This document shows positions 1-64,000 of a stretch of DNA of 64,000 nucleotides, one piece after another. The notes below the pieces were generated by a model. That model ran no database searches. It saw only the letters and a list, made by a program, of their open reading frames with translations, and was not told where the DNA came from. The first letter of the stretch is position 1. Each line of letters starts with the position of its first letter. Where the stretch lies: positions 15,210,446 through 15,274,445 of the forward strand of contig OZ014411.1 in NCBI GenBank assembly GCA_963965975.1, read 5' to 3'. The translations under genes and the position numbers were made by a program. Source of the stretch: Xestospongia bergquistia (Eukaryota; Porifera; Demospongiae; Haplosclerida; Petrosiidae).

Positions 1-71
1 TTTTAAGAAAAAAATAATTTTATCTTCAGTTGTATAGACTTTGTCATATAACATATATACATGACACTTAC

Positions 72-170
72 TGCATTAACAATGTCTAAATTAGCCCTTT
101 TCATAATTAAAATCAAAACAACATCCTTGTATCCCTTCATTGCAGCTAACAAAACCGGTGTAGATCCCAC
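72..170 (-). CDS. Ankyrin-repeat exon, type B, second copy
   Basis: This 99-bp exon (33 codons, minus strand) starts with V-G-S-T-P-V-L-L-A-A-M-K-G-Y and ends with A-N-L-D-I-V-N-A. It keeps the ankyrin pattern of a TP-hairpin, an LLAA helix, a GY turn, a hydrophobic second helix and an ANLDI end. The acceptor is CT on the plus strand at 171-172 and the donor reads GTAAGTG. It is the paralogue of the exon at 26955-27053, and the similarity continues into the flanking intron (positions 1-590 against about 26880-27430). The helix 2 segment V-V-L-I-L-I-M-K has lost the usual glycine before A-N (R-A-N instead of G-A-N), a mild decay. On its 5' side it is separated from the previous exon by a 25-kb satellite-filled intron. 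Confidence 0.85.
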
Positions 171-590
171 CTAAATATATAATAATAACCAAATAATTGT
201 CAGCAATAAAATACATTGTAAGTCTGCACAATACTACAGTAACATTTTTTTATATGTATTCTATTTGTACACTAGTAGTATATACAACATATACAACATT
301 ACAAAGTATTACATTGATACATAATTTGATACTATCATGCTATGAAGACACCATACAAATTAGAGGTGATAACTTAATCATAAACATGAAAACAAAAAAA
401 ATATTGCTTTTAAAAAATGACAACATTGTATTTAAGAAATTAGACATTATTATATTAACACCAATTATACTGTAAAGGACATTATGATGACAAGAATTTA
501 CAGCAACACAAATGTATGGAAAAGCAATTGAGTTAACAAAATGACTACAATGCATTGAATAAATTTAGAAATAAAATTAAATTATATCAC
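171..590. other. Unique intron flank left of the satellite
   Basis: This is AT-rich intron sequence homologous to 27054-27430 in the paralogous intron (same order of short blocks, such as the AGTAACATT and CATTACAAAGTAT stretches). It contains the first worn satellite-like unit near 470-600. I see no open coding segment; two short frames here end at random and match no family. Confidence 0.7.
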
Positions 591-1388
591 ACCTACCATC
601 TATTGTTAAAGGACACATTCAGATGACAAGTTATTATAGAGAAAACAATTTGTAAGCAAAAAAGATTTAAATAAATAAAATCACAAAACATACATTGAAT
701 AAAATTAACATTATATTGCATAATTTCAAACCTACCTCCTATTGTAATATTAAAGAAAACATCCAGATGACAAGGTATTGTACCATAAACAATAATGAAA
801 GCCAAAAAGATTAAAATAGATACAATCACAACAATCCATTGAATAAAATTAAAATTATATTACATTATGTCACATCTAACACCTATTATAGCGTAAAAGG
901 ACACATCCAGATGACAAGTTATTGTACCATAAACAATAATGAAAGCCAAAATGATTACAATAGATACAATCACAACAATGCATTAAATAAAATTAAAATT
1001 ATATTACATTATATCAAACCTACCCGCTATTGTAACATTAAAGGAAACATCCAGATGACAAGTTATTGTACCATAAACAATAATGAAAGCCAAAAAGATT
1101 AAAATAGATATAATCAGAACAATGTATAGAATAAAATTAAAATCAAATTACATTAGTGTCAAACCTACCCGCTATTGTAATGTTAAAGGAAACATCCAGA
1201 TGACAAGTTATTGTACCATAAACAATAATGAAAGCAAAAATTATTAAAATGGATACAATCACAACAATGCATTGAATAAAATTAAAATTATATTACATTA
1301 TGTCACACTTACCTCCTATTATAATTTTAAAGGAAACATCCAGATGACAAGTTATTGTACCATAAACGATAATGAAAGCAAAAAATGA

Positions 1389-4300
1389 TTAAAATAGATA
1401 CAATCACAACAATGTATTGAATAAAATTAAAATTATATTACATTATGTCAAACCTACCCACTATTGTAATGTTAAAGAAAACATCCAGATGACAAGTTAT
1501 TGTACCATAAACGAGAATGAAAGCCAAAAAGATTAAAATAGATACAATCACAACAATGTATTGAATAAAATTAAAATTATATTACATTATGTCAAACCTA
1601 CCCACTATTGTAATGTTAAAGAAAACATCCAGATGACAAGTTATTGTACCATAAACGAGAATGAAAGCCAAAAAGATTAAAATAGATACAATCACAACAA
1701 TGTATTGAATAAAATTAAAATTATATTACATTATGTTAAACATACCCACTATTTTAATGTTAAAGGAAACATCCAGATGACAAGTTATTGTATCATAAAT
1801 AATAATGAAAGCCAAAATGATTAAAATAGATACAATCACAACAATGCATTGAATAAGATTAAAATTATATTATATTATATCAAACCTACCAACTTTTGTA
1901 ACGTTAAAGGAAACATCCAGATGACAAGTTGTTGTACCATAAACGAGAATAAAAGCAAAAAATGATTAAAATACATACAACCACAACAATGCATTGAATA
2001 ACATTAAAATTATATTATATATTATGTCAAACCTACCTCCTATTGTTATGTTAATGGCAATATCCAGATGACAAGTTATTGTACCATAAACAATAGTAAA
2101 AGCCAAATAGATCAAAATAGATATAATCAGAAAAATGCATTGAATAAAATTAAAATTATATTACATTTTGTCATACTTACATCAAACTTATATTAGATTA
2201 CAGAGTTAAGGACACATCCAGATGACAAGTTATTTCAGCACCATAAACAATAATGAAAGCCAAAAAGATTAAAATAGATACAATCACAACAATCCATTGA
2301 ATAAAATTAAAATTATATTACATTATGTCACATCTACCTCAAACTTATGTCAGATTATAGAGTTAAGCACACATCCAGATGACAAGTTATTGTATCATAA
2401 AAAACAATGAAAGCCAAAAAGATAAAAATAGATACAATCACAATAATGCATTGAATAAAATTAAAATTATATCACATTATGTTAAGCTTACCCCCTATTT
2501 TAATGTTAAAGGAAACATCCAAATGATAAGTTATTGTACCATAAACAATAATGAAAGCCAAAAAGATTAAAATGGATACAATTACAACAATGTATTGAAT
2601 TAAGATTAATATATTATTACATTATGTCACACCTACCTTCTATTATAGTGTAAAAGGACACATTTAGATGACAAGGTATTGTACCATAAACAATAATGAA
2701 AGAGAAAAAGATTAAAGTAGATATAATCACAACAATGTATTGAATAAAATAAAATTTATATTATATCATGTCAAACCTACCGACTATTGTAATGTTAAAG
2801 GAAACATCCAGATGACAAGTTATTGTACCATAAACAATAATGAAAGCAAAAAAGATTAAAATAGATACAATCACAACAATGTATTGAATAAGATTAAAAT
2901 TATATTACATTATGTCAAACCTACCTCCTATTGTAATGTTAAAGGAAACATCCAGATGACAAGTTATTGTACCATAAACAATAATGAAAGCAAAAAAAGA
3001 TTAAAATAGATACAATCACAACAATGTATTGAATAAAATTAATATATTATTACATTATGTCACACCTACCTTCTATTATAGTGTAAAAGGACACATTTAG
3101 ATGACAAGTTATTGTACCATAAACAATAATGAAAGCAAAAAAGATTAAAATAGATACAATCACAACAATGTATTGAATAAAATTAAAATTATATTACATT
3201 ATGTCAAACCTACCCACTATTGTAATGTTAAAGAAAACATCCAGATGACAAGTTATTGTACCATAAACGAGAATGAAAGCCAAAAAGATTAAAATAGATA
3301 CAATCACAACAATGTATTGAATAAAATTAAAATTATATTACATTATGTCAAACCTACCCACTATTGTAATGTTAAAGAAAACATCCAGATGACAAGTTAT
3401 TGTACCATAAACGAGAATGAAAGCCAAAAAGATTAAAATAGATACAATCACAACAATGTATTGAATAAAATTAAAATTATATTACATTATGTTAAACATA
3501 CCCACTATTTTAATGTTAAAGGAAACATCCAGATGACAAGTTATTGTATCATAAATAATAATGAAAGCCAAAATGATTAAAATAGATACAATCACAACAA
3601 TGCATTGAATAAGATTAAAATTATATTATATTATATCAAACCTACCAACTTTTGTAACGTTAAAGGAAACATCCAGATGACAAGTTGTTGTACCATAAAC
3701 GAGAATAAAAGCAAAAAATGATTAAAATACATACAACCACAACAATGCATTGAATAACATTAAAATTATATTATATATTATGTCAAACCTACCTCCTATT
3801 GTTATGTTAATGGCAATATCCAGATGACAAGTTATTGTACCATAAACAATAGTAAAAGCCAAATAGATCAAAATAGATATAATCAGAAAAATGCATTGAA
3901 TAAAATTAAAATTATATTACATTTTGTCATACTTACATCAAACTTATATTAGATTACAGAGTTAAGGACACATCCAGATGACAAGTTATTTCAGCACCAT
4001 AAACAATAATGAAAGCCAAAAAGATTAAAATAGATACAATCACAACAATCCATTGAATAAAATTAAAATTATATTACATTATGTCACATCTACCTCAAAC
4101 TTATGTCAGATTATAGAGTTAAGCACACATCCAGATGACAAGTTATTGTATCATAAAAAACAATGAAAGCCAAAAAGATAAAAATAGATACAATCACAAT
4201 AATGCATTGAATAAAATTAAAATTATATCACATTATGTTAAGCTTACCCCCTATTTTAATGTTAAAGGAAACATCCAAATGATAAGTTATTGTACCATAA

Positions 4301-4900
4301 ACAATAATGAAAGCCAAAAAGATTAAAATGGATACAATTACAACAATGTATTGAATTAAGATTAATATATTATTACATTATGTCACACCTACCTTCTATT
4401 ATAGTGTAAAAGGACACATTTAGATGACAAGGTATTGTACCATAAACAATAATGAAAGAGAAAAAGATTAAAGTAGATATAATCACAACAATGTATTGAA
4501 TAAAATAAAATTTATATTATATCATGTCAAACCTACCGACTATTGTAATGTTAAAGGAAACATCCAGATGACAAGTTATTGTACCATAAACAATAATGAA
4601 AGCAAAAAAGATTAAAATAGATACAATCACAACAATGTATTGAATAAGATTAAAATTATATTACATTATGTCAAACCTACCTCCTATTGTAATGTTAAAG
4701 GAAACATCCAGATGACAAGTTATTGTACCATAAACAATAATGAAAGCAAAAAAAGATTAAAATAGATACAATCACAACAATGTATTGAATAAAATTAATA
4801 TATTATTACATTATGTCACACCTACCTTCTATTATAGTGTAAAAGGACACATTTAGATGACAAGTTATTGTACCATAAACAATAATGAAAGCAAAAAAGA
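1389..4900. repeat. Higher-order satellite repeat: 1,756-bp block in tandem duplicate
   Basis: The sequence at about 1389-3144 is repeated nearly unchanged at about 3145-4900. Matching points lie exactly 1,756 bp apart, for example 1482/3238, 2379/4135 and the GGTTAATGGCAATATCC-type variant unit. One block holds twelve monomers, including the standard, CACACC and ATCAAAC types in the same order. A third, partial copy (about 7670-8610, offset 6,012 from the first) shows the block has been copied at a distance too. Confidence 0.9.
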
Positions 4901-7900
4901 TTAAAATAGATATAATCACAACAATGTATTGAATAAAATTAAAATTATATTACATTATGTCAAACCTACCCACTATTGTAATGTTAAAGAAAACATCCAG
5001 ATGACAAGTTATTGTACCATAAACGAGAATGAAAGCCAAAAAGATTAAAATAGATACAATCACAACAATGTATTGAATAAGATTAAAATTATATTATATT
5101 ATATCAAACCTACCAACTTTTGTAACGTTAAAGGAAACATCCAGATGACAAGTTGTTGTACCATAAACGAGAATAAAAGCCAAAAAGATTAAAATAGATA
5201 CAATCACAACAATGCATTGAATAAAATTAAAATTATATTACATTATGTCACATCTACCTCAAACTTATGTTAGATTATAGAGTTAAGCACATCCAGATGA
5301 CAAGTTATTGTATCATAAAAAACAATGAAAGCCAAAAAGATAAAAATAGATACAATCACAATAATTCATTGAATAAAATTAAAATTATATCACATTTTGT
5401 TAAGCTTACCCCCTATTTTAATGTTAAAGTAAACATCCAGATGATAAGTTATTGTACCATAAACAATAATGAAAGTCAAAAAGATTAAAATAGATATAAT
5501 CACAAAGATGTATTGAATAAAATTAATATATTATTACATTATGTCACACCTACCTTCTATTATAGTGTAAAAGGACACATTTAGATGACAAGGTATTGTA
5601 GCATAAACAATAATGAAAGCAAAAAGATTAAAATAGATATAATCACAACAATGTATTGAATAAAATTAAAATTATATTACATTATGTTAAACCTACCGAC
5701 TATTGTAATGTTAAAGGAAACATCCAGATGACATGTTATTGTACCATAAACAATAATGAAAGTCAAAAAGATTAAAATAGATATAATCACAAAGATGTAT
5801 TGAATAAAATTAATATATTATTACATTATGTCACACCTACCTTCTATTATAGTGTAAAAGGACACATTTAGATGACAAGTTATTGTACCATAAACAATAA
5901 TGAAAGAGAAAAAGATTAAAATAGATATAATCAGAACAATTCATTAAATAAAATTAAAATTACATTACATCATCTTAAACGTACCAGCTAATGTAATGTT
6001 AAAGGAAACATCCAGATGACAAGTTATTGTACAATAAACAATAATGAAAGCAAGAAAGATTAAAATAGATACAATCACAACAATGCATTGAATAAGTTTA
6101 AAAATATATTACATTATGTCAAACCTACTGGCTATTGTAATGTTAAAGGAAACATCCCGATGACAAGTTATTGTACCATAAACAATAATGAAAGCAAAAA
6201 AAGATTAAAATAGATACAATCACAACAATGCATTGAATAAGATTAAAATTATATTACATTATGTCAAACCTACCGGCTATTGTATTGTTAAAGGAAACAT
6301 CCAGATGACAAGTTATTGTACCATAAACAATCATGAAAGCAAAAAAAGATTAAAATAGATACAATCACAACAATGCATTGAATAAGATTAAAATTATATT
6401 ATATTATGTCAAACCTACCGACTTTTGTAATGTTAAAGGAAACATCCAGATGACAAGTTATTGTACCATAAACAATAATGAAAGCAGAAAAGATTAAAAT
6501 AAATACAATTACAACAACAGATTGAATAAAATTAAAATTACATTACATTAGGTAAAACATACCTCCTATTGTAATGTTAAAGGAAACATCCAGATGACAA
6601 GTTATTGTACCATAAACAATAATGTAAGCCAATGAGATTAAAATAGATATAATTAGAAAAAATGCATTGAATAAAATTAAAATTATATTACATTTTGTCA
6701 TACTTACATCAAACTTATATTAGATTACAGAGTTAAGGACACATCCAGATGACAAGTTATTGCACCATAAACAATAATGAAAGCCAAAAAGATTAAAATA
6801 GATACAATCACAACAATCCATTGAATATAATTAAAATTATATTACATTATGTCACATTTACCTCAAACTTATGTCAGATTATAGAGTTAAGCACACATCC
6901 AGATGACAAGTTATTGTATCATAAAAAACAATGAAAGCCAAAAAGATAAAAATAGATACAATCATAATAATGCATTGAATAAAATTAAAATTATATCACA
7001 TTATGTTAAGCTTACCCCCTATTTTAATGTTAAAGGAAACATCCAGATGACAAGTTATTGTACCATAAACAATAATGAAAGCCAAAAAGATTAAAATGGA
7101 TACAATCACAACAATGTATTGAATTAAGATTAATATATTATTACATTATGTCACACCTACCTTCTATTATAGTGTAAAAGGACACATTTAGATGACATGG
7201 TATTGTACCATAAACAATAATAAAAGCAAAAAAGATTAAAATAGATATAATCACAACAATGCATTGAATAAAATCAAAGTTACATTACATTATGTCAAAC
7301 CTACCGACTATTGTAATGTTAAACGAAACATCCAGATGACAAAGTATTATATCATAAAATAATAATGAAAGCCAAAAAGATTAAAATAGATACAATCACG
7401 ACAATGTATTGAATAAAATTAAAATTATATTACATTATGTCACACTTACGTCATGCTTATATTAGAGTATAGAGTCAAAGAAACATCCAGATGATAAGTT
7501 ATTGTACCATAAATGATAATGAAAGCAAAAAATGATTAAAATACATACAATCACAAGAATGCATTCAATAAAATTAAAATTATATTACATTATGTCACAC
7601 TTACGTCATGCTTATATTAGAGTATAGAGTGAAAGAAACATCCAGATGACAATTATTGTACCATAAACGAGAATGAAAGCCAAAAAGATTAAAATAGATA
7701 CAATCACAACAATGTATTGAATAAAATTAAAATTATATTACATTATGTTAAACATACCCACTATTTTAATGTTAAAGGAAACATCCAGATGACAAGTTAT
7801 TGTATCATAAATAATAATGAAAGCCAAAATGATTAAAATAGATACAATCACAACAATGCATTGAATAAGATTAAAATTATATTATATTATATCAAACCTA

Positions 7901-10900
7901 CCAACTTTTGTAACGTTAAAGGAAACATCCAGATGACAAGTTGTTGTACCATAAACAAGAATAAAAGCAAAAAATGATTAAAATACATACAACCACAACA
8001 ATGCATTGAATAACATTAAAATTATATTATATATTATGTCAAACCTACCTCCTATTGTTATGTTAATGGCAATATCCAGATGACAAGTTATTGTACCATA
8101 AACAATAATAAAAGCCAAAGAGATTAAAATAGATATAATCAGAAAAATGCATTGAATAAAATTAAAATTATATTACATTTTGTCATACTTACATCAAACT
8201 TATATTAGATTACAGAGTTAAGGACACATCCAGATGACAAGTTATTGCAGCACCATAAACAATAATGAAAGCCAAAAAGATTAAAATAGATACAATCACA
8301 ACAATCCATTGAATATAATTAAAATTATATTACATTATGTCACATCTACCTCAAACTTATGTCAGATTATAGAGTTAAGCACACATCCAGATGACAAGTT
8401 ATTGTATCATAAAAAACAATGAAAGCCAAAAAGATAAAAATAGATACAATCACAATAATGCATTGAATAAAATTAAAATTATATCACATTATGTTAAGCT
8501 TACCCCCTATTTTAATGTTAAAGGAAACATCCAGATGATAAGTTATTGTACCATAAACAATAATGAAAGCCAAAAAGATTAAAATGGATACAATTACAAC
8601 AATGTATTGAATTAAGATTAAAGTTATATTACATTATGTTAAACCTACCGACTATTGTAATGTTAAAGGAAACATCCAGATGACATGTTATTGTACCATA
8701 AACAATAATGAAAGTCAAAAAGATTAAAATAGATATAATCAGAACAATGCATTGAATAAAATTAAAGTTACATTACATTATGTCAAACCTACCTCCTATT
8801 GTAATGTTAAAGGAAACATCCAGATGACATGTTATTGTACCATAAACAATAATGAAAGCAAAAAAAGATTAAAATAGATACAATCACAAAAATGTATTGA
8901 ATAAAATTAATATATTATTACATTATGTCACACCTACCTTCTATTATAGTGTAAAAGGACACATTTAGATGACAAGTTATTGTACCATAAACAATAATGA
9001 AAGAGAAAAAGATTAAAGTAGATATAATCAAAACAATGTATTGAATAAAATAAAATTTATATTATATTATGTCAAACCTACCGACTATTGTAATGTTAAA
9101 GGAAACATCCAGATGACAAGTTATTGTAGCATAAACAATAATGAAAGCAAAAAAGATTAAAATAGATACAATCACAACAATGTATTGAATAAGATTAAAA
9201 TTATATTACATTATGTCAAACCTACCTCCTATTGTAATGTTAAAGGAAACATCCAGATGACAAGTTATTGTACCATAAACAATAATGAAAGCAAAAAAAG
9301 ATTAAAATAGATACAATCACAAAAATGTATTGAATAAAATTAATATATTATTACATTATGTCACACCTACCTTCTATTATAGTGTAAAAGGACACATTTA
9401 GATGACAAGTTATTGTACCATAAACAATAATGAAAGAGAAAAAGATTAAAGTAGATATAATCACAACAATGTATTGAATAAAATAAAATTTATATTATAT
9501 CATGTCAAACCTACCGACTATTGTAATGTTAAAGGAAACATCCAGATGACAAGTTATTGTACCATAAACAATAATGAAAGCAAAAAAGATTAAAATAGAT
9601 ACAATCACAACAATGTATTGAATAAGATTAAAATTATATTACATTATGTCAAACCTACCTCCTATTGTAATGTTGAAGGAAACATCCAGATGACAAGTTA
9701 TTGTACCATAAACAATAATGAAAGCAAAAAAAGATTAAAATAGATACAATCACAAAAATGTATTGAATAAAATTAATATATTATTACATTATGTAACACC
9801 TACCTTCTATTATAGTGTAAAAGGACACATTTAGATGACAAGTTATTGTACCATAAACAATAATGAAAGCAAAAAAGATTAAAATAGATATAATCACAAC
9901 AATGTATTGAATAAAATTAAAATTATATTACATTATGTCAAACCTACCGACTATTATAATATTAAAGGAAACATCCAGATGACAAGTTATTGTACCATAA
10001 ACAATATGGAAAGCAAAAAGATTAAATAGATACAATCACAAAAATGTATTGAATAAAAATAAAATTATATTACATTATGTCAAACCTACCCACTATTGTA
10101 ATGTTAAAGGCAACATCCAGATGACAAGTTATTGTAACATAAACAATAATAAAAGATTAAAATAGATACAATCACAACAATGTATTGAATAAAATTAAAG
10201 TTACATTACATTATGTCAAACCTACCATCTATTGTAATGTTAAAGGACATCCAGATGACAAATTATTGTACCATAAACAATAATGAAAGTCAAAAAGATT
10301 AAAATAGATACAATCACAACAATGCAATGAATAAGATTAAAATTATATTGCATTATGTCAAACCTACCCGCTATTGTAATGTTAAAGGAAACATCCAGAT
10401 GACAAGTTATTGTACCATAAACAATAATAAAAGATTAAAATAGATACAATCACAACAATGTATTGAATAAAATTAAAGTTACATTACATAATGTCAAACC
10501 TACCATCTATTGTAATGTTAAAGGACATACAGATGACAAATTATTGTACCATAAACAATAATGAAAGACAAAAGAAGTAAAATAGATACAAACACAACAA
10601 TGCAATGAATAAGATTAAAATTATATTGCATTATGTCAAACCTACCCGCTATTGTAATGTTAAAGGAAACATCCAGATGACAAGTTATTGTACCATTAAC
10701 AAAAAGTGAAAGCGAAAAAAATTAATGTAGATACAATCACAACAATACATTGAATAAGATTAAAATTATATTACATTATGTCAAACCTACTGGCTATTGT
10801 AATGTTAAACGAAACATCCAAATGACAAGTTATTGTATCATAAACAATAATGAAATTCAAAAAGATTAAAATAGATACAATCACAACAATGCAATGAATA

Positions 10901-13900
10901 AGATTAAAATTATATTGCATTATGTCAAACCTACTCGCTATTGTAATGTTAAAGGAAACATCCAGATGACAAGTTATTGTACCATAAACAATAATGAAAG
11001 AAAAAAAGAGTAAAATAGATATAATCACAACAATGCAATGAATAAGATTAAAATTATATTGCATTATGTCAAACCTACCATCTATTGTAATGTTAAAGGA
11101 AACATCCAGATGACAAGTTATTGTACCATTAACAAAAAGTGAAAGCGAAAAAAATTAATATAGATACAATCACAAAAATACATTGAATAAGATTAAATTA
11201 TATTACATTATGTCAAACCTACCGGCTATTGTAATGTTAAAGGAAACATCCAGATGACAAGTTATTGTATCATAAATGATAATAAAAGCAAAAAAAAGAT
11301 TAAAATAGATACAATCACAACAATGTATTGAATAAGATTAAAATTATATTACATTATGTCAAACCTACCGACTTTTGTAATGTTAAAGGAAACATCCAGA
11401 TGACAAGTTATTGTACCATAAACAATAATGAAAGCCAAAGAGATTAAAATAGATATAATTAGAAAAATGCATTGAGTAAATTTAAAATTATATTACATTT
11501 TGTCATACTTAAATCAAATGTATATTAGATTACAGAGTTAAAAACACATCCAGATGACAAGTTATTGCACCGTAAACAATAATAAAAGTCAAAAAGATTA
11601 AAATAGATACAGTTACAACAACGTATTGAATAGAATTAAAATTATATAACATTATTTCATATCTAACACCTATTATAGTGTAAAAGGAAACATCCAGATG
11701 ACAAGTTATTGTACCATAAACAATAATGAAAGCAAAAAAGATTAAAATAAATACAATTACAACAACAGATTGAATAAAATTAAAATTACATTACATTAGG
11801 TAAAACGTACCTCCTATTGTAATGTTAAAGGAAACATCCAGATGACAAGTTATTTTACCATAAACAATAATGTAAGCCAAAGAGATTAAAATAGATATAA
11901 TTAGAAAAATGCATTGAATAAAATTAAAATTATATTACATTTTGTCATACTTACATCAAACTTATATTAGATTACAGAGTTAAGGACACAGCCAGATGAC
12001 ATGTTATTGCACCATAGACAATAATGAAAGCCAAAAAGATTAAAATAGATACAATCACAACAATCCATTGAATATAATTAAAATTATATTACATTATGTC
12101 ACATTTACCTCAAACTTATATTAGATTATAGAGTTAAGCAAACATCCAGATGACAAGTTATTGTATCATAAAAAACAATGAAAGCCAAAAAGATAAAAAT
12201 AGATACAATCATAATAATGCATTGAATAAAATTAAAGTTACATTACATTATGTCAAACCTACCGACTATTGTAATGTTAAAGGAAACATCCAGATGACAA
12301 GTTATTGTACCATAAACAATAATGAAAGTCAAAAATATTAAAATAGATACAATTACAACAATGTATTGAATTAAGATTAAAATTATATTACATTATGTCA
12401 AACCTACCGACTATTGTAATGTTAAAGGAACATCCACATGACAAGTTATTGTACCATAAACAATAATGAAAGTCAAAAAGATTAAAATAGATATAATCAG
12501 AACAATGCATTGAATAAAATTAAAGTTACATTACATTATGTCAAACCTACCGACTATTGTAATGTTAAAGGAAACATCCAGATGACAAGTTATTGTACCA
12601 TAAACAATAATGAAAGTCAAAAATATTAAAATAGATACAATCACAAAAATGTATTGAATAAAATTAAAATATTATTACATTATGTCACACCTACCTTCTA
12701 TTATAGTGTAAAAGGACACATTTAGATGACAAGTTATTGTACCATAAACAATAATGAAAGAGAAAAAGATTAAAATAGATATAATCAGAACAATGCATTT
12801 AATAAAATTAAAATTACATTACATTATGTTAAACGTACCAGCTTTGTAATGTTAAAGGAAACATCCAGATGACAAGTTATTGCACCAGTAACAAAAAGTG
12901 AAAGTGAAAAAGATTTAAATAGATACAATCACAACAATGCATTGTATAAGTTTAAAATTATATTACATTATGTCAAACCTACCGGCTATTGTAATGTTAA
13001 ATGAAACATCCAGATGACAAGTTATTGTATCATAAATAATAATGAAAGCAAAAATGATTAAAATAGATAAAATCACAACAATGCATTGAATAAGATTAAA
13101 GTTATATTACATTTTGTCATACTTACATCAAACTTATATTAGATTACAGAGTTAAGGACACATCCAGATGACAAGTTATTTCAGCACCATAAACAATAAT
13201 GAAAGCCAAAAAGATTAAAATAGATACAATCACAACAATCCATTGAATAAAATTAAATTTATATTACATTATGTCACATTTACCTCAAACTTATGTCAGA
13301 TTATAGAGTTAAGCACACATCCAGATGACAAGTTATTGTATCATAAAAAACAATGAAAGCCAAATAGATAAAAATAGATACAATCACAATAATGCATTGA
13401 ATAAAATTAAAATTATATCACATTTTGTTAAGCTTACCCCCTATTTTAATGTTAAAGTAAACATCCAGATGATAAGTTATTGTACCATAAACAATAATGA
13501 AAGCCAAAAAGATTAAAATGGATACAATTACAACAATGTATTGAATTAAGATTAAAGTTATATTACATTATGTTAAACCTATCGACTATTGTAATGTTAA
13601 AGGAAACATCCAGATGACATGTTATTGTACCATAAACAATAATGAAAGTCAAAAAGATTAAAATAGATATAATCAGAACAATGCATTGAATAAAATTAAA
13701 GTTACATTACATTATGTCAAACCTACCTCCTATTGTAATGTTAAAGGAAACATCCAGATGACATGTTATTGTACCATAAAAAATAATGAAAGCAAAAAAA
13801 GATTAAAATAGATACAATCACAAAAATGTATTGAATAAAATTAATATATTATTACATTATGTCACACCTACCTTCTATTATAGTGTAAAAGGACACATTT

Positions 13901-16900
13901 AGATGACAAGTTATTGTACCATAAACAATAATGAAAGAGAAAAAGATTAAAGTAGATATAATCACAACAATGTATTGAATAAAATAAAATTTATATTATA
14001 TCATGTCAAACCTACCGACTATTGTAATGTTAAAGGAAACATCCAGATGACAAGTTATTGTACCATAAACAATAATGAAAGCAAAAAAGATTAAAATAGA
14101 TACAATCACAACAATGTATTGAATAAGATTAAAATTATATTACATTATGTCAAACCTACCTCCTATTGTAATGTTAAAGGAAACATCCAGAAGACAAGTT
14201 ATTGTACCATAAACAATAATTAAAGCAAAAAAAGATTAAAATAGATACAATCACAAAAATGTATTGAATAAAATTAATATATTATTACATTATGTCACAC
14301 CTACCTTCTATTATAGTGTAAAAGGACACATTTAGATGACAAGTTATTGTACCATAAACAATAATGAAAGAGAAAAAGATTAAAGTAGATATAATCACAA
14401 CAATGTATTGAATAAAATAAAATTTATATTATTTTATGTCAACCTACCGACTATTGTAATGTTAAAGGAAACATCCAGATGACATGTTATTGTACCATAA
14501 ACAATAATGAAAGCAAAAAAAGATTAAAATAGATACAATCACAAAAATGTATTGAATAAAATTAATATATTATTACATTATGTCACACCTACCTTCTATT
14601 ATAGTGTAAAAGGACACATTTAGATGACAAGTTATTGTACCATAAACAATAATGAAAGAGAAAAAGATTAAAGTAGATATAATCACAACAATGTATTGAA
14701 TAAAATAAAATTTATATTATATCATGTCAAACCTACCGACTATTGTAATGTTAAAGGAAACATCCAGATGACAAGTTATTGTACCATAAACAATAATGAA
14801 AGCCAAAGAGATTAAAATAGATATAATTAGAAAAATGCATTGAGTAAATTTAAAATTCTATTACATTTTGTCATACTTAAATCAAATGTATATTAGATTA
14901 CAGAGTTAAAAACACATCCAGATGACAAGTTATTGCACCGTAAACAATAATTAAAGTCAAAAAGATTAAAATAGATACAGTTACAACAACATATTGAATA
15001 GAATTAAAATTATATAACATTATTTCATATCTAACACCTATTATAGTGTAAAAGGAAACATCCAGATGACAAGTTATTGTACCATTAACAAAAAGTGAAA
15101 GCGAAAAAAATTAATGTAGATACAATCACAACAATACATTGAATAAAATTAAAATTATATTACATTATGTCAAACCTACCGACTATTGTAATGTTAAACG
15201 AAACATCCAGATGACAAGTTATTGTATCATAAACGATAATGAAAGCAAAAAAAGATTAAAATAGATACAATCACAACAATGCATTGAATAGATTGAAATT
15301 ATATTACATTATGTCAAACCTACCTCCTATTGTAATGTTAAAGGAAACATCCAGATGACAAGTTATTGTACCATAAACAATAATGAAAGCAAAAAAGATT
15401 AAAATAAATACAACCACAAGAACAGATTGAATAAAATTAAAATTACATTACATTATGTTAAACGTACTTCCTATTGTAATGTTAAAGGAAACATCCAGAT
15501 GACAAGTTATTGTACCATAAACAATAATGAAAGCCAAAGAGATTAAAATAGATATAATTAGAAAAATGCATTGAGTAAATTTAAAATTATATTACATTTT
15601 GTCATACTTAAATCAAATGTATATTAGATTACAGAGTTAAAAACACATCCAGATGACAAGTTATTGCACCGTAAACAATAATTAAAGTCAAAAAGATTAA
15701 AATAGATACAGTTACAACAACGTATTGAATAGAATTAAAATTATATAACATTATTTCATATCTAACACCTATTATAGTGTAAAAGGAAACATCCAGATGA
15801 CAAGTTATTGTACCATAAACAATAATGAAAGCAAAAAGATTAAAATAAATACAATCACAACAACAGATTGAATAAAATTAAAATTACATTACATTAGGTA
15901 AAACGTACCTCCTATTGTAATGTCAAAGGAAACATTCAGATGACAAGTTATTGTACCATAAACAATAATGTAAGCCAAAGAGATTAAAATAGATATAATT
16001 AGAAAAATGCATTGAATAAAATTAAAATTATATTACATTTTGTCATACTTACATCAAACTTATATTAGATTACAGAGTTAAGGACACATCCAGATGACAA
16101 GTTATTGCAGCACCATAAACAATAATGAAAGCCAAAAAGATTAAAATAGATACAATCACAACAATCCATTGAATAAAGTTAAAATTATATTACAATTTGT
16201 CATACTTACATCAAACTTATATAAGATTACAGAGTTAAGCACACATTCAGATGACAAGTTATTGTATCATAAAAAACAATGAAAGCCAAAAAGATAAAAA
16301 TAGATACAATCACAATAATTCATTGAATAAAATTAAAATTATATCACATTTTGTTAAGCTTACCCCCTATTGTAATGTTAAAGGAAACATCCAGATGACA
16401 AATTATTGTACCATAAACAACAATGAAAGTCAAAAAGATTAAAATAGATACAATCACAAAAATGTATTGAATAAAATTAAAATATTATTACATTATGTCA
16501 CACCTACCTTCTATTATAGTGTAAAAGGACACATTTAGATGACAAGTTATTGTACCATAAACAATTATGAAAGCAAAAAAAGATTAAAATAGATATAATC
16601 AGAACAATTCATTTAATAAAATTAAAATTACATTACATCATGTTGAACGTACCAGCTATTGTAATGTTAAAGGAAACATCCAGATGACAAGTTATTGTAC
16701 CATAAACAATAATGAAAGCAAGAAAGATTAAAATAGATACAATCACAACAATGCATTGAATAAGTTTAAAAATATATTACATTATGTCAAACCTACCGGC
16801 TATTGTAATGTTAAAGGCAACATCCAGATGACAAGTTATTGTACCATAAACAATAATGAAAGCAAAAAAGATTAAAATAGGTACAATCACAACAATGCAT

Positions 16901-19900
16901 TGAATAAGATTAAAATTATATTACATTATGTCAAACCTACCCGCTATTGTAATGTTAAAGGAAACATCCAGATGACAAGTTATTGTACAATAAACAATAA
17001 TGAAAGCAAAAAAAGATTAAAATAGATACAATCACAACAATGCATTGAATAAGATTAAAATTATATTATATTATGTCAAACCTACCGACTTTTGTAATGT
17101 TAAACGAAACATCCAGATGACAAGTTATTGTACAATAAACAATAATGAAAGCAAAAAAGAGTAAAATAAATACAATTACAACAACAGATTGAATAAAATT
17201 AAAATTACATTACATTAGGTAAAACGTACCTCCTATTGTAATGTTAAAGGAAACATCCAGATGACAAGTTATTTTACCATAAACAATAATGTAAGCCAAA
17301 GAGTTTAAAATAGATATAATTAGAAAAATGCATTGAATAAAATTAAAATTATATTACATTTTGTCATACTTACATCAAACTTATATTAGATTACAGAGTT
17401 AAGGACACAGCCAGATGACAAGTTATTGCACCATAAACAATAATGAAAGCCAAAAAGATTAAAATAGATACAATCACAACAATCCATTGAATATAATTAA
17501 AATTATATTACATTATGTCACATTTACCTCAAACTTATGTCAGATTATAGAGTTAAGCACACATCCAGATGACAAGTTATTGTATCATAAAAAACAATGA
17601 AAGCCAAAAAGATAAAAATAGATACAATCATAATAATGCATTGAATAAAATTAAAATTATATCACATTATGTTAAGCTTACCCCCTATTTTAATGTTAAA
17701 GGAAACATCCAGATGACAAGTTATTGTATCATAAACAATAATGAAAGCCAAAAAGATTAAAATGGATACAATCACAACAATGTATTGAATTAAGATTAAA
17801 ATTATATTACATTATGTCAAACCTACCAACTATTGTAATGTTAAAGGAACATCCAGATGACAAGTTATTGTACCATAAACAATAATGAAAGTCAAAAAGA
17901 TTAAAATAGATATAATCAGAACAATGCATTGAATAAAATTAAAGTTACATTACATTATGTCAAACCTACCGACTATTGTAATGTTAAAGGAAACATCCAG
18001 ATGACAAGTTATTGTACCATAAACAATAATGAAAGTCAAAAATATTAAAATAGATACAATCACAAAAATGTATTGAATAAAATTAATATATTATTACATT
18101 ATGTCACACCTACCTTCTATTATAGTGTAAAACGACACATTTAGATGACAAGTTATTGTACCATAAACAATAATGAAAGAGAAAAAGATTAAAATAGATA
18201 TAATCAGAACAATGTATTTAATAAAATTAAAATTACATTACATTATGTTAAACGTACCAGCTATTGTAATGTTAAAGGAAACATCCAGATGAAAAGTTAT
18301 TGCAGCAGTAACAAAAAGTGAAAGTGAAAAAGATTTAAATAGATACAATCACAACAATGCATTGTATAAGTTTAAAATTATATTACATTATGTCAAACCT
18401 ACCGGCTATTGTAATGTTAAAGGCAATATCCAAATGACAAGTTATTGTATCATAAACAATAATGAAAGTCAAAAAGATTAAAATAGTTACATTTACAACA
18501 ACATATTGAATAAATTTAAAATTATATAACATTATGTCATATCTAACACCTATTATAGTGTAAAAGGAAACATCCAGATGACAAATTATTTTATCATAAA
18601 CAATAATGAAAGTCAAAAAGATTCAAATAGATACACTCACAACAATGTATTGAATTAAGATTAAAGTTATATTACATTATGTTAAACGTACCAGCTATTG
18701 TAATGTTAAAGGAAACATCCAGATGACAAGTTATTGCACCATTAACAAAAAGTGAAAGCGAAAAAGATTAAAATAGATACAATCACAACAATGCATTGAA
18801 TAATATTAAAATTGTATTACATTATGTCAAACCTACCAGCTATTGTAATGTTAAAGGCAATATCGAGATGACAAGTTATTGTACCATAAACAATAATGAA
18901 AGCAAAAAAGATTAAAACAGGTACAATGACAACAACGTATTGAATAAAATTAAAATTATATTACAATATGTCACATCTAACCCCTATTATAGTGTAAAAG
19001 GAAACATTCAGATGACAAGTTATTGTACCATAAAGAATAATGAAAGCCAAAAAGATTAAAATAGATATAATCCGAACAATGCATTCAATAAAATTAAAAT
19101 TATATTACATTATGTCAAACCTACCAGCTATTGTAATGTTAATGGAAACATCCAGATGACAAGTTATTGTACCATAAACAATAATGAAAGCAAAAAAGAT
19201 TAAAATAGATACAATCACAACAATGCATTGAATAAGTTTAAAATTATATTACATTATGTCAAACCTACCGGCTATTGTAATGTTAAAGGAAACATCCAGA
19301 TGACAAGTTATTATACCATAAACAATAATGAAAGCAAAAAAAGATTAAAATAGATACAATCACAACAATGCATTGAATAAGATTAAAATTTTATTACATT
19401 ATGTCAAACCTACCGGCTATTGTAATGTTAAAAGGAACATCCAGATGACAAGTTATTGTACCATAAACAATAATGAAAGCAAAAAAAGATTAAAATAGAT
19501 ACAATCACAACAATGTATTGAATAAGATTAAAATTATATTACATTATGTCAAACCTACCGGCTATTGTAATGTTAAAGGAAACATCCAGATGACAAGTCA
19601 TTGTACCATAAACAATAATGAAAGCAAAAAAAGATTAAAATAGATACAATCACAACAATGCATTGAATAAGTTTAAAATTATATTCCATTATGTCAAACC
19701 TACCAGCTATTGTAATGTTAATGGAAACATCCAGATGACAAGTTATTGTACCATAAACAATAAGGAAAGCAAAAAATGATTAAAATAGACACAATCACAA
19801 CGATGCATTGAATAAGTTTAAAATAATATTACATTATGTCAAACCTACCGGCTATTGTAATGTTAAAGGAAACATCCAGATGACAAGTTATTATACCATA

Positions 19901-20229
19901 AACAATAATGAAAGCAAAAAAAGATTAAAATAGATACAATCACAACAATGCATTGAATAAGTTTAAAAATATATTACATTATGTCAAACCTACTGGCTAT
20001 TGTAATGTTAAAGGAAACATCCCGATGACAAGTTATTGTACCATAAACAATAATGAAAGCAAAAAAAGATTAAAATAGATACAATCACAACAATGCATTG
20101 AATAAGATTAAAATTATATTACATTATGTCAAACCTACCGGCTATTGTATTGTTAAAGGAAACATCCAGATGACAAGTTATTGTACCATAAACAATCATG
20201 AAAGCAAAAAAAGATTAAAATAGATACAA

Positions 20230-20809
20230 TCACAACAATGCATTGAATAAGATTAAAATTATATTATATTATGTCAAACCTACCGACTTTTGTAATGTTA
20301 AAGGAAACATCCAGATGACAAGTTATTGTACCATAAACAATAATGAAAGCAAAAAATGATTAAAATAGATACAATCACAACAATGCATTGAATAAGTTTG
20401 AAATTATATTACATTATGTCAAACCTACCGGCTATTGTAATGTTAAAGGCAACATCCAGATGATAAGTTATTGTACCATAAACAATAATGAAAGCAAAAA
20501 AAGATTAAAATAGATACAATCACAACAATGCATTGAATAAGATTAAAATTATATTATATTATGTCAAACCTACCGACTTTTGTAATGTTAAAGGAAACAT
20601 CCAGATGACAAGTTATTGTACCATAAACAATAATGAAAGCAAAAAATGATTAAAATAGATACAATCACAACAATGCATTGAATAAGTTTGAAATTATATT
20701 ACATTATGTCAAACCTACCGGCTATTGTAATGTTAAAGGCAACATCCAGATGATAAGTTATTGTACCATAAACAATAATGAAAGCAAAAAAAGATTAAAA
20801 TAGATACAA
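20230..20809. repeat. Two-monomer (290 bp) duplication in the satellite
   Basis: Positions 20231-20519 recur from 20521 on with an exact 290-bp offset, including shared private variants (ATATTATATTATG and AAGTTTGAAATTATATTACA). This is a recent local amplification of two monomers. Confidence 0.8.
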
Positions 20810-22359
20810 TCACAACAATGCATTGAGTAAGATTAAAATTATATTACATTATGTCAAACCTACCGGCTATTGTAATGTTAAAGGAAACATCCAGATGACA
20901 AATTATTGTACAATAAACAATAATGAAAGCAAAAAAAGATTAAAATAGATACAATCACAACAATGCATTGAATAAGATTGAAATTATATTATATTATGTA
21001 AAACCTACCGACTTTTGTAATGTTAAAGGAAATATCCAGATGACAAGTTATTGTATCATAAACAATAATGAAAGCAAAAAAGATTAAAATAAATACAATC
21101 ACAACAAAAGATTGAATAAAATTAAAATTACATTACGTTAGGTTAAACGTACCTCCTATTGTAATGTTAAAGGAAACATCCAGATGACAAGTTATTGTAC
21201 CATAATCAATAATGAAAGCCAAAGAGATTAAAATAGATATAATTAGAACAATGCATTGAATAAAATTAAAATTATATTACATTATGTTAAACGTACCAGC
21301 TATTGTAATGTTAAAGGAAACATCCAGATGACAAGTTATTGCACCATTAAGAAAAAGTGAAAGTGAAAAAGATTTAAATAGATACAATCACAACAATGCA
21401 TTGTATAAGTTTAAAATTATATTACATTATGTCAAACTTACCGGCTATTGTAATGTTAAAGGCAACATCCAAATGACAAGTTATTGCATCATAAACAATA
21501 ATGAAAGTCAAAAAGATTAAAATAGTTACCATTACAACATATTGAATAAAATTAAAATTATATAACATTATTTCATATCTAACACCTATTATAGTGTAAA
21601 AGGAAACATCCAGATGACAGGTTATTGTACCATAAACAATAATGAAAGACATAAAGATTAAAATGGATACAATCACAACAATGTATTGAATTAAGATTAA
21701 AGTTATATTACATTATGTTAAACGTACCAGCTATTGTAATGTTAAAGGAAACATCCAGATGACAAGTTATTGTACCATTAACAAAAAGCGAAAGCGAAAA
21801 AGATTAAAATAGATACAATGACAACAATGCATTGAATAATATTAAAATTGTATTACATTATGTCAAACCTACCAGCTATTGTAATATTAAAGGCAATATC
21901 CAGATGACAAGTTATTGTACCATAAACAATAATGAAAGAAAAAAAGATTAAAATAGTTACAATGACAACAACGTATTGAATAAAATTAAAATTATATTAC
22001 ATTATGTCACATCTAACACCTATTATAGTGTAAAAGGAAACATTCAGATGACAAGTTATTGTACCATAAACAATAATGAAAGCCAAAAAGATTAAAATAA
22101 ATATAATCAGAACAATGCATGTAATAAAATTAAAGTTTTATTACATTATATAAAACCTACCGTCTATTGTAATGTTAAAGGAACATCCAGATGACAAGTT
22201 ATTGTATCATAAACAATAATGAAAGTCAAAAAGATTAAAATAGATACAGTCGCAACAATCCATTGAATAAAATTAAATTATATTACATTATGTCAGACCT
22301 ACCGACTATTGTAATGTTAATGGAAACATCCAGATGACAAGTTATTGTACCATAAACAA

Positions 22360-23220
22360 TAATGAAAGACAAAAAATTAAAATAGATATAATCAGAACAA
22401 TGCATTGAATAAGATTAAAGTTATATTACATTATGTCAAACTTACCTCCTATTGTAATGTTAAAGGAACATCCAGATGGCATGTTATTGTATCATAAACA
22501 ATAATGAAAGTCAAAAAGATTAAAATAGATACAGTCACAACAATCCATTGAATAAAATTAAAATTATATTACATTATGTCAAACCTACCGACTATTGTAA
22601 TGTTAAAGGAAACATCCAGGTGACAAGTTATTGCACCATAAACAAATAATGGAAGCAAGAATAAGTAAAATAGATACAATCAAAACAATGCATAGAATAA
22701 AATTAAAATTATATTACATTATGTCAAACCTACCAGCTATTATAATTTTAATGGAAACATCAGATGACAAGTCATTGTACCATAAACAATAATGAAAGAC
22801 AAAAAATTAAAATAGATATAATCAGAACAATGCATTGAATAAGATTAAAGTTATATTACATTATGTCAAACTTACCTCCTATTGTAATGTTAAAGGAACA
22901 TCCAGATGGCATGTTATTGTATCATAAACAATAATGAAAGTCAAAAAGATTAAAATAGATACAGTCACAACAATCCATTGAATAAAATTAAAATTATATT
23001 ACATTATGTCAAACCTACCGACTATTGTAATGTTAAAGGAAACATCCAGGTGACAAGTTATTGCACCATAAACAAATAATGGAAGCAAGAATAAGTAAAA
23101 TAGATACAATCAAAACAATGCATAGAATAAAATTAAAATTATATTACATTATGTCAAACCTACCAGCTATTATAATTTTAATGGAAACATCAGATGACAA
23201 GTCATTGTACCATAAACAAT
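22360..23220. repeat. Three-monomer (430 bp) duplication in the satellite
   Basis: The block from about 22360 to 22789 is repeated at about 22790-23219, offset 430 bp. The copies share private changes, such as GAAAGACAAAAAATTAA, the one-base-short AAACATCAGATGAC anchor, CCAGGTGACAAG and AAACAAATAATGGAAGC. The near identity suggests a recent unequal exchange. Confidence 0.88.
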
Positions 23221-24429
23221 AATGAAAGCAAAAAAGATTAAAATAGATACAACCACAACAATGTATTGAATAAAATTAATATTACATTATATTATGTCAA
23301 ACCTACCCGCTATTGTAATGTGAAAGGAAACATTGGATGACAAGTTATTTGTACCATAAACAGTAATGAAAGTCAAAAGATTAAAATAGATACAATCACC
23401 ACAATCCATTGAATAAAATTAAAATTATATTACATTATGTCAAACATACCGACTATTGTAATGTTAATGGAAACATCCAGATGACAAGTTATTGTACCAT
23501 AAACAATAATGAAAGCCAAAATGATTAAAATAGATACAATCACAACAATGCATTAAATAAAATTATAATTATATTACATTATGTCAAACCTACCCGCTAT
23601 TGTAATGTTAAAGGAAACATCCAGATGACAAGTTATTGTACCATAAACAATAATGAAAGCCAAAAAGATTAAAATAGATATAATCACAAAAATGTATTGA
23701 ATAAAATTAAAATATTATTACATTATGTCACATCTACCTTCTATTATAGTTTAAAAGGACACATTTAGATGATAAGTTATAACAGTGAAAACAATTTGAA
23801 AGGAAAAAGATCATAATAAATTAAGTCACAACAATGAGTTGAATAAATTTAAAATTATATAAAGTTATATCACACCTAACTCCTATTATAGTGTTAAAGA
23901 CACATTTAGGTGACAATATATGTGAAAAATCAGATAGTAAACAAAATGACATTGACCAAAACAAGAAAGTATATTGCAATATAGAACATTTGCTTCTTAT
24001 TATATTGTATATGGCCAGTTCAAATGACAAGATCTTACAGTACCATAAATTTGGAAAGTAAAAATTAATGATAACAATACAATAAATAAATTAATAATTG
24101 TATTACATTATATTACACCAATTTTATTGTAAAGGACACATTCAGAAGATAAGCAATTATAGCACCATGAAATTGAATACAAAATATAAATGAATAGGAA
24201 AATGACCTTAATGCATCAAATAAAATTATTACATCATATTACATTATATCATACTTACCAACTATTGTCGTAAAGATCACATTCAGATTATAAGATTTTA
24301 CAATGACAAACATGGAAACCAAGAGTAAACAAAATGATAACAATACAATAAATAAAATTAGATTTTACATTACATTATATGACATTTACTACCTATTGTA
24401 TTGTAAAGGACACATTCAGATGATAAGTA

Positions 24430-24760
24430 ATAATTATATCTGTGATGTAAGGTAGACCCTTGTGATTAGTATTAAGAGTATATCAGAACAACCATTAGAA
24501 AAACAACAATAAGAACTATAACAACACTCAATCTACTAGACACATATGGCAATGAGTATTTATACAAAAATCAAAAGATGAGAAGGGTTCTAGAATGTTC
24601 TAGTAACTAATTTAAGAACATGTGGTGCAGCCCTAGAACGTGATTAAGTACAGATAAAATGAGAGTTTACTATAATTAACAAGGGCTATAGACATGATAA
24701 ATAAACATTCACATAATAAGTCTATAGTACATTACAATATCAAAATAAAGTTGAATACAA
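24430..24760. mobile_element. Possible small insertion (MITE-like) in the old satellite edge
   Basis: About 300 bp interrupt the worn repeat units. Near the two ends, GTAGACCCTTGTGATTAGT and, on the opposite strand, CTATAGCCCTTGTTAATTAT form an imperfect inverted pair. No coding frame is present. Ends and target duplication cannot be fixed by eye, so the element class is unknown. Confidence 0.35.
24588..24600. promoter_or_regulatory. Perfect three-part heat-shock-element motif
   Basis: TTCTAGAATGTTC holds three alternating pentamers (gTTCt, aGAAt, gTTCt), the consensus for a trimer of heat shock factor. It lies in the insertion at the array border, inside the ankyrin-gene intron. Whether it is used is unknown; one match of this length can arise by chance in 64 kb. 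Confidence 0.35.
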
Positions 24761-25302
24761 AATACAGTAGAGTAGAGAAAATGACATTAATGCATCAAAT
24801 AACATTAATAATTATGTTAAATTAGATTGCATTTACAACCTATTGGATTGTAAAGGACACATTCAGATAATAAGTAATTATATCACCACAATGTTGGATA
24901 TAAAATATAATAGAGTAGAGGAAATGACATTAATGCATTGAATACAGTTAAAATCATATTGTGTTATATCACATTTACTGGTATTATCTTGTGAAGGACA
25001 CATTCAGATGATGAGTTATTATAGCATATTTAGAGACAAAAAAGGTAATCAAAATGACAGTATTACATACAGTTAAAAGATTTACAAAGATGATAGGTTT
25101 ATATTCACTATGTTTTATAATGTTTTTTTAAATCTGAAGAAGAGTATCTAGTGTTTTGGTCTACTACTGCATTCTTGTTAATGTAGTGAAAGTAAATATA
25201 TATTAGACTTGTATCACTATAATATATCTATTTAATATTTGTTTACACATGTAGCTTAAAGTCTAGAGTAAAGAATGACTTCATTTTCATGATCTAAATC
25301 AC

Positions 25303-25401
25303 CTTAGTAGCAACATTGATATCTGCTCCATTGTTAACAAATACTTCAACTATATCTGTATGTCCTTTATAACTTGCATAATGAAGAGCTGTCCATCCTT
25401 C
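25303..25401 (-). CDS. Ankyrin-repeat exon, type A, second copy
   Basis: This is a 99-bp minus-strand exon with the core G-W-T-A-L-H-Y-A-S-Y-K-G-H-T-D-I-V-E-V-F, followed by V-N-N-G-A-D-I-N-V-A-T-K. That is an almost canonical ankyrin repeat (TALHYAS hairpin and helix 1, KGH turn, DIVE helix 2, NGADIN loop). The acceptor is ATAATAG on the minus strand and the donor is AAG followed by GTGATT, a slightly weak site. It is the paralogue of the exon at 28549-28647. The intron on its 3' side (transcript sense) is the 25-kb satellite intron, so splicing to the next exon must cross it. Confidence 0.88.
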
Positions 25402-26954
25402 CTATTATAGAAACAAACAATCAACTTTTAATTAGACTACTATGATGTTACAATAACACTACCAATATGCATATACGTCATAAACGTAACTAGCTCTACA
25501 ATTTGTTAAGATATAACGTAATATACTCATACATTGTCTATATGTAAGATATTTGCACATCTATTACTACAAATGTTTGTTTTTTGAAGAAGTGTTTGTA
25601 CAAGTATTATCATATGAAGGTCCAATATAAATAGAATATAGAATAGAAAATAGAAAATATCATTTCACTAAAACTTTAATCATTAAAAGACTATTGTCAT
25701 GGCTCCTTTCCTTTTATATCAATGGAAAAATGTTTTGAACAAAAATCTATCTATAACAAGTATAAGAAATTTAAGAGGTGAGGCTCCACAAAATTTATTT
25801 ATAAATATGGTACACTATTGTACTTATTGTTAGAGGGTGTATACAGAAGTCATAAACAAACACAAATTTGTGAAAGTTATATTTATTTATTTTCAAAGAA
25901 AAATACAAAAATTAAATAACTTTTATTTTATATCATGATCTTGGCTATTATATTTGTGTGAGCATTTGAATTGATCAGTAATAAATTCATACAATTGGAA
26001 TTGTCATCATATGTTGGTACCCAACATGTAGGAAAATGGTTAATTTGCAAAATTTTCTAATATTATAAAAATTTTTTGTATCCTGTTCCAAATCTGGCAT
26101 TCACATAGTTTTTATGTTTTTTACTCTTCAACAACCAAACACATTTAATTTATTTAGTCCAAAAACCCAAACATTCACGTGAAAGCAAGTAAAAAAGGAG
26201 ATTAATTGGAGATAATGAGCATAAACTCTTGAATTTCAGAGTTATAAAATAGATGAGTTGCTCTAGACTATGAACAACATCTTGAACTTTGTTGTACTTC
26301 CTTAAGAGTCCATTAATTTGGATACTTGAATATGCATACCTTCCATAGGAACATGTACAAGTTAGTAGTTTTGTATATTTTTTATTTGTTTTTACTTGTG
26401 AATTATCCAGTTCATCATAAGTACTACTCTTATCCTTGTCATTGCTCTCTTTCTTTGTTTTAAAGTCTGACTAATTCTCAAAGACCCTATTAATATTCAT
26501 AATTGTTTTATGTTAGTAATTTTAAATATTATATTTATATAAATAAATGGTATGTTGACAGAGAAAAACCATTTAAGGTAGGACACTAGTTATAGCTTGT
26601 CATGGTTTAGTGACAAAAATTTGTGACAATGCATTTTTATGTCAAAAGGTGGGCATGTTACAAATTTGTCATGTGTCTTCTAATAGATTGTGATTTTTAT
26701 CATCTATTGGTGTCCAAAAAGTAGGAAAATTAGTCACTGTATGTGTAATAAAATTTACACTTTTTTCCAATATTCAAAAACTGCTTTGGATCCTGTTCTA
26801 ATTCTGGTATTCACTTACTTTCAAAATTTAAAAAAAAATTCAACATATATTATAACAGCATTGTAACTGATGACTATCTTTTAAGAAAAAAGGAGTTACA
26901 TTTATCATCAGTTAATCAGGGTTTGTAATATAATATATGTACAAGAACACTTAC
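25402..26954. other. Ankyrin-gene intron with an internal duplicated segment
   Basis: No gene is seen in this stretch. A ~130-bp segment at about 25,995-26,115 recurs at about 26,690-26,822 in the same orientation. Both have an ATC(A)T-TGGTRYCCAA block, then GTAGGAAAA, then GGATCCTGTTC/GTATCCTGTTCC and TCTGGYATTCAC. It looks like an old interspersed repeat. The rest is AT-rich sequence. Confidence 0.6.
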
Positions 26955-27053
26955 TGTATTAACAATGTCTAGATTAGCTCCTTTATTGGTTAAAACCGAA
27001 ACAACATCTTTGTGTCCTTTTTTTGCTGCTAACATAACTGGAGAAAATCTCTC
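26955..27053 (-). CDS. Ankyrin-repeat exon, type B, first copy
   Basis: This 99-bp minus-strand exon translates to a repeat beginning E-R-F-S-P-V-M-L-A-A-K-K-G-H-K-D-V-V and ending N-K-G-A-N-L-D-I-V-N-T. The acceptor is TTTAG, the donor GTAAGTG. It keeps the ankyrin turn G-H and the loop G-A-N, but has S-P-V-M in place of T-P-L-H. It is the paralogue of exon 72-170, with which it shares the splice sites and several hundred bp of flanking intron. It sits third in the visible gene, between two type A exons. Confidence 0.86.
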
Positions 27054-28548
27054 CTAAATATATCATAATAACCAAATTAATTTGAGCAATAGCATACATC
27101 ATTATATTTGCATACCATCAATAGTAACATTCCTTTGTATATGTTACATGAATACACTAGTAACATTACACACACATACAACATTACAAAGTATCAATTA
27201 TATCAACTACTCTCATGCTAAACAAATTGCTCTCAATAACTCAAAAATGTTATAAATACAAATAACACTTGTAAGTACATAAGCACACATACCCATTACA
27301 TCACAATAGATATATTTTTGTTCAATTATTAGCATTACATTGTAAAAAACATTATAACCAACAAAAATACATTTAAAAAATTATCAGCTATTATTTATAA
27401 AGGACACATTCAGATATGAGAAGTTATTACATCAACACAAAAGAGAAAAAAACAGTAGAGCAAGCAAAGTGAAAAGAATGCATAAAATAAGATTAAAAAT
27501 TACATTATGTTACATATTACACACACATACACACCCTATAATATTATAGAGGACACATTCAGGTGACAAGGTATTATAGTACCACAATTGTGGAATAAAA
27601 CACACTAAACAAAATGCCAACATGCATTAAAAGTAATTAAAATTTATATTACATTATATCACACTTATCAACTATTGTATTATAATGAACAAATTCAGAT
27701 GGGAGGTTTTTATGGCATCACAATTGTTGAAACAGAGTGCACAAAATGATGAAAGATGCATTGAATGAAATTAGAATTATATATTTGTATAGTTACTAAC
27801 ATTTATCTTTGAAGAAGTCTTAGTATAGTTACTATCATTAATTCTATGAAGGTCAAATAGCTTTAATGCAATGTAATCAATGTTATCAATCCTATTAATA
27901 ATTCTATTTGTCCATTCTATATAATTATTAATCCATTAATAATTGGGACTAGTAAATAAGAAAAATGCATAAAAATATTAGGATTTAAAATTAGTCTATT
28001 CTATTAACCAAACATTCCAGCACATGACAAAAAATGAGTAGTCCTTTCTGTCACTTTACTTATTAATAACTGTCATAATTACTTCATTATATTTGTCATA
28101 CATCTACTATAATAATCAACCTAACTGGTCTGACATTAGATCAAAAAGGTATAGTTCATAAACAGTCTACATATTAAAAACAAATGAGGTCAACTTTTAT
28201 CATGAAATTTGTTAACAATACCAATAAAAATACCAAGTACAGCTGACCAATATACTGGTACTGAGGATTAAATTGTTCAATATCATGTAATTTTAAAATC
28301 CAAAATATTTTTTATTAACCTTTTAATACAAAGCTATTAACCCTTATAGCATGCACAAAATGATGTCATAATTAACACAATTTGTAAAACTAAGCTTAAT
28401 CAATATATCTACTTAATAATAACTTATAAAACAAAAAATAGAAATGTAGGACCTCAATGAAAGATATTTGATAGTCAATAGGAGATAGATACATGTAGTC
28501 ACTATGGCAAACACTGTCCACAATATTGAATTATTGAATCTGAATTAC
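27054..28548. repeat. Paralogous intron with three or four worn satellite-like units
   Basis: The anchor GGACACATTCAG appears at about 27398 and 27550, and a diverged GAACAAATTCAG at about 27690, spaced about 140-150 bp. Connecting sequence resembles the satellite unit (ATTAAAAATTACATTATG and CACTTATCAACTATTGTATTAT forms). The units are not homogenised. The remainder, about 27,800-28,548, is AT-rich intron without a recognisable element. This is the short homologue of the 25-kb intron. Confidence 0.78.
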
Positions 28549-28647
28549 CTTAGTAAGAACATTGACATCAGCTTCATAGTTGAGTAACACATCAACTATG
28601 TCTGTATCTCCCTTATAACTTGCATAATGAAGGGCCGTCCATTTATC
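28549..28647 (-). CDS. Ankyrin-repeat exon, type A, first copy
   Basis: This 99-bp minus-strand exon has the core K-W-T-A-L-H-Y-A-S-Y-K-G-D-T-D-I-V-D-V-L, then L-N-Y-E-A-D-V-N-V-L-T-K. The acceptor is CCACAG, the donor AAG followed by GTAATT. It differs from the second type A copy by about a dozen residues, including loss of the loop glycine (Y-E-A-D for N-G-A-D). It is followed, in transcript order, by the 1.5-kb intron that corresponds to the satellite intron. Confidence 0.88.
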
Positions 28648-28937
28648 CTGTGGTAGTAACAAACAAACAATCAACTGCCAAATACACAGTAAACTAATAG
28701 TATAAACACATACAAACTCAATAAAAGTATCAAGCTAGCACATATCCTCTGCTTAGCCAAAACTGAAAAATTATTAACTTAACAATAATAGTTCAGACAG
28801 TGTTCACTAGTTCTTAGCAATTTAGAGTACAAAGGTAATTTAATAGTAACTAAATCGATGGTGTTCTTCATATTCAAACAAATTTAGACTAGCTGCTTCA
28901 TTTATATTTTCTTGAACAATAAATTAAGTGGACTTAC

Positions 28938-29030
28938 TGAGTCTGTATAATTTACATTAGCCCCTCTTGAGAGAACATCTTTTACTTTAATCAAATCTCC
29001 TTCATTAGCAGATTTAATAAAAATGTAATC
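28938..29030 (-). CDS. First visible ankyrin-repeat exon (N-terminal side)
   Basis: This 93-bp minus-strand exon (31 codons) reads D-Y-I-F-I-K-S-A-N-E-G-D-L-I-K-V-K-D-V-L, followed by S-R-G-A-N-V-N-Y-T-D-S. The pattern A-x-x-G-D-L-x-x-V-K-x-L-x-S-R-G-A-N-V-N-x-x-D is typical of the first, capping repeat of an ankyrin array. The acceptor is GCTTTAG and the donor GTAAGTC. Because it starts with a splice acceptor there must be at least one more 5' exon to the right; I could not find it by eye between 29,031 and 30,400. Confidence 0.85.
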
Positions 29031-30370
29031 CTAAAGCAAAAACAAAAACAAAAACAGTAATGATCTAATTTCAATTAACTTAAATATACTTACAAAATAT
29101 TATTAGTAACTTGTTGAAGAATTTATTCAATGATAATTTAAAGTTACAAAATATGATTTAGTAATTAAAGTTATTCATTGAATGTTAAGAGAAGCATATT
29201 TGATGCATTGACATTCTTTGACTTATATGTTATAATCTCAGGCTAAAAAACAGGTTTGCATCATTAAATTACTTTGTTTTACATTTGACATATCAAGAAC
29301 CTGTGACAATAACTTGACAGATATTCCATATAAATGATGTTCCATAACAGATAACTTATACAGTATGGATATTATTAGTATTATGTATGTATTTTATAAA
29401 TTGCAAAAAAACCTGTGAACAATATATAGTGTCTTAAAACAACAATGACTTAGAAAATAAACATAACGCCAATGGTTCAAAAAACTCAAATGCAAGGATA
29501 TTAATTCATTAGTCAAATTACTGATAAACGTATAACTTTGAATAGTGGTTTAGCAACTTGAAATGGTGAGATTTAATTGGAAAAAGCAATAATATTAATT
29601 TTATTACAATGTATTGTGAAGTTAAGACATCTGTTGTTCTAAGCTATGCACAGGGAGAAATTGTACAGTAAATAAGATATAGTAGTGGACTCTGCCACAG
29701 CATTGGTGTACATATTAACTAGGAATGATTAATATTAAGGTAATAGTGATCATAAAACTTTCTAGTAATTACATAGTCCTAATGTTGCCAATGTCTTGGC
29801 TACAATGATTGAGTCATAAATCAATGTTTTCTATACAGTCATGTCACATTATAGCACTCTATACTGAACAATAATAGTACAGTCAAGGTTATACTTATAA
29901 CAAATAAAACCAGAGAACAACAATTTAAACATAGACAGTAATTGTCAGATTAAATTATTATAATCAGCTATCTCTAGTATTAACACTACACTACTCTTGT
30001 ATAAATTTTTACAAACTACAAGTCTTAATGTGAATTCATGTCTAGTGTACACAAGTAATTTGTGTTTATGGATTTGAGGCAACTATTATACTCATTTATG
30101 ATTAGGTCCCTTCACAAAAACAGCTTGTATAGAATTCTCTATTTAATATTAATATTATATTTAAAAGTACTTCAAACATTGTTAACATGATGTTGACTAC
30201 AAAATGTCAACAATGATTAGAGGCCAATGAATATGGAATACTATTTGTTACAAAAGAGGATATCCCAAACTATATGACACCGATATACAATGTAACATTT
30301 GTAACTCTTATATAATGCAAACGTTAACCCTTAGCACATGTGCATTGTACTATATTCACAGCTAGATACT
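29031..30370. other. No gene seen; contains a dispersed repeat
   Basis: This is AT-rich sequence. About 29,930-30,120 resembles about 45,770-45,910 in the same orientation; shared blocks include ATAGACAGTAATTGTCA, AACTATTATACTCATTTATG and GTGTTTAT. It should hold the 5' end of the ankyrin gene, but no convincing exon is visible. Confidence 0.5.
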
Positions 30371-30373
30371 AGA

Positions 30374-30400
30374 TCCTAAACCTAAACCCTAAACCCAAAA
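30374..30400. repeat. Short telomere-like CCTAAA/CCCTAAA tract
   Basis: About four tandem C(2-3)TAAA-type units occur here (CCTAAACCTAAACCCTAAAC and a trailing CCCAAA). It resembles TTTAGGG-type telomere DNA but is only about 25 bp long, so chance or an ancient double-strand-break filler are both possible. Confidence 0.4.
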
Positions 30401-30479
30401 TCCAAGCAAGGAAATGCCACTTGATACACAGTGTTGTTTCTCACAGCAATAATAAAACTTGTGCTGTTGAAACTTTATT

Positions 30480-33000
30480 GTCCTTTTGTAATAAAATAAC
30501 ATTCAATAATATATAATAGTGATATGTCCTACGTCTAATACACCAATACTAAACAGTGCAGTTAAAAGATCCACAGCCTGAACTATGTTGACTTTCAGAA
30601 TTGATTCCCAAAAATGTGGAGCTACTTCAGAGGATGGAAGCTAGAGATTGTAAAGTCTTGGATTTTACATGAAGCAAGAAACTATGTTAAGTACAGTCAT
30701 TGGAGAAGTGGGTGCAATGTTTTCTAGTGAACACTACCATATTACTCCAGAAACCTAATCACCTAATGCTCGATCTCACTTTGTATAGATGATTTTGCGG
30801 AAAGCTGCCTGACACAGTTGTTATGGATGGGAAGTGTATAATACAACCTTCCTGCATTAAGCAGCATTAACAATTACTTGCAGTTGTCCAATATTAACAC
30901 TATCCTGTATGGCACAACATTTCTGATGCTATGAGACCTCTTCAAAGGACTTCAGTCTATCTAAACATTGTCTTGAGTGTGCCGATAGAGACACAGAATG
31001 CACAGTTGTCTCCAGGGGACCAGATCTGGCCAGCAGGAATTTTTTTGAACAGGCCATTTTTAAGCTGGTGAACAGGAATAAAGGCAAGTTATTCAAAAGA
31101 TTTTGCTAAGCATTTAATTTTGTTCTTTTTCTTGGATCACCAGAATACAGGTACCTATACACATGCTTAAGGTCCTGTAAAGTACCTTAAAGATAAGTGA
31201 ATGAGTCCCCACTAGAAGATTCGGAGGGCATAAAATTGCTGAAGACTAAGTGAAGTACTTCACCTAATGTGAAATAGTAATTTGGGGGTACGAGTTGAAC
31301 TCACCATTTCACATAATTTTTTCACTTATGACTATTGTTATTTGTTGCAGTATCTTTCATAAACAAAATGTCTTTAATAGAATGATAAAAATCTCATGGG
31401 CCAATTAACAAGTACTTCAAGTAGGCTGTGACCAATTAGCTTACTATTAACAGTAGTAGCATCATGTAATGCAGGGCACCACCATTACTTCCAGCTGGTA
31501 ATTGAATGGACAGAAAGGATGCATACACTGAAGACCTCACACAGCTTCCTGCCTCCATTGGTTAAGGCTGAATCCAACAAATTTCAATACCACAGTGACA
31601 CCATTAAACGTTGAAGGATGGTAGCAGCAAATATTTGTTTCCTATCCAGACCAAACCATGGCCCTGTATGTCCTGTAAGGTATAAGATCATGCTCCCACA
31701 ATGGTCTGGACCTTAGCTGGTTAAATTATAACCCTTATTCCCTAGCCATCCTCACAATCCTCAGCCAGTCAGTGAGTTTATCAAGAATGAATTGAACAAG
31801 GTCTGTATGGTAAACTACTTACAATGAGGAACAAACACAGGTTCCACATTAGCCTCCTTGGCATTACCCACAAAAATTATCAGTCTGAGAATTAAAATAT
31901 TACCATAGATTTGTCGTCTCCTAAGGCCATAGTATAAATATTGCTATGTATCCAGACCTCTGCGGTTTAAGTTACACAAGGGTTGATAGGCAGCTGGACT
32001 GGTAGTGCAGATGTGCAGATGATCCCAACTGACTAGTTATATAGATTAACGTCAATGGTAGTGCAATAGTCTACCCTAAAGGAACCTTATCAAAAACAGT
32101 TACTATCCTTGCTTGAGCAACTATAGCATGCATGCATTGTCATTTCTTCGATGCATGATTGACTTCTCAGCAGTTGCTCATGAGCTGATGAGACTCAACA
32201 TTTAATTCAGGGCTGACCTAGTATGGTGAACTCTATTCATAGAAAGATGGATAGGATAAAGAATGGAATAAGACTTATATCTTAAATCAAGCCCTTTAGT
32301 CAGACACTCAAGTCTAATGGCTCAGTCAGGACTGGAGGCACTTGTTCTTGACTTTACACTAAAATTGTTTAGAAGACTGAAGAGTTGTATTACTCATGAT
32401 AAAACTACTACAGAATGTTCTGTCACATCCACCATTTCAATGTATTACCATTGAGCTCAGATGTATTATGCTGTATGTGTCATTTTCAGCTAAGAATTGG
32501 TGAAACACTCCTCTATTAAATCTGATTTATCTATGCTACTCAATTTCCAAATATCCGAAGGCCATTCTGACCTATGTCAAAAACTATTTTTATTAAGAAT
32601 GTTGAATTATGTATTACAGGGCACAAAGCACTCATGATTGTGTCTGACATAGCTGTTGATAAAAACAGAAACCCCTCAACATTTCAGATTATATTAAATG
32701 CCTCAAAAACTGAATCATTACAACAGATAGTGGATGTGTTTGTTGCCCAAAAAACATAATTTTATGCCTTATAACAGCCATTGCAAAATAACGTCAGGGT
32801 CCAATGGAACAGCACAGGAACAATGTTGTCCTGGCTTTGGAAGTTGCTGGCCGGGATTCCAATAAATATGGGAACATGGCTTCAGAATTGGAGTTGCATC
32901 TACAACTGCTCCCATGGAATGGAGAATTCTATCATAAAAAATTCTGTGTTGATAGAACAGTGAGGCCTACAACTATTAATCAATCCATCAGATGAAATAT
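30480..33000. other. Decayed, formerly coding-like region of unknown origin
   Basis: Base composition is visibly richer in G and C than the flanks. Several short frames without a start look protein-like, for example around 30,960-31,110 (plus strand, including C-A-D-R-D-T-E-C-T-V-V-S-R-G-P-D-L-A-S-R), 32,574-32,759 and 32,781-32,995. Stops and frame changes break all of them. I could not place it in a family; a dead retrotransposon body or a processed pseudogene is the simplest guess. No terminal repeats were found. Confidence 0.35.
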
Positions 33001-34053
33001 TAGTAGAGTATTCATGTGCATGCTCACCAGGAATATTTCCTTGGAGCCACACGTTCTAGAGGGGGCTTATTATGTTGTCAACTTGTTTATCAATTGGTAA
33101 ATGCCAATAATTTCTATTTAACTGAAGAAATTACTTTAATGAAGAAATCAAATTAGGTGTGCTTTTCTGGCCTTTTGATGAGGAAAGATGTCAAAAATGT
33201 GATTGAAGTTAAGGGCTTGCAGTCTTGAATTTGATTTTTTTAAAATTTATTTTAAAATGCCTTTGAAAATAAATATTTTTAGATTTTCTGTTTAAAAAAT
33301 TATCACAAATCTGCAGAAATAAAAACGTTTGTATAGTATATTTTACAATTTTAAAATAATCCAATTATGGTTTTTCCAAATACAAAAAAATTATGTTTGG
33401 ATTTTTTGATACAACATTTCATTGATTTTTAAGCTTTTATTGAACTCTCATCATAACTCTTATAATTAGTCTATTTTAATCGTTGCACATTTCTTTGAAA
33501 AGAGCATATGTAATTTCTAAGAGATCATGCTATTGTACACACCTGACCTTTTGTACTTGCAAACTATTCATTTAAAATCAAGTTTTATTCATAAAAATTA
33601 CTTTACTAATCTGCCATCTTCTTTAATTTTTGTGATGGGTATTCTATCAAAAAAGGGAGAGATGCTTGTGGACCTCCGTATTCCCTTACACAAGCATCAT
33701 CATTGCGACTAAAATAATTAATTAAAGCATCATTAAGTTCTTTGTAAATGAACAATAGCACTTTTAATAAAAGGAAAAGTACTGTTATTATTCACCTAAA
33801 TTAATGAAGAAGAAATATTAAAATGAGCAGATGGAAAGAACTCTTTAGAAAAACATAAAAATGTTAGTGAAAAATTTTGACCCTGTGAAGTGTTTCAGAA
33901 AGTTCACTCTTGATGGCTAATATATCTACTACATCTGTCAATCAATCCTGTGTCATGGTTGAATACAGGTAATTTTTAATTAATTTTAATGGGTTTATCT
34001 ACTGTTGCAGGAATAGTGAAAAAAATATATAAGGCAATACAAGTTAGGAAGAT
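33001..34053. other. AT-rich spacer, nothing recognised
   Basis: This stretch has a few short open frames (such as 33,527-33,712) but no splice logic, repeat structure or family match. Confidence 0.5.
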
Positions 34054-34061
34054 GTTGTATC

Positions 34062-34145
34062 GGGTTCTTCCGTGTTCGCCTACTCCGGGTTCGCCTACTC
34101 TAATTTTAACACGGTTTTGCCTACGGATACCGTAATTCTAATTAA
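34062..34145 (+). repeat. Left inverted end of the MULE
   Basis: This end carries the 12-mer GTTCGCCTACTC twice, 14-15 bp apart, then CTAATTTTAACAC and GGTTTTGCCTACGGATACCG. Two tandem GTTCGCCTACTC motifs in each end are plausible transposase-binding sites. Confidence 0.88.
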
Positions 34146-34176
34146 ACAAATATTGCGATTTTACAAATGTAAAAAG

Positions 34177-34353
34177 TGTACAATTTAATGTTAAGAAAGT
34201 TAAAGATTAAAGAATTATAAGTTACAATTCAAGAGCTACTGGACCAAAAGGGACTGAAACAATCTAAATAATGATGAAGTAGTTTAAGGTAAATGATAAG
34301 TAAAGAGTGTACAATTTAATGTTAAGAAAAGTAAGATTAAAGAATTATAAGTT
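34177..34353. repeat. Internal 47-bp direct repeat within the MULE
   Basis: TGTACAATTTAATGTTAAGA followed by a GATTAAAGAATTATAAGTTA block occurs at about 34177-34224 and again at about 34308-34353. The second copy touches the 3' end of the minus-strand gene. It may mark a second rearrangement that produced this short element. Confidence 0.75.
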
Positions 34354-34695
34354 AATGTGTTGAGACATGCCTACTACATAGTCTGATAAAGAGATTACAT
34401 TACTGCTAAATCTATCTTTGAGTTCCTTAATGTGTTGATCTTTCTCTATAGCTTTCTTTTTCCGACGAGGTGGACGTGCACCTGCTGCAAGCTGCTGTAT
34501 CGAAACCTCTGTGCTGACTTGTTCTCTTTGAAATACCTCAACACATTCGAAGATGTTTGGATGGGATTTACCAACTACTCGCCGTAGACGATTGTGCCAA
34601 AATATCCTTTCATCTCTTCCTCTCCTGTTGATTACATATCTGTGACCTTCATACAAAAGTACTCTTCCTCCTCGCTTAGTAGTAGTAAACTCCAT
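34345..34695 (-). CDS. Core-deleted MULE protein: FLYWCH start joined to transposase C-terminus
   Basis: An intact 116-residue frame. Residues 3-33 follow the FLYWCH zinc-finger pattern (F3, R-G-G, L13-L-Y15-E-G, Y20, N-R-R-G, F32-W33) but stop before the C..H half. From H34 the sequence reads N-R-L-R-R-V-V-G-K-S-H-P-N-I-F and continues with F-Q-R-E-Q-x-S-T-E-V, A-R-P-P-R-R-K-K-K and L-S-D-Y-V-V-G-M-S. That is the usual C-terminal tail of animal MULE transposases (HNRLN..VGK.HPNIW.., KEQ..TEV, short basic linker, final hydrophobic helix). Typical full proteins run to several hundred residues; the DDE core is missing, and the junction falls at the shared W-H. It may still bind element ends or interfere with a full transposase, but that is inference. 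Confidence 0.8.
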   Translation of the reverse strand: MEFTTTKRGGRVLLYEGHRYVINRRGRDERIFWHNRLRRVVGKSHPNIFECVEVFQREQVSTEVSIQQLAAGARPPRRKKKAIEKDQHIKELKDRFSSNVISLSDYVVGMSQHINL

Positions 34696-34928
34696 GGCTT
34701 TGGCTTTATTGCAGAAAATTTTCTCTGTACTGAGATGACTGAAAGCTATCTGTATCTTGTATTTATATGTACATTTGCTAAACTCGTCAAAGCATATTTA
34801 GGTTGGTGCATAATTGATCCAAGAAGTCAATAGGCCTTATGAAATTTAGGTAAGTTTTTGTGTATTTAACAACGAGATTTAATTAAATTTTATGAATGTT
34901 AATTCAATGAAAAATTCAAAAACGTCTA

Positions 34929-35020
34929 TTAATTAGAATTACGGTATCCGTAGGCAAAACCGTACTTTTGTGTTAAAATTAGAGTAGGCGAACCCGGAGT
35001 AGGCGAACCCGTACTAACTC
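34929..35020 (-). repeat. Right inverted end of the MULE
   Basis: This is the reverse complement of the left end, with the same pair of GTTCGCCTACTC motifs (as GAGTAGGCGAAC on the plus strand) and an extra 8 bp after TAACAC. The outermost dozen bases differ between the ends (GGGTTCTTCCG against GAGTTAGTACG). Confidence 0.88.
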
Positions 35021-35028
35021 GTTGTATC

Positions 35029-37330
35029 TTACATTTAAATGTATGAACATCAGATCAAGAGGTGACAAAGACTCTTTTTCAAAATTTGACATATATACTG
35101 CTTCTAGATAAGATCTTCTGAAACACTATTGTTGTAACTTTGTATAAAATTCTCTGTTTTGGCTTGATTACTGCCAAAGAAATGAAAAATGGTTATTGAT
35201 CTGACTTTCTGCTTCATATCTGTTAGAAGTAATGGCATCTTAAAGTTTGTACAAAACCTCACATATGAACTTGTTTCTTCATTTGTTTGCAAGATGTGAA
35301 AAATATTTCTACTAATCAATAACTTAATTGAAACCATGACTATGAATAATTAAATAGATAAAAATACGCTTGGCGCGCTTCGCATACCAATCCCTCAGCG
35401 GCCTGCGCGTGTATCTTGACATTGACACAACCCAATCTTGACAAGTTTTTTTGAGTGTGTTAAATTATTGTTTCTTTTGTACTTTGAACTTGTTAAATGG
35501 CCTTTGGCTGATATAAGGGCATTTGTATCAGTAAAGGATTGGAGTTGAAGCATCTTGCTCGTTTCTAAAGCCAGCAAAAGCCTTGGGAGATTTAAAGAAC
35601 TACTCATAGCATGCTAATAATTGAGTGGGACATAGAAACTCTTAACTATATGTCTGTCCCTTGAGCATTTTATGTAAACATATATTCTAGCATTAGTTGA
35701 GTAATGTGTTGCAGTATTTCTCTTTCTAATCAAATGAGGCAAGTCTTAAAAGGCATAAAAACTTATAAACCTTTAAATTACAGATTAACAGCTGCTGTTC
35801 AAAATAAATAACAAAAACGGCATGGTTTGATTATTTAGTGCTATTTTGTTACTTTACAAAATTGTGTAAGTAGAGGTTTTTGGGGCTGGCTATCATTGAG
35901 ACACATTCATGTTGTTTTCTTGTTGTAATAACTTCAATAATGGTGACAAACTAGATTATAATTGTAAAATCATCCTAACTTGATTAAGTGTATTATTGCT
36001 GATGAAAGGGGCTGTATTTTCCAAGTACATTTATGAAGACTGGAAAGCTATGGTGCAGTTCAAAATTGGCTTCAATTCACAATGTCTACTACTATAATTT
36101 CCATTCACATTATGTAAACACCTAAAATATGTGTATACAAAAATGGGAATCAATGTTACTGAGAGTAACTTTTTTTTGATTATGTAGTTACATATATTAG
36201 AAGTGGGCTGCCATACAGGGAATTAGACTATAAGTACCAGGAAGAGGAACCATCTCACGGTTGAATGAAGGACATTTGTTTATTGATGTGCCAAGTTCTC
36301 TTTTCCAGATAAATAGTAGTGAACAAGAATGGATGGATTCCCTAGTATGACTAGTCTAGCAAATATGTTCTGACATGGTACTGGAGAAGGTGTCTAATTT
36401 TTTCACTGCTCTTTTATGTTCCTTAATGTGTTGCAAAGGGTTTCTGTCAGTTGATCAATGTAAGTTGCATCATGCACAGTCCTGACAAGCTATTTCACAG
36501 ACCACACCTGACTTCATGGTTGGTGTTGCATCTTGAGGCTTAGATAGTGCTTTTCTTAGGGTGGTTATATTAGTGGCCTAAACTTTAAGATTGTTCGTAT
36601 TCTAAGACGAGAGAGGACCCTTTTGATACACTCGGATTGACTTTGTATGTATGGAATGGTAACTCTAGTTTTTTCTTGGTCAATAATACTGGTGATGGAC
36701 TACAATCTATCAAAGTAGCTGTACTCTTTCCCAGAACAATGGAGTGTGCTGACCTAACACTTGTACTTACTTTGTTGATGAACCAAGTCTGACCAGTAAA
36801 AATTACAATTTATCTTATTTCATAAGCAAAGGAACTAAGCATGTACTTAGTGACATTTTGACAAATTGACAATTTAAGATTTTAATCATTGGAATGGACA
36901 TTATATGGGAGATGATACACAGTAAAATGTGATGGGTAGAAAGTACCAAAAACGTTTGGGTCAAAACACCTGCAACTCAGGTAACCCATGTCTTAATTAA
37001 TGTTGTACCAAGTATAAGATTGGACTACACAATTTTCAGACCAACACGGGTACATAAGAATGGCATTATGTAGCAAAACAACAATGCCTATCTTATGACA
37101 GGTACAAGATGGATTAGACCCTTTATTTTGTCATTTAAATGAAATCTTGGTAATTGGTGGTGACATGCTTCTTTATTTTGGTTTCATCATGTAATGTACT
37201 TTATTTTGATAGCCATTATCATATCTATGTCATTTCTGTTTCTTCACACTAGTCATTAATATCTGATTGATTTGATTTTAATGTTTACCATGGTCATAAA
37301 CTAACAGATGGTTTGACTTATATTTATCTA
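35029..37330. other. No gene seen; dispersed repeat and a small CpG-rich island
   Basis: A dispersed repeat at about 35,830-36,125 matches about 45,990-46,290 in the same orientation; shared blocks include TTACTTTA(C/T)(A/T)AAATTGT, CTAGATTATAATTGTAAA/TTAGATTATAATTGTAAA and CAATGTCTACT. A CpG-rich 50-bp stretch lies at 35,368-35,416 (GGCGCGCTTCGC, GCGGCCTGCGCGTG), abrupt in this AT-rich area. A 70-codon minus frame at 35,395-35,607 reads out of that stretch but resembles nothing I know. Confidence 0.5.
35830..36125 (+). repeat. Dispersed repeat, copy 1 (~290 bp)
   Basis: This is homologous by eye to about 45,990-46,290: the same succession of short identical blocks, with many substitutions and small gaps. 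It carries no coding frame. It is likely a fragment of an old transposon. Confidence 0.6.
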
Positions 37331-37337
37331 TATTTGA

Positions 37338-38400
37338 CTTACCATAGCTTGTGATAACACCCCATATGCACAAATACAAGGACAATAAACGTTATAGTCG
37401 TTCAATAAAGTATAAAACTATAAGGTCGTCACGCTAATGTTACGTTTTTAAAGTTGTCAGCGTATGTGAACAACATGCATACGCATTCATCACTTGGACG
37501 CATGCGCAAAGTTTTCTCAAGGGTCGAACGAAGTTGGAACATCTTATTGGGAGACCTATTTTCAAGTTTTGTCTCATTCTTGATTACGATAAAAGCAGTA
37601 ACAGTTACGATGTAAACAAAACCTGCTATGTCTGCGAAAACGCTAAAAATCACCTTTCAAAAATATCAGCCGTCCGTACTATCATGGACTATAATAGCTA
37701 GACTGTTTGTGATATAAAGAATGTCACTGTAAATAAAACAAAAGGAAGTAGGAATCTTAGATGACTTCAAGTAATCAGACATAACTGATGAACAAATAAT
37801 TTTTAGAATGTTGTGTCCAACTGGTGTTCATGTTCACAACTTAGGCTTAGACACATTATTCACTCTATTAATCCAATCATTGCTGGTATGTGTTGACACC
37901 AAAAATCAATAGATGTATCATATTATGTTGTACCTGGACCAATGGCTCTCTGGGATATAAGTATGTTCATCATTTATAACATACAGCCCTTTCCATAGTT
38001 GACACAATAACTGTAACTGATTTTCAACTATTTTCTAACACAGCCTCACCTTTTTTCTTAACCTTAAATACATCACTATGAAATCAATACTAGTTCACAT
38101 ATACAAGTCCCAAAATTTTTGAACCACTATTCAAAATTTTACAAAATGCGCTTTTATTCTTTTGCTTTTAGATGGAAACCATAAACTTGTTCAATAATAT
38201 GTGGGGTGATTGAAACTATAACAATGCCTCTGTCAAAGCTGCACTTCTGCATGTATCTCCAGATTTATTTTATAAAAGACAAGAGAGTAATCCATGGCAT
38301 GATGTTTTTAATGCTATAACACAATTTTTAATATATTCTACTCTTTTTACAAAGAAGACATTCTTAATCATCTATTGAAAGTCACTTGTTTGCTATACAT
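37338..38400 (+). pseudogene. Decayed DDE/rve integrase gene, copy 1
   Basis: Fragments in changing frames spell an integrase-type protein seen in many invertebrate genomes: I-A-R-L-F near 37,697 (helix-turn-helix T-K-I-A-x-L-F), R-M-S-L near 37,720, I-T-D-E near 37,783, H-S-I-N-P-I near 37,860, then V-P-G-P-M-A-L-W-D-I at about 37,935-37,965 and, after a likely intron ending at TTTTAG, D-G-N-H-K-L-V at 38,171. The last two pieces match the P-G-P-x-x-L-W-x-x-D-G-x-H-K-L stretch holding a catalytic Asp of the DDE triad. Many stops and frameshifts and an internal deletion relative to copy 2 show it is dead. The 5' flank has a GCATGCGCA (NRF1-like) motif at 37,500. Confidence 0.7.
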
Positions 38401-39440
38401 AATGTTTGAATTGAAAATGATCAACAGATGCTTTGTTACAGAGAGTGATGAATCAGTGCATGTGCCTCCACTTACTATTACAACTAGTAAATGAACCACC
38501 TCAAAAATCTTCAAAATATGGCATTGATCTGTATACTTAAACAATAACTGAAAAATAAGAAACACGTAGAGTTTAATTTTACAAAGGATTATTTAGAGAG
38601 AAAAATTGTATAAAGTATGGAATGATTATTAACCTCACTGTGCGTGGGCGCATAGCGAGGGTTACTGTAGTCTGTTCAGTGTGTCTGTTACCCGGGCAAA
38701 TGGCTTTGAACTGCTTTAACTCCGCAAACAAAACACTGGTAGCCACCAAACTATAGTGGAGGGTAGAAAAACTTGTGTACTTCTTAAGAATACTGCCAAA
38801 AGGAGCGTCAAACGAACAAAAAGCTTTAAGTCTGAAAACCTTTGAAAAAAGCACAACTTTAATCTCAGTGAAGACTCCAGAATTCAATAAAACCTCCTGC
38901 ATACAGCTTATGACATTTTCCAACTATTTAAAATGAGAATTTTGGCCAAAATACTTCTTTGGAAAGTTATGATAGTTTTACTAACTTTTGGCAGTTATCT
39001 TTTTCGATACATTGAGCGCAAACTAAAAATACTAGTACTATAGCTGTCATTGGAGAGTCACTAACTTATACTAAGAAGCTGGAAAGTATTGGACCTTTTG
39101 TCAATTATAGTACAGTAGACGCACTAAACGGCTAAGCTTTTCCCATTGATTGAAGAGAAATGCTGAGTCATCAATAATCATCTTGCGCATCACGTGATTT
39201 ATCTTTTGTCTTCACTTGAGGAGAATAAAGAAAGTCTCTGGATAAGACCACACCAAGCTTAAGCACTGCAGTGCATTTCATTGATTATTGAAATTAGAGG
39301 GATTAAATATTAGAATAATTACAGTATACTATATATAGAGTAGCTAAATGGAATTCTCAATTACACACGAATGTGCATAGAAGACAAGAAAAAAAAGGAA
39401 TTGGAATGTCTGCTTCTGTAGAAGCATGACTCATCTAATT
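38401..39440. other. No gene established; a CpG-rich patch at 38,632-38,720
   Basis: A 114-codon minus-strand frame (38,579-38,923) is open and includes T-L-A-M-R-P-R-T-V-R-L, read from a CpG-rich patch (GTGCGTGGGCGCATAGCGAGGG). It has no family match, so I do not call it a gene. The patch has the look of a transposon end. An E-box ATCACGTGAT lies at about 39,188. Confidence 0.4.
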
Positions 39441-40720
39441 CTTACAGTTTCTTATTATAATATTCATAAAGTGATTGATATTTTGTAAGATTTCTTTTGA
39501 CAACCTTTGATCAAGATTTTGGAGATAAGCAGCAGACTAATTTTGGACATATCATATTCCATCGGTCACACCAAACTCTCCATTTAACAACAAGGCTATG
39601 CATACATAAAGAAAAGCTATAAGAGTGACTGCAGCATACAGTTTACTCTCTTAGAATCAAGCATCAGCAAAATGTATCCAATTTGGTTGGGTTTATGACT
39701 TTGGCTGTGCATTCTTATGTCTGTCCTCAGCTTCCATACCAACTAGGTCATTAATAGGAATTTCCAAATACACAAAGGTGTGTGAAAGAAATAGAAAATG
39801 GGAATTAGAACATTTGTTCTCAGCCTCTGTAGAAGCAAGACTTCTTATTCCTACAGTTTCTTACTATAATATATATGAAGAGATTCATATTTCTACGAAT
39901 TCTTTTAACAAGCCTAGGATCAACATTTTGTGGAAAAGAGATAAGCAGTAGACTAATTATGGTCATATCAAATTTCATACGCATGAGGCACATCAAACTC
40001 TCTCTACTCAACAACAAGGTTATGTATACATACAGAAACGCTATAGTGTCACTGAAGTATACAATATATTTCTATTTACTAACAAATGGTCAATTCAATA
40101 AAGAAGACTATTTCTACACAAAAATATAATTAGGCATTGAAATGGTTAATAAATTGCTAATAATCCATCTGTTTGTGAGTCAATTTAAAATGGGTTGTGC
40201 AACAAGGGTTACGAAAATAGTTCACCTTGTGTCCAATTACATGACGGTGTGTGAAAGTAATAAAAAAATGGGAATTGAAACATTTGTTCTCGTCCTCTGT
40301 AGAAGCACAAATCCTCTTATTCTTACAGTTTCTTACTATAATATATATGAAGAGATTCATATTTTCTAAGAATTCTTTTAACAACCCTCAGATCAACATT
40401 TTGCAGAAAAGAGATAAGCAGTAGACTAATTATGGTCATATCAAATTTCATATTCATGAGGCACATCAAGCTCTCTATTCAACAACAAGTTTATGCATAC
40501 ATAGAGAAAAGCTCTTAATGTGACTGAAGTATAAAATATATTTCTATTTACTAACAAATGGTCAATTCAATAAAGAAGACTAAATCTACACAAAAAATAT
40601 AATTAGGCATTAAAATGGTTAATAAATTGCTAATAATCCATCTGTTAGAGAGCCATTTTAAAGTGGGTTGTGCAACAAGGGTTACAAAAATAGTTCACTT
40701 TGTGTCCAGAGCCCACTAGT
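39440..40720 (+). repeat. Triplicated ~420-475 bp tandem repeat
   Basis: Three direct copies share the run GAGATAAGCAG(C/T)AGACTAAT, then CATATCA.ATT(T/C)CAT, CACA(T/C)CAAACTCTC, CAACAACAAG and a T.TGCATACATA-type block. Anchors lie near 39,544, 39,961 and 40,434, giving spacings of 417 and 473 bp. Copies 2 and 3 are much closer to each other (long identical stretches) than to copy 1. Short open frames here follow the repeat and are not conserved in frame, so it is not a gene. A fragment of the same repeat recurs at about 46,720-46,800. Confidence 0.85.
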
Positions 40721-40954
40721 GAATGGGTATGTGGTATGAGACAAAAAAACTAGATAGAATAATACTTAGGCTGTAATGAATAAGATATTTATTAATATGA
40801 ATAATAAACAATAGCATGTGGTAATATTATTGGTTATTAGGAACAATTTAAATGTTCATGAAGTGATACATAAACTATCTAACAAAGTAGGCTGAATGTT
40901 CTAAGTCCTTTCATGTTACTTATGACAAAGTAAGATACAGCAATATTGTATACT

Positions 40955-41410
40955 TACCATAGTTTATGAATAACAGCTCATATGCGAGAACACAAGGACA
41001 GCAAACGTTATAGTCATCCAATTGAAGAACAACAAAGTAAAAACTAAAGGCTGTCACGTAGAGTAAAGGTAGTGATACGACACGCATTGACACGCATGCG
41101 CAGTATTTTATGCATCAATTTGACGCATGCGTAAAGGTTTCTCAAAGGTCGAGCAACGTATCAAGAATGGAGACATCTTTTTGGGAGGCATGTTTTCATT
41201 GTTTATCTGGTTTTTGATTAGAAGAAAAAACTGTAACAGTAACAATCTAAACAAAGCAAGCTCTGTCTGCGAGAACGCTAAATCACCTTTCGACAATATC
41301 AGACGTCCGTACTTTGATGACTGAGTCAAAAGAAACATCTGTCAATACAAGTATTGTTCAAGATATAGAAGTATTGACTAAAAAATTAGCAGACATGATC
41401 TCCACTTTAA
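40955..41410 (+). pseudogene. Decayed DDE/rve integrase gene, copy 2, 5' part (split by a Kolobok element)
   Basis: The 5' flank from TTACCATAGTTTATGA matches copy 1 at 37,340 and a third partial copy at 43,611. It includes GCATGCGCA and ACGCATGCGT motifs at about 41,093-41,130. A clean frame starts at ATG 41,317 (M-T-E-S-K-E-T-S-V-N) and runs to I-S-T-L at 41,410, where the transposon enters. Taking out the element and one TTAA, the frame continues I-S-T-L-R-E-L-E-D-R, so insertion hit an open exon. Copy 1 lacks this exon through deletion. A longer frame at 41,127-41,324 overlaps in another phase and is not conserved in copy 1. Confidence 0.72.
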
Positions 41411-41624
41411 AGGGTAACTTCAGTCATTTTTTAACATATTTTTTAAATTGTATATTATCAATGTATTATACTTGAAAGTCACGATTCACGCCTTGTTAGC
41501 TAAAAAAGATTTGTAGTGTCGCAGTACAACGTTCATGAAAACGCCGGAAACGGAACAGTAGCAGCCATTTTGAAAAACACTTCCTGTTTGAGGCGTGGTG
41601 ATCTTGTGACGTAGATGGGGGAAC
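41411..41624 (+). repeat. Left 214-bp inverted end of the Kolobok element, likely promoter
   Basis: It matches 42520-42733 inverted, with about four differences. The inner half holds promoter-type motifs: CACTTCCTG (ETS) at about 41577, CCGGAAAC, and TGACGTA (CRE-like) at 41607. The THAP-gene ATG lies 17 bp beyond its inner border. Confidence 0.85.
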
Positions 41625-41641
41625 CTTGTGAAGACTGAAGA

Positions 41642-41866
41642 ATGGGAAAGCGGTGTGTAGTAGCTGGTTGCAGCAACACTCACAAGGACGGAGTGAGTCT
41701 GTTTAAATTTCCCTCGGACAAAAAGTTGCGAAGAGAATGGATAAGACAGGTCCAACGAACTAGAGCCAAGTGGAAGGACCCAGGCGAATATTCTTGTGTG
41801 TGTAGTGCACATTTTGCTGAAGACTGTTCCAAGCCATATCTAGTATGTGCCAGAAAGTTGGCTTAA
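41642..41866 (+). CDS. THAP zinc-finger protein, N-terminal domain (transposon-encoded)
   Basis: The 74-residue frame opens M-G-K-R-C-V-V-A-G-C and contains the C2CH signature C5-x4-C10-x43-C54-x2-H57 plus the invariant P24 (F-K-F-P) and W33. This is a sequence-specific DNA-binding THAP domain, which in Kolobok and P transposases binds the inverted ends. It stops at 41,866, but a second frame straight after carries L-K-P-D-A-V-P-T-I-F, the motif that normally closes a THAP domain, so a frameshift separates the last part. The ATG is 17 bp inside the inverted end, probably close to the transcription start. No DDE domain follows. Confidence 0.86.
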   Translation: MGKRCVVAGCSNTHKDGVSLFKFPSDKKLRREWIRQVQRTRAKWKDPGEYSCVCSAHFAEDCSKPYLVCARKLA

Positions 41867-41874
41867 AGATGAAG

Positions 41875-42000
41875 CAAATGCTGAAGCCAGATGCTGTGCC
41901 AACTATATTTCCCAGACCTTCTGATACTAAAATTCATAAAAGAGTGTCTTCAGCATACAAAAAGAGAGAACACATAAGAGTGTGTTTAATAGTAGATAAT
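41875..42000 (+). pseudogene. Frame-shifted continuation of the THAP protein
   Basis: In the frame M-K-Q-M-L-K-P-D-A-V-P-T-I-F (from about 41,870) the coding sense continues with P-R-P-S-D-T-K-I-H-K-R-V-S-S-A-Y-K-K-R. The A-V-P-T-I-F motif is the conserved C-terminal mark of THAP domains and is expected about here. The frame differs from the upstream part by a small indel near 41,865; a short unnoticed intron is less likely as no GT..AG pair fits. Confidence 0.75.
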
Positions 42001-42068
42001 TATTGTGTTTTTTAGGTACTATCATCCTTAGTAATTAATGAACCTAGCACTACCATGGTAAATAATAG

Positions 42069-42502
42069 TTATGTACAGTGCATGTTTGATGCTACTGTAG
42101 GATATAGGATTATACACTCAACATCCTCTGATTTTTTTTCTTGTATTTCAGGAGTTTCGCAACAGCACACACACTCCAAGTTAGTTGGCATCATCACACA
42201 GTGCCCACAAACACACCTGGAGAGAACAGATTGCTTTATGTACAGATATGATTTGTTTTGTGTACTTACCAGTCTGTATTACCAAGCCTAGAATTATCCT
42301 CCAGACTGGAATGATCTGATTCATTGTCTGAAGATTGACTATAATCTTATAGTAGCTTCTGGCTCATACATGAATGGCCTAACAGAATTTACACGAACTG
42401 GTTCCGAATCGATTTCTTCGTTTTCCTCAAAATCATACGAAGAATATGACACCTCCAGATCTCCAGTTTCTTCTTAGAAGCAATTGATGAATCGTCAGAC
42501 AT
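42069..42502 (-). CDS. P2X7-cytoplasmic-tail-like cysteine-rich protein (transposon-encoded, damaged)
   Basis: On the minus strand from ATG 42,502: M-S-D-D-S-S-I-A-S, then after a shift an acidic stretch (Y-D-F-E-E-N-E-E-I-D), R-P-F-M-Y-E-P-E-A, another shift, and S-R-L-G-N-T-D-W. An intron (42,217-42,269, GTAAGT..CCAG) splits the W codon; the second exon reads C-V-C-G-H-C-V-M-M-P-T, L-E-C-V-C-C-C-E-T-P-E-I and V-E-C-I-I, with a stop at 42,069. W-C-x-C-G-x-C..C-x-C-C matches the zinc-binding ballast domain of the P2X7 tail, also found in many invertebrate proteins without a channel. The rest of that domain is missing. Two apparent frameshifts suggest decay. Its ATG is 17 bp inside the right inverted end, mirroring the THAP gene. 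Confidence 0.75.
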
Positions 42503-42519
42503 GCTTTACACGTGGAATC

Positions 42520-42733
42520 GTTCCCCCATCTACGTCACAAGATCACCACGCCTCAAACAGGAAGTGTTTTTCAAAATGGCCGCTACTGTTCCGTTTCCGG
42601 TGTTTTCATGAACGTTTTACTGCGAAACTACAAATCTTTTTTAGCTAACAAGGCGTGAATCGTGACTTTCAAGTATAATACATTGATAATATACAATTTA
42701 AAAAATATGTTAAAAAATGACTGAAGTTACCCT
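42520..42733 (-). repeat. Right 214-bp inverted end of the Kolobok element, likely promoter
   Basis: This is the reverse complement of 41411-41624. It carries the same CAGGAAGTG, CAAAATGGCCGC (YY1-like) and TACGTCA motifs, here facing the minus-strand gene. Just inside it a CACGTG lies between the repeat and the ATG at 42,502. Confidence 0.85.
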
Positions 42734-43600
42734 TTAAGGGAACTAGAAGACAGGTTATTGACGGCAAATATCACAACAAAATCACTTACTTTTAGAGATG
42801 TGCTACTTGAAGACAATAGACTTATCTTGGACTAAAATAGCTAGACTGTTTGGTAAATCAAGAATGTCACTGTCATGAAACAAAATGAAGCTGGAATTTT
42901 GAATAACATAACTGATGAAGAACTAGAAGAGAATGTTTGTGCATATGGCATAAAAAGGATATGCCTAATTTAGGAAACAAATAATTTTTGGAATGTTGTC
43001 TGGTGTTCATGTTCAATGATGTAGGCTTAGACATGCTATTCACTCTGTTGATCCAATCAATACTGCTATGTGTTGATACCAAAAGATCCATAGATGTATT
43101 TAAATTATGTTGTACGTATACCTGGACCAATGGCTCTTCAGCATATAGGCATGTTCATCAGTTATAACATACAGACCTTTCCATCAACATTGTGGACATG
43201 ATAACTATAACTGATTTTCAACTATTTTCTAACACAAAATTATCGTTTTTCTTAATTTTAATTTATGTTCACATATTTCAAATTTATAGAACCACTAATC
43301 AAATTATTACAAAATTTTGATTAAAATTATTTTGCTTTACATGGCAACCATAAACTTGTTTGGTGAGAGATTGTCATACATGGTTGATGACTTCAAGGAT
43401 GATTGTATATGCTCTGACATTCCATTATTACACTGCCTCTGTGAAGGCTATGCTTCACATGTATTTTCACCTTTATTGCATCAAAGACAAGAGGATAATT
43501 CATGGCATAATCTTTTTAATACTGTAACACAATTCTATTATCGCATGTTCGATTCTTTTTAGAAGAAGGCATTCTTAGTCATGTTGCAATATATAGCGGG
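42734..43600 (+). pseudogene. Decayed DDE/rve integrase gene, copy 2, 3' part
   Basis: The reading resumes after the TTAA with R-E-L-E-D-R-L-L-T-A-N-I-T-T-K-S-L and a helix-turn-helix piece T-K-I-A-R-L-F-G-K-S-R-M-S-L at about 42,833-42,875. Then follow I-T-D-E-E-L-E-E at about 42,905, H-S-V-D-P-I-N-T-A at about 43,040 and P-G-P-M-A-L near 43,120; the last two belong to the stretch before the catalytic Asp. The piece G-N-H-K-L in copy 1 corresponds to about 43,340 here. A 3' frame at 43,317-43,562 (with D-N-S-W-H-N-L-F-N-T-V-T-Q-F) is shared with copy 1 at about 38,285, but I cannot assign it. Stops and shifts make it non-functional. Confidence 0.7.
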
Positions 43601-43604
43601 CATT

Positions 43605-43760
43605 TGCTTACCATAGTTTATGATAACATCTCATATGTGCTAAAATAAGGACAGCAACCATTATGATCGTCCAATAAGATTAAACGAAAATAGAAGAAAC
43701 GTTGTCACGCGAATCGATGCCCATGATTTCACGAGTATTTTGATGGGCGTTACAGTAACG
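43605..43760 (+). repeat. Third copy of the integrase-gene 5' flank
   Basis: TTACCATAGTTTATGA, AAGGACAGCAA, TCGTCCAATAA and TTGTCACGCG at 43,611-43,710 repeat the blocks at 37,340-37,430 and 40,955-41,060 in the same orientation. It may be the start of a third, lost tandem copy, or a long terminal repeat; only three occurrences are available to judge. Confidence 0.65.
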
Positions 43761-46700
43761 ATATCTGCACCAATTGGACATTAACATAGTTAGCTGTTAG
43801 TTGTCTCCTTGTTACAGTGAGCTAAGTTAAAAACAAAAGAATTAGAAGATGAAGAACCTCCGTAGTTCAGTGCAGCCTTGTTTCTCTGGTATAGTATAAA
43901 CTTGCTTACTCTACATTTCATCCTCTATACTATTATTTCAATGAAGTACATCATTACAGTTCATATTTCCATATTATTTTTAATTACTATATCATTACAT
44001 AGAGTATAGAAATACTTTTTGTATTAAGTCTTCAAAGAGTTCTTGACACAAGAATACAATCTTAAATTCAAGATGCAAAATTAAGCCCAGACTTAATTTT
44101 TGTATCAACAATAATGGCTCCTAACATCAATACAGACCAGCTACCTTCCTTTCCTAGCGAGAAAAAAGAATATCTATCTTATCCTTACATGCAGGCAGTG
44201 TATTAAGAAAATCAAAAATATGATTCAACTGGATTCCAAGATCAGACATAAGTGATCATGATAGCACTTATTAAACAAAACTAATTAAAGAAACAATATT
44301 TAATATAAGATACATAGTTATTGGAGATTACAAATGGAAAGACACAAAATTGTGCATCTTAATTCTGTACTTAAATGTAATAACAAACTTGTTTCTTCCA
44401 TATTAAGCTTCTCTGAAGATATCAAAGTGGTTTCTAGTGTTTATTCTAGCTGTAGTAACAGTTTGATCTATGTGTATATACAAAATTTCATTGTTAAAAG
44501 GTGACTGAAGGATTTTTATCATCATTCTTAAGTACATGAAAGTAAATTGTGTAGCTTAAATATGGTGTATATATACTTTAAATACTGTAAAAACTTGTTT
44601 TGTGATAGTAAACTTCTTTGATGCTACTGAAGTGATTATTGAAGTGATTTCTGAAAGGTTTATTAGTATTCTTTAATAATAGTTTGATGTACATGTATAT
44701 ACAAACCTTCATTGTTGGTAGAGGTAACTACATGATATATAGCTATTATCATCTGAAATAAATAGAATTAGCATCAGGTCAAAATGTAAATGATAATATA
44801 CCTATTTGTAATCACTTGACCTATAGAGTGTGACAGCAACAATTGATAATTTTTTTTCAATTTACCATGTCGATTAAAAGAGAGAAATTTGTTTCTGATC
44901 TTAGGTCTTGCTAAGAATTGATATATCTTCTCAGTTACTCTACATTGTCTTTTATAGGTGGGTACTCAACAACAATGATGATCAGCATTCTCCAAAACAC
45001 TTCATAATTTTCTCTTAATTATGTAAACTTGCAGGACTTCTAAGATATGCTACATTGTGTTTAGCAGACTTCATATTGCCAGGACACAAGATACTTCAAA
45101 TTGTTCATCAATAATATTGCACTTATAATTTATTGGGTCAATAGTGTCATCAGATGATTTTTCTTAGGCTTCTTACCTAATAATGAGAAAATAAATAAGA
45201 AAGATGACTCAATGACAAGATTATCTATTAACTTCCACTTTGTATATCTCACATAATAATTATCGAAAATTTCTAATATAGATATGATGACACTATATAG
45301 AAGCAAGATTAATTACTGATGGAAGTACAAGTGCTTACAGTAGTTATTACTGCTAACATGCCTACTTCCACCAGTAAACCTCCTTCCATCTAGATGTAGT
45401 CATCATGCAATTGCAACTCAAGAATCACACTAGAAAGTGAAACTTCTAAATTGTTGAAAGTCTTGCAAGGCCAATTGCTTTCAGTCCATTCAGCATTCAT
45501 CAAGTTCATTCTTTCAATCTTGTTGTTTGCTTGTTATATACATTCTTGAGTTGCATAAGTTGCTGACCTATTTATTACCAACATAAATTTTTACAATATT
45601 TACTATAATAACTTTACTGAATTATAGAAAATAGAAGTATAAGGCAGCTATTTCTGCCAAATTGATTGCTATAACCTTTAAATTCACGGCCTTAGGTACA
45701 AGAACTTATGTATGAAATAGATTTAATATTTAATTAGTAATCACATCATCCAAATATTGTCATACATCAACATAGACAGTAATTGTCAACTTATAATCAC
45801 CTATCTCTAACATTAACAGATGTAGGTAATTGTGTTTATAAAATTGTGACAACTATTATACTCATTTATGATCATGTCTTAACTCAAAACAACTTATACA
45901 TGTACTGTCTATGTGAATGTTTACTTAACACCTAATAATTATAGATTTGGCATTTTTGTTAAATGAATAATAGTAGTTAGACTATTTAATATTATTCTTT
46001 TACTTTACTAAATTGTATAAGTAGACATTATAGAAGCTGTCTAAGTCATGGAAGTACACTCATTATTTTCTTGCATTTTCATAATAACTGCAATAATAGT
46101 GAGAAATTAGATTATAATTGTAAATCATAAGTTTATTTTGATGGTACTGTTGTTGCTCTAAGAGACAATATTTTGACAAGTATACGTATAAAAAATGTAA
46201 ACTTGGAAAGGCTATATGGTATAGTTCAAAATTAGGTTCAGTCCTCAATGTCTACTCTGATAACATTCCATCCCATAACGTAAACTACTAAATTTATAAA
46301 TAAATTTTACAATTATTTATAGTAAATTACAGGTCAGAATTTGTTTGAGTATGTAATTGATGATTCTTTGTGATTTTATATAAACCACATTATGAATATT
46401 TATTTACTTAGGGACAATCTACACACATTACAGACTGCAATTTCACAGTGTACATTAGAATTATATAAAATTCAGATAATGACCCTATTAGTTTTAAGAG
46501 CATACATGACCTTCCACAAAAATGTGAGAAACATTGTATTGAACAGCTGATGATTTTAAAAATTGTATTATTTAAACACTTGAGATGCTGGGATTAATTC
46601 TGGTGTCTAATTTACTCTGTATGGTTTGGCTTTGTAAATTGATTTTAAACTATATGCTGCTTGCTATTGAGTTTGAATTGGATTGCTCTCATACAATGTA

Positions 46701-47170
46701 CTACTTTTTATTAATAGACTGTCAATCTAGTAAAAAGACTAAATCTATTACACAAAATATAATTACGGTATCCAGATAGGATAATGAATATGCTAATAAT
46801 CTATCAGCCAGTGAGTACATGACTCATTTTTCAATGCGCAGAAATACTTTGTTTAATATGGCCACTAGTATGTACTATACTCACCTGGATTATAGTATCC
46901 TAACTGTTTGCAATAGAGTAAGACTGTGTCCACCTCATCACACACAACTAGCCATTTACCAGCTTTGAATTTCATATTTCAAGCATGTCATTATCTGGTA
47001 CTGAAGTAGTGCCATTGTAAATGTGAATGTTACCGTTTGTACAGGCACTAGCTCAATATAATAATAATATAATACAACTATGAAAACTTAATCAATATAA
47101 TAAACATTTTATCATACACGTAAAACAGATAAATTACATAATCTATAATTTATACATACCAAATTTATTC
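43761..47170. other. No gene recognised; dispersed repeat fragments
   Basis: About 45,770-46,290 is a composite of dispersed repeats, related to 29,930-30,120 (left part) and 35,830-36,125 (right part). About 46,720-46,800 resembles the 3' side of the triplicated repeat near 40,580-40,660. Short hydrophobic frames at 46,063-46,248 and 46,585-46,779 have no support. Confidence 0.5.
45770..46290 (+). repeat. Dispersed repeat, copy 2
   Basis: The left portion shares ATAGACAGTAATTGTCA and AACTATTATACTCATTTATG with about 29,930-30,120. The right portion shares TTAGATTATAATTGTAAA and CAATGTCTACT with about 35,830-36,125. One longer parental element explains both matches. Confidence 0.6.
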
Positions 47171-47225
47171 AAAGCAAAGATCGAAATCAAAGCAAAGAAG
47201 ACACGATCCGAGGAACAATCAGTTT

Positions 47226-47239
47226 CACGTGACGTCATA
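47226..47239. promoter_or_regulatory. Overlapping E-box/CRE motif CACGTGACGTCAT
   Basis: A CACGTG E-box runs directly into TGACGTCA, a full cAMP-response element. This looks like a promoter core, but I see no first exon on either side within a few hundred bases. Confidence 0.35.
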
Positions 47240-47429
47240 TAATTACTGAAAGCTGGGCAAGATGTTCATTAGAAGAAGGAAAGAATTTCATTCAACTAAG
47301 CTCTAGAGCGTAAACTAAATGGCCAAATTCTATTAAAACAGTAATTTTGATTCAGATACGTGCCAAAATGTTGGTTGTTGTAGTTTAAAAAATACATTGT
47401 AATATATATAAGAACTTATATATAATTAT

Positions 47430-47456
47430 ATATATATATATATATGCAATATCAGG
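47430..47456. repeat. TA microsatellite
   Basis: This is an (AT)n run with a small interruption. No function is inferred. Confidence 0.8.
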
Positions 47457-47459
47457 TTA

Positions 47460-50400
47460 CTTGTGAGATTGGGCTTTACTGTTTTGCTTGGGACAAAATT
47501 TATTCAAAGCAAGACTTTCACACATGTTACGTATATAATTATGTTCCACATATTTGCAACATCTATAGCATAAACGCTTAGCTTGTTTGCACAAAGTCCT
47601 TTGACAAAGTCAGTTTCTTAGTTTCCTATTATAATAGCATCGTCTGTTAATGCACTAATCATTATTTTCACACTATCTTTAATTATTAAAACTATCGTAA
47701 TTTAATTCAATTAATTAAATGTAATATTGTAACTGGTTTTTTTCAGCTTTTTGATATTCTTTTCTTTGTTTTAATTTCGATAGAAGCATGGTGAATAGAC
47801 ATCTTTTTTAGAGGCGGTTGGTTACACCATTTCTAGGCACTTTATAGGTTGTCCCATATGGTATTGCAGCCTGAATTATCAGTTCTAGAGTATACCTTCT
47901 CACATCCATAAGTGTATACTAATTACACAAAAGTGCGCTATTTGACGAAATAAATACTATAATTGTTTCTATTATTTTTTTATTCAAGTGACTGTGATCA
48001 CTTGTTTCTATGACCAGAGTATTAAATAGTACTAACATCAACGGAACTACATAGTGACTTAAATAAAAATTATGAGAGCTTATCTGATCAAGTTGAGATG
48101 TGGCAGAGTGTGATTGATTTTAAACAAGTTCTGTCAATTAAAAGGTCGATGAGGTTTTCTCAGAGGTAGAGTAAGCGACTGAATTATAGTTTCAGTCACC
48201 ACGTACGTACGTACGTTTGGACTCGTCTGTAAATGTATTGTATCTGCATTTACAAAATGTATTAATGATTTTTTTTTCTTGGCAAAACGTATAGTCCTGT
48301 CTATGTGTTCCTTACATACCAAGTTTCTGTCTTTTTATTAATGTTTTCAGGCGCTAGAGCTAAAAATGTGGCTCTGTCCGATTATTGCGAACAACGAAGG
48401 GTGGTGTAACTGCCATTCTCCATGACAAAACGCTTGATAGGCAGCAAAGAGATGCAATTAACCTTTATAGTAATAGCTGTTAATTGAATTTCATAAGTGT
48501 GGTTTTTGTTAGTAAATATAAATTAATACTAATTGCCATTTTTAAAACTAGTAATCAATAGGTATAAAGATGTGTATTATTGTATTTGGTATATGAAATC
48601 TTCATCTTAATGCTTATATCATATAAATTTTGAATTTTTGCCAGTTTTTGTGTATGGATATGTAGATTCAGGTTAAAGTCTTTTTTTTATTAAATCACAT
48701 TATACTATATAGCTCTTCTAGATATTATGCTACACTTTTTGTCATATTAAATTTCATATTACGTTACAGAAAAAAAGGCAAATACCATTGATGGTCATTC
48801 TTCATTGTAAATTTATAAATAAGAGAAATGCAGCTACCGCCAAGCAGACGAGTAGTTAGCCATAAAGAACAATTTTAATACTATTTCATGTCTCTTTTAT
48901 CTACAATCTCTGTGAAAGAATACTGCTCAAACTTTAAAATATATACTTTCCTTAACGATTTATATACCTTAATACCTGTCTCTGTCGAGCGGTCAAACTC
49001 CAATAATCTGCACTTGTCGCTTTTTCTTTTATGTTGTGTATAGTGTCTACTATATGAACTTACTTTAGTGTATGAGAAAAATGTCCTCTCTTGTTGCCGT
49101 ATTAAGAAACCACTAACGGAAATAGGTGCAATATCTGCGAATACATTATTATACGTATTAACGAATATTTCATGTCTCTACCGGTACCTACGACAGAGAG
49201 CGCTCAGCTCCTAAAAACACTTTGGGTACAACAGTAGCGATAAACCTGTGCTATAATTTATCGGGCTTGTTGGGACGTGACGGATATAGTAGCTTTTCTA
49301 TTAGCATTGAATGTATGTCGTTACAGCAAATGAAACATTTAAGTAAATTTATGAATCTTTGATATGAATGCCTATAAAAAAGTTCAAACAAAATTTAAGA
49401 TGCTAATTAAGTGGAACATGTAATACATGCTTATGACTTGGGACCAAAGGCATTCTAGAGTTGATATCAAGAGCTTTTTAGAATTAAATTGTGGCCACAG
49501 AGTGAATATATACAGTAGAAAAAGATGGTAATAAATATTTCCAAACTGTAACTGAAGATGTGGATTGGCTGGAGTTGATAATACCCTCTTCTCTCTATGC
49601 ACAATATATCTGGAAGATTTACTGGTTTCATATAGTGTTGCTTATACCAACGTTCATAGTACACAGTACGCACTAATGTTATCATAAATAAAAAGATAAT
49701 ACAAATTGATCTATATCTAAGGTTGATGCAATTGCAATGAAGAGAAGTGTTTGGTTGTTCCGATCTTGATGTACCTTTTATAAAAATACAACACACTTTA
49801 ACATAATTTCTGTAATTTCCAATATTCCATTGTTTTCCATAATTTTCCTTTCCCTCCTATATGGTATTTTTAGGGGGGGCATAAACAAATGTATGGCTTG
49901 AAAAATTATAAGTGTAAACTCTTTATATAACATTCTGACATCAACATTGCTTGTACAGCAAAAAAGTAACAGTTTATGTTGTGATTTACATCAAAACTTA
50001 ATTCAACACTTGTTTATTATAGACGTATTAAGTCCTTTTGTAGTTTTTGCACTTTCATAGACTTATCTAAAATGCTGATGAAATCTTACACACACAATTT
50101 ATGATAACCTTTAGGTTTAGGATTGAAGTATTTGCCAGAAGAAGTTCGAAATAATTCATTAGCAACTAGGATTGAAACTAACATTATTAACTACTTAACA
50201 TTAACATTAGTATACCTTCTTTATACTTGATAATCCTATTATCTTGTATTATTTGTTGTTTAGGATACTGTTATGTTCATAAAACTGAGGGATTATCATC
50301 CAATAAAGACTCTTTCTCACTCAACAATTTTACATGTCTAAATAAGTACCTAAAACAATTATGAGTATCTTAAATTTATAAAAACAAATAATCACCTCTG

Positions 50401-50840
50401 CCAATAAGTTAAGGTTTACAATGATAAAGTGGATGACAACTACTTCCTACTTCAAAATCTTGTATGTCATTCCTTCAGATGGTGTTATGTACTTGTTGGG
50501 GATAACATCTTTCCATTGTATAAGAAAATATAATTCTATCAAAGATATTAAAAAAAACATTTTAATCTAATGAATTACACCCTTACAGACAAGCTATATG
50601 TAATTAATATTGTAAACTATATCAAAAAACACAGCATAATTGTATTAAATATTACTAAGTTATCTTCTTTTTGGTGTACTTTTAAATGATTTTATTAGCA
50701 TATTCAACTAGTTCATCACTTGAAAACAAATACAAGAAACAATGACAGCATACCAAGGATAGCACAGTCTATTAGTTTATAACAATAATAGAAGGTAACA
50801 GTCATTAGCTACAGTCTGTTTCTACAACAATAGATAAAGT
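47460..50840. other. No gene recognised
   Basis: This is AT-rich sequence. A short ACGTACGTACGTACG palindrome lies at about 48,202. CACCACTAACGG-type and CTCTACCGGTACC blocks with more CpG occur at 49,100-49,300. Minus-strand open frames at 49,384-49,796 overlap in different phases and give low-complexity hydrophobic peptides. Confidence 0.5.
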
Positions 50841-50842
50841 AC

Positions 50843-51034
50843 CTTTTAATTTCTTGCTCCAGTCCTTTCACAATACTGTCGCTTTCTGACATCTCTTTTC
50901 CTAGAAGAAGCACTCTTTTGTCGTATATTTCTCTTTTAACGTAGCACAACAGAATCTTATTTTCTTTTTTTGACAAAGGCTTCTCTTATTGATTCTGGTT
51001 GCAAAGAAGTTTCTACTTGTGCACAATCCAACAT
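50843..51034 (-). CDS. Probable first coding exon of an unknown gene (one-base frameshift)
   Basis: From ATG 51,034 on the minus strand the frame reads M-L-D-C-A-Q-V-E-T-S-L-Q-P-E-S-I-R-E-A-F and reaches a run of seven A. Past it another frame goes on with N-K-I-L-L-C-Y-V-K-R-E-I-Y-D-K-R-V and L-L-L-G-K-E-M-S-E-S-D-S-I-V, L-E-Q-E-I-K, ending at AG followed by GTAC (50,842). One A too many in the run explains the break, so this is either a sequencing slip or a young lesion. The composition is charged and helical, suggesting a coiled coil. No family is recognised and no downstream exon was found to the left. An E-box promoter sits just upstream. Confidence 0.5.
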
Positions 51035-51052
51035 CTAAAACGTGTCAGTCAC

Positions 51053-51063
51053 ATCACGTGACT
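51053..51063 (-). promoter_or_regulatory. E-box ATCACGTGACT upstream of the 51,034 start codon
   Basis: The CACGTG lies about 20 bp before the ATG on the minus strand, flanked as in TCACGTGA-type sites bound by bHLH-zip factors. The closeness to the start codon implies a very short leader, consistent with a core promoter. Confidence 0.45.
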
Positions 51064-53960
51064 AGCTAGTGCACATGGTGACTTCAAGTTAGTCAAGTGA
51101 CTATGGTAGTGTCTCGAATGAGTCGTCATTTGAATCAGAATCTGAGTTCGTCTTTACTTATTCATGTACCTGCAGATGAAGTGGTGTCAACTCCTTACCA
51201 ATTACTACAGTAAAAGTTGCCATCACCTTTTAACTGTCATGGAAAGATATGTATACTAAATGTGAGCCAACAAAATTTGGAGATTTTTTTATATATTCTC
51301 ATTGTACTTCAACTAAAAATGAAACTTGAGGGTAAGCCAATCACACATTATAACAATAAATGTTAGAATAATTATTGTTATTTAGATAAATATATTTGAG
51401 AAGAATTGCGGAAGAAGGAACTCAGTACAAGATTCATGACTCTTTGCTTAATAATTTAGCTTACCTTGGGAATGTATCTCTTCTTATGAACACATATAAC
51501 ATATTCAAATCTTCAGAAAGGATCTTTGGTTAGTGATCAATGAATTGCCACCAAACCAAAAGTAATGTTTGAGACATTGGTTATGTTTTTCATAAGAGAA
51601 ACACAATGTACTTTAATCCTTTGATGTCTGAAATGAATGAACCCTATATGATAAAGGTAATATAGCAAGTTATATTACTATTATCTAGTATCTACTTTGT
51701 CAATGTATATTATATAGGTATATCTGTCAAACTCCTGTCAGTGACATTCAGTATACAGCTGTTGTGTTACTATGCTGTGCTGTCTTTCCAGCATGTTGTG
51801 TGCTCTTGAACATGAAGTAATAAATGGAAAGTGGGAGATACTGTTACTATGATAGTAAAGGGACCCCTAGAGAAACATGTCAGATGTGTTGTAATTGGAT
51901 ATCAGAGAGATTTGATGGAATTGATAATCATTCACTTTGATACATCAAAAGTGAGAATTTAGAAAAAATATATATCCTCCATTAATGGTACCAGTCTAGT
52001 AGAAAGTAAAGTAGATGCTTCTCTAAAAAGTCACTTACAGGATTCCCAGTAGTTATAACATCAATAGCATTTTGTCTGATAGAATAATAAGTTAGTACTT
52101 GTTGTTGTACTGTTAATACAAAAGTGTTAGGTCAACACTAAAAGGTCTTCCCACAAGTGGACAAAATTAATACCTTGAAGTGTAAAATGTGGAACACCCT
52201 CAAAGTGTTAATGTTACACTACAGTTTGTTGTTACCACAAGTTGACAAATTTCAAATAAAAGCTACCTAAATCAAAAGTAAATGATTGACAAGTGTACAT
52301 AATATAGTACTGTCCTCTCACCCTTTTTCTCTTCATCCTAACAGTTTACAGCTATTCCTTTATTTAGTTAACAATCTTGTCAGTTTGTCTATTGATGCTT
52401 TAAAGAGAGCTGTTCTATAAGTCTATGTAATAATTTATCCATCTTTACATATTTGAAATGGAGGCACATCCTACTTGACGAAGTGAGCTTTCAATATGGT
52501 CTAAATTTTAGATCAATTTTGAATGATCTCTAGTACTTTCACATCTGTACAATGCTACCAGATATATTTCATGATATACTTGAAAGAGTTTTCCCTTTAA
52601 AAGAAAATTGATCCTTGATATGAAATAAAGGATGTTTAACCTTAAATCAATTTAATAATGTCATTATTTGTTTGTTTTCATGTCTTTCATATGTATCTTG
52701 AAACCATATCTATCTATCTTTTAGAATCTTGTCCTAGCAATTCTTACCTACTTCATCAAGTCAGTCCAGAATATTTTTTTGTAAGTGATTGATGTTTATA
52801 TAATTGTTGCTTCTTACTCATTAACTTATATATTCTTATATGTACATGTAAAGCACGCTCTCTTTCTCATATGTATGTAAGTAAATTTATAATGGTGTAA
52901 GATACATAATATACACTGGTGTTTATATAACACCTTGTGTGGGTGTGACCTTGACCCGTCCCTAATTAAGCTCTGGTTTAACAAAAACCATAGCAAGAAC
53001 AATTACAGTGTAAGGGACAAAGCAAATATTTTATTTTTGATATTAATACTTTCTTTCTATTCCTATATGTACTTAGGATAACTCTGTGATAAGTGAGTCC
53101 TAGACATTCAAATGCCAGACTTCATTTCACAGCCTCCTTAATCTCTTACTGAGAGTGAATACTGGAAAGGTATAAATTTTATCCTACTATTGATGCATCT
53201 CTTTTTTAATAAAGGGTCAGCACTTAGAGCATGGGTATTAATCCCAGTACTGATTGGTATCTTACCACACCCATACCTTGTACATACTATTACCTAGGAG
53301 CTGCATTGGTTATTTTAAACTCTAGTATATTGTAGTGGACAGTATTGACCATGCATAACAAGTTTTGTGAAACTTTTATACTCAATGTCATGAACTATAT
53401 AGCAAAGTTACTCATTACCTTTTCTAATACTATCTATTTACAATCTAGGAGACAATGTACTTACTCTGAATATACAGTTGAGTGGTTACCAACCATTACT
53501 AGTATAAACAGAGCTATATTATGTCATAATAGAGTGAAAAGAACAGGACACTATTCACTTTATATGGAATTTCTAGTTTACTATTTTCCTGAGTAGCTAG
53601 CACTCTAGTTGTTATATAAAATTTGCAATATTGATAATACAAACCATTTCTCTCTAGCTTATTCCTATTCTGATATATAATATTGAGTTTGGGGTTCAAC
53701 TTAACTTGAACAGTGTATATTACTATATTAACCATATTCTCCTTGTGTCTTCATTTTCTAGTCCAGCTATGTAAACACCACCATCACATGAAGTTTAATA
53801 CTTAGATGATTGAGGTACACATTTATTTTTTTATCTTGTTTGTTTGTTATTAATTTTTTTGTTATTGCTGACATTATTTATGATATATTGGTGTGACCTT
53901 ATTTGATTGAATTGTTTAACATTTTAACATTCTCTGTCACTTTTATCAACTACATATCAA
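51064..53960. other. No gene recognised
   Basis: This is AT-rich sequence without repeats that I can see. Isolated open frames at 53,345-53,596 (plus) and 53,514-53,735 (minus) overlap and have no family signal. Confidence 0.5.
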
Positions 53961-53982
53961 ATTTTATCTTTGTTTCTCTAGG

Positions 53983-54044
53983 TACTTCAAAAGCTAACAC
54001 ATGATTCTCTCAAACAGACACGATGTCTAGATTTGTTAGGAATA
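53983..54044 (+). pseudogene. Exon-like fragment of an unknown gene
   Basis: Between TTCTCTAG and GTAAAT the sequence reads V-L-Q-K-L-T-H-D-S-L-K-Q-T-R-C-L-D-L-L-G, an uninterrupted helical peptide with proper splice borders. The preceding exon-like piece at about 53,762-53,812 has stops. It is probably part of a decayed gene that also held the pieces at 54.2-55.5 kb. Confidence 0.4.
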
Positions 54045-54239
54045 GGTAAATGCATAGAAGTCTGTAGTAACAAATCATATGGTTAATTGTTGTTTTGTTG
54101 CTATGGTAACATCCTACATACTCCAAATAATGTTATGTTTTGTCTTCATATGACACTTTGTCACTATTTTCATTATCTCATTATTAATACATTCTTTTCA
54201 ATCATTTTTTATACAAGAACAAGAAGGAATCTCACATAT

Positions 54240-54645
54240 ACACCTTCTCTCTCTTACACTCACTAGGAGTCATGAGTGAGGCTATTTGATGTATTGAGGG
54301 TACTAACTCATATCTTTCACCTCTGAAGAACAAACTAAAAAAGATTAATGGAAATTAGCAAGATCATTTAAAGGAACTATTTAAAATAGCTTCCTACACC
54401 AGAATAATCTCTATTGGTATGTACTTTATTCTAAATCATCAATTATAATGATAGTATACAGATACTATTATAAATAAGATGAGAGATCTCTTGAGTTTCT
54501 CTAACTGATGAATGCAGACTGTGGAAATGTAGTTCTTTTTGTGACAAACTAGTTACTAATAATGAAAAAACATTGTCTGAAGTTTATTTTACTAATAGAG
54601 AAGTACATCAAATTACTCATTTCTACTTTTATTTAATCTTTTAGA
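54240..54645 (+). repeat. Segmental duplication, copy 1 (two decayed exons)
   Basis: This is nearly identical to about 56,045-56,405, which lies 1.8 kb away in the same orientation and lacks about 40 bp in the middle. It contains an exon-like frame L-S-P-L-K-N-K-L-K-K-I-N, then D-H-L-K-E-L-F-K-I-A-S-Y-T-R-I, ended by GTATGT, with one in-frame TAG. A second piece reads T-D-E-C-R-L-W-K-C-S-S-F-C-D-K-L. The parent gene is unknown. Confidence 0.75.
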
Positions 54646-54649
54646 CATT

Positions 54650-55145
54650 AAGGGAATCTTTAGTCATGAGAGGTGTTAAACCAAAAGTATTGACTTGTTA
54701 GAAAAAGAAGATATATTAGGAGAAAAACAATTTTTTCACCTTCATATGGATGATCTTAAACTGTTTCTGGATAAAGGAATAAAAATTGGACAATTCTCAA
54801 TCATTGCTAGGTTCTAGGAAGAAAAATGAAAGGTATGTTTATATACAAATAGCAACTTGATGTCTATGAAGTCTTGTATCTTATATGTTGTAGTTACTAG
54901 AGATACATCTGGCATGGGTTCTGATACTATCAGTACCAATGGGACAAGTGGTGATGGCACAAGTATGTAAAAGTAATTATAATTGCTTTATTATGAAGAA
55001 ATTAAGGTAAACTCTCAAGAAAAGAGTTGTTTGAATCATTTCATGCTAAAATGAAAACAATCAAGTCTAAAAAGTACAACCAAGAACCTTCTCCTATGAA
55101 GTCTTGTGTAAAGAAATCTGAAAAAAAGCAAATTAATTGCTGTAA
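54650..55145 (+). pseudogene. Decayed SAM-domain gene, copy 1
   Basis: The three exons correspond to the intact copy at 62,376-62,881. Exon 1 (54,655-54,834) carries E-S-L-V-M-R-G-V-K, then after a one-base loss I-D-L-L-E-K-E-D-I-L-G-E-K-Q-F-F and H-M-D-D-L-K-L-F-L-D-K-G-I-K-I-G. It has a TAG for W in the last helix and an A missing from the following A-run. Exon 2 (about 54,894-54,963) and exon 3 (55,016-55,141, K-L-S-R-K-E-L-F-E-S-F-H-A-K-M-K) are open. The M-D-P-E-F-R start is absent. Past 55,200 the homology to copy 2 ends, before the promoter of the TDP-43-like gene. Confidence 0.8.
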
Positions 55146-55230
55146 GTAGTAATTACTAATTTACATGCAGTCATATCCTGTAAGCAACTGTTGTAGTTTA
55201 ATTAATGGTACATAATTAGAATTGGTCTGT

Positions 55231-55231
55231 A

Positions 55232-55278
<47 letters not shown>

Positions 55279-55279
55279 T
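55231..55279. repeat. ACAT/AT microsatellite
   Basis: A run of ATAC repeats passes into (AT)n. A short AT run also occurs at 56,460-56,476. Confidence 0.9.
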
Positions 55280-55297
55280 GTTTTGATTTCATAATAG

Positions 55298-55495
55298 ATC
55301 CATTTTGGAGGAGTGATTTATGTTTCTGAACTAGACAAAGAAGTAAACAAGAAACATATACCATCACCTTGTATTGTAGATTTTATGAGATTATCAAACT
55401 ACGAAGATGTTATTATACAACCTCTCTTTTTATATTACAGCTATTATTGAACATTTAGAAGAACGTCCTAAGTTACATACATTGATATTATAAGG
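55298..55495 (+). pseudogene. Exon-like open stretch, unknown
   Basis: After TTTCATAATAG the frame I-H-F-G-G-V-I-Y-V-S-E-L-D-K-E-V-N-K-K-H continues for about 45 codons to TTACAG. A following piece reads I-I-E-H-L-E-E-R-P-K-L-H-T-L-I-L before a TAA. It could be the next exons of the decayed gene around it. No family is recognised. Confidence 0.35.
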
Positions 55496-55554
55496 TGATG
55501 TAATATATACTATTAATAATATTGAGTGATATAGAGAAAGATGAAATATTGGTC

Positions 55555-55690
55555 TATCTGGAAATAGGGTATAAGATAAATGGATGGATGAATTATTGAA
55601 TAGATGAATGGATATATAAAAGGATCAATGGATGGATGGACTGTTTTGATGAATGAATAGATAGATAGATGGAGAGACAAATGATACATA
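55555..55690. repeat. Degenerate GATG/GATA-type tetranucleotide repeat
   Basis: GGATGGATG, GAATGAATAGATAGATAGATG and similar runs occur with interruptions. This is simple sequence. Confidence 0.75.
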
Positions 55691-56044
55691 CAATTTGGTG
55701 GAGAAATAATTTAGAAATAATAGACAATTACTTAACATGTACTAATGTTCTCTCTCAACAGATGAAATGTCTCTATGGTTTATCAGATAATTTTTTAGAA
55801 AGATAAGAACTAGAAAGAATCTCACATATACACCTTCTCTCTCTTACACTTACTAGGAGCCCTAAAACTAAGCAGGGACACTCACTGTAAGTATACTAGT
55901 AGGCTCATAGTGACCATTACCTCACGACATTTTCTGTACAATAGGCTATTGTCATGTTATTGACCAAGTCTCTCACATGTAGACAATGTTAGATGGTCGA
56001 ATTATCCATTCCATTCTTTTATAGGCATTATGTTGACAATCACA

Positions 56045-56405
56045 TCAGTCATGAGTGAGGCTATTTGATGTATTGAGGGTACTAACTCAGAACTTTCACC
56101 TCTGAAGAACAAACTAAAAAAGATTAAAAGAAATTAGCAAGATCATTTAAAGGAACTATTTAAAATAGCTTCCTACACCAGAATAATCTCTATTGGTATG
56201 TACTTTATTCTAAATCATCAATTATAATGATAGTATTCAGGTACTCTTGAGTTTCTCTAACTGATGAATGCAGACTGTGGAAATGTAGTTCTTTTTGTGA
56301 CAAACTAGTTACTAATATTGAAAAAAACATTGTCTAAAGTTTATTTTACTAATAAAGAAGTACATCAAATTAGTCATTTCTACTTTTATTTATTCTTTTA
56401 GACAT
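56045..56405 (+). repeat. Segmental duplication, copy 2
   Basis: This is the second copy of 54,240-54,645, near-identical from GTCATGAGTGAGGCTATTTG to TTATTCTTTTAGACATTA. A deletion around 56,240 removes the ACAGATACTATTATAAATAA stretch of copy 1. After it the sequence does not continue into a SAM-domain exon but into AT-rich DNA and the helicase pseudogene. Confidence 0.75.
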
Positions 56406-56576
56406 TAATATTAGAAGTAAAAATGACAATGGTGGTTGGCTAAGAAGATTGAAATAAAGTTATATATATATATAGTTATCCATATGTTAATGACATCAAA
56501 CAGTGATCAGTTAACTGATTACTGTATAATTTATGGTAGACTTGAGGTAGCAGATGTACATGTACCATAATATTAG

Positions 56577-57240
56577 ATGTCATTATCATCTCATTATTTA
56601 GGAGTATCCTCTAGAGTCCAATACAAGGCTATTCATCATATTGAAAATAGTCAATCAGTATTAGTATCAGCACCTACATCAGCTGGAAAAACAGCTATGT
56701 ATGCTAGATATGTCATAGCTATTAGTTCAAAAGAGAACCAATGTCTCATATATACCACACCATTTAAAGCACTGAGTAAACAGAAATATTGAGAAATGTA
56801 TAAACAGTTTTAGGATGTGAATTGATGATAGGTAACCCAAATATTAACCAAACAGCATCATGTATTATCATGACAACAGAGATTGGGTGTGACACATGTA
56901 CATGTATGTTACCATCTTATTCTTTTGATAGATTTTATGAAGTATATTATATAGAGGATTTGAGGTAAATGGGATTGTTGTACATGCACATGATCTGTAA
57001 CTTTCTTCAGGATTCAGGTAATGAGAAAGTGGGTTAGGTTATATTTGACAAGACCACTATATGCAAGATAAAGGTACTCATTAACCTTATGAATAAGTGA
57101 TTATTTATTAACTCTATAGGGGGTGTGGTCTGGGAGGAGTTTATCATTTTATTGCCTGAAAATGTACATTATGTCTATCTATGGCTACTATACCTAATGC
57201 AAGATAGTTTGCAGAATGGATCCCTCATTTACTTAAGTAT
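56577..57240 (+). pseudogene. SKI2/MTR4-type RNA helicase pseudogene (N-terminal helicase lobe)
   Basis: Helicase motifs appear in family order. [13 protein letters not shown] is Walker [12 protein letters not shown] is motif Ia. A-S-C-I-I-M-T-T-E-I is motif Ib. F-Y-E-V-Y-Y-I-E-D stands where D-E-V-H-Y-I (motif II) should be. After an intron (56,965-57,119), G-V-V-W-E-E-F-I-I-L-L-P-E-N-V-H-Y-V follows and, in a shifted frame, M-A-T-I-P-N-A-R and F-A-E-W-I (motif III). The V-W-E-E..L-P-x-N-V-H-Y-V stretch is characteristic of MTR4/SKI2, the exosome-feeding RNA helicases. Stops after K-Q-K-Y and after P-N-A-R, a frameshift, and loss of the motif II acids show it is dead. No second helicase lobe follows. 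Confidence 0.88.
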
Positions 57241-57530
57241 AGAAGTACATGTACATCTATTTAATATGATGGCATGCTATTTTATTAATGTCTTACTGGT
57301 CTTGTGATGATCATATGATAACCCAGAGCATCTAAGACAGTTTGAATACTAAATGTACATGCTATACTATTTAATGCCCTGCTCTTTTCATTATTGTAAC
57401 AATTAAATATATTATATCTTACTATAGCCTTATCATATCATCTATACTCAACAAGATTGTTTCCTTTTCAACATCATGAGTATCAGTCTGGAGCTAAGGG
57501 GCTTACTAATAGTGAACAAAAATGTAAGTA

Positions 57531-58828
57531 TATGTACATGTACATCTACATTTATTACATGAACATGTACATCAATGTGTATTACATGTACATATACATC
57601 AACATCTATTACATGTACATGCACATGTACATCTATGGTTATTATATACGAATGTACATCTACATTTATTACATCTAAATGTATATCAATGTGTATTACA
57701 TGTACATATACATCAACATCTACATCTATTATATGTACATGTACATCAATGTGTATTACATGTATGTATACATCTACGTCTATTGCATGTAAATGTACAT
57801 CTACGTACATGTACATGTACATCTACATTTATTACATGGTACATGTGCATCAATGTCTGTACTATTACATATATAACATACATAACACTCAACACCTACA
57901 TCTGTAACATGTACATGTCCATCAACGTCTATAACATTTACATGTACATATACATCTACAACTATTAAATGTATTGTAAATGTACATCTATTACATGTAC
58001 ATGTACATCTGCATCTAGTACATGCACATGTGCATCAGCGTCTATTTTATGTACATCTATGTTTATTACATTGTACATATGAATTAATATGTATTAAATG
58101 TATATATACGTCTACGTCTATTATATGCACATGTAAATATACATTTATTACATGTTTATGTGCATTAGTATATATTACAAATACATGTGCATCAACCTCT
58201 ATTACATGTACATCAACATCCATACATGTATTTATTAAATGTACATGGACATTTATATTTATTACATGTACATGTACATCTACATTTATGTACATGTATA
58301 TCAATGTGTGTTACAGTTACATCGACATGTAACATCTGTTACACATATACATAAATGTACGTCTATTACATGTAGAAGTACATCTTTGTTTATTACAGGT
58401 ACATGCACATCAACATTTACATCTATTACATGTACTTGTACATCAATATGTATTACATATACATGTATAATGTACATCTATATTGTACATGTGCATCAAT
58501 GTGTGTTACATGTATATATACATCTGCATCTATTACATGTACATGTACATCTATGTTTATTACATGTACATGTATATCCATGTGTATTACAGATACGTAT
58601 ATGTTGATGTCTATTACACGTACATGTAAATGTGCGTCTATTACATATACATGTACATCTAGATGTCTAAGTACATCAATGTCTATATTTATTACATATA
58701 CACATCTACATTTATTATATGTCTCTATACATCAACGACTATTGGATGTACATGTACATTTACATTTATTACATGTACATGTTCATCAATGTCTACATCT
58801 ATTACATGTACATGTACATCAATCCATA
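57531..58828. repeat. ACATGTACAT-based palindromic minisatellite, ~1.3 kb
   Basis: The core TATTACATGTACATGTACAT alternates with CATCAATGTGTATT, CATCTACATTTATT and CATCAACATCTATT variants, repeating irregularly every ~18-48 bp. ACATGTACATGT is its own reverse complement, so either strand can fold. Long open frames on both strands (C-T-C-T-S-T and M-Y-M-Y types) are by-products of the repeat, not genes. It starts shortly after the helicase pseudogene. Confidence 0.92.
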
Positions 58829-59600
58829 AGGGAATATTATCTAACTTCATTAATTTATTGGTATCATATTTAATATAATAAATGTACACTACACTTATCC
58901 TACCTTTATTACAATGAGAAAACTTTTTAAGTATATCTTTTTTGGAATTCTTTCTAAAAGTTATATTAAGTGAAAAGGCAAGTAAATTGGGTTAGGATAA
59001 GTCAGTCATTCTTTGACACACGTAGACAAGGATTGGTCTCTTGCATGAATCCTTTATAATATAGACTTACAATCATTTTTATGGCAGATAATACTGAAGT
59101 GATTGATTTTTCTATTTAAGTTTAGTATATCTTCACTAGTTATAAAGTGACTTGGATGTGCTTCAGCTTTAAAAAGATGCTGTTTATGTCTTTTAACAAT
59201 ATATTAACTAATGTCTATGGAAAATCCTATATATATAAATATATATACATAAGACATTATAGAACATACCATCTAACATATTTGTTGAAACATTAGTGCT
59301 TCCTTGCTATGTTTTTTTCATACCACATTTGTATTCCATATCTTCATCTTTATTTTCTTCATTATTTCTTAGTTGATAAGGTTCTATTGTCTATTCCAGT
59401 GATATCACATTATGTTAGCACACATTTGTCACATGTATACGTACTGTATGTAATAACTGTTTGTTCTTTTCTTCTCATTTGTTGTCTAGAATGAGGTCTT
59501 TCATACTTGCCTTAGTATGTTGTAGTTAGAAAAGTGTTAAATTTGAAAGAAGAAAAGAAAATCAAACACCTGAAAGAGGCCAGGTACATAAAGTACATAC
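58829..59600. other. No gene recognised
   Basis: This is an AT-rich stretch. A serine-poor hydrophobic frame at 59,309-59,494 is probably chance. It includes a short TATATATAAATATATATA run near 59,230. Confidence 0.5.
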
Positions 59601-59611
59601 ATTATTTTAGT

Positions 59612-60395
59612 TGTACTCTGTCTGAGTTGAGAAGAGCTACCAAGACATTATGAATAATTTTGCTGTTTTACATGCTATCCACATGGGACTTGTACCAATC
59701 AATTTAGCTTGAAAATGTGCATTTTATATATAAAATTTGGCTCTCCAGTGCTAAGAGAAAGTTGCACACTATAAAACTCCATACATTTTTCAATGGCATA
59801 CTTTCGACAAACTTCAAATTGCGCACCTTTGAGGATTTAACAAAAAACAATTTTCACCTTGAGAACTCAGCCATCTGTCATGTGCAGTTCAAAATTATAG
59901 TTCTAATTATATGAATAAATATTCTATTATAACAATTATTATTATTGAAATAATAACCAGGAAGTGTCTTTTGTAATTTAAGGCAGCTATAAAGCCACAA
60001 AGGTTCTGAAAAACGTTTTAACAATGAAAGAAGAATGAGAATGCCTGATAGAGGGAGTACATTTTTCGTTTGATGGCTTCATGATCAAAATCATCAACTA
60101 AAAGGGACCATTTCAGAGATCTTAAGTCTATTTAAACCTGTTGAGTTCTTCCAATAGTCATAGACACTCGCAACAACCTCCTTTGTTTGTGACCTCAGTT
60201 TCTTTCTCTTTGGCATCTTCCCAAACACGAGAGAAAATGTGGTGTGTTCGCATGACTTGCACGTGAAAAAATAATGAATAAAATTAAATGTACTTCAGTG
60301 CTAATTATTATAGGAGAGGAAATACCTTACCTTACATTCCATGCACAAAACACCTTTTTGTAATGAAGGTCTCTTCTCAACTTAGACAGAGTATA
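59612..60395. mobile_element. Possible Tc1/mariner-like remnant
   Basis: TGTACTCTGTCTGAGTTGAG(AAGAG) at 59,612-59,636 is matched in inverse at 60,371-60,395 (CTCTTCTCAACTTAGACAGAG(TATA)) with one or two differences. Between them, on the minus strand, lies the start of a transposase-like protein. The length of ~0.78 kb implies internal deletion. TA at the right border is compatible with a TA target, but the left border reads TG, so the exact ends are unsure. Confidence 0.45.
60093..60216 (-). pseudogene. N-terminal fragment of a transposase-like protein
   Basis: From ATG 60,216 the minus strand reads M-P-K-R-K-K-L-R-S-Q-T-K-E-V-V-A-S-V-Y-D, then W-K-N-S-T-G-L-N-R-L-K-I-S-E-M, before a TGA after 40 codons. 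Basic start plus a long helix (L-R-S-Q-x-x-E-x-V-x-x-V-x-D-Y) resembles the first helix-turn-helix of animal Tc1-like DDE transposases. The fragment is flanked by short inverted repeats, which supports this. Nothing of the catalytic domain remains in the interval. Confidence 0.45.
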
Positions 60396-61050
60396 ATCCA
60401 TTTCACATGACACTCTCATGAGTTGGTTATTTGAATATCAGTCTAAAATTGTTCTAAATGAGAGAATATCAGTAGCTCTATAATAGCAGTAAAAACATTC
60501 TTATCTTTGGCTAACAATCAGTCACACCCATAGTATTTATAGTTGACCAAATACATATAATTGAATACAGCAATAAAACACATAGGACTACTTGACATAC
60601 TTCACATGCTATGTATTAAGGTATCCTCTGTTCTTATCTGTGTATTGACTTCAATAGTGATAACACTTATATTATACAATGTCATATTATTAATAATACA
60701 CATTACATTTATTTGGTTTTATTTTCTTTGTTTATAATTTGACTGGGCAAAACTACAGAGTTTTCTAAGAGTCATCTAGTCATCGTACTCACTTTTTATT
60801 AAATAGAGTTCAAAACACTGACTTATATAAAGAATGTGCTATTCTTTATAGCAGAGTAAGTCGATGCATTATAATAATATATCAGTTGTAAACTCACCTC
60901 ACATATCATTTCTTTAGTCATAAGAACTTAACATTGTATGCATGTACATGTATATATATAATAACACATTTATTATAATGTTATCATGAGAGAGTATATT
61001 TGTAAGAGTAGTTATTATGTAGTTATTATATGTCTTTATAATTTATACAG
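60396..61050. other. No gene recognised; AT-rich upstream flank of the VPS3-like exons
   Basis: I found no exon that would join in frame to the acceptor at 61,050. Confidence 0.5.
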
Positions 61051-61140
61051 ATGGATGAACATGAAAAAGCTCTTAGTATATTACCTCATCATTTACAGGA
61101 TTATGAAGGTGCTGAACAATATTGTTCTATATATACAAAG
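61051..61140 (+). CDS. VPS3/VPS39-like tethering-complex subunit, exon a
   Basis: A 90-bp exon after TATACAG and before GTAAGTT reads M-D-E-H-E-K-A-L-S-I-L-P-H-H-L-Q-D-Y-E-G, then A-E-Q-Y-C-S-I-Y-T-K. The pattern (G)-x-H-E-x-A-L-x-I-L-V-H-x-L-x-D-x-x-x-A-E-x-Y-C is the hallmark of the clathrin-heavy-chain-like repeat near the C-terminus of TGFBRAP1/VPS3 and VPS39, subunits of the CORVET and HOPS tethers that act on endosomes and lysosomes. The initial M is more likely an internal residue, as the domain is C-terminal in the family. Three following exons continue the same plan with introns of 94, 69 and 100 bp. Confidence 0.75.
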
Positions 61141-61234
61141 GTAAGTTAATATATATTCAAATAACATTCAATAATATAATACATGTTATAAGTTTGTTAT
61201 AGAATATGATATAATATAACATTAATTATGATAG

Positions 61235-61307
61235 GATCATAGCAGACACAATCGTCAACGAGTATACCAGACATTATTAACTCTTTTTATCTTACACCAT
61301 TTAATAG
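61235..61307 (+). CDS. VPS3/VPS39-like subunit, exon b
   Basis: This 73-bp exon reads D-H-S-R-R-H-N-R-Q-R-V-Y-Q-T-L-L-T-L-F-I and L-H-H-L-I, ending in phase 1 at GTAAGTT. R-x-x-x-Q-T-L-L-x-x-(F/Y)-L is the helix that follows the A-E-x-Y-C helix in TGFBRAP1/VPS3, so order and spacing agree with the family. It joins exon a in phase 0. Confidence 0.7.
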
Positions 61308-61376
61308 GTAAGTTAGTTAACTCTTCATTAACTAACATAGTATTAATTTAGTTTAAAACACCTCTCATTTAACAAG

Positions 61377-61423
61377 CACTAGAACTCTTGAGCACACATA
61401 GTGGAAAATTTGATGCTGCAAAG
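61377..61423 (+). CDS. VPS3/VPS39-like subunit, exon c
   Basis: This 47-bp exon completes the split codon (G+CA, Ala) and reads A-L-E-L-L-S-T-H-S-G-K-F-D-A-A-K, ending at GTAAGA. A-L-x-L-L-x-x-H-x-x-x-F-D-A-x-x-(V/A)-L is the next conserved helix of VPS3/VPS39, so three consecutive tiny exons encode three consecutive family motifs. The expected next motif (L-L-P-x-x-W/T) is not found downstream, so this may be a truncated copy. Confidence 0.7.
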
Positions 61424-61523
61424 GTAAGAAGTATGAGTGTGTGTTTCTTTGTGTATCAATCTATGTTGTCTACAAATAATTTATAATGTAATTTAATATG
61501 TATTATAATATTTTATGATGTAG

Positions 61524-61580
61524 ATGAGACTTACCTCCATTGAGATGGGAATAAGTCCACTGGTTAAGAGAACAGTTAAG
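61524..61580 (+). CDS. Possible VPS3/VPS39-like exon d
   Basis: This is a 57-bp open block between GATGTAG and GTAATA: M-R-L-T-S-I-E-M-G-I-S-P-L-V-K-R-T-V-K. Splice borders and phase fit exon c, but the sequence does not clearly match the family's next segment. It could be a later exon after loss of one, or chance. No further exon or stop was found before 62,375. Confidence 0.35.
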
Positions 61581-62375
61581 GTAATAATAATATATAGTGT
61601 TTTTGTATCTCAATGTACTTGTACTTAAATATAGAGAAACCTCAAAATCTCAAATATATATAATAAAAATCATCTTCCTAAAGGTATTGTCCACATGTAC
61701 ATATATTGGACACACCCACCCTTCTTTACTAGATGTTAATTATTAGTCTTATCTCCAGACACCCATTCACTTCATGCAAAAAACAGTGTCTGATAACTTT
61801 AGACTAATGATTCCTTAGATTTGATTATGATGACATCAGTGAAATGTGTTAATATATGAGATGAAAAATAGCTTGTTGTAATTACAAATTGTGCACTAAG
61901 GATGGATGGTTAATGGTCTCAGATACACAATTGAGCGTGTGGAAGCACAGTCATGAATAATGTCAGTGTTTTGGTTTTTTTTGTCAGGGCAACTTTCAAA
62001 TTACTTAATAGGAAATTGCATTTTACAAAACCTCCATAGTAACCATACAGTAAAATCTACAACCATTTAATATTTTATCCTTATAATGCAGTATTATGAT
62101 AGCACTCTGTTGACTAATGATGTGAGGTATAATGATTTTGTGTTCTTTGTATTTTAGAATCTTTTCCATGGCAATTGTACGGAAGCTGCAGACAAACATT
62201 CCAATTCCTATTTCTCCTTCGTGCATTTGAAAAATTAATTATGGACCCTTTATAATTATTTTGGCTTCCATATGAATAGACAGATATTCCGTTTAAACAA
62301 ATACGAGGTTTCATGTATGTCATTTTCCTGTTTTAGCACGAGGTTGGTTAGTTTGTTTGTAAACAGATTGTTAGC
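61581..62375. other. No gene recognised between the VPS3-like and SAM-domain exons
   Basis: AT-rich; overlapping minus-strand frames at 62,023-62,323 are in conflict with one another and have no family signal. Confidence 0.5.
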
Positions 62376-62574
62376 ATGGACCCTGAATTCAGGGAATCTT
62401 TAGTCATGAGAGGTGTAAAACGAGAAAGTATAGATTTGCTTGAAAAAGAAGATATACTTGGAGAAAAACAATTTTTTCAGCTTCATATGGATGATCTTAA
62501 ACTGTTTCTTGATAGAGGAATAAACATTGTACAATACTCAATCATTGCTAGGCTCTGGGAAGAAAAAATGAAAG
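62376..62574 (+). CDS. SAM-domain protein, exon 1 (intact copy)
   Basis: From ATG 62,376: M-D-P-E-F-R-E-S-L-V-M-R-G-V-K-R-E-S-I-D, then L-L-E-K-E-D-I-L-G-E-K-Q-F-F, L-H-M-D-D-L-K-L-F-L, R-G-I-N-I-V-Q-Y-S-I-I-A-R-L-W. The spacing of the G-V turn, the I-x-L-L-E helix, F-x-x-L-x-x-D-D-L and the closing I-x-x-L-W helix follows the sterile alpha motif (SAM) fold, used for protein-protein oligomers. The exon ends in phase 1 at GTATAT. A decayed paralogue lies at 54,650. Expression cannot be judged; no stop interrupts the three exons. The TDP-43-like gene starts about 200 bp downstream, so the two could be one unit. Confidence 0.72.
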
Positions 62575-62634
62575 GTATATTTATATACAAATAGCAACTT
62601 GACATTATGAAGTCTTGTATCTTATATGTTGTAG

Positions 62635-62703
62635 TTACTAGAGATACACCTGGCTTGGGTTCTGATATTAGCAGTACCAATGGGACAAGTGATGATGGCA
62701 CAA
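62635..62703 (+). CDS. SAM-domain protein, exon 2 (Ser/Thr/Gly linker)
   Basis: After ATGTTGTAG the exon reads V-T-R-D-T-P-G-L-G-S-D-I-S-S-T-N-G-T-S-D and D-G-T, ending in phase 1 at GTATGT. Low-complexity, polar, probably a disordered linker. The same exon with a few substitutions exists at 54,894-54,963 in the decayed copy, with identical borders. Confidence 0.65.
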
Positions 62704-62746
62704 GTATGTAAAAGTAATTATAATTGCTTGATTATGAAGAATTAAG

Positions 62747-62881
62747 GTAAACTCTCAAGACAAGAGCTGTTTGAATCATTTCATGCTAAAATGAGAACAA
62801 TCAAGTCTAAAAAGTACAACCAAGAACTTTTTCCTATGAAGTCTTGTGTAAAGAAATCTGAAGAAAAGCAAATTAATTGCT
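62747..62881 (+). CDS. SAM-domain protein, exon 3 (basic tail)
   Basis: After ATTAAG the split codon gives S, then K-L-S-R-Q-E-L-F-E-S-F-H-A-K-M-R-T-I-K, and further on K-K-Y-N-Q-E-L-F-P-M-K-S-C-V-K-K. It either ends at the donor TGTAAGTA (62,882) or reads on for two codons to TAG at 62,887-62,889. Rich in Lys; no known domain. Conserved in the decayed copy, where the frame is also open, which argues that the exon was under selection before the duplication. Confidence 0.6.
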
Positions 62882-62946
62882 GTAAGTAGTACTAATTACT
62901 AATTTACATGCAGTCATATCCTGTAGGCAACTGTTGTAGTTTGTGA

Positions 62947-63043
62947 CCAATCAGAACAAAGAAAGAAGAGTATAGAGTAATAAAAAATTTAGTAGCACAT
63001 ATGTATAAAAGCAACTGCCAGTCTAACTCAAGACCAGTCAGTA
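62947..63043 (+). promoter_or_regulatory. CCAAT + TATA core promoter of the TDP-43-like gene
   Basis: GACCAATCAGAA (CCAAT box, 62,947), then TATAAAA at 63,004-63,010 and an initiator-like TCAGTA at 63,038. The ATG follows at 63,107. Spacing of the boxes is typical of animal class II promoters. The decayed SAM copy at 55 kb loses homology just before this promoter. Confidence 0.65.
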
Positions 63044-63106
63044 CAAGTATTAAGTGTTCGGAAGTATCGCTATTCAGTTTGCAGTGTTCCTTCTCGAGAT
63101 CTAGAA

Positions 63107-63268
63107 ATGGCAGAATACGTTGTGGTATACGAAAGCGAGGCGGATATCCATGGATTGAGATAGACCTCGACGAAGATAATAATTTAGCTATCGAAACAAT
63201 TTGATCACAGTTCGGCCCCTGTTGCAACGGACTGTATTTTTATAATGCAGACACCGGAAGAAAGAGAG
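63107..63268 (+). pseudogene. TDP-43-type N-terminal-domain gene, exon 1 (one frameshift, one stop)
   Basis: ATG 63,107 opens M-A-E-Y-V-V-V-Y-E-S-E-A-D. One base appears lost near 63,146; in the next frame the sequence goes on P-W-I-E-I-D-L-D-E-D-N-N-L-A-I-E-T-I, meets TGA (63,202) where a Ser codon would fit, then S-Q-F-G-P-C-C-N-G-L-Y-F-Y-N-A-D-T-G-R-K and the donor GTAAAG. M-x-E-Y-x-x-V..E-D-x..P-I-E-I-x-x-E-D-x..T-(I/V)..Q-F-x-G-x-x-G-L-x-Y-x-N is the N-terminal domain of TDP-43 (TARDBP), which mediates head-to-tail self-association. The recognition is by pattern from memory. The promoter and exons 2-4 look intact, so it died recently, or the lesions are sequence errors. Confidence 0.68.
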
Positions 63269-63375
63269 GTAAAGTTAGATCTTAAGTCATATGCATTATG
63301 TCCTATTTTGTCTTACAATGTTTATACTTTGTCTATCCTTGCACACTTGACCTATTACGTATTTCAATGTTGTAG

Positions 63376-63516
63376 GATTAATGGCTCAGGAAAGTGGTTG
63401 GTGTAACATCATTAAATTGTTCGTTAAGAAAAGTGAACCTGTGCATACGATCGTGAAGGAAGACCACCAGCCTAGGTCTCCTGATGAATCTGTAGTTAAT
63501 CCAGTCTCCTCAAAAT
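63376..63516 (+). CDS. TDP-43-type gene, exon 2
   Basis: After TTGTAG, the split Gly is followed by L-M-A-Q-E-S-G-W-C-N-I-I-K-L-F-V-K-K. G-W-x-N-x-x-(Y/K)-x-(V/F)-x matches the end of the TDP-43 N-terminal domain. The exon continues with an acidic/polar linker (E-P-V-H-T-I-V-K-E-D-H-Q-P-R-S-P-D-E-S) and S-S-K. A donor GTTAGC at 63,517 gives a join in phase 1 to exon 3; without splicing there is a TAG at 63,519. Confidence 0.62.
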
Positions 63517-63576
63517 GTTAGCTATACCAACATTTCATGCATATCATATATACTTGTTCTTCCTTTCGGCACACAG

Positions 63577-63710
63577 TGATTTTGACAAAGAAAGAGCTAC
63601 TAAATTTTATTAAGCTGAAAGGGAACCAAAATTGCCCCTCAGCTCTTTTAGCTCGACAGAAGTGGAATGAGCTTAATGGGATCATTAGAAGAAAAGTCCA
63701 TGAGATGGAA
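63577..63710 (+). CDS. TDP-43-type gene, exon 3 (unknown domain)
   Basis: After GCACACAG the exon reads L-I-L-T-K-K-E-L-L-N-F-I-K-L-K-G-N-Q-N-C, and ends W-N-E-L-N-G-I-I-R-R-K-V-H-E-M-E before GTGAGA. The 45 codons are uninterrupted and rich in Lys and Leu, mostly helical. No RNA-recognition motif is seen, unlike true TDP-43, so the N-terminal domain is here combined with something else. Joins exon 4 in phase 0. Confidence 0.6.
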
Positions 63711-63771
63711 GTGAGAGGAAATGCTTATTTATATAATTGTAGAATTTAATACTTCTTAACAAACTCTATAG

Positions 63772-63987
63772 TGGAAAGGAAGTGGGGAATTCAGTGTATG
63801 CCAAGGGACAACAAAAGAGGACAGCTTAACAAATTGTGCTCTAAGGGAAGAAGTACTAAACTCAAGTGAAGTTGACTCTCGACTAAGAACATTCACATTA
63901 GAAGATGGCCACACATTAGAAATCCACAGACCCTGCGCTTCTGCCAGGATTCGGCAATGTCTAAATGACATGAAGAGAAATGCAACT
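63772..63987 (+). CDS. TDP-43-type gene, exon 4 (runs to the window edge)
   Basis: A 216-bp open exon after CTCTATAG: W-K-G-S-G-E-F-S-V-C-Q-G-T-T-K-E-D-S-L, then E-V-L-N-S-S-E-V-D-S-R-L-R-T-F-T-L-E-D-G and A-R-I-R-Q-C-L-N-D-M-K-R-N-A-T, with donor GTGAGTT at 63,988. No stop in 72 codons and correct phase (0) make it a convincing exon. The domain is not recognised. The gene continues beyond 64,000. Confidence 0.65.
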
Positions 63988-64000
63988 GTGAGTTATTATA

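Follow-up and report, generated by a model that had tools for sequence, protein, structure and literature searches.

A 144-bp satellite probably inherited with one class of introns of a dispersed ankyrin gene family in the sponge Xestospongia bergquistia

Ankyrin exons and the satellite-filled intron

The analysed window, a stretch of 64,000 nucleotides from contig OZ014411.1 of X. bergquistia (positions 15,210,446 to 15,274,445), carries a predicted gene that consists of a chain of at least five exons of type A and five or six of type B. All exons and splice junctions are predictions from reading frame and splice sites. The features considered are listed by window position.

72..170, minus strand: ankyrin exon B2, 33 aa, phase 0, open, with AG/GT borders and a Pfam Ank match in the joined exons; 3' of the large intron
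171..25302, minus strand: predicted A2-to-B2 intron, 25,132 bp, with a GTGATT donor after A2 and a ATATTTAG acceptor before B2
171..417, minus strand: unique B-side flank of the large intron, from the comparison of window and paralog introns
540..23899, plus strand: 144-bp satellite array, 160.5 TRF copies, from TRF and profile search
738..5248, plus strand: recent tandem block duplication, 738-3492 against 2494-5248, offset 1,756 bp (12 units), 97.1% identical
23900..25302, minus strand: A-side flank containing five old, diverged units that match the array consensus at 68-75%; the flank also matches the A3-to-B3 intron
25303..25401, minus strand: ankyrin exon A2, open frame and splice borders
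26955..27053, minus strand: ankyrin exon B1, open frame and splice borders
27054..28548, minus strand: A1-to-B1 intron, 1,495 bp, with three or four diverged units
28549..28647, minus strand: ankyrin exon A1, open frame and splice borders
28938..29030, minus strand: probable preceding ankyrin exon of 31 aa, found by eye; its peptide was included in the Pfam query

Exons A1, B1, A2 and B2 are each 99 nt long, open and in phase 0, with AG..GT borders on the minus strand. The original prediction from this DNA had placed open exons with splice sites around the large intron and had given the lengths of the two introns correctly, which holds for the exons as predicted here. Its statement that the A-B intron exists twice was not confirmed: the gene has a longer exon chain, A2 is nearest in nucleotide identity to A5 (87%) and lower to A1 (81%), and neighbouring paralogs have this intron too. 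B2 is nearest to B1 (77%), the next value being 76%. An estimate of dN/dS rested on nine chosen exons. Five joined exons matched Pfam PF00023 (ankyrin) at E 1.1e-35, and a match to PF00791 (ZU5; 25.4 bits against a cut-off of 21) was placed downstream on the same strand by its coordinates. Exon coordinates place the window gene in a tandem group of at least eight paralogs; sequence was read for three of them, the remainder being represented by match coordinates alone. A ZU5 match adjoins seven of the eight counted paralogs, that of paralog 2 being below the cut-off, while PF00531 (Death) scored 18.9 bits, under its cut-off of 22.6. The predicted genes that were read comprise at least ankyrin repeats and a ZU5 domain. 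No structured RNA was matched in the whole window by Rfam at gathering score.

The large intron is filled by 160.5 copies of a 144-bp unit according to TRF (score 31,406, 85% matches). Profile search counted 168 units, both at E <= 1 and at E <= 1e-3, and in the A1-to-B1 intron four and three units, respectively, in line with the roughly 160 units against three or four diverged ones predicted originally. Long runs of head-to-tail, non-coding units of one length that are homogenised within the array characterize it as a satellite. A single 127-aa open frame was found in the array; 144 nt would equal 48 codons, yet the unit length varies around 144. No N occurs in the array; the exons on its two sides belong to one gene, and it is found again in paralogs. 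Besides the listed block duplication, 14 units are 99.5% identical at a 12-unit offset. Because such multi-unit blocks are 97-99.5% identical, the view that part of the array length is recent growth is supported.

No evidence for a function of the repeat itself was found. A conserved core was considered, but across 17 old units it stood just modestly above the unit mean, and for this reason no constraint is claimed for it. The unit could also act as a recursive-splicing device, its AG and GT motifs allowing the intron to be removed stepwise from a gene that we infer to be transcribed and spliced. By eye, many units read in gene sense carry GTAAGT or GTAGGT no more than a few nt downstream of an ATAATAG or ACAATAG, and 52 intron sites reach or exceed the score of the weakest real donor, whereas three Markov controls gave 3, 6 and 8 such sites. 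A recursive splice site, in which a strong conserved acceptor is directly followed by a donor, however finds no support in either acceptor scores or conservation. Not one site in the 25-kb intron reaches the weakest of 26 real acceptors, with splice-site scores trained on the same 26 exons that served as reference (the Markov controls also gave none), and the AG..GT window is the least conserved ten-column stretch in the 17 old units (0.66, mean 0.79). This explanation is considered extremely improbable.

Related arrays in the introns of paralogs

The difference between the 25,132-bp and the 1,495-bp intron, together with the recent block duplications, could be taken to mean that this one intron is where the satellite originated and expanded once the A-B block had been duplicated, the short intron being its unexpanded twin. 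The borders of the two introns speak on both sides of this proposal. On the B side they are 63% identical over 273 columns (at most 55% in 20 shuffles), which fits with B2 being nearest to B1. On the A side identity is 46% over 142 columns, within the range of shuffled sequences (mean 49%, maximum 57%), so that of the homologous borders originally predicted for both ends only the B-side pair is retained. The A side of the large intron resembles instead the A3-to-B3 intron (73% over 203 columns against at most 55% in shuffles).

The introns of paralogs 2 and 3 that correspond to A2-to-B2 are 5.7 kb long with 37 units and 14.1 kb long with 96 units, respectively, which leaves the window array as the largest among the arrays read. 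In samples of evenly spaced units, about 40 at most from each array, mean unit identity within the three main arrays was 0.855 (window), 0.886 and 0.921, whereas main-array units were 0.70-0.74 identical to old units of other introns. This bears out the homogenisation originally noticed in the large array. Between the main arrays of the window, paralog 2 and paralog 3 identity was 0.866-0.902, and they therefore belong to the same subfamily. Over its last 480 nt (171-650), which take in the terminal old unit, the large intron shares 95% identity with the intron of paralog 2 and 94% with that of paralog 3, and the B-side terminal units of the three corresponding introns are 91-98% identical, compared with averages of 87-90% between arrays. 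Since both the subfamily and the B-side flanks are common to the corresponding introns, the array was probably founded before these paralogs split. For two of the three paralog pairs, inner units were no more collinear than in shuffled order: the observed score was reached in 101 and in 119 of 200 shuffles, against 10 of 200 for the third pair. Whole arrays that are collinear between paralogs were thus not found in two of three pairs, and gene conversion after the split could for this reason account for some of what they share. In paralog 3, the fifth B exon is unsound, as its match covers 57 nt only and is without a GT donor.

Further arrays of the same subfamily lie at C1:15.49-15.83 Mb amid more paralog exons, and one partial unit occurs in another A-to-B intron at C1:13.2 Mb. 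The shared subfamily and flanks in paralogs 2 and 3, the old units in other A-to-B introns and the non-homologous A-side borders make a birth in this single intron, as originally proposed, very unlikely. The accompanying claim that the array grew after the block duplication is still compatible with the data, but sets no date for its founding. Because the repeat sits in introns of the same type in related ankyrin genes, it is better regarded as long-lived, inherited with the intron and still changing in length than as the product of one birth.

Genome-wide, a 23-nt core of the unit gave 1,601 matches with up to two mismatches, and the reversed pattern gave none. Within 304 kb, all 336 unit matches at E <= 1e-3 were located inside A-to-B introns on the strand of the gene; they occupied seven of the 13 A-to-B introns, and no unit at this threshold was found in the ten B-to-A introns, the three B-to-B introns or elsewhere in the 304 kb. 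Three matches of 29-31 bp that lay outside introns came from a looser BLAST search; two of the three were on the other strand, and all were taken as chance. Outside the cluster, 63 of the 99 listed places with a unit core had an exon of type A or B listed within 6 kb, and every one of these 63 was on the strand opposite to its nearest listed exon. Where a downstream listed exon was present (58 places), it was of type B at 56 and of type A at two. The orientation counts cover these 63 places, the other 36, including the places on C2 and C6 and two arrays on C7, being without an exon among the up to 150 of each list; some exons at C5, C8, C1:17.55 and 20.6-20.9 Mb were left out of the tally, none of them within 6 kb of a listed place.

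Second arrays of homogenised units were present in another intron of paralogs 2 and 3. The occurrence of such units in more than one intron per gene would suit a selfish or mobile satellite that merely landed in A-to-B introns, for example via circular DNA. Random landing should give both orientations, however, and a single one was seen in all 336 matches and at all 63 testable places off the cluster. In addition, the second array of paralog 2 is accompanied by a stretch like the B-side flank of the main intron (81% over 379-381 columns). A mobile satellite is therefore an unlikely source, and the repeat was very probably inherited as an old satellite with the A-to-B introns of a large, dispersed ankyrin gene family.

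A chimeric intron and the proposed loss and gain of ankyrin exons

In paralogs 2 and 3, the counterpart of the large intron is chimeric. Its first 170 nt are 89% and 87% identical to the window A1-to-B1 intron, compared with 42% to A2-to-B2, its last 480 nt match A2-to-B2 as given above, and the breakpoint is identical in both paralogs. The flanking exons follow the same division, with 92.9% identity to A1 against 81.8% to A2 on one side, and 91.9% to B2 against 76.8-80.8% to B1 on the other. This arrangement is best read as an in-frame loss of two ankyrin exons. Recombination from repeat to repeat was rejected as its cause because the break on one side falls within unique sequence of the A1-to-B1 intron.

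The order of events that we infer for the inherited satellite would start with its founding in an ancestral A-to-B intron, from which it would have been copied along with the exons as blocks and whole genes duplicated. Unequal exchange or slippage of multi-unit blocks would lengthen and shorten the arrays, and exchange between A-to-B introns would move the homogenised subfamily and bits of flank among introns. Breaks in A-to-B introns could remove or add whole ankyrin repeats, and the ancestor of paralogs 2 and 3 apparently underwent a change of this kind. No frame shift would follow from such gains and losses, since exons of both types are 99 nt long and in phase 0.

Relation to known systems and significance

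Turnover of satellites by unequal exchange is known as concerted evolution. The length differences, recent multi-unit blocks and old units at the edges resemble ordinary turnover of this kind, but the present arrays are tied, where tested, to a single class of introns in one gene family and to one orientation. The chimeric introns, and the flank-like transfer seen among tandem paralogs, likewise recall interlocus gene conversion, with the difference that the shared element here is a satellite-bearing intron. To our knowledge, most descriptions of intron satellites concern one case at a time, and among the titles and abstract openings surveyed none describes such a satellite series across related introns.

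The Y-linked fertility genes kl-3 and kl-5 of Drosophila (PMC6508621) are similar in that tandem non-coding repeats fill nearly the whole intron of a protein-coding gene, as does the satellite here on the predicted exons. The fly introns reach megabases and consist of simple short repeats, in contrast to 25,132 bp and a 144-bp unit, and the sponge arrays occupy several introns (seven at E <= 1e-3 in the stretch read) of a multicopy gene family.

One repeat can be traced through many related introns of a single genome, from one decayed unit to 168. Because these introns have datable flanks, they form a natural series for measuring how a satellite is founded, homogenised and exchanged between introns, and whether it contributes to the remodelling of repeat-protein genes. 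It is tentatively suggested, as a possibility well short of even, that the intron satellite of this ankyrin-ZU5 family serves as a built-in rearrangement tract, through which paralogs swap introns and acquire or drop ankyrin blocks of two repeats without a shift of frame. If so, the evolution of ankyrin-repeat number and order in these proteins, which may be of immune type, would run through an intron satellite.

Structure of the window gene and its ankyrin gene cluster

Genome G000 (146.5 Mb, 21 contigs) carries at the window, which spans C1:15210446-15274445, four predicted ankyrin exons of two alternating types, A and B. All four are exactly 99 nt long, of phase 0, open and bordered by AG and GT.

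Predicted ankyrin exons of the window gene (window positions)
28549-28647, minus strand, exon A1
26955-27053, minus strand, exon B1
25303-25401, minus strand, exon A2
72-170, minus strand, exon B2

A2 and B2 lie 25,132 bp apart, and for the most part this distance is taken up by a 144-bp tandem repeat, with 160.5 copies at 540-23899 by TRF and 168 units in the large intron by profile search. The A1-to-B1 intron measures 1,495 bp and contains four units at E <= 1, three of them at E <= 1e-3. The coordinates and counts of the original prediction were right. Its statement that both introns keep homologous borders holds for the B-side (63%, shuffled maximum 55%) and fails for the A-side (46%, shuffled mean 49%); at its A-side end the large intron resembles the A3-to-B3 intron (73%). 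The two introns are thus not simple twins. Exon A2 is nearest to A5 rather than A1, and exon B2 is nearest to B1 by a small margin. Elsewhere in the window, a separate tandem repeat of the ATGTACATGTACATC type (57532-58823, period about 27, 47.7 copies, 64% matches) and a minus-strand 150-aa open frame at 34345-34797, whose FLYWCH zinc-finger match stays under the threshold (22.1 bits, cut-off 23.6), were observed.

A stretch of 304 kb, comprising the window, 40 kb before it and 200 kb after it, was read. Profile search yielded 36 ankyrin exon matches: 35 lie on the minus strand, and the remaining one, on the plus strand, is weak (E 0.042). They line up as three gene-like series in which A-type and B-type exons alternate: the window gene and paralogs 2 and 3. 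In open frames downstream of the window gene's exons, ZU5 scored 25.4 bits (cut-off 21), and a Death match was weak, at 18.9 bits against a cut-off of 22.6. Intergenic segments of the cluster are also duplicated, in long blocks of 87-97% identity. Exon coordinates place further paralogs up to 15.83 Mb on the same contig (C1).

Exons closest to A1 in eight paralogs (85-100% identity to the query)
C1: 15238994, 15322832, 15420669, 15517589, 15615998, 15703496, 15790005, 15828032

A ZU5 match adjoins seven of these eight paralogs; near 15.77 Mb there was none among the matches listed, and the one at 15304765 falls short of the cut-off. Each of the three genes read keeps open frames in nine chosen exons (891 nt), whose dN/dS of 0.54-0.64 is a hint of weak purifying selection. 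In paralog 3, the fifth B exon appears damaged. Across the whole genome, 137 ZU5 matches at E <= 1 point to a large ZU5 gene family. In a neighbouring stretch (C1:15180446-15190445), the plus strand carries an open frame of another gene, whose EGF matches are of teneurin and Jagged type, and the minus strand an open frame at about C1:15189385-15190017 that by eye may be a retroelement integrase-like region.

Distribution of the satellite

Within the 304 kb, all 336 unit matches at E <= 1e-3 in the profile search fall inside A-to-B introns in a single orientation, and 7 of the 13 such introns contain them; none were found in the ten B-to-A introns, the three B-to-B introns or elsewhere in the stretch. 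The A3-to-B3 introns hold two units apiece, both weak and partial. A looser BLAST search returned three matches of 29-31 bp outside introns.

Genome-wide, the 23-nt unit core (up to two mismatches) occurred 1,023 times in forward and 578 times in reverse orientation, and the reversed pattern used as a control not once in either. The homogenised variant has 528 copies, all forward, 282 of them within the 304 kb. Outside the cluster, 99 listed core places, which are not independent because they fall into some twenty 20-kb stretches, were compared with the A and B exons among the matches listed. No such exon lies within 6 kb of 36 places, and all remaining 63 are on the strand opposite to their nearest listed exon. 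The nearest listed downstream exon in gene sense is of type B at 56 of 58 places and of type A at two; only 12 of the 49 places with listed exons on both sides have A before and B after, with A exons counted only among the matches listed. The one off-cluster intron read (C1:13201890-13202650) contains one partial unit and looks like an A-to-B intron. At C1:13240751-13241606, seven cores spaced 140-143 bp apart, five with the variant TTCAAATGAC, unlike the window's, are flanked by listed B exons (13238734 and 13244175) and look like a local expansion of the satellite in its own right. More core groups, with spacing partly of 141 and 191 bp, were seen on contig C7 (2343248-2346181 and 2455616-2458400), with no ankyrin exon within 6 kb among the matches listed.

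Age and turnover of the arrays

The large intron's counterpart measures 5,708 bp in paralog 2, where it holds 37 units, and 14,127 bp in paralog 3, where it holds 96. Units of the window array share a mean identity of 0.855 with one another, 0.866 with those of the paralog 2 array and 0.880 with those of the paralog 3 array; between the three arrays and the old units of other introns the mean is 0.70-0.74. The final 480 nt of this intron are 95.0% (window gene and paralog 2), 94.3% (window gene and paralog 3) and 95.0% (paralogs 2 and 3) identical, three further introns 92-97%, and the three B-side terminal units 91-98% across paralogs. Collinearity of inner units above shuffled order was absent in two of the three paralog pairs (observed score reached by 101 and 119 of 200 shuffles); for the window gene and paralog 2 it was reached by only 10 of 200. 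The window array matches itself over 2,757 columns at 97.1% with an offset of 1,756 bp, and 14 of its units match at 99.5%. From these comparisons we infer that an array predates the paralog split and would have been turning over ever since; part of the sharing could reflect conversion between paralogs.

Paralogs 2 and 3 carry a chimeric version of the large intron. Over the first 170 nt it is 89% and 87% identical to the window's A1-to-B1 intron and 42% to A2-to-B2, over the last 480 nt it is 95% and 94% identical to A2-to-B2, and the breakpoint into the array is identical in both. The exon on its 5' side shares 92.9% with A1 versus 81.8% with A2, and that on its 3' side 91.9% with B2 versus 76.8-80.8% with B1. 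The simplest reading of these identities is that a common ancestor of paralogs 2 and 3 lost exons B1 and A2, and with them two ankyrin repeats, in a single in-frame event. Judged solely by coordinates and identities, an A2-like exon lies 2.6-3.2 kb from A1 in four of the eight paralogs (the window gene and those at 15.51, 15.70 and 15.79 Mb), and none was among the matches listed for the other four. Another array intron of paralog 2 (101075-102509) includes a stretch resembling the main intron's B-side flank, which suggests that introns within one gene have exchanged sequence.

No sign of function was found in the satellite unit. No acceptor in the units, nor any in controls, scored as high as the weakest among 26 real acceptors; donor-like sites numbered 52 in the large intron versus 3, 6 and 8 in controls, and no other window of 17 old units is as poorly conserved as the AG..GT part. 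Among the papers listed in literature searches, by title and abstract opening, none described such an ankyrin-intron satellite; the nearest published likeness found lies in the Y genes of flies, whose giant introns are filled with satellite DNA (PMC6508621). With transcription and splicing assumed, the best account is that the satellite would be inherited along with its intron, its arrays altered by local unequal exchange and its sequence occasionally exchanged between introns.
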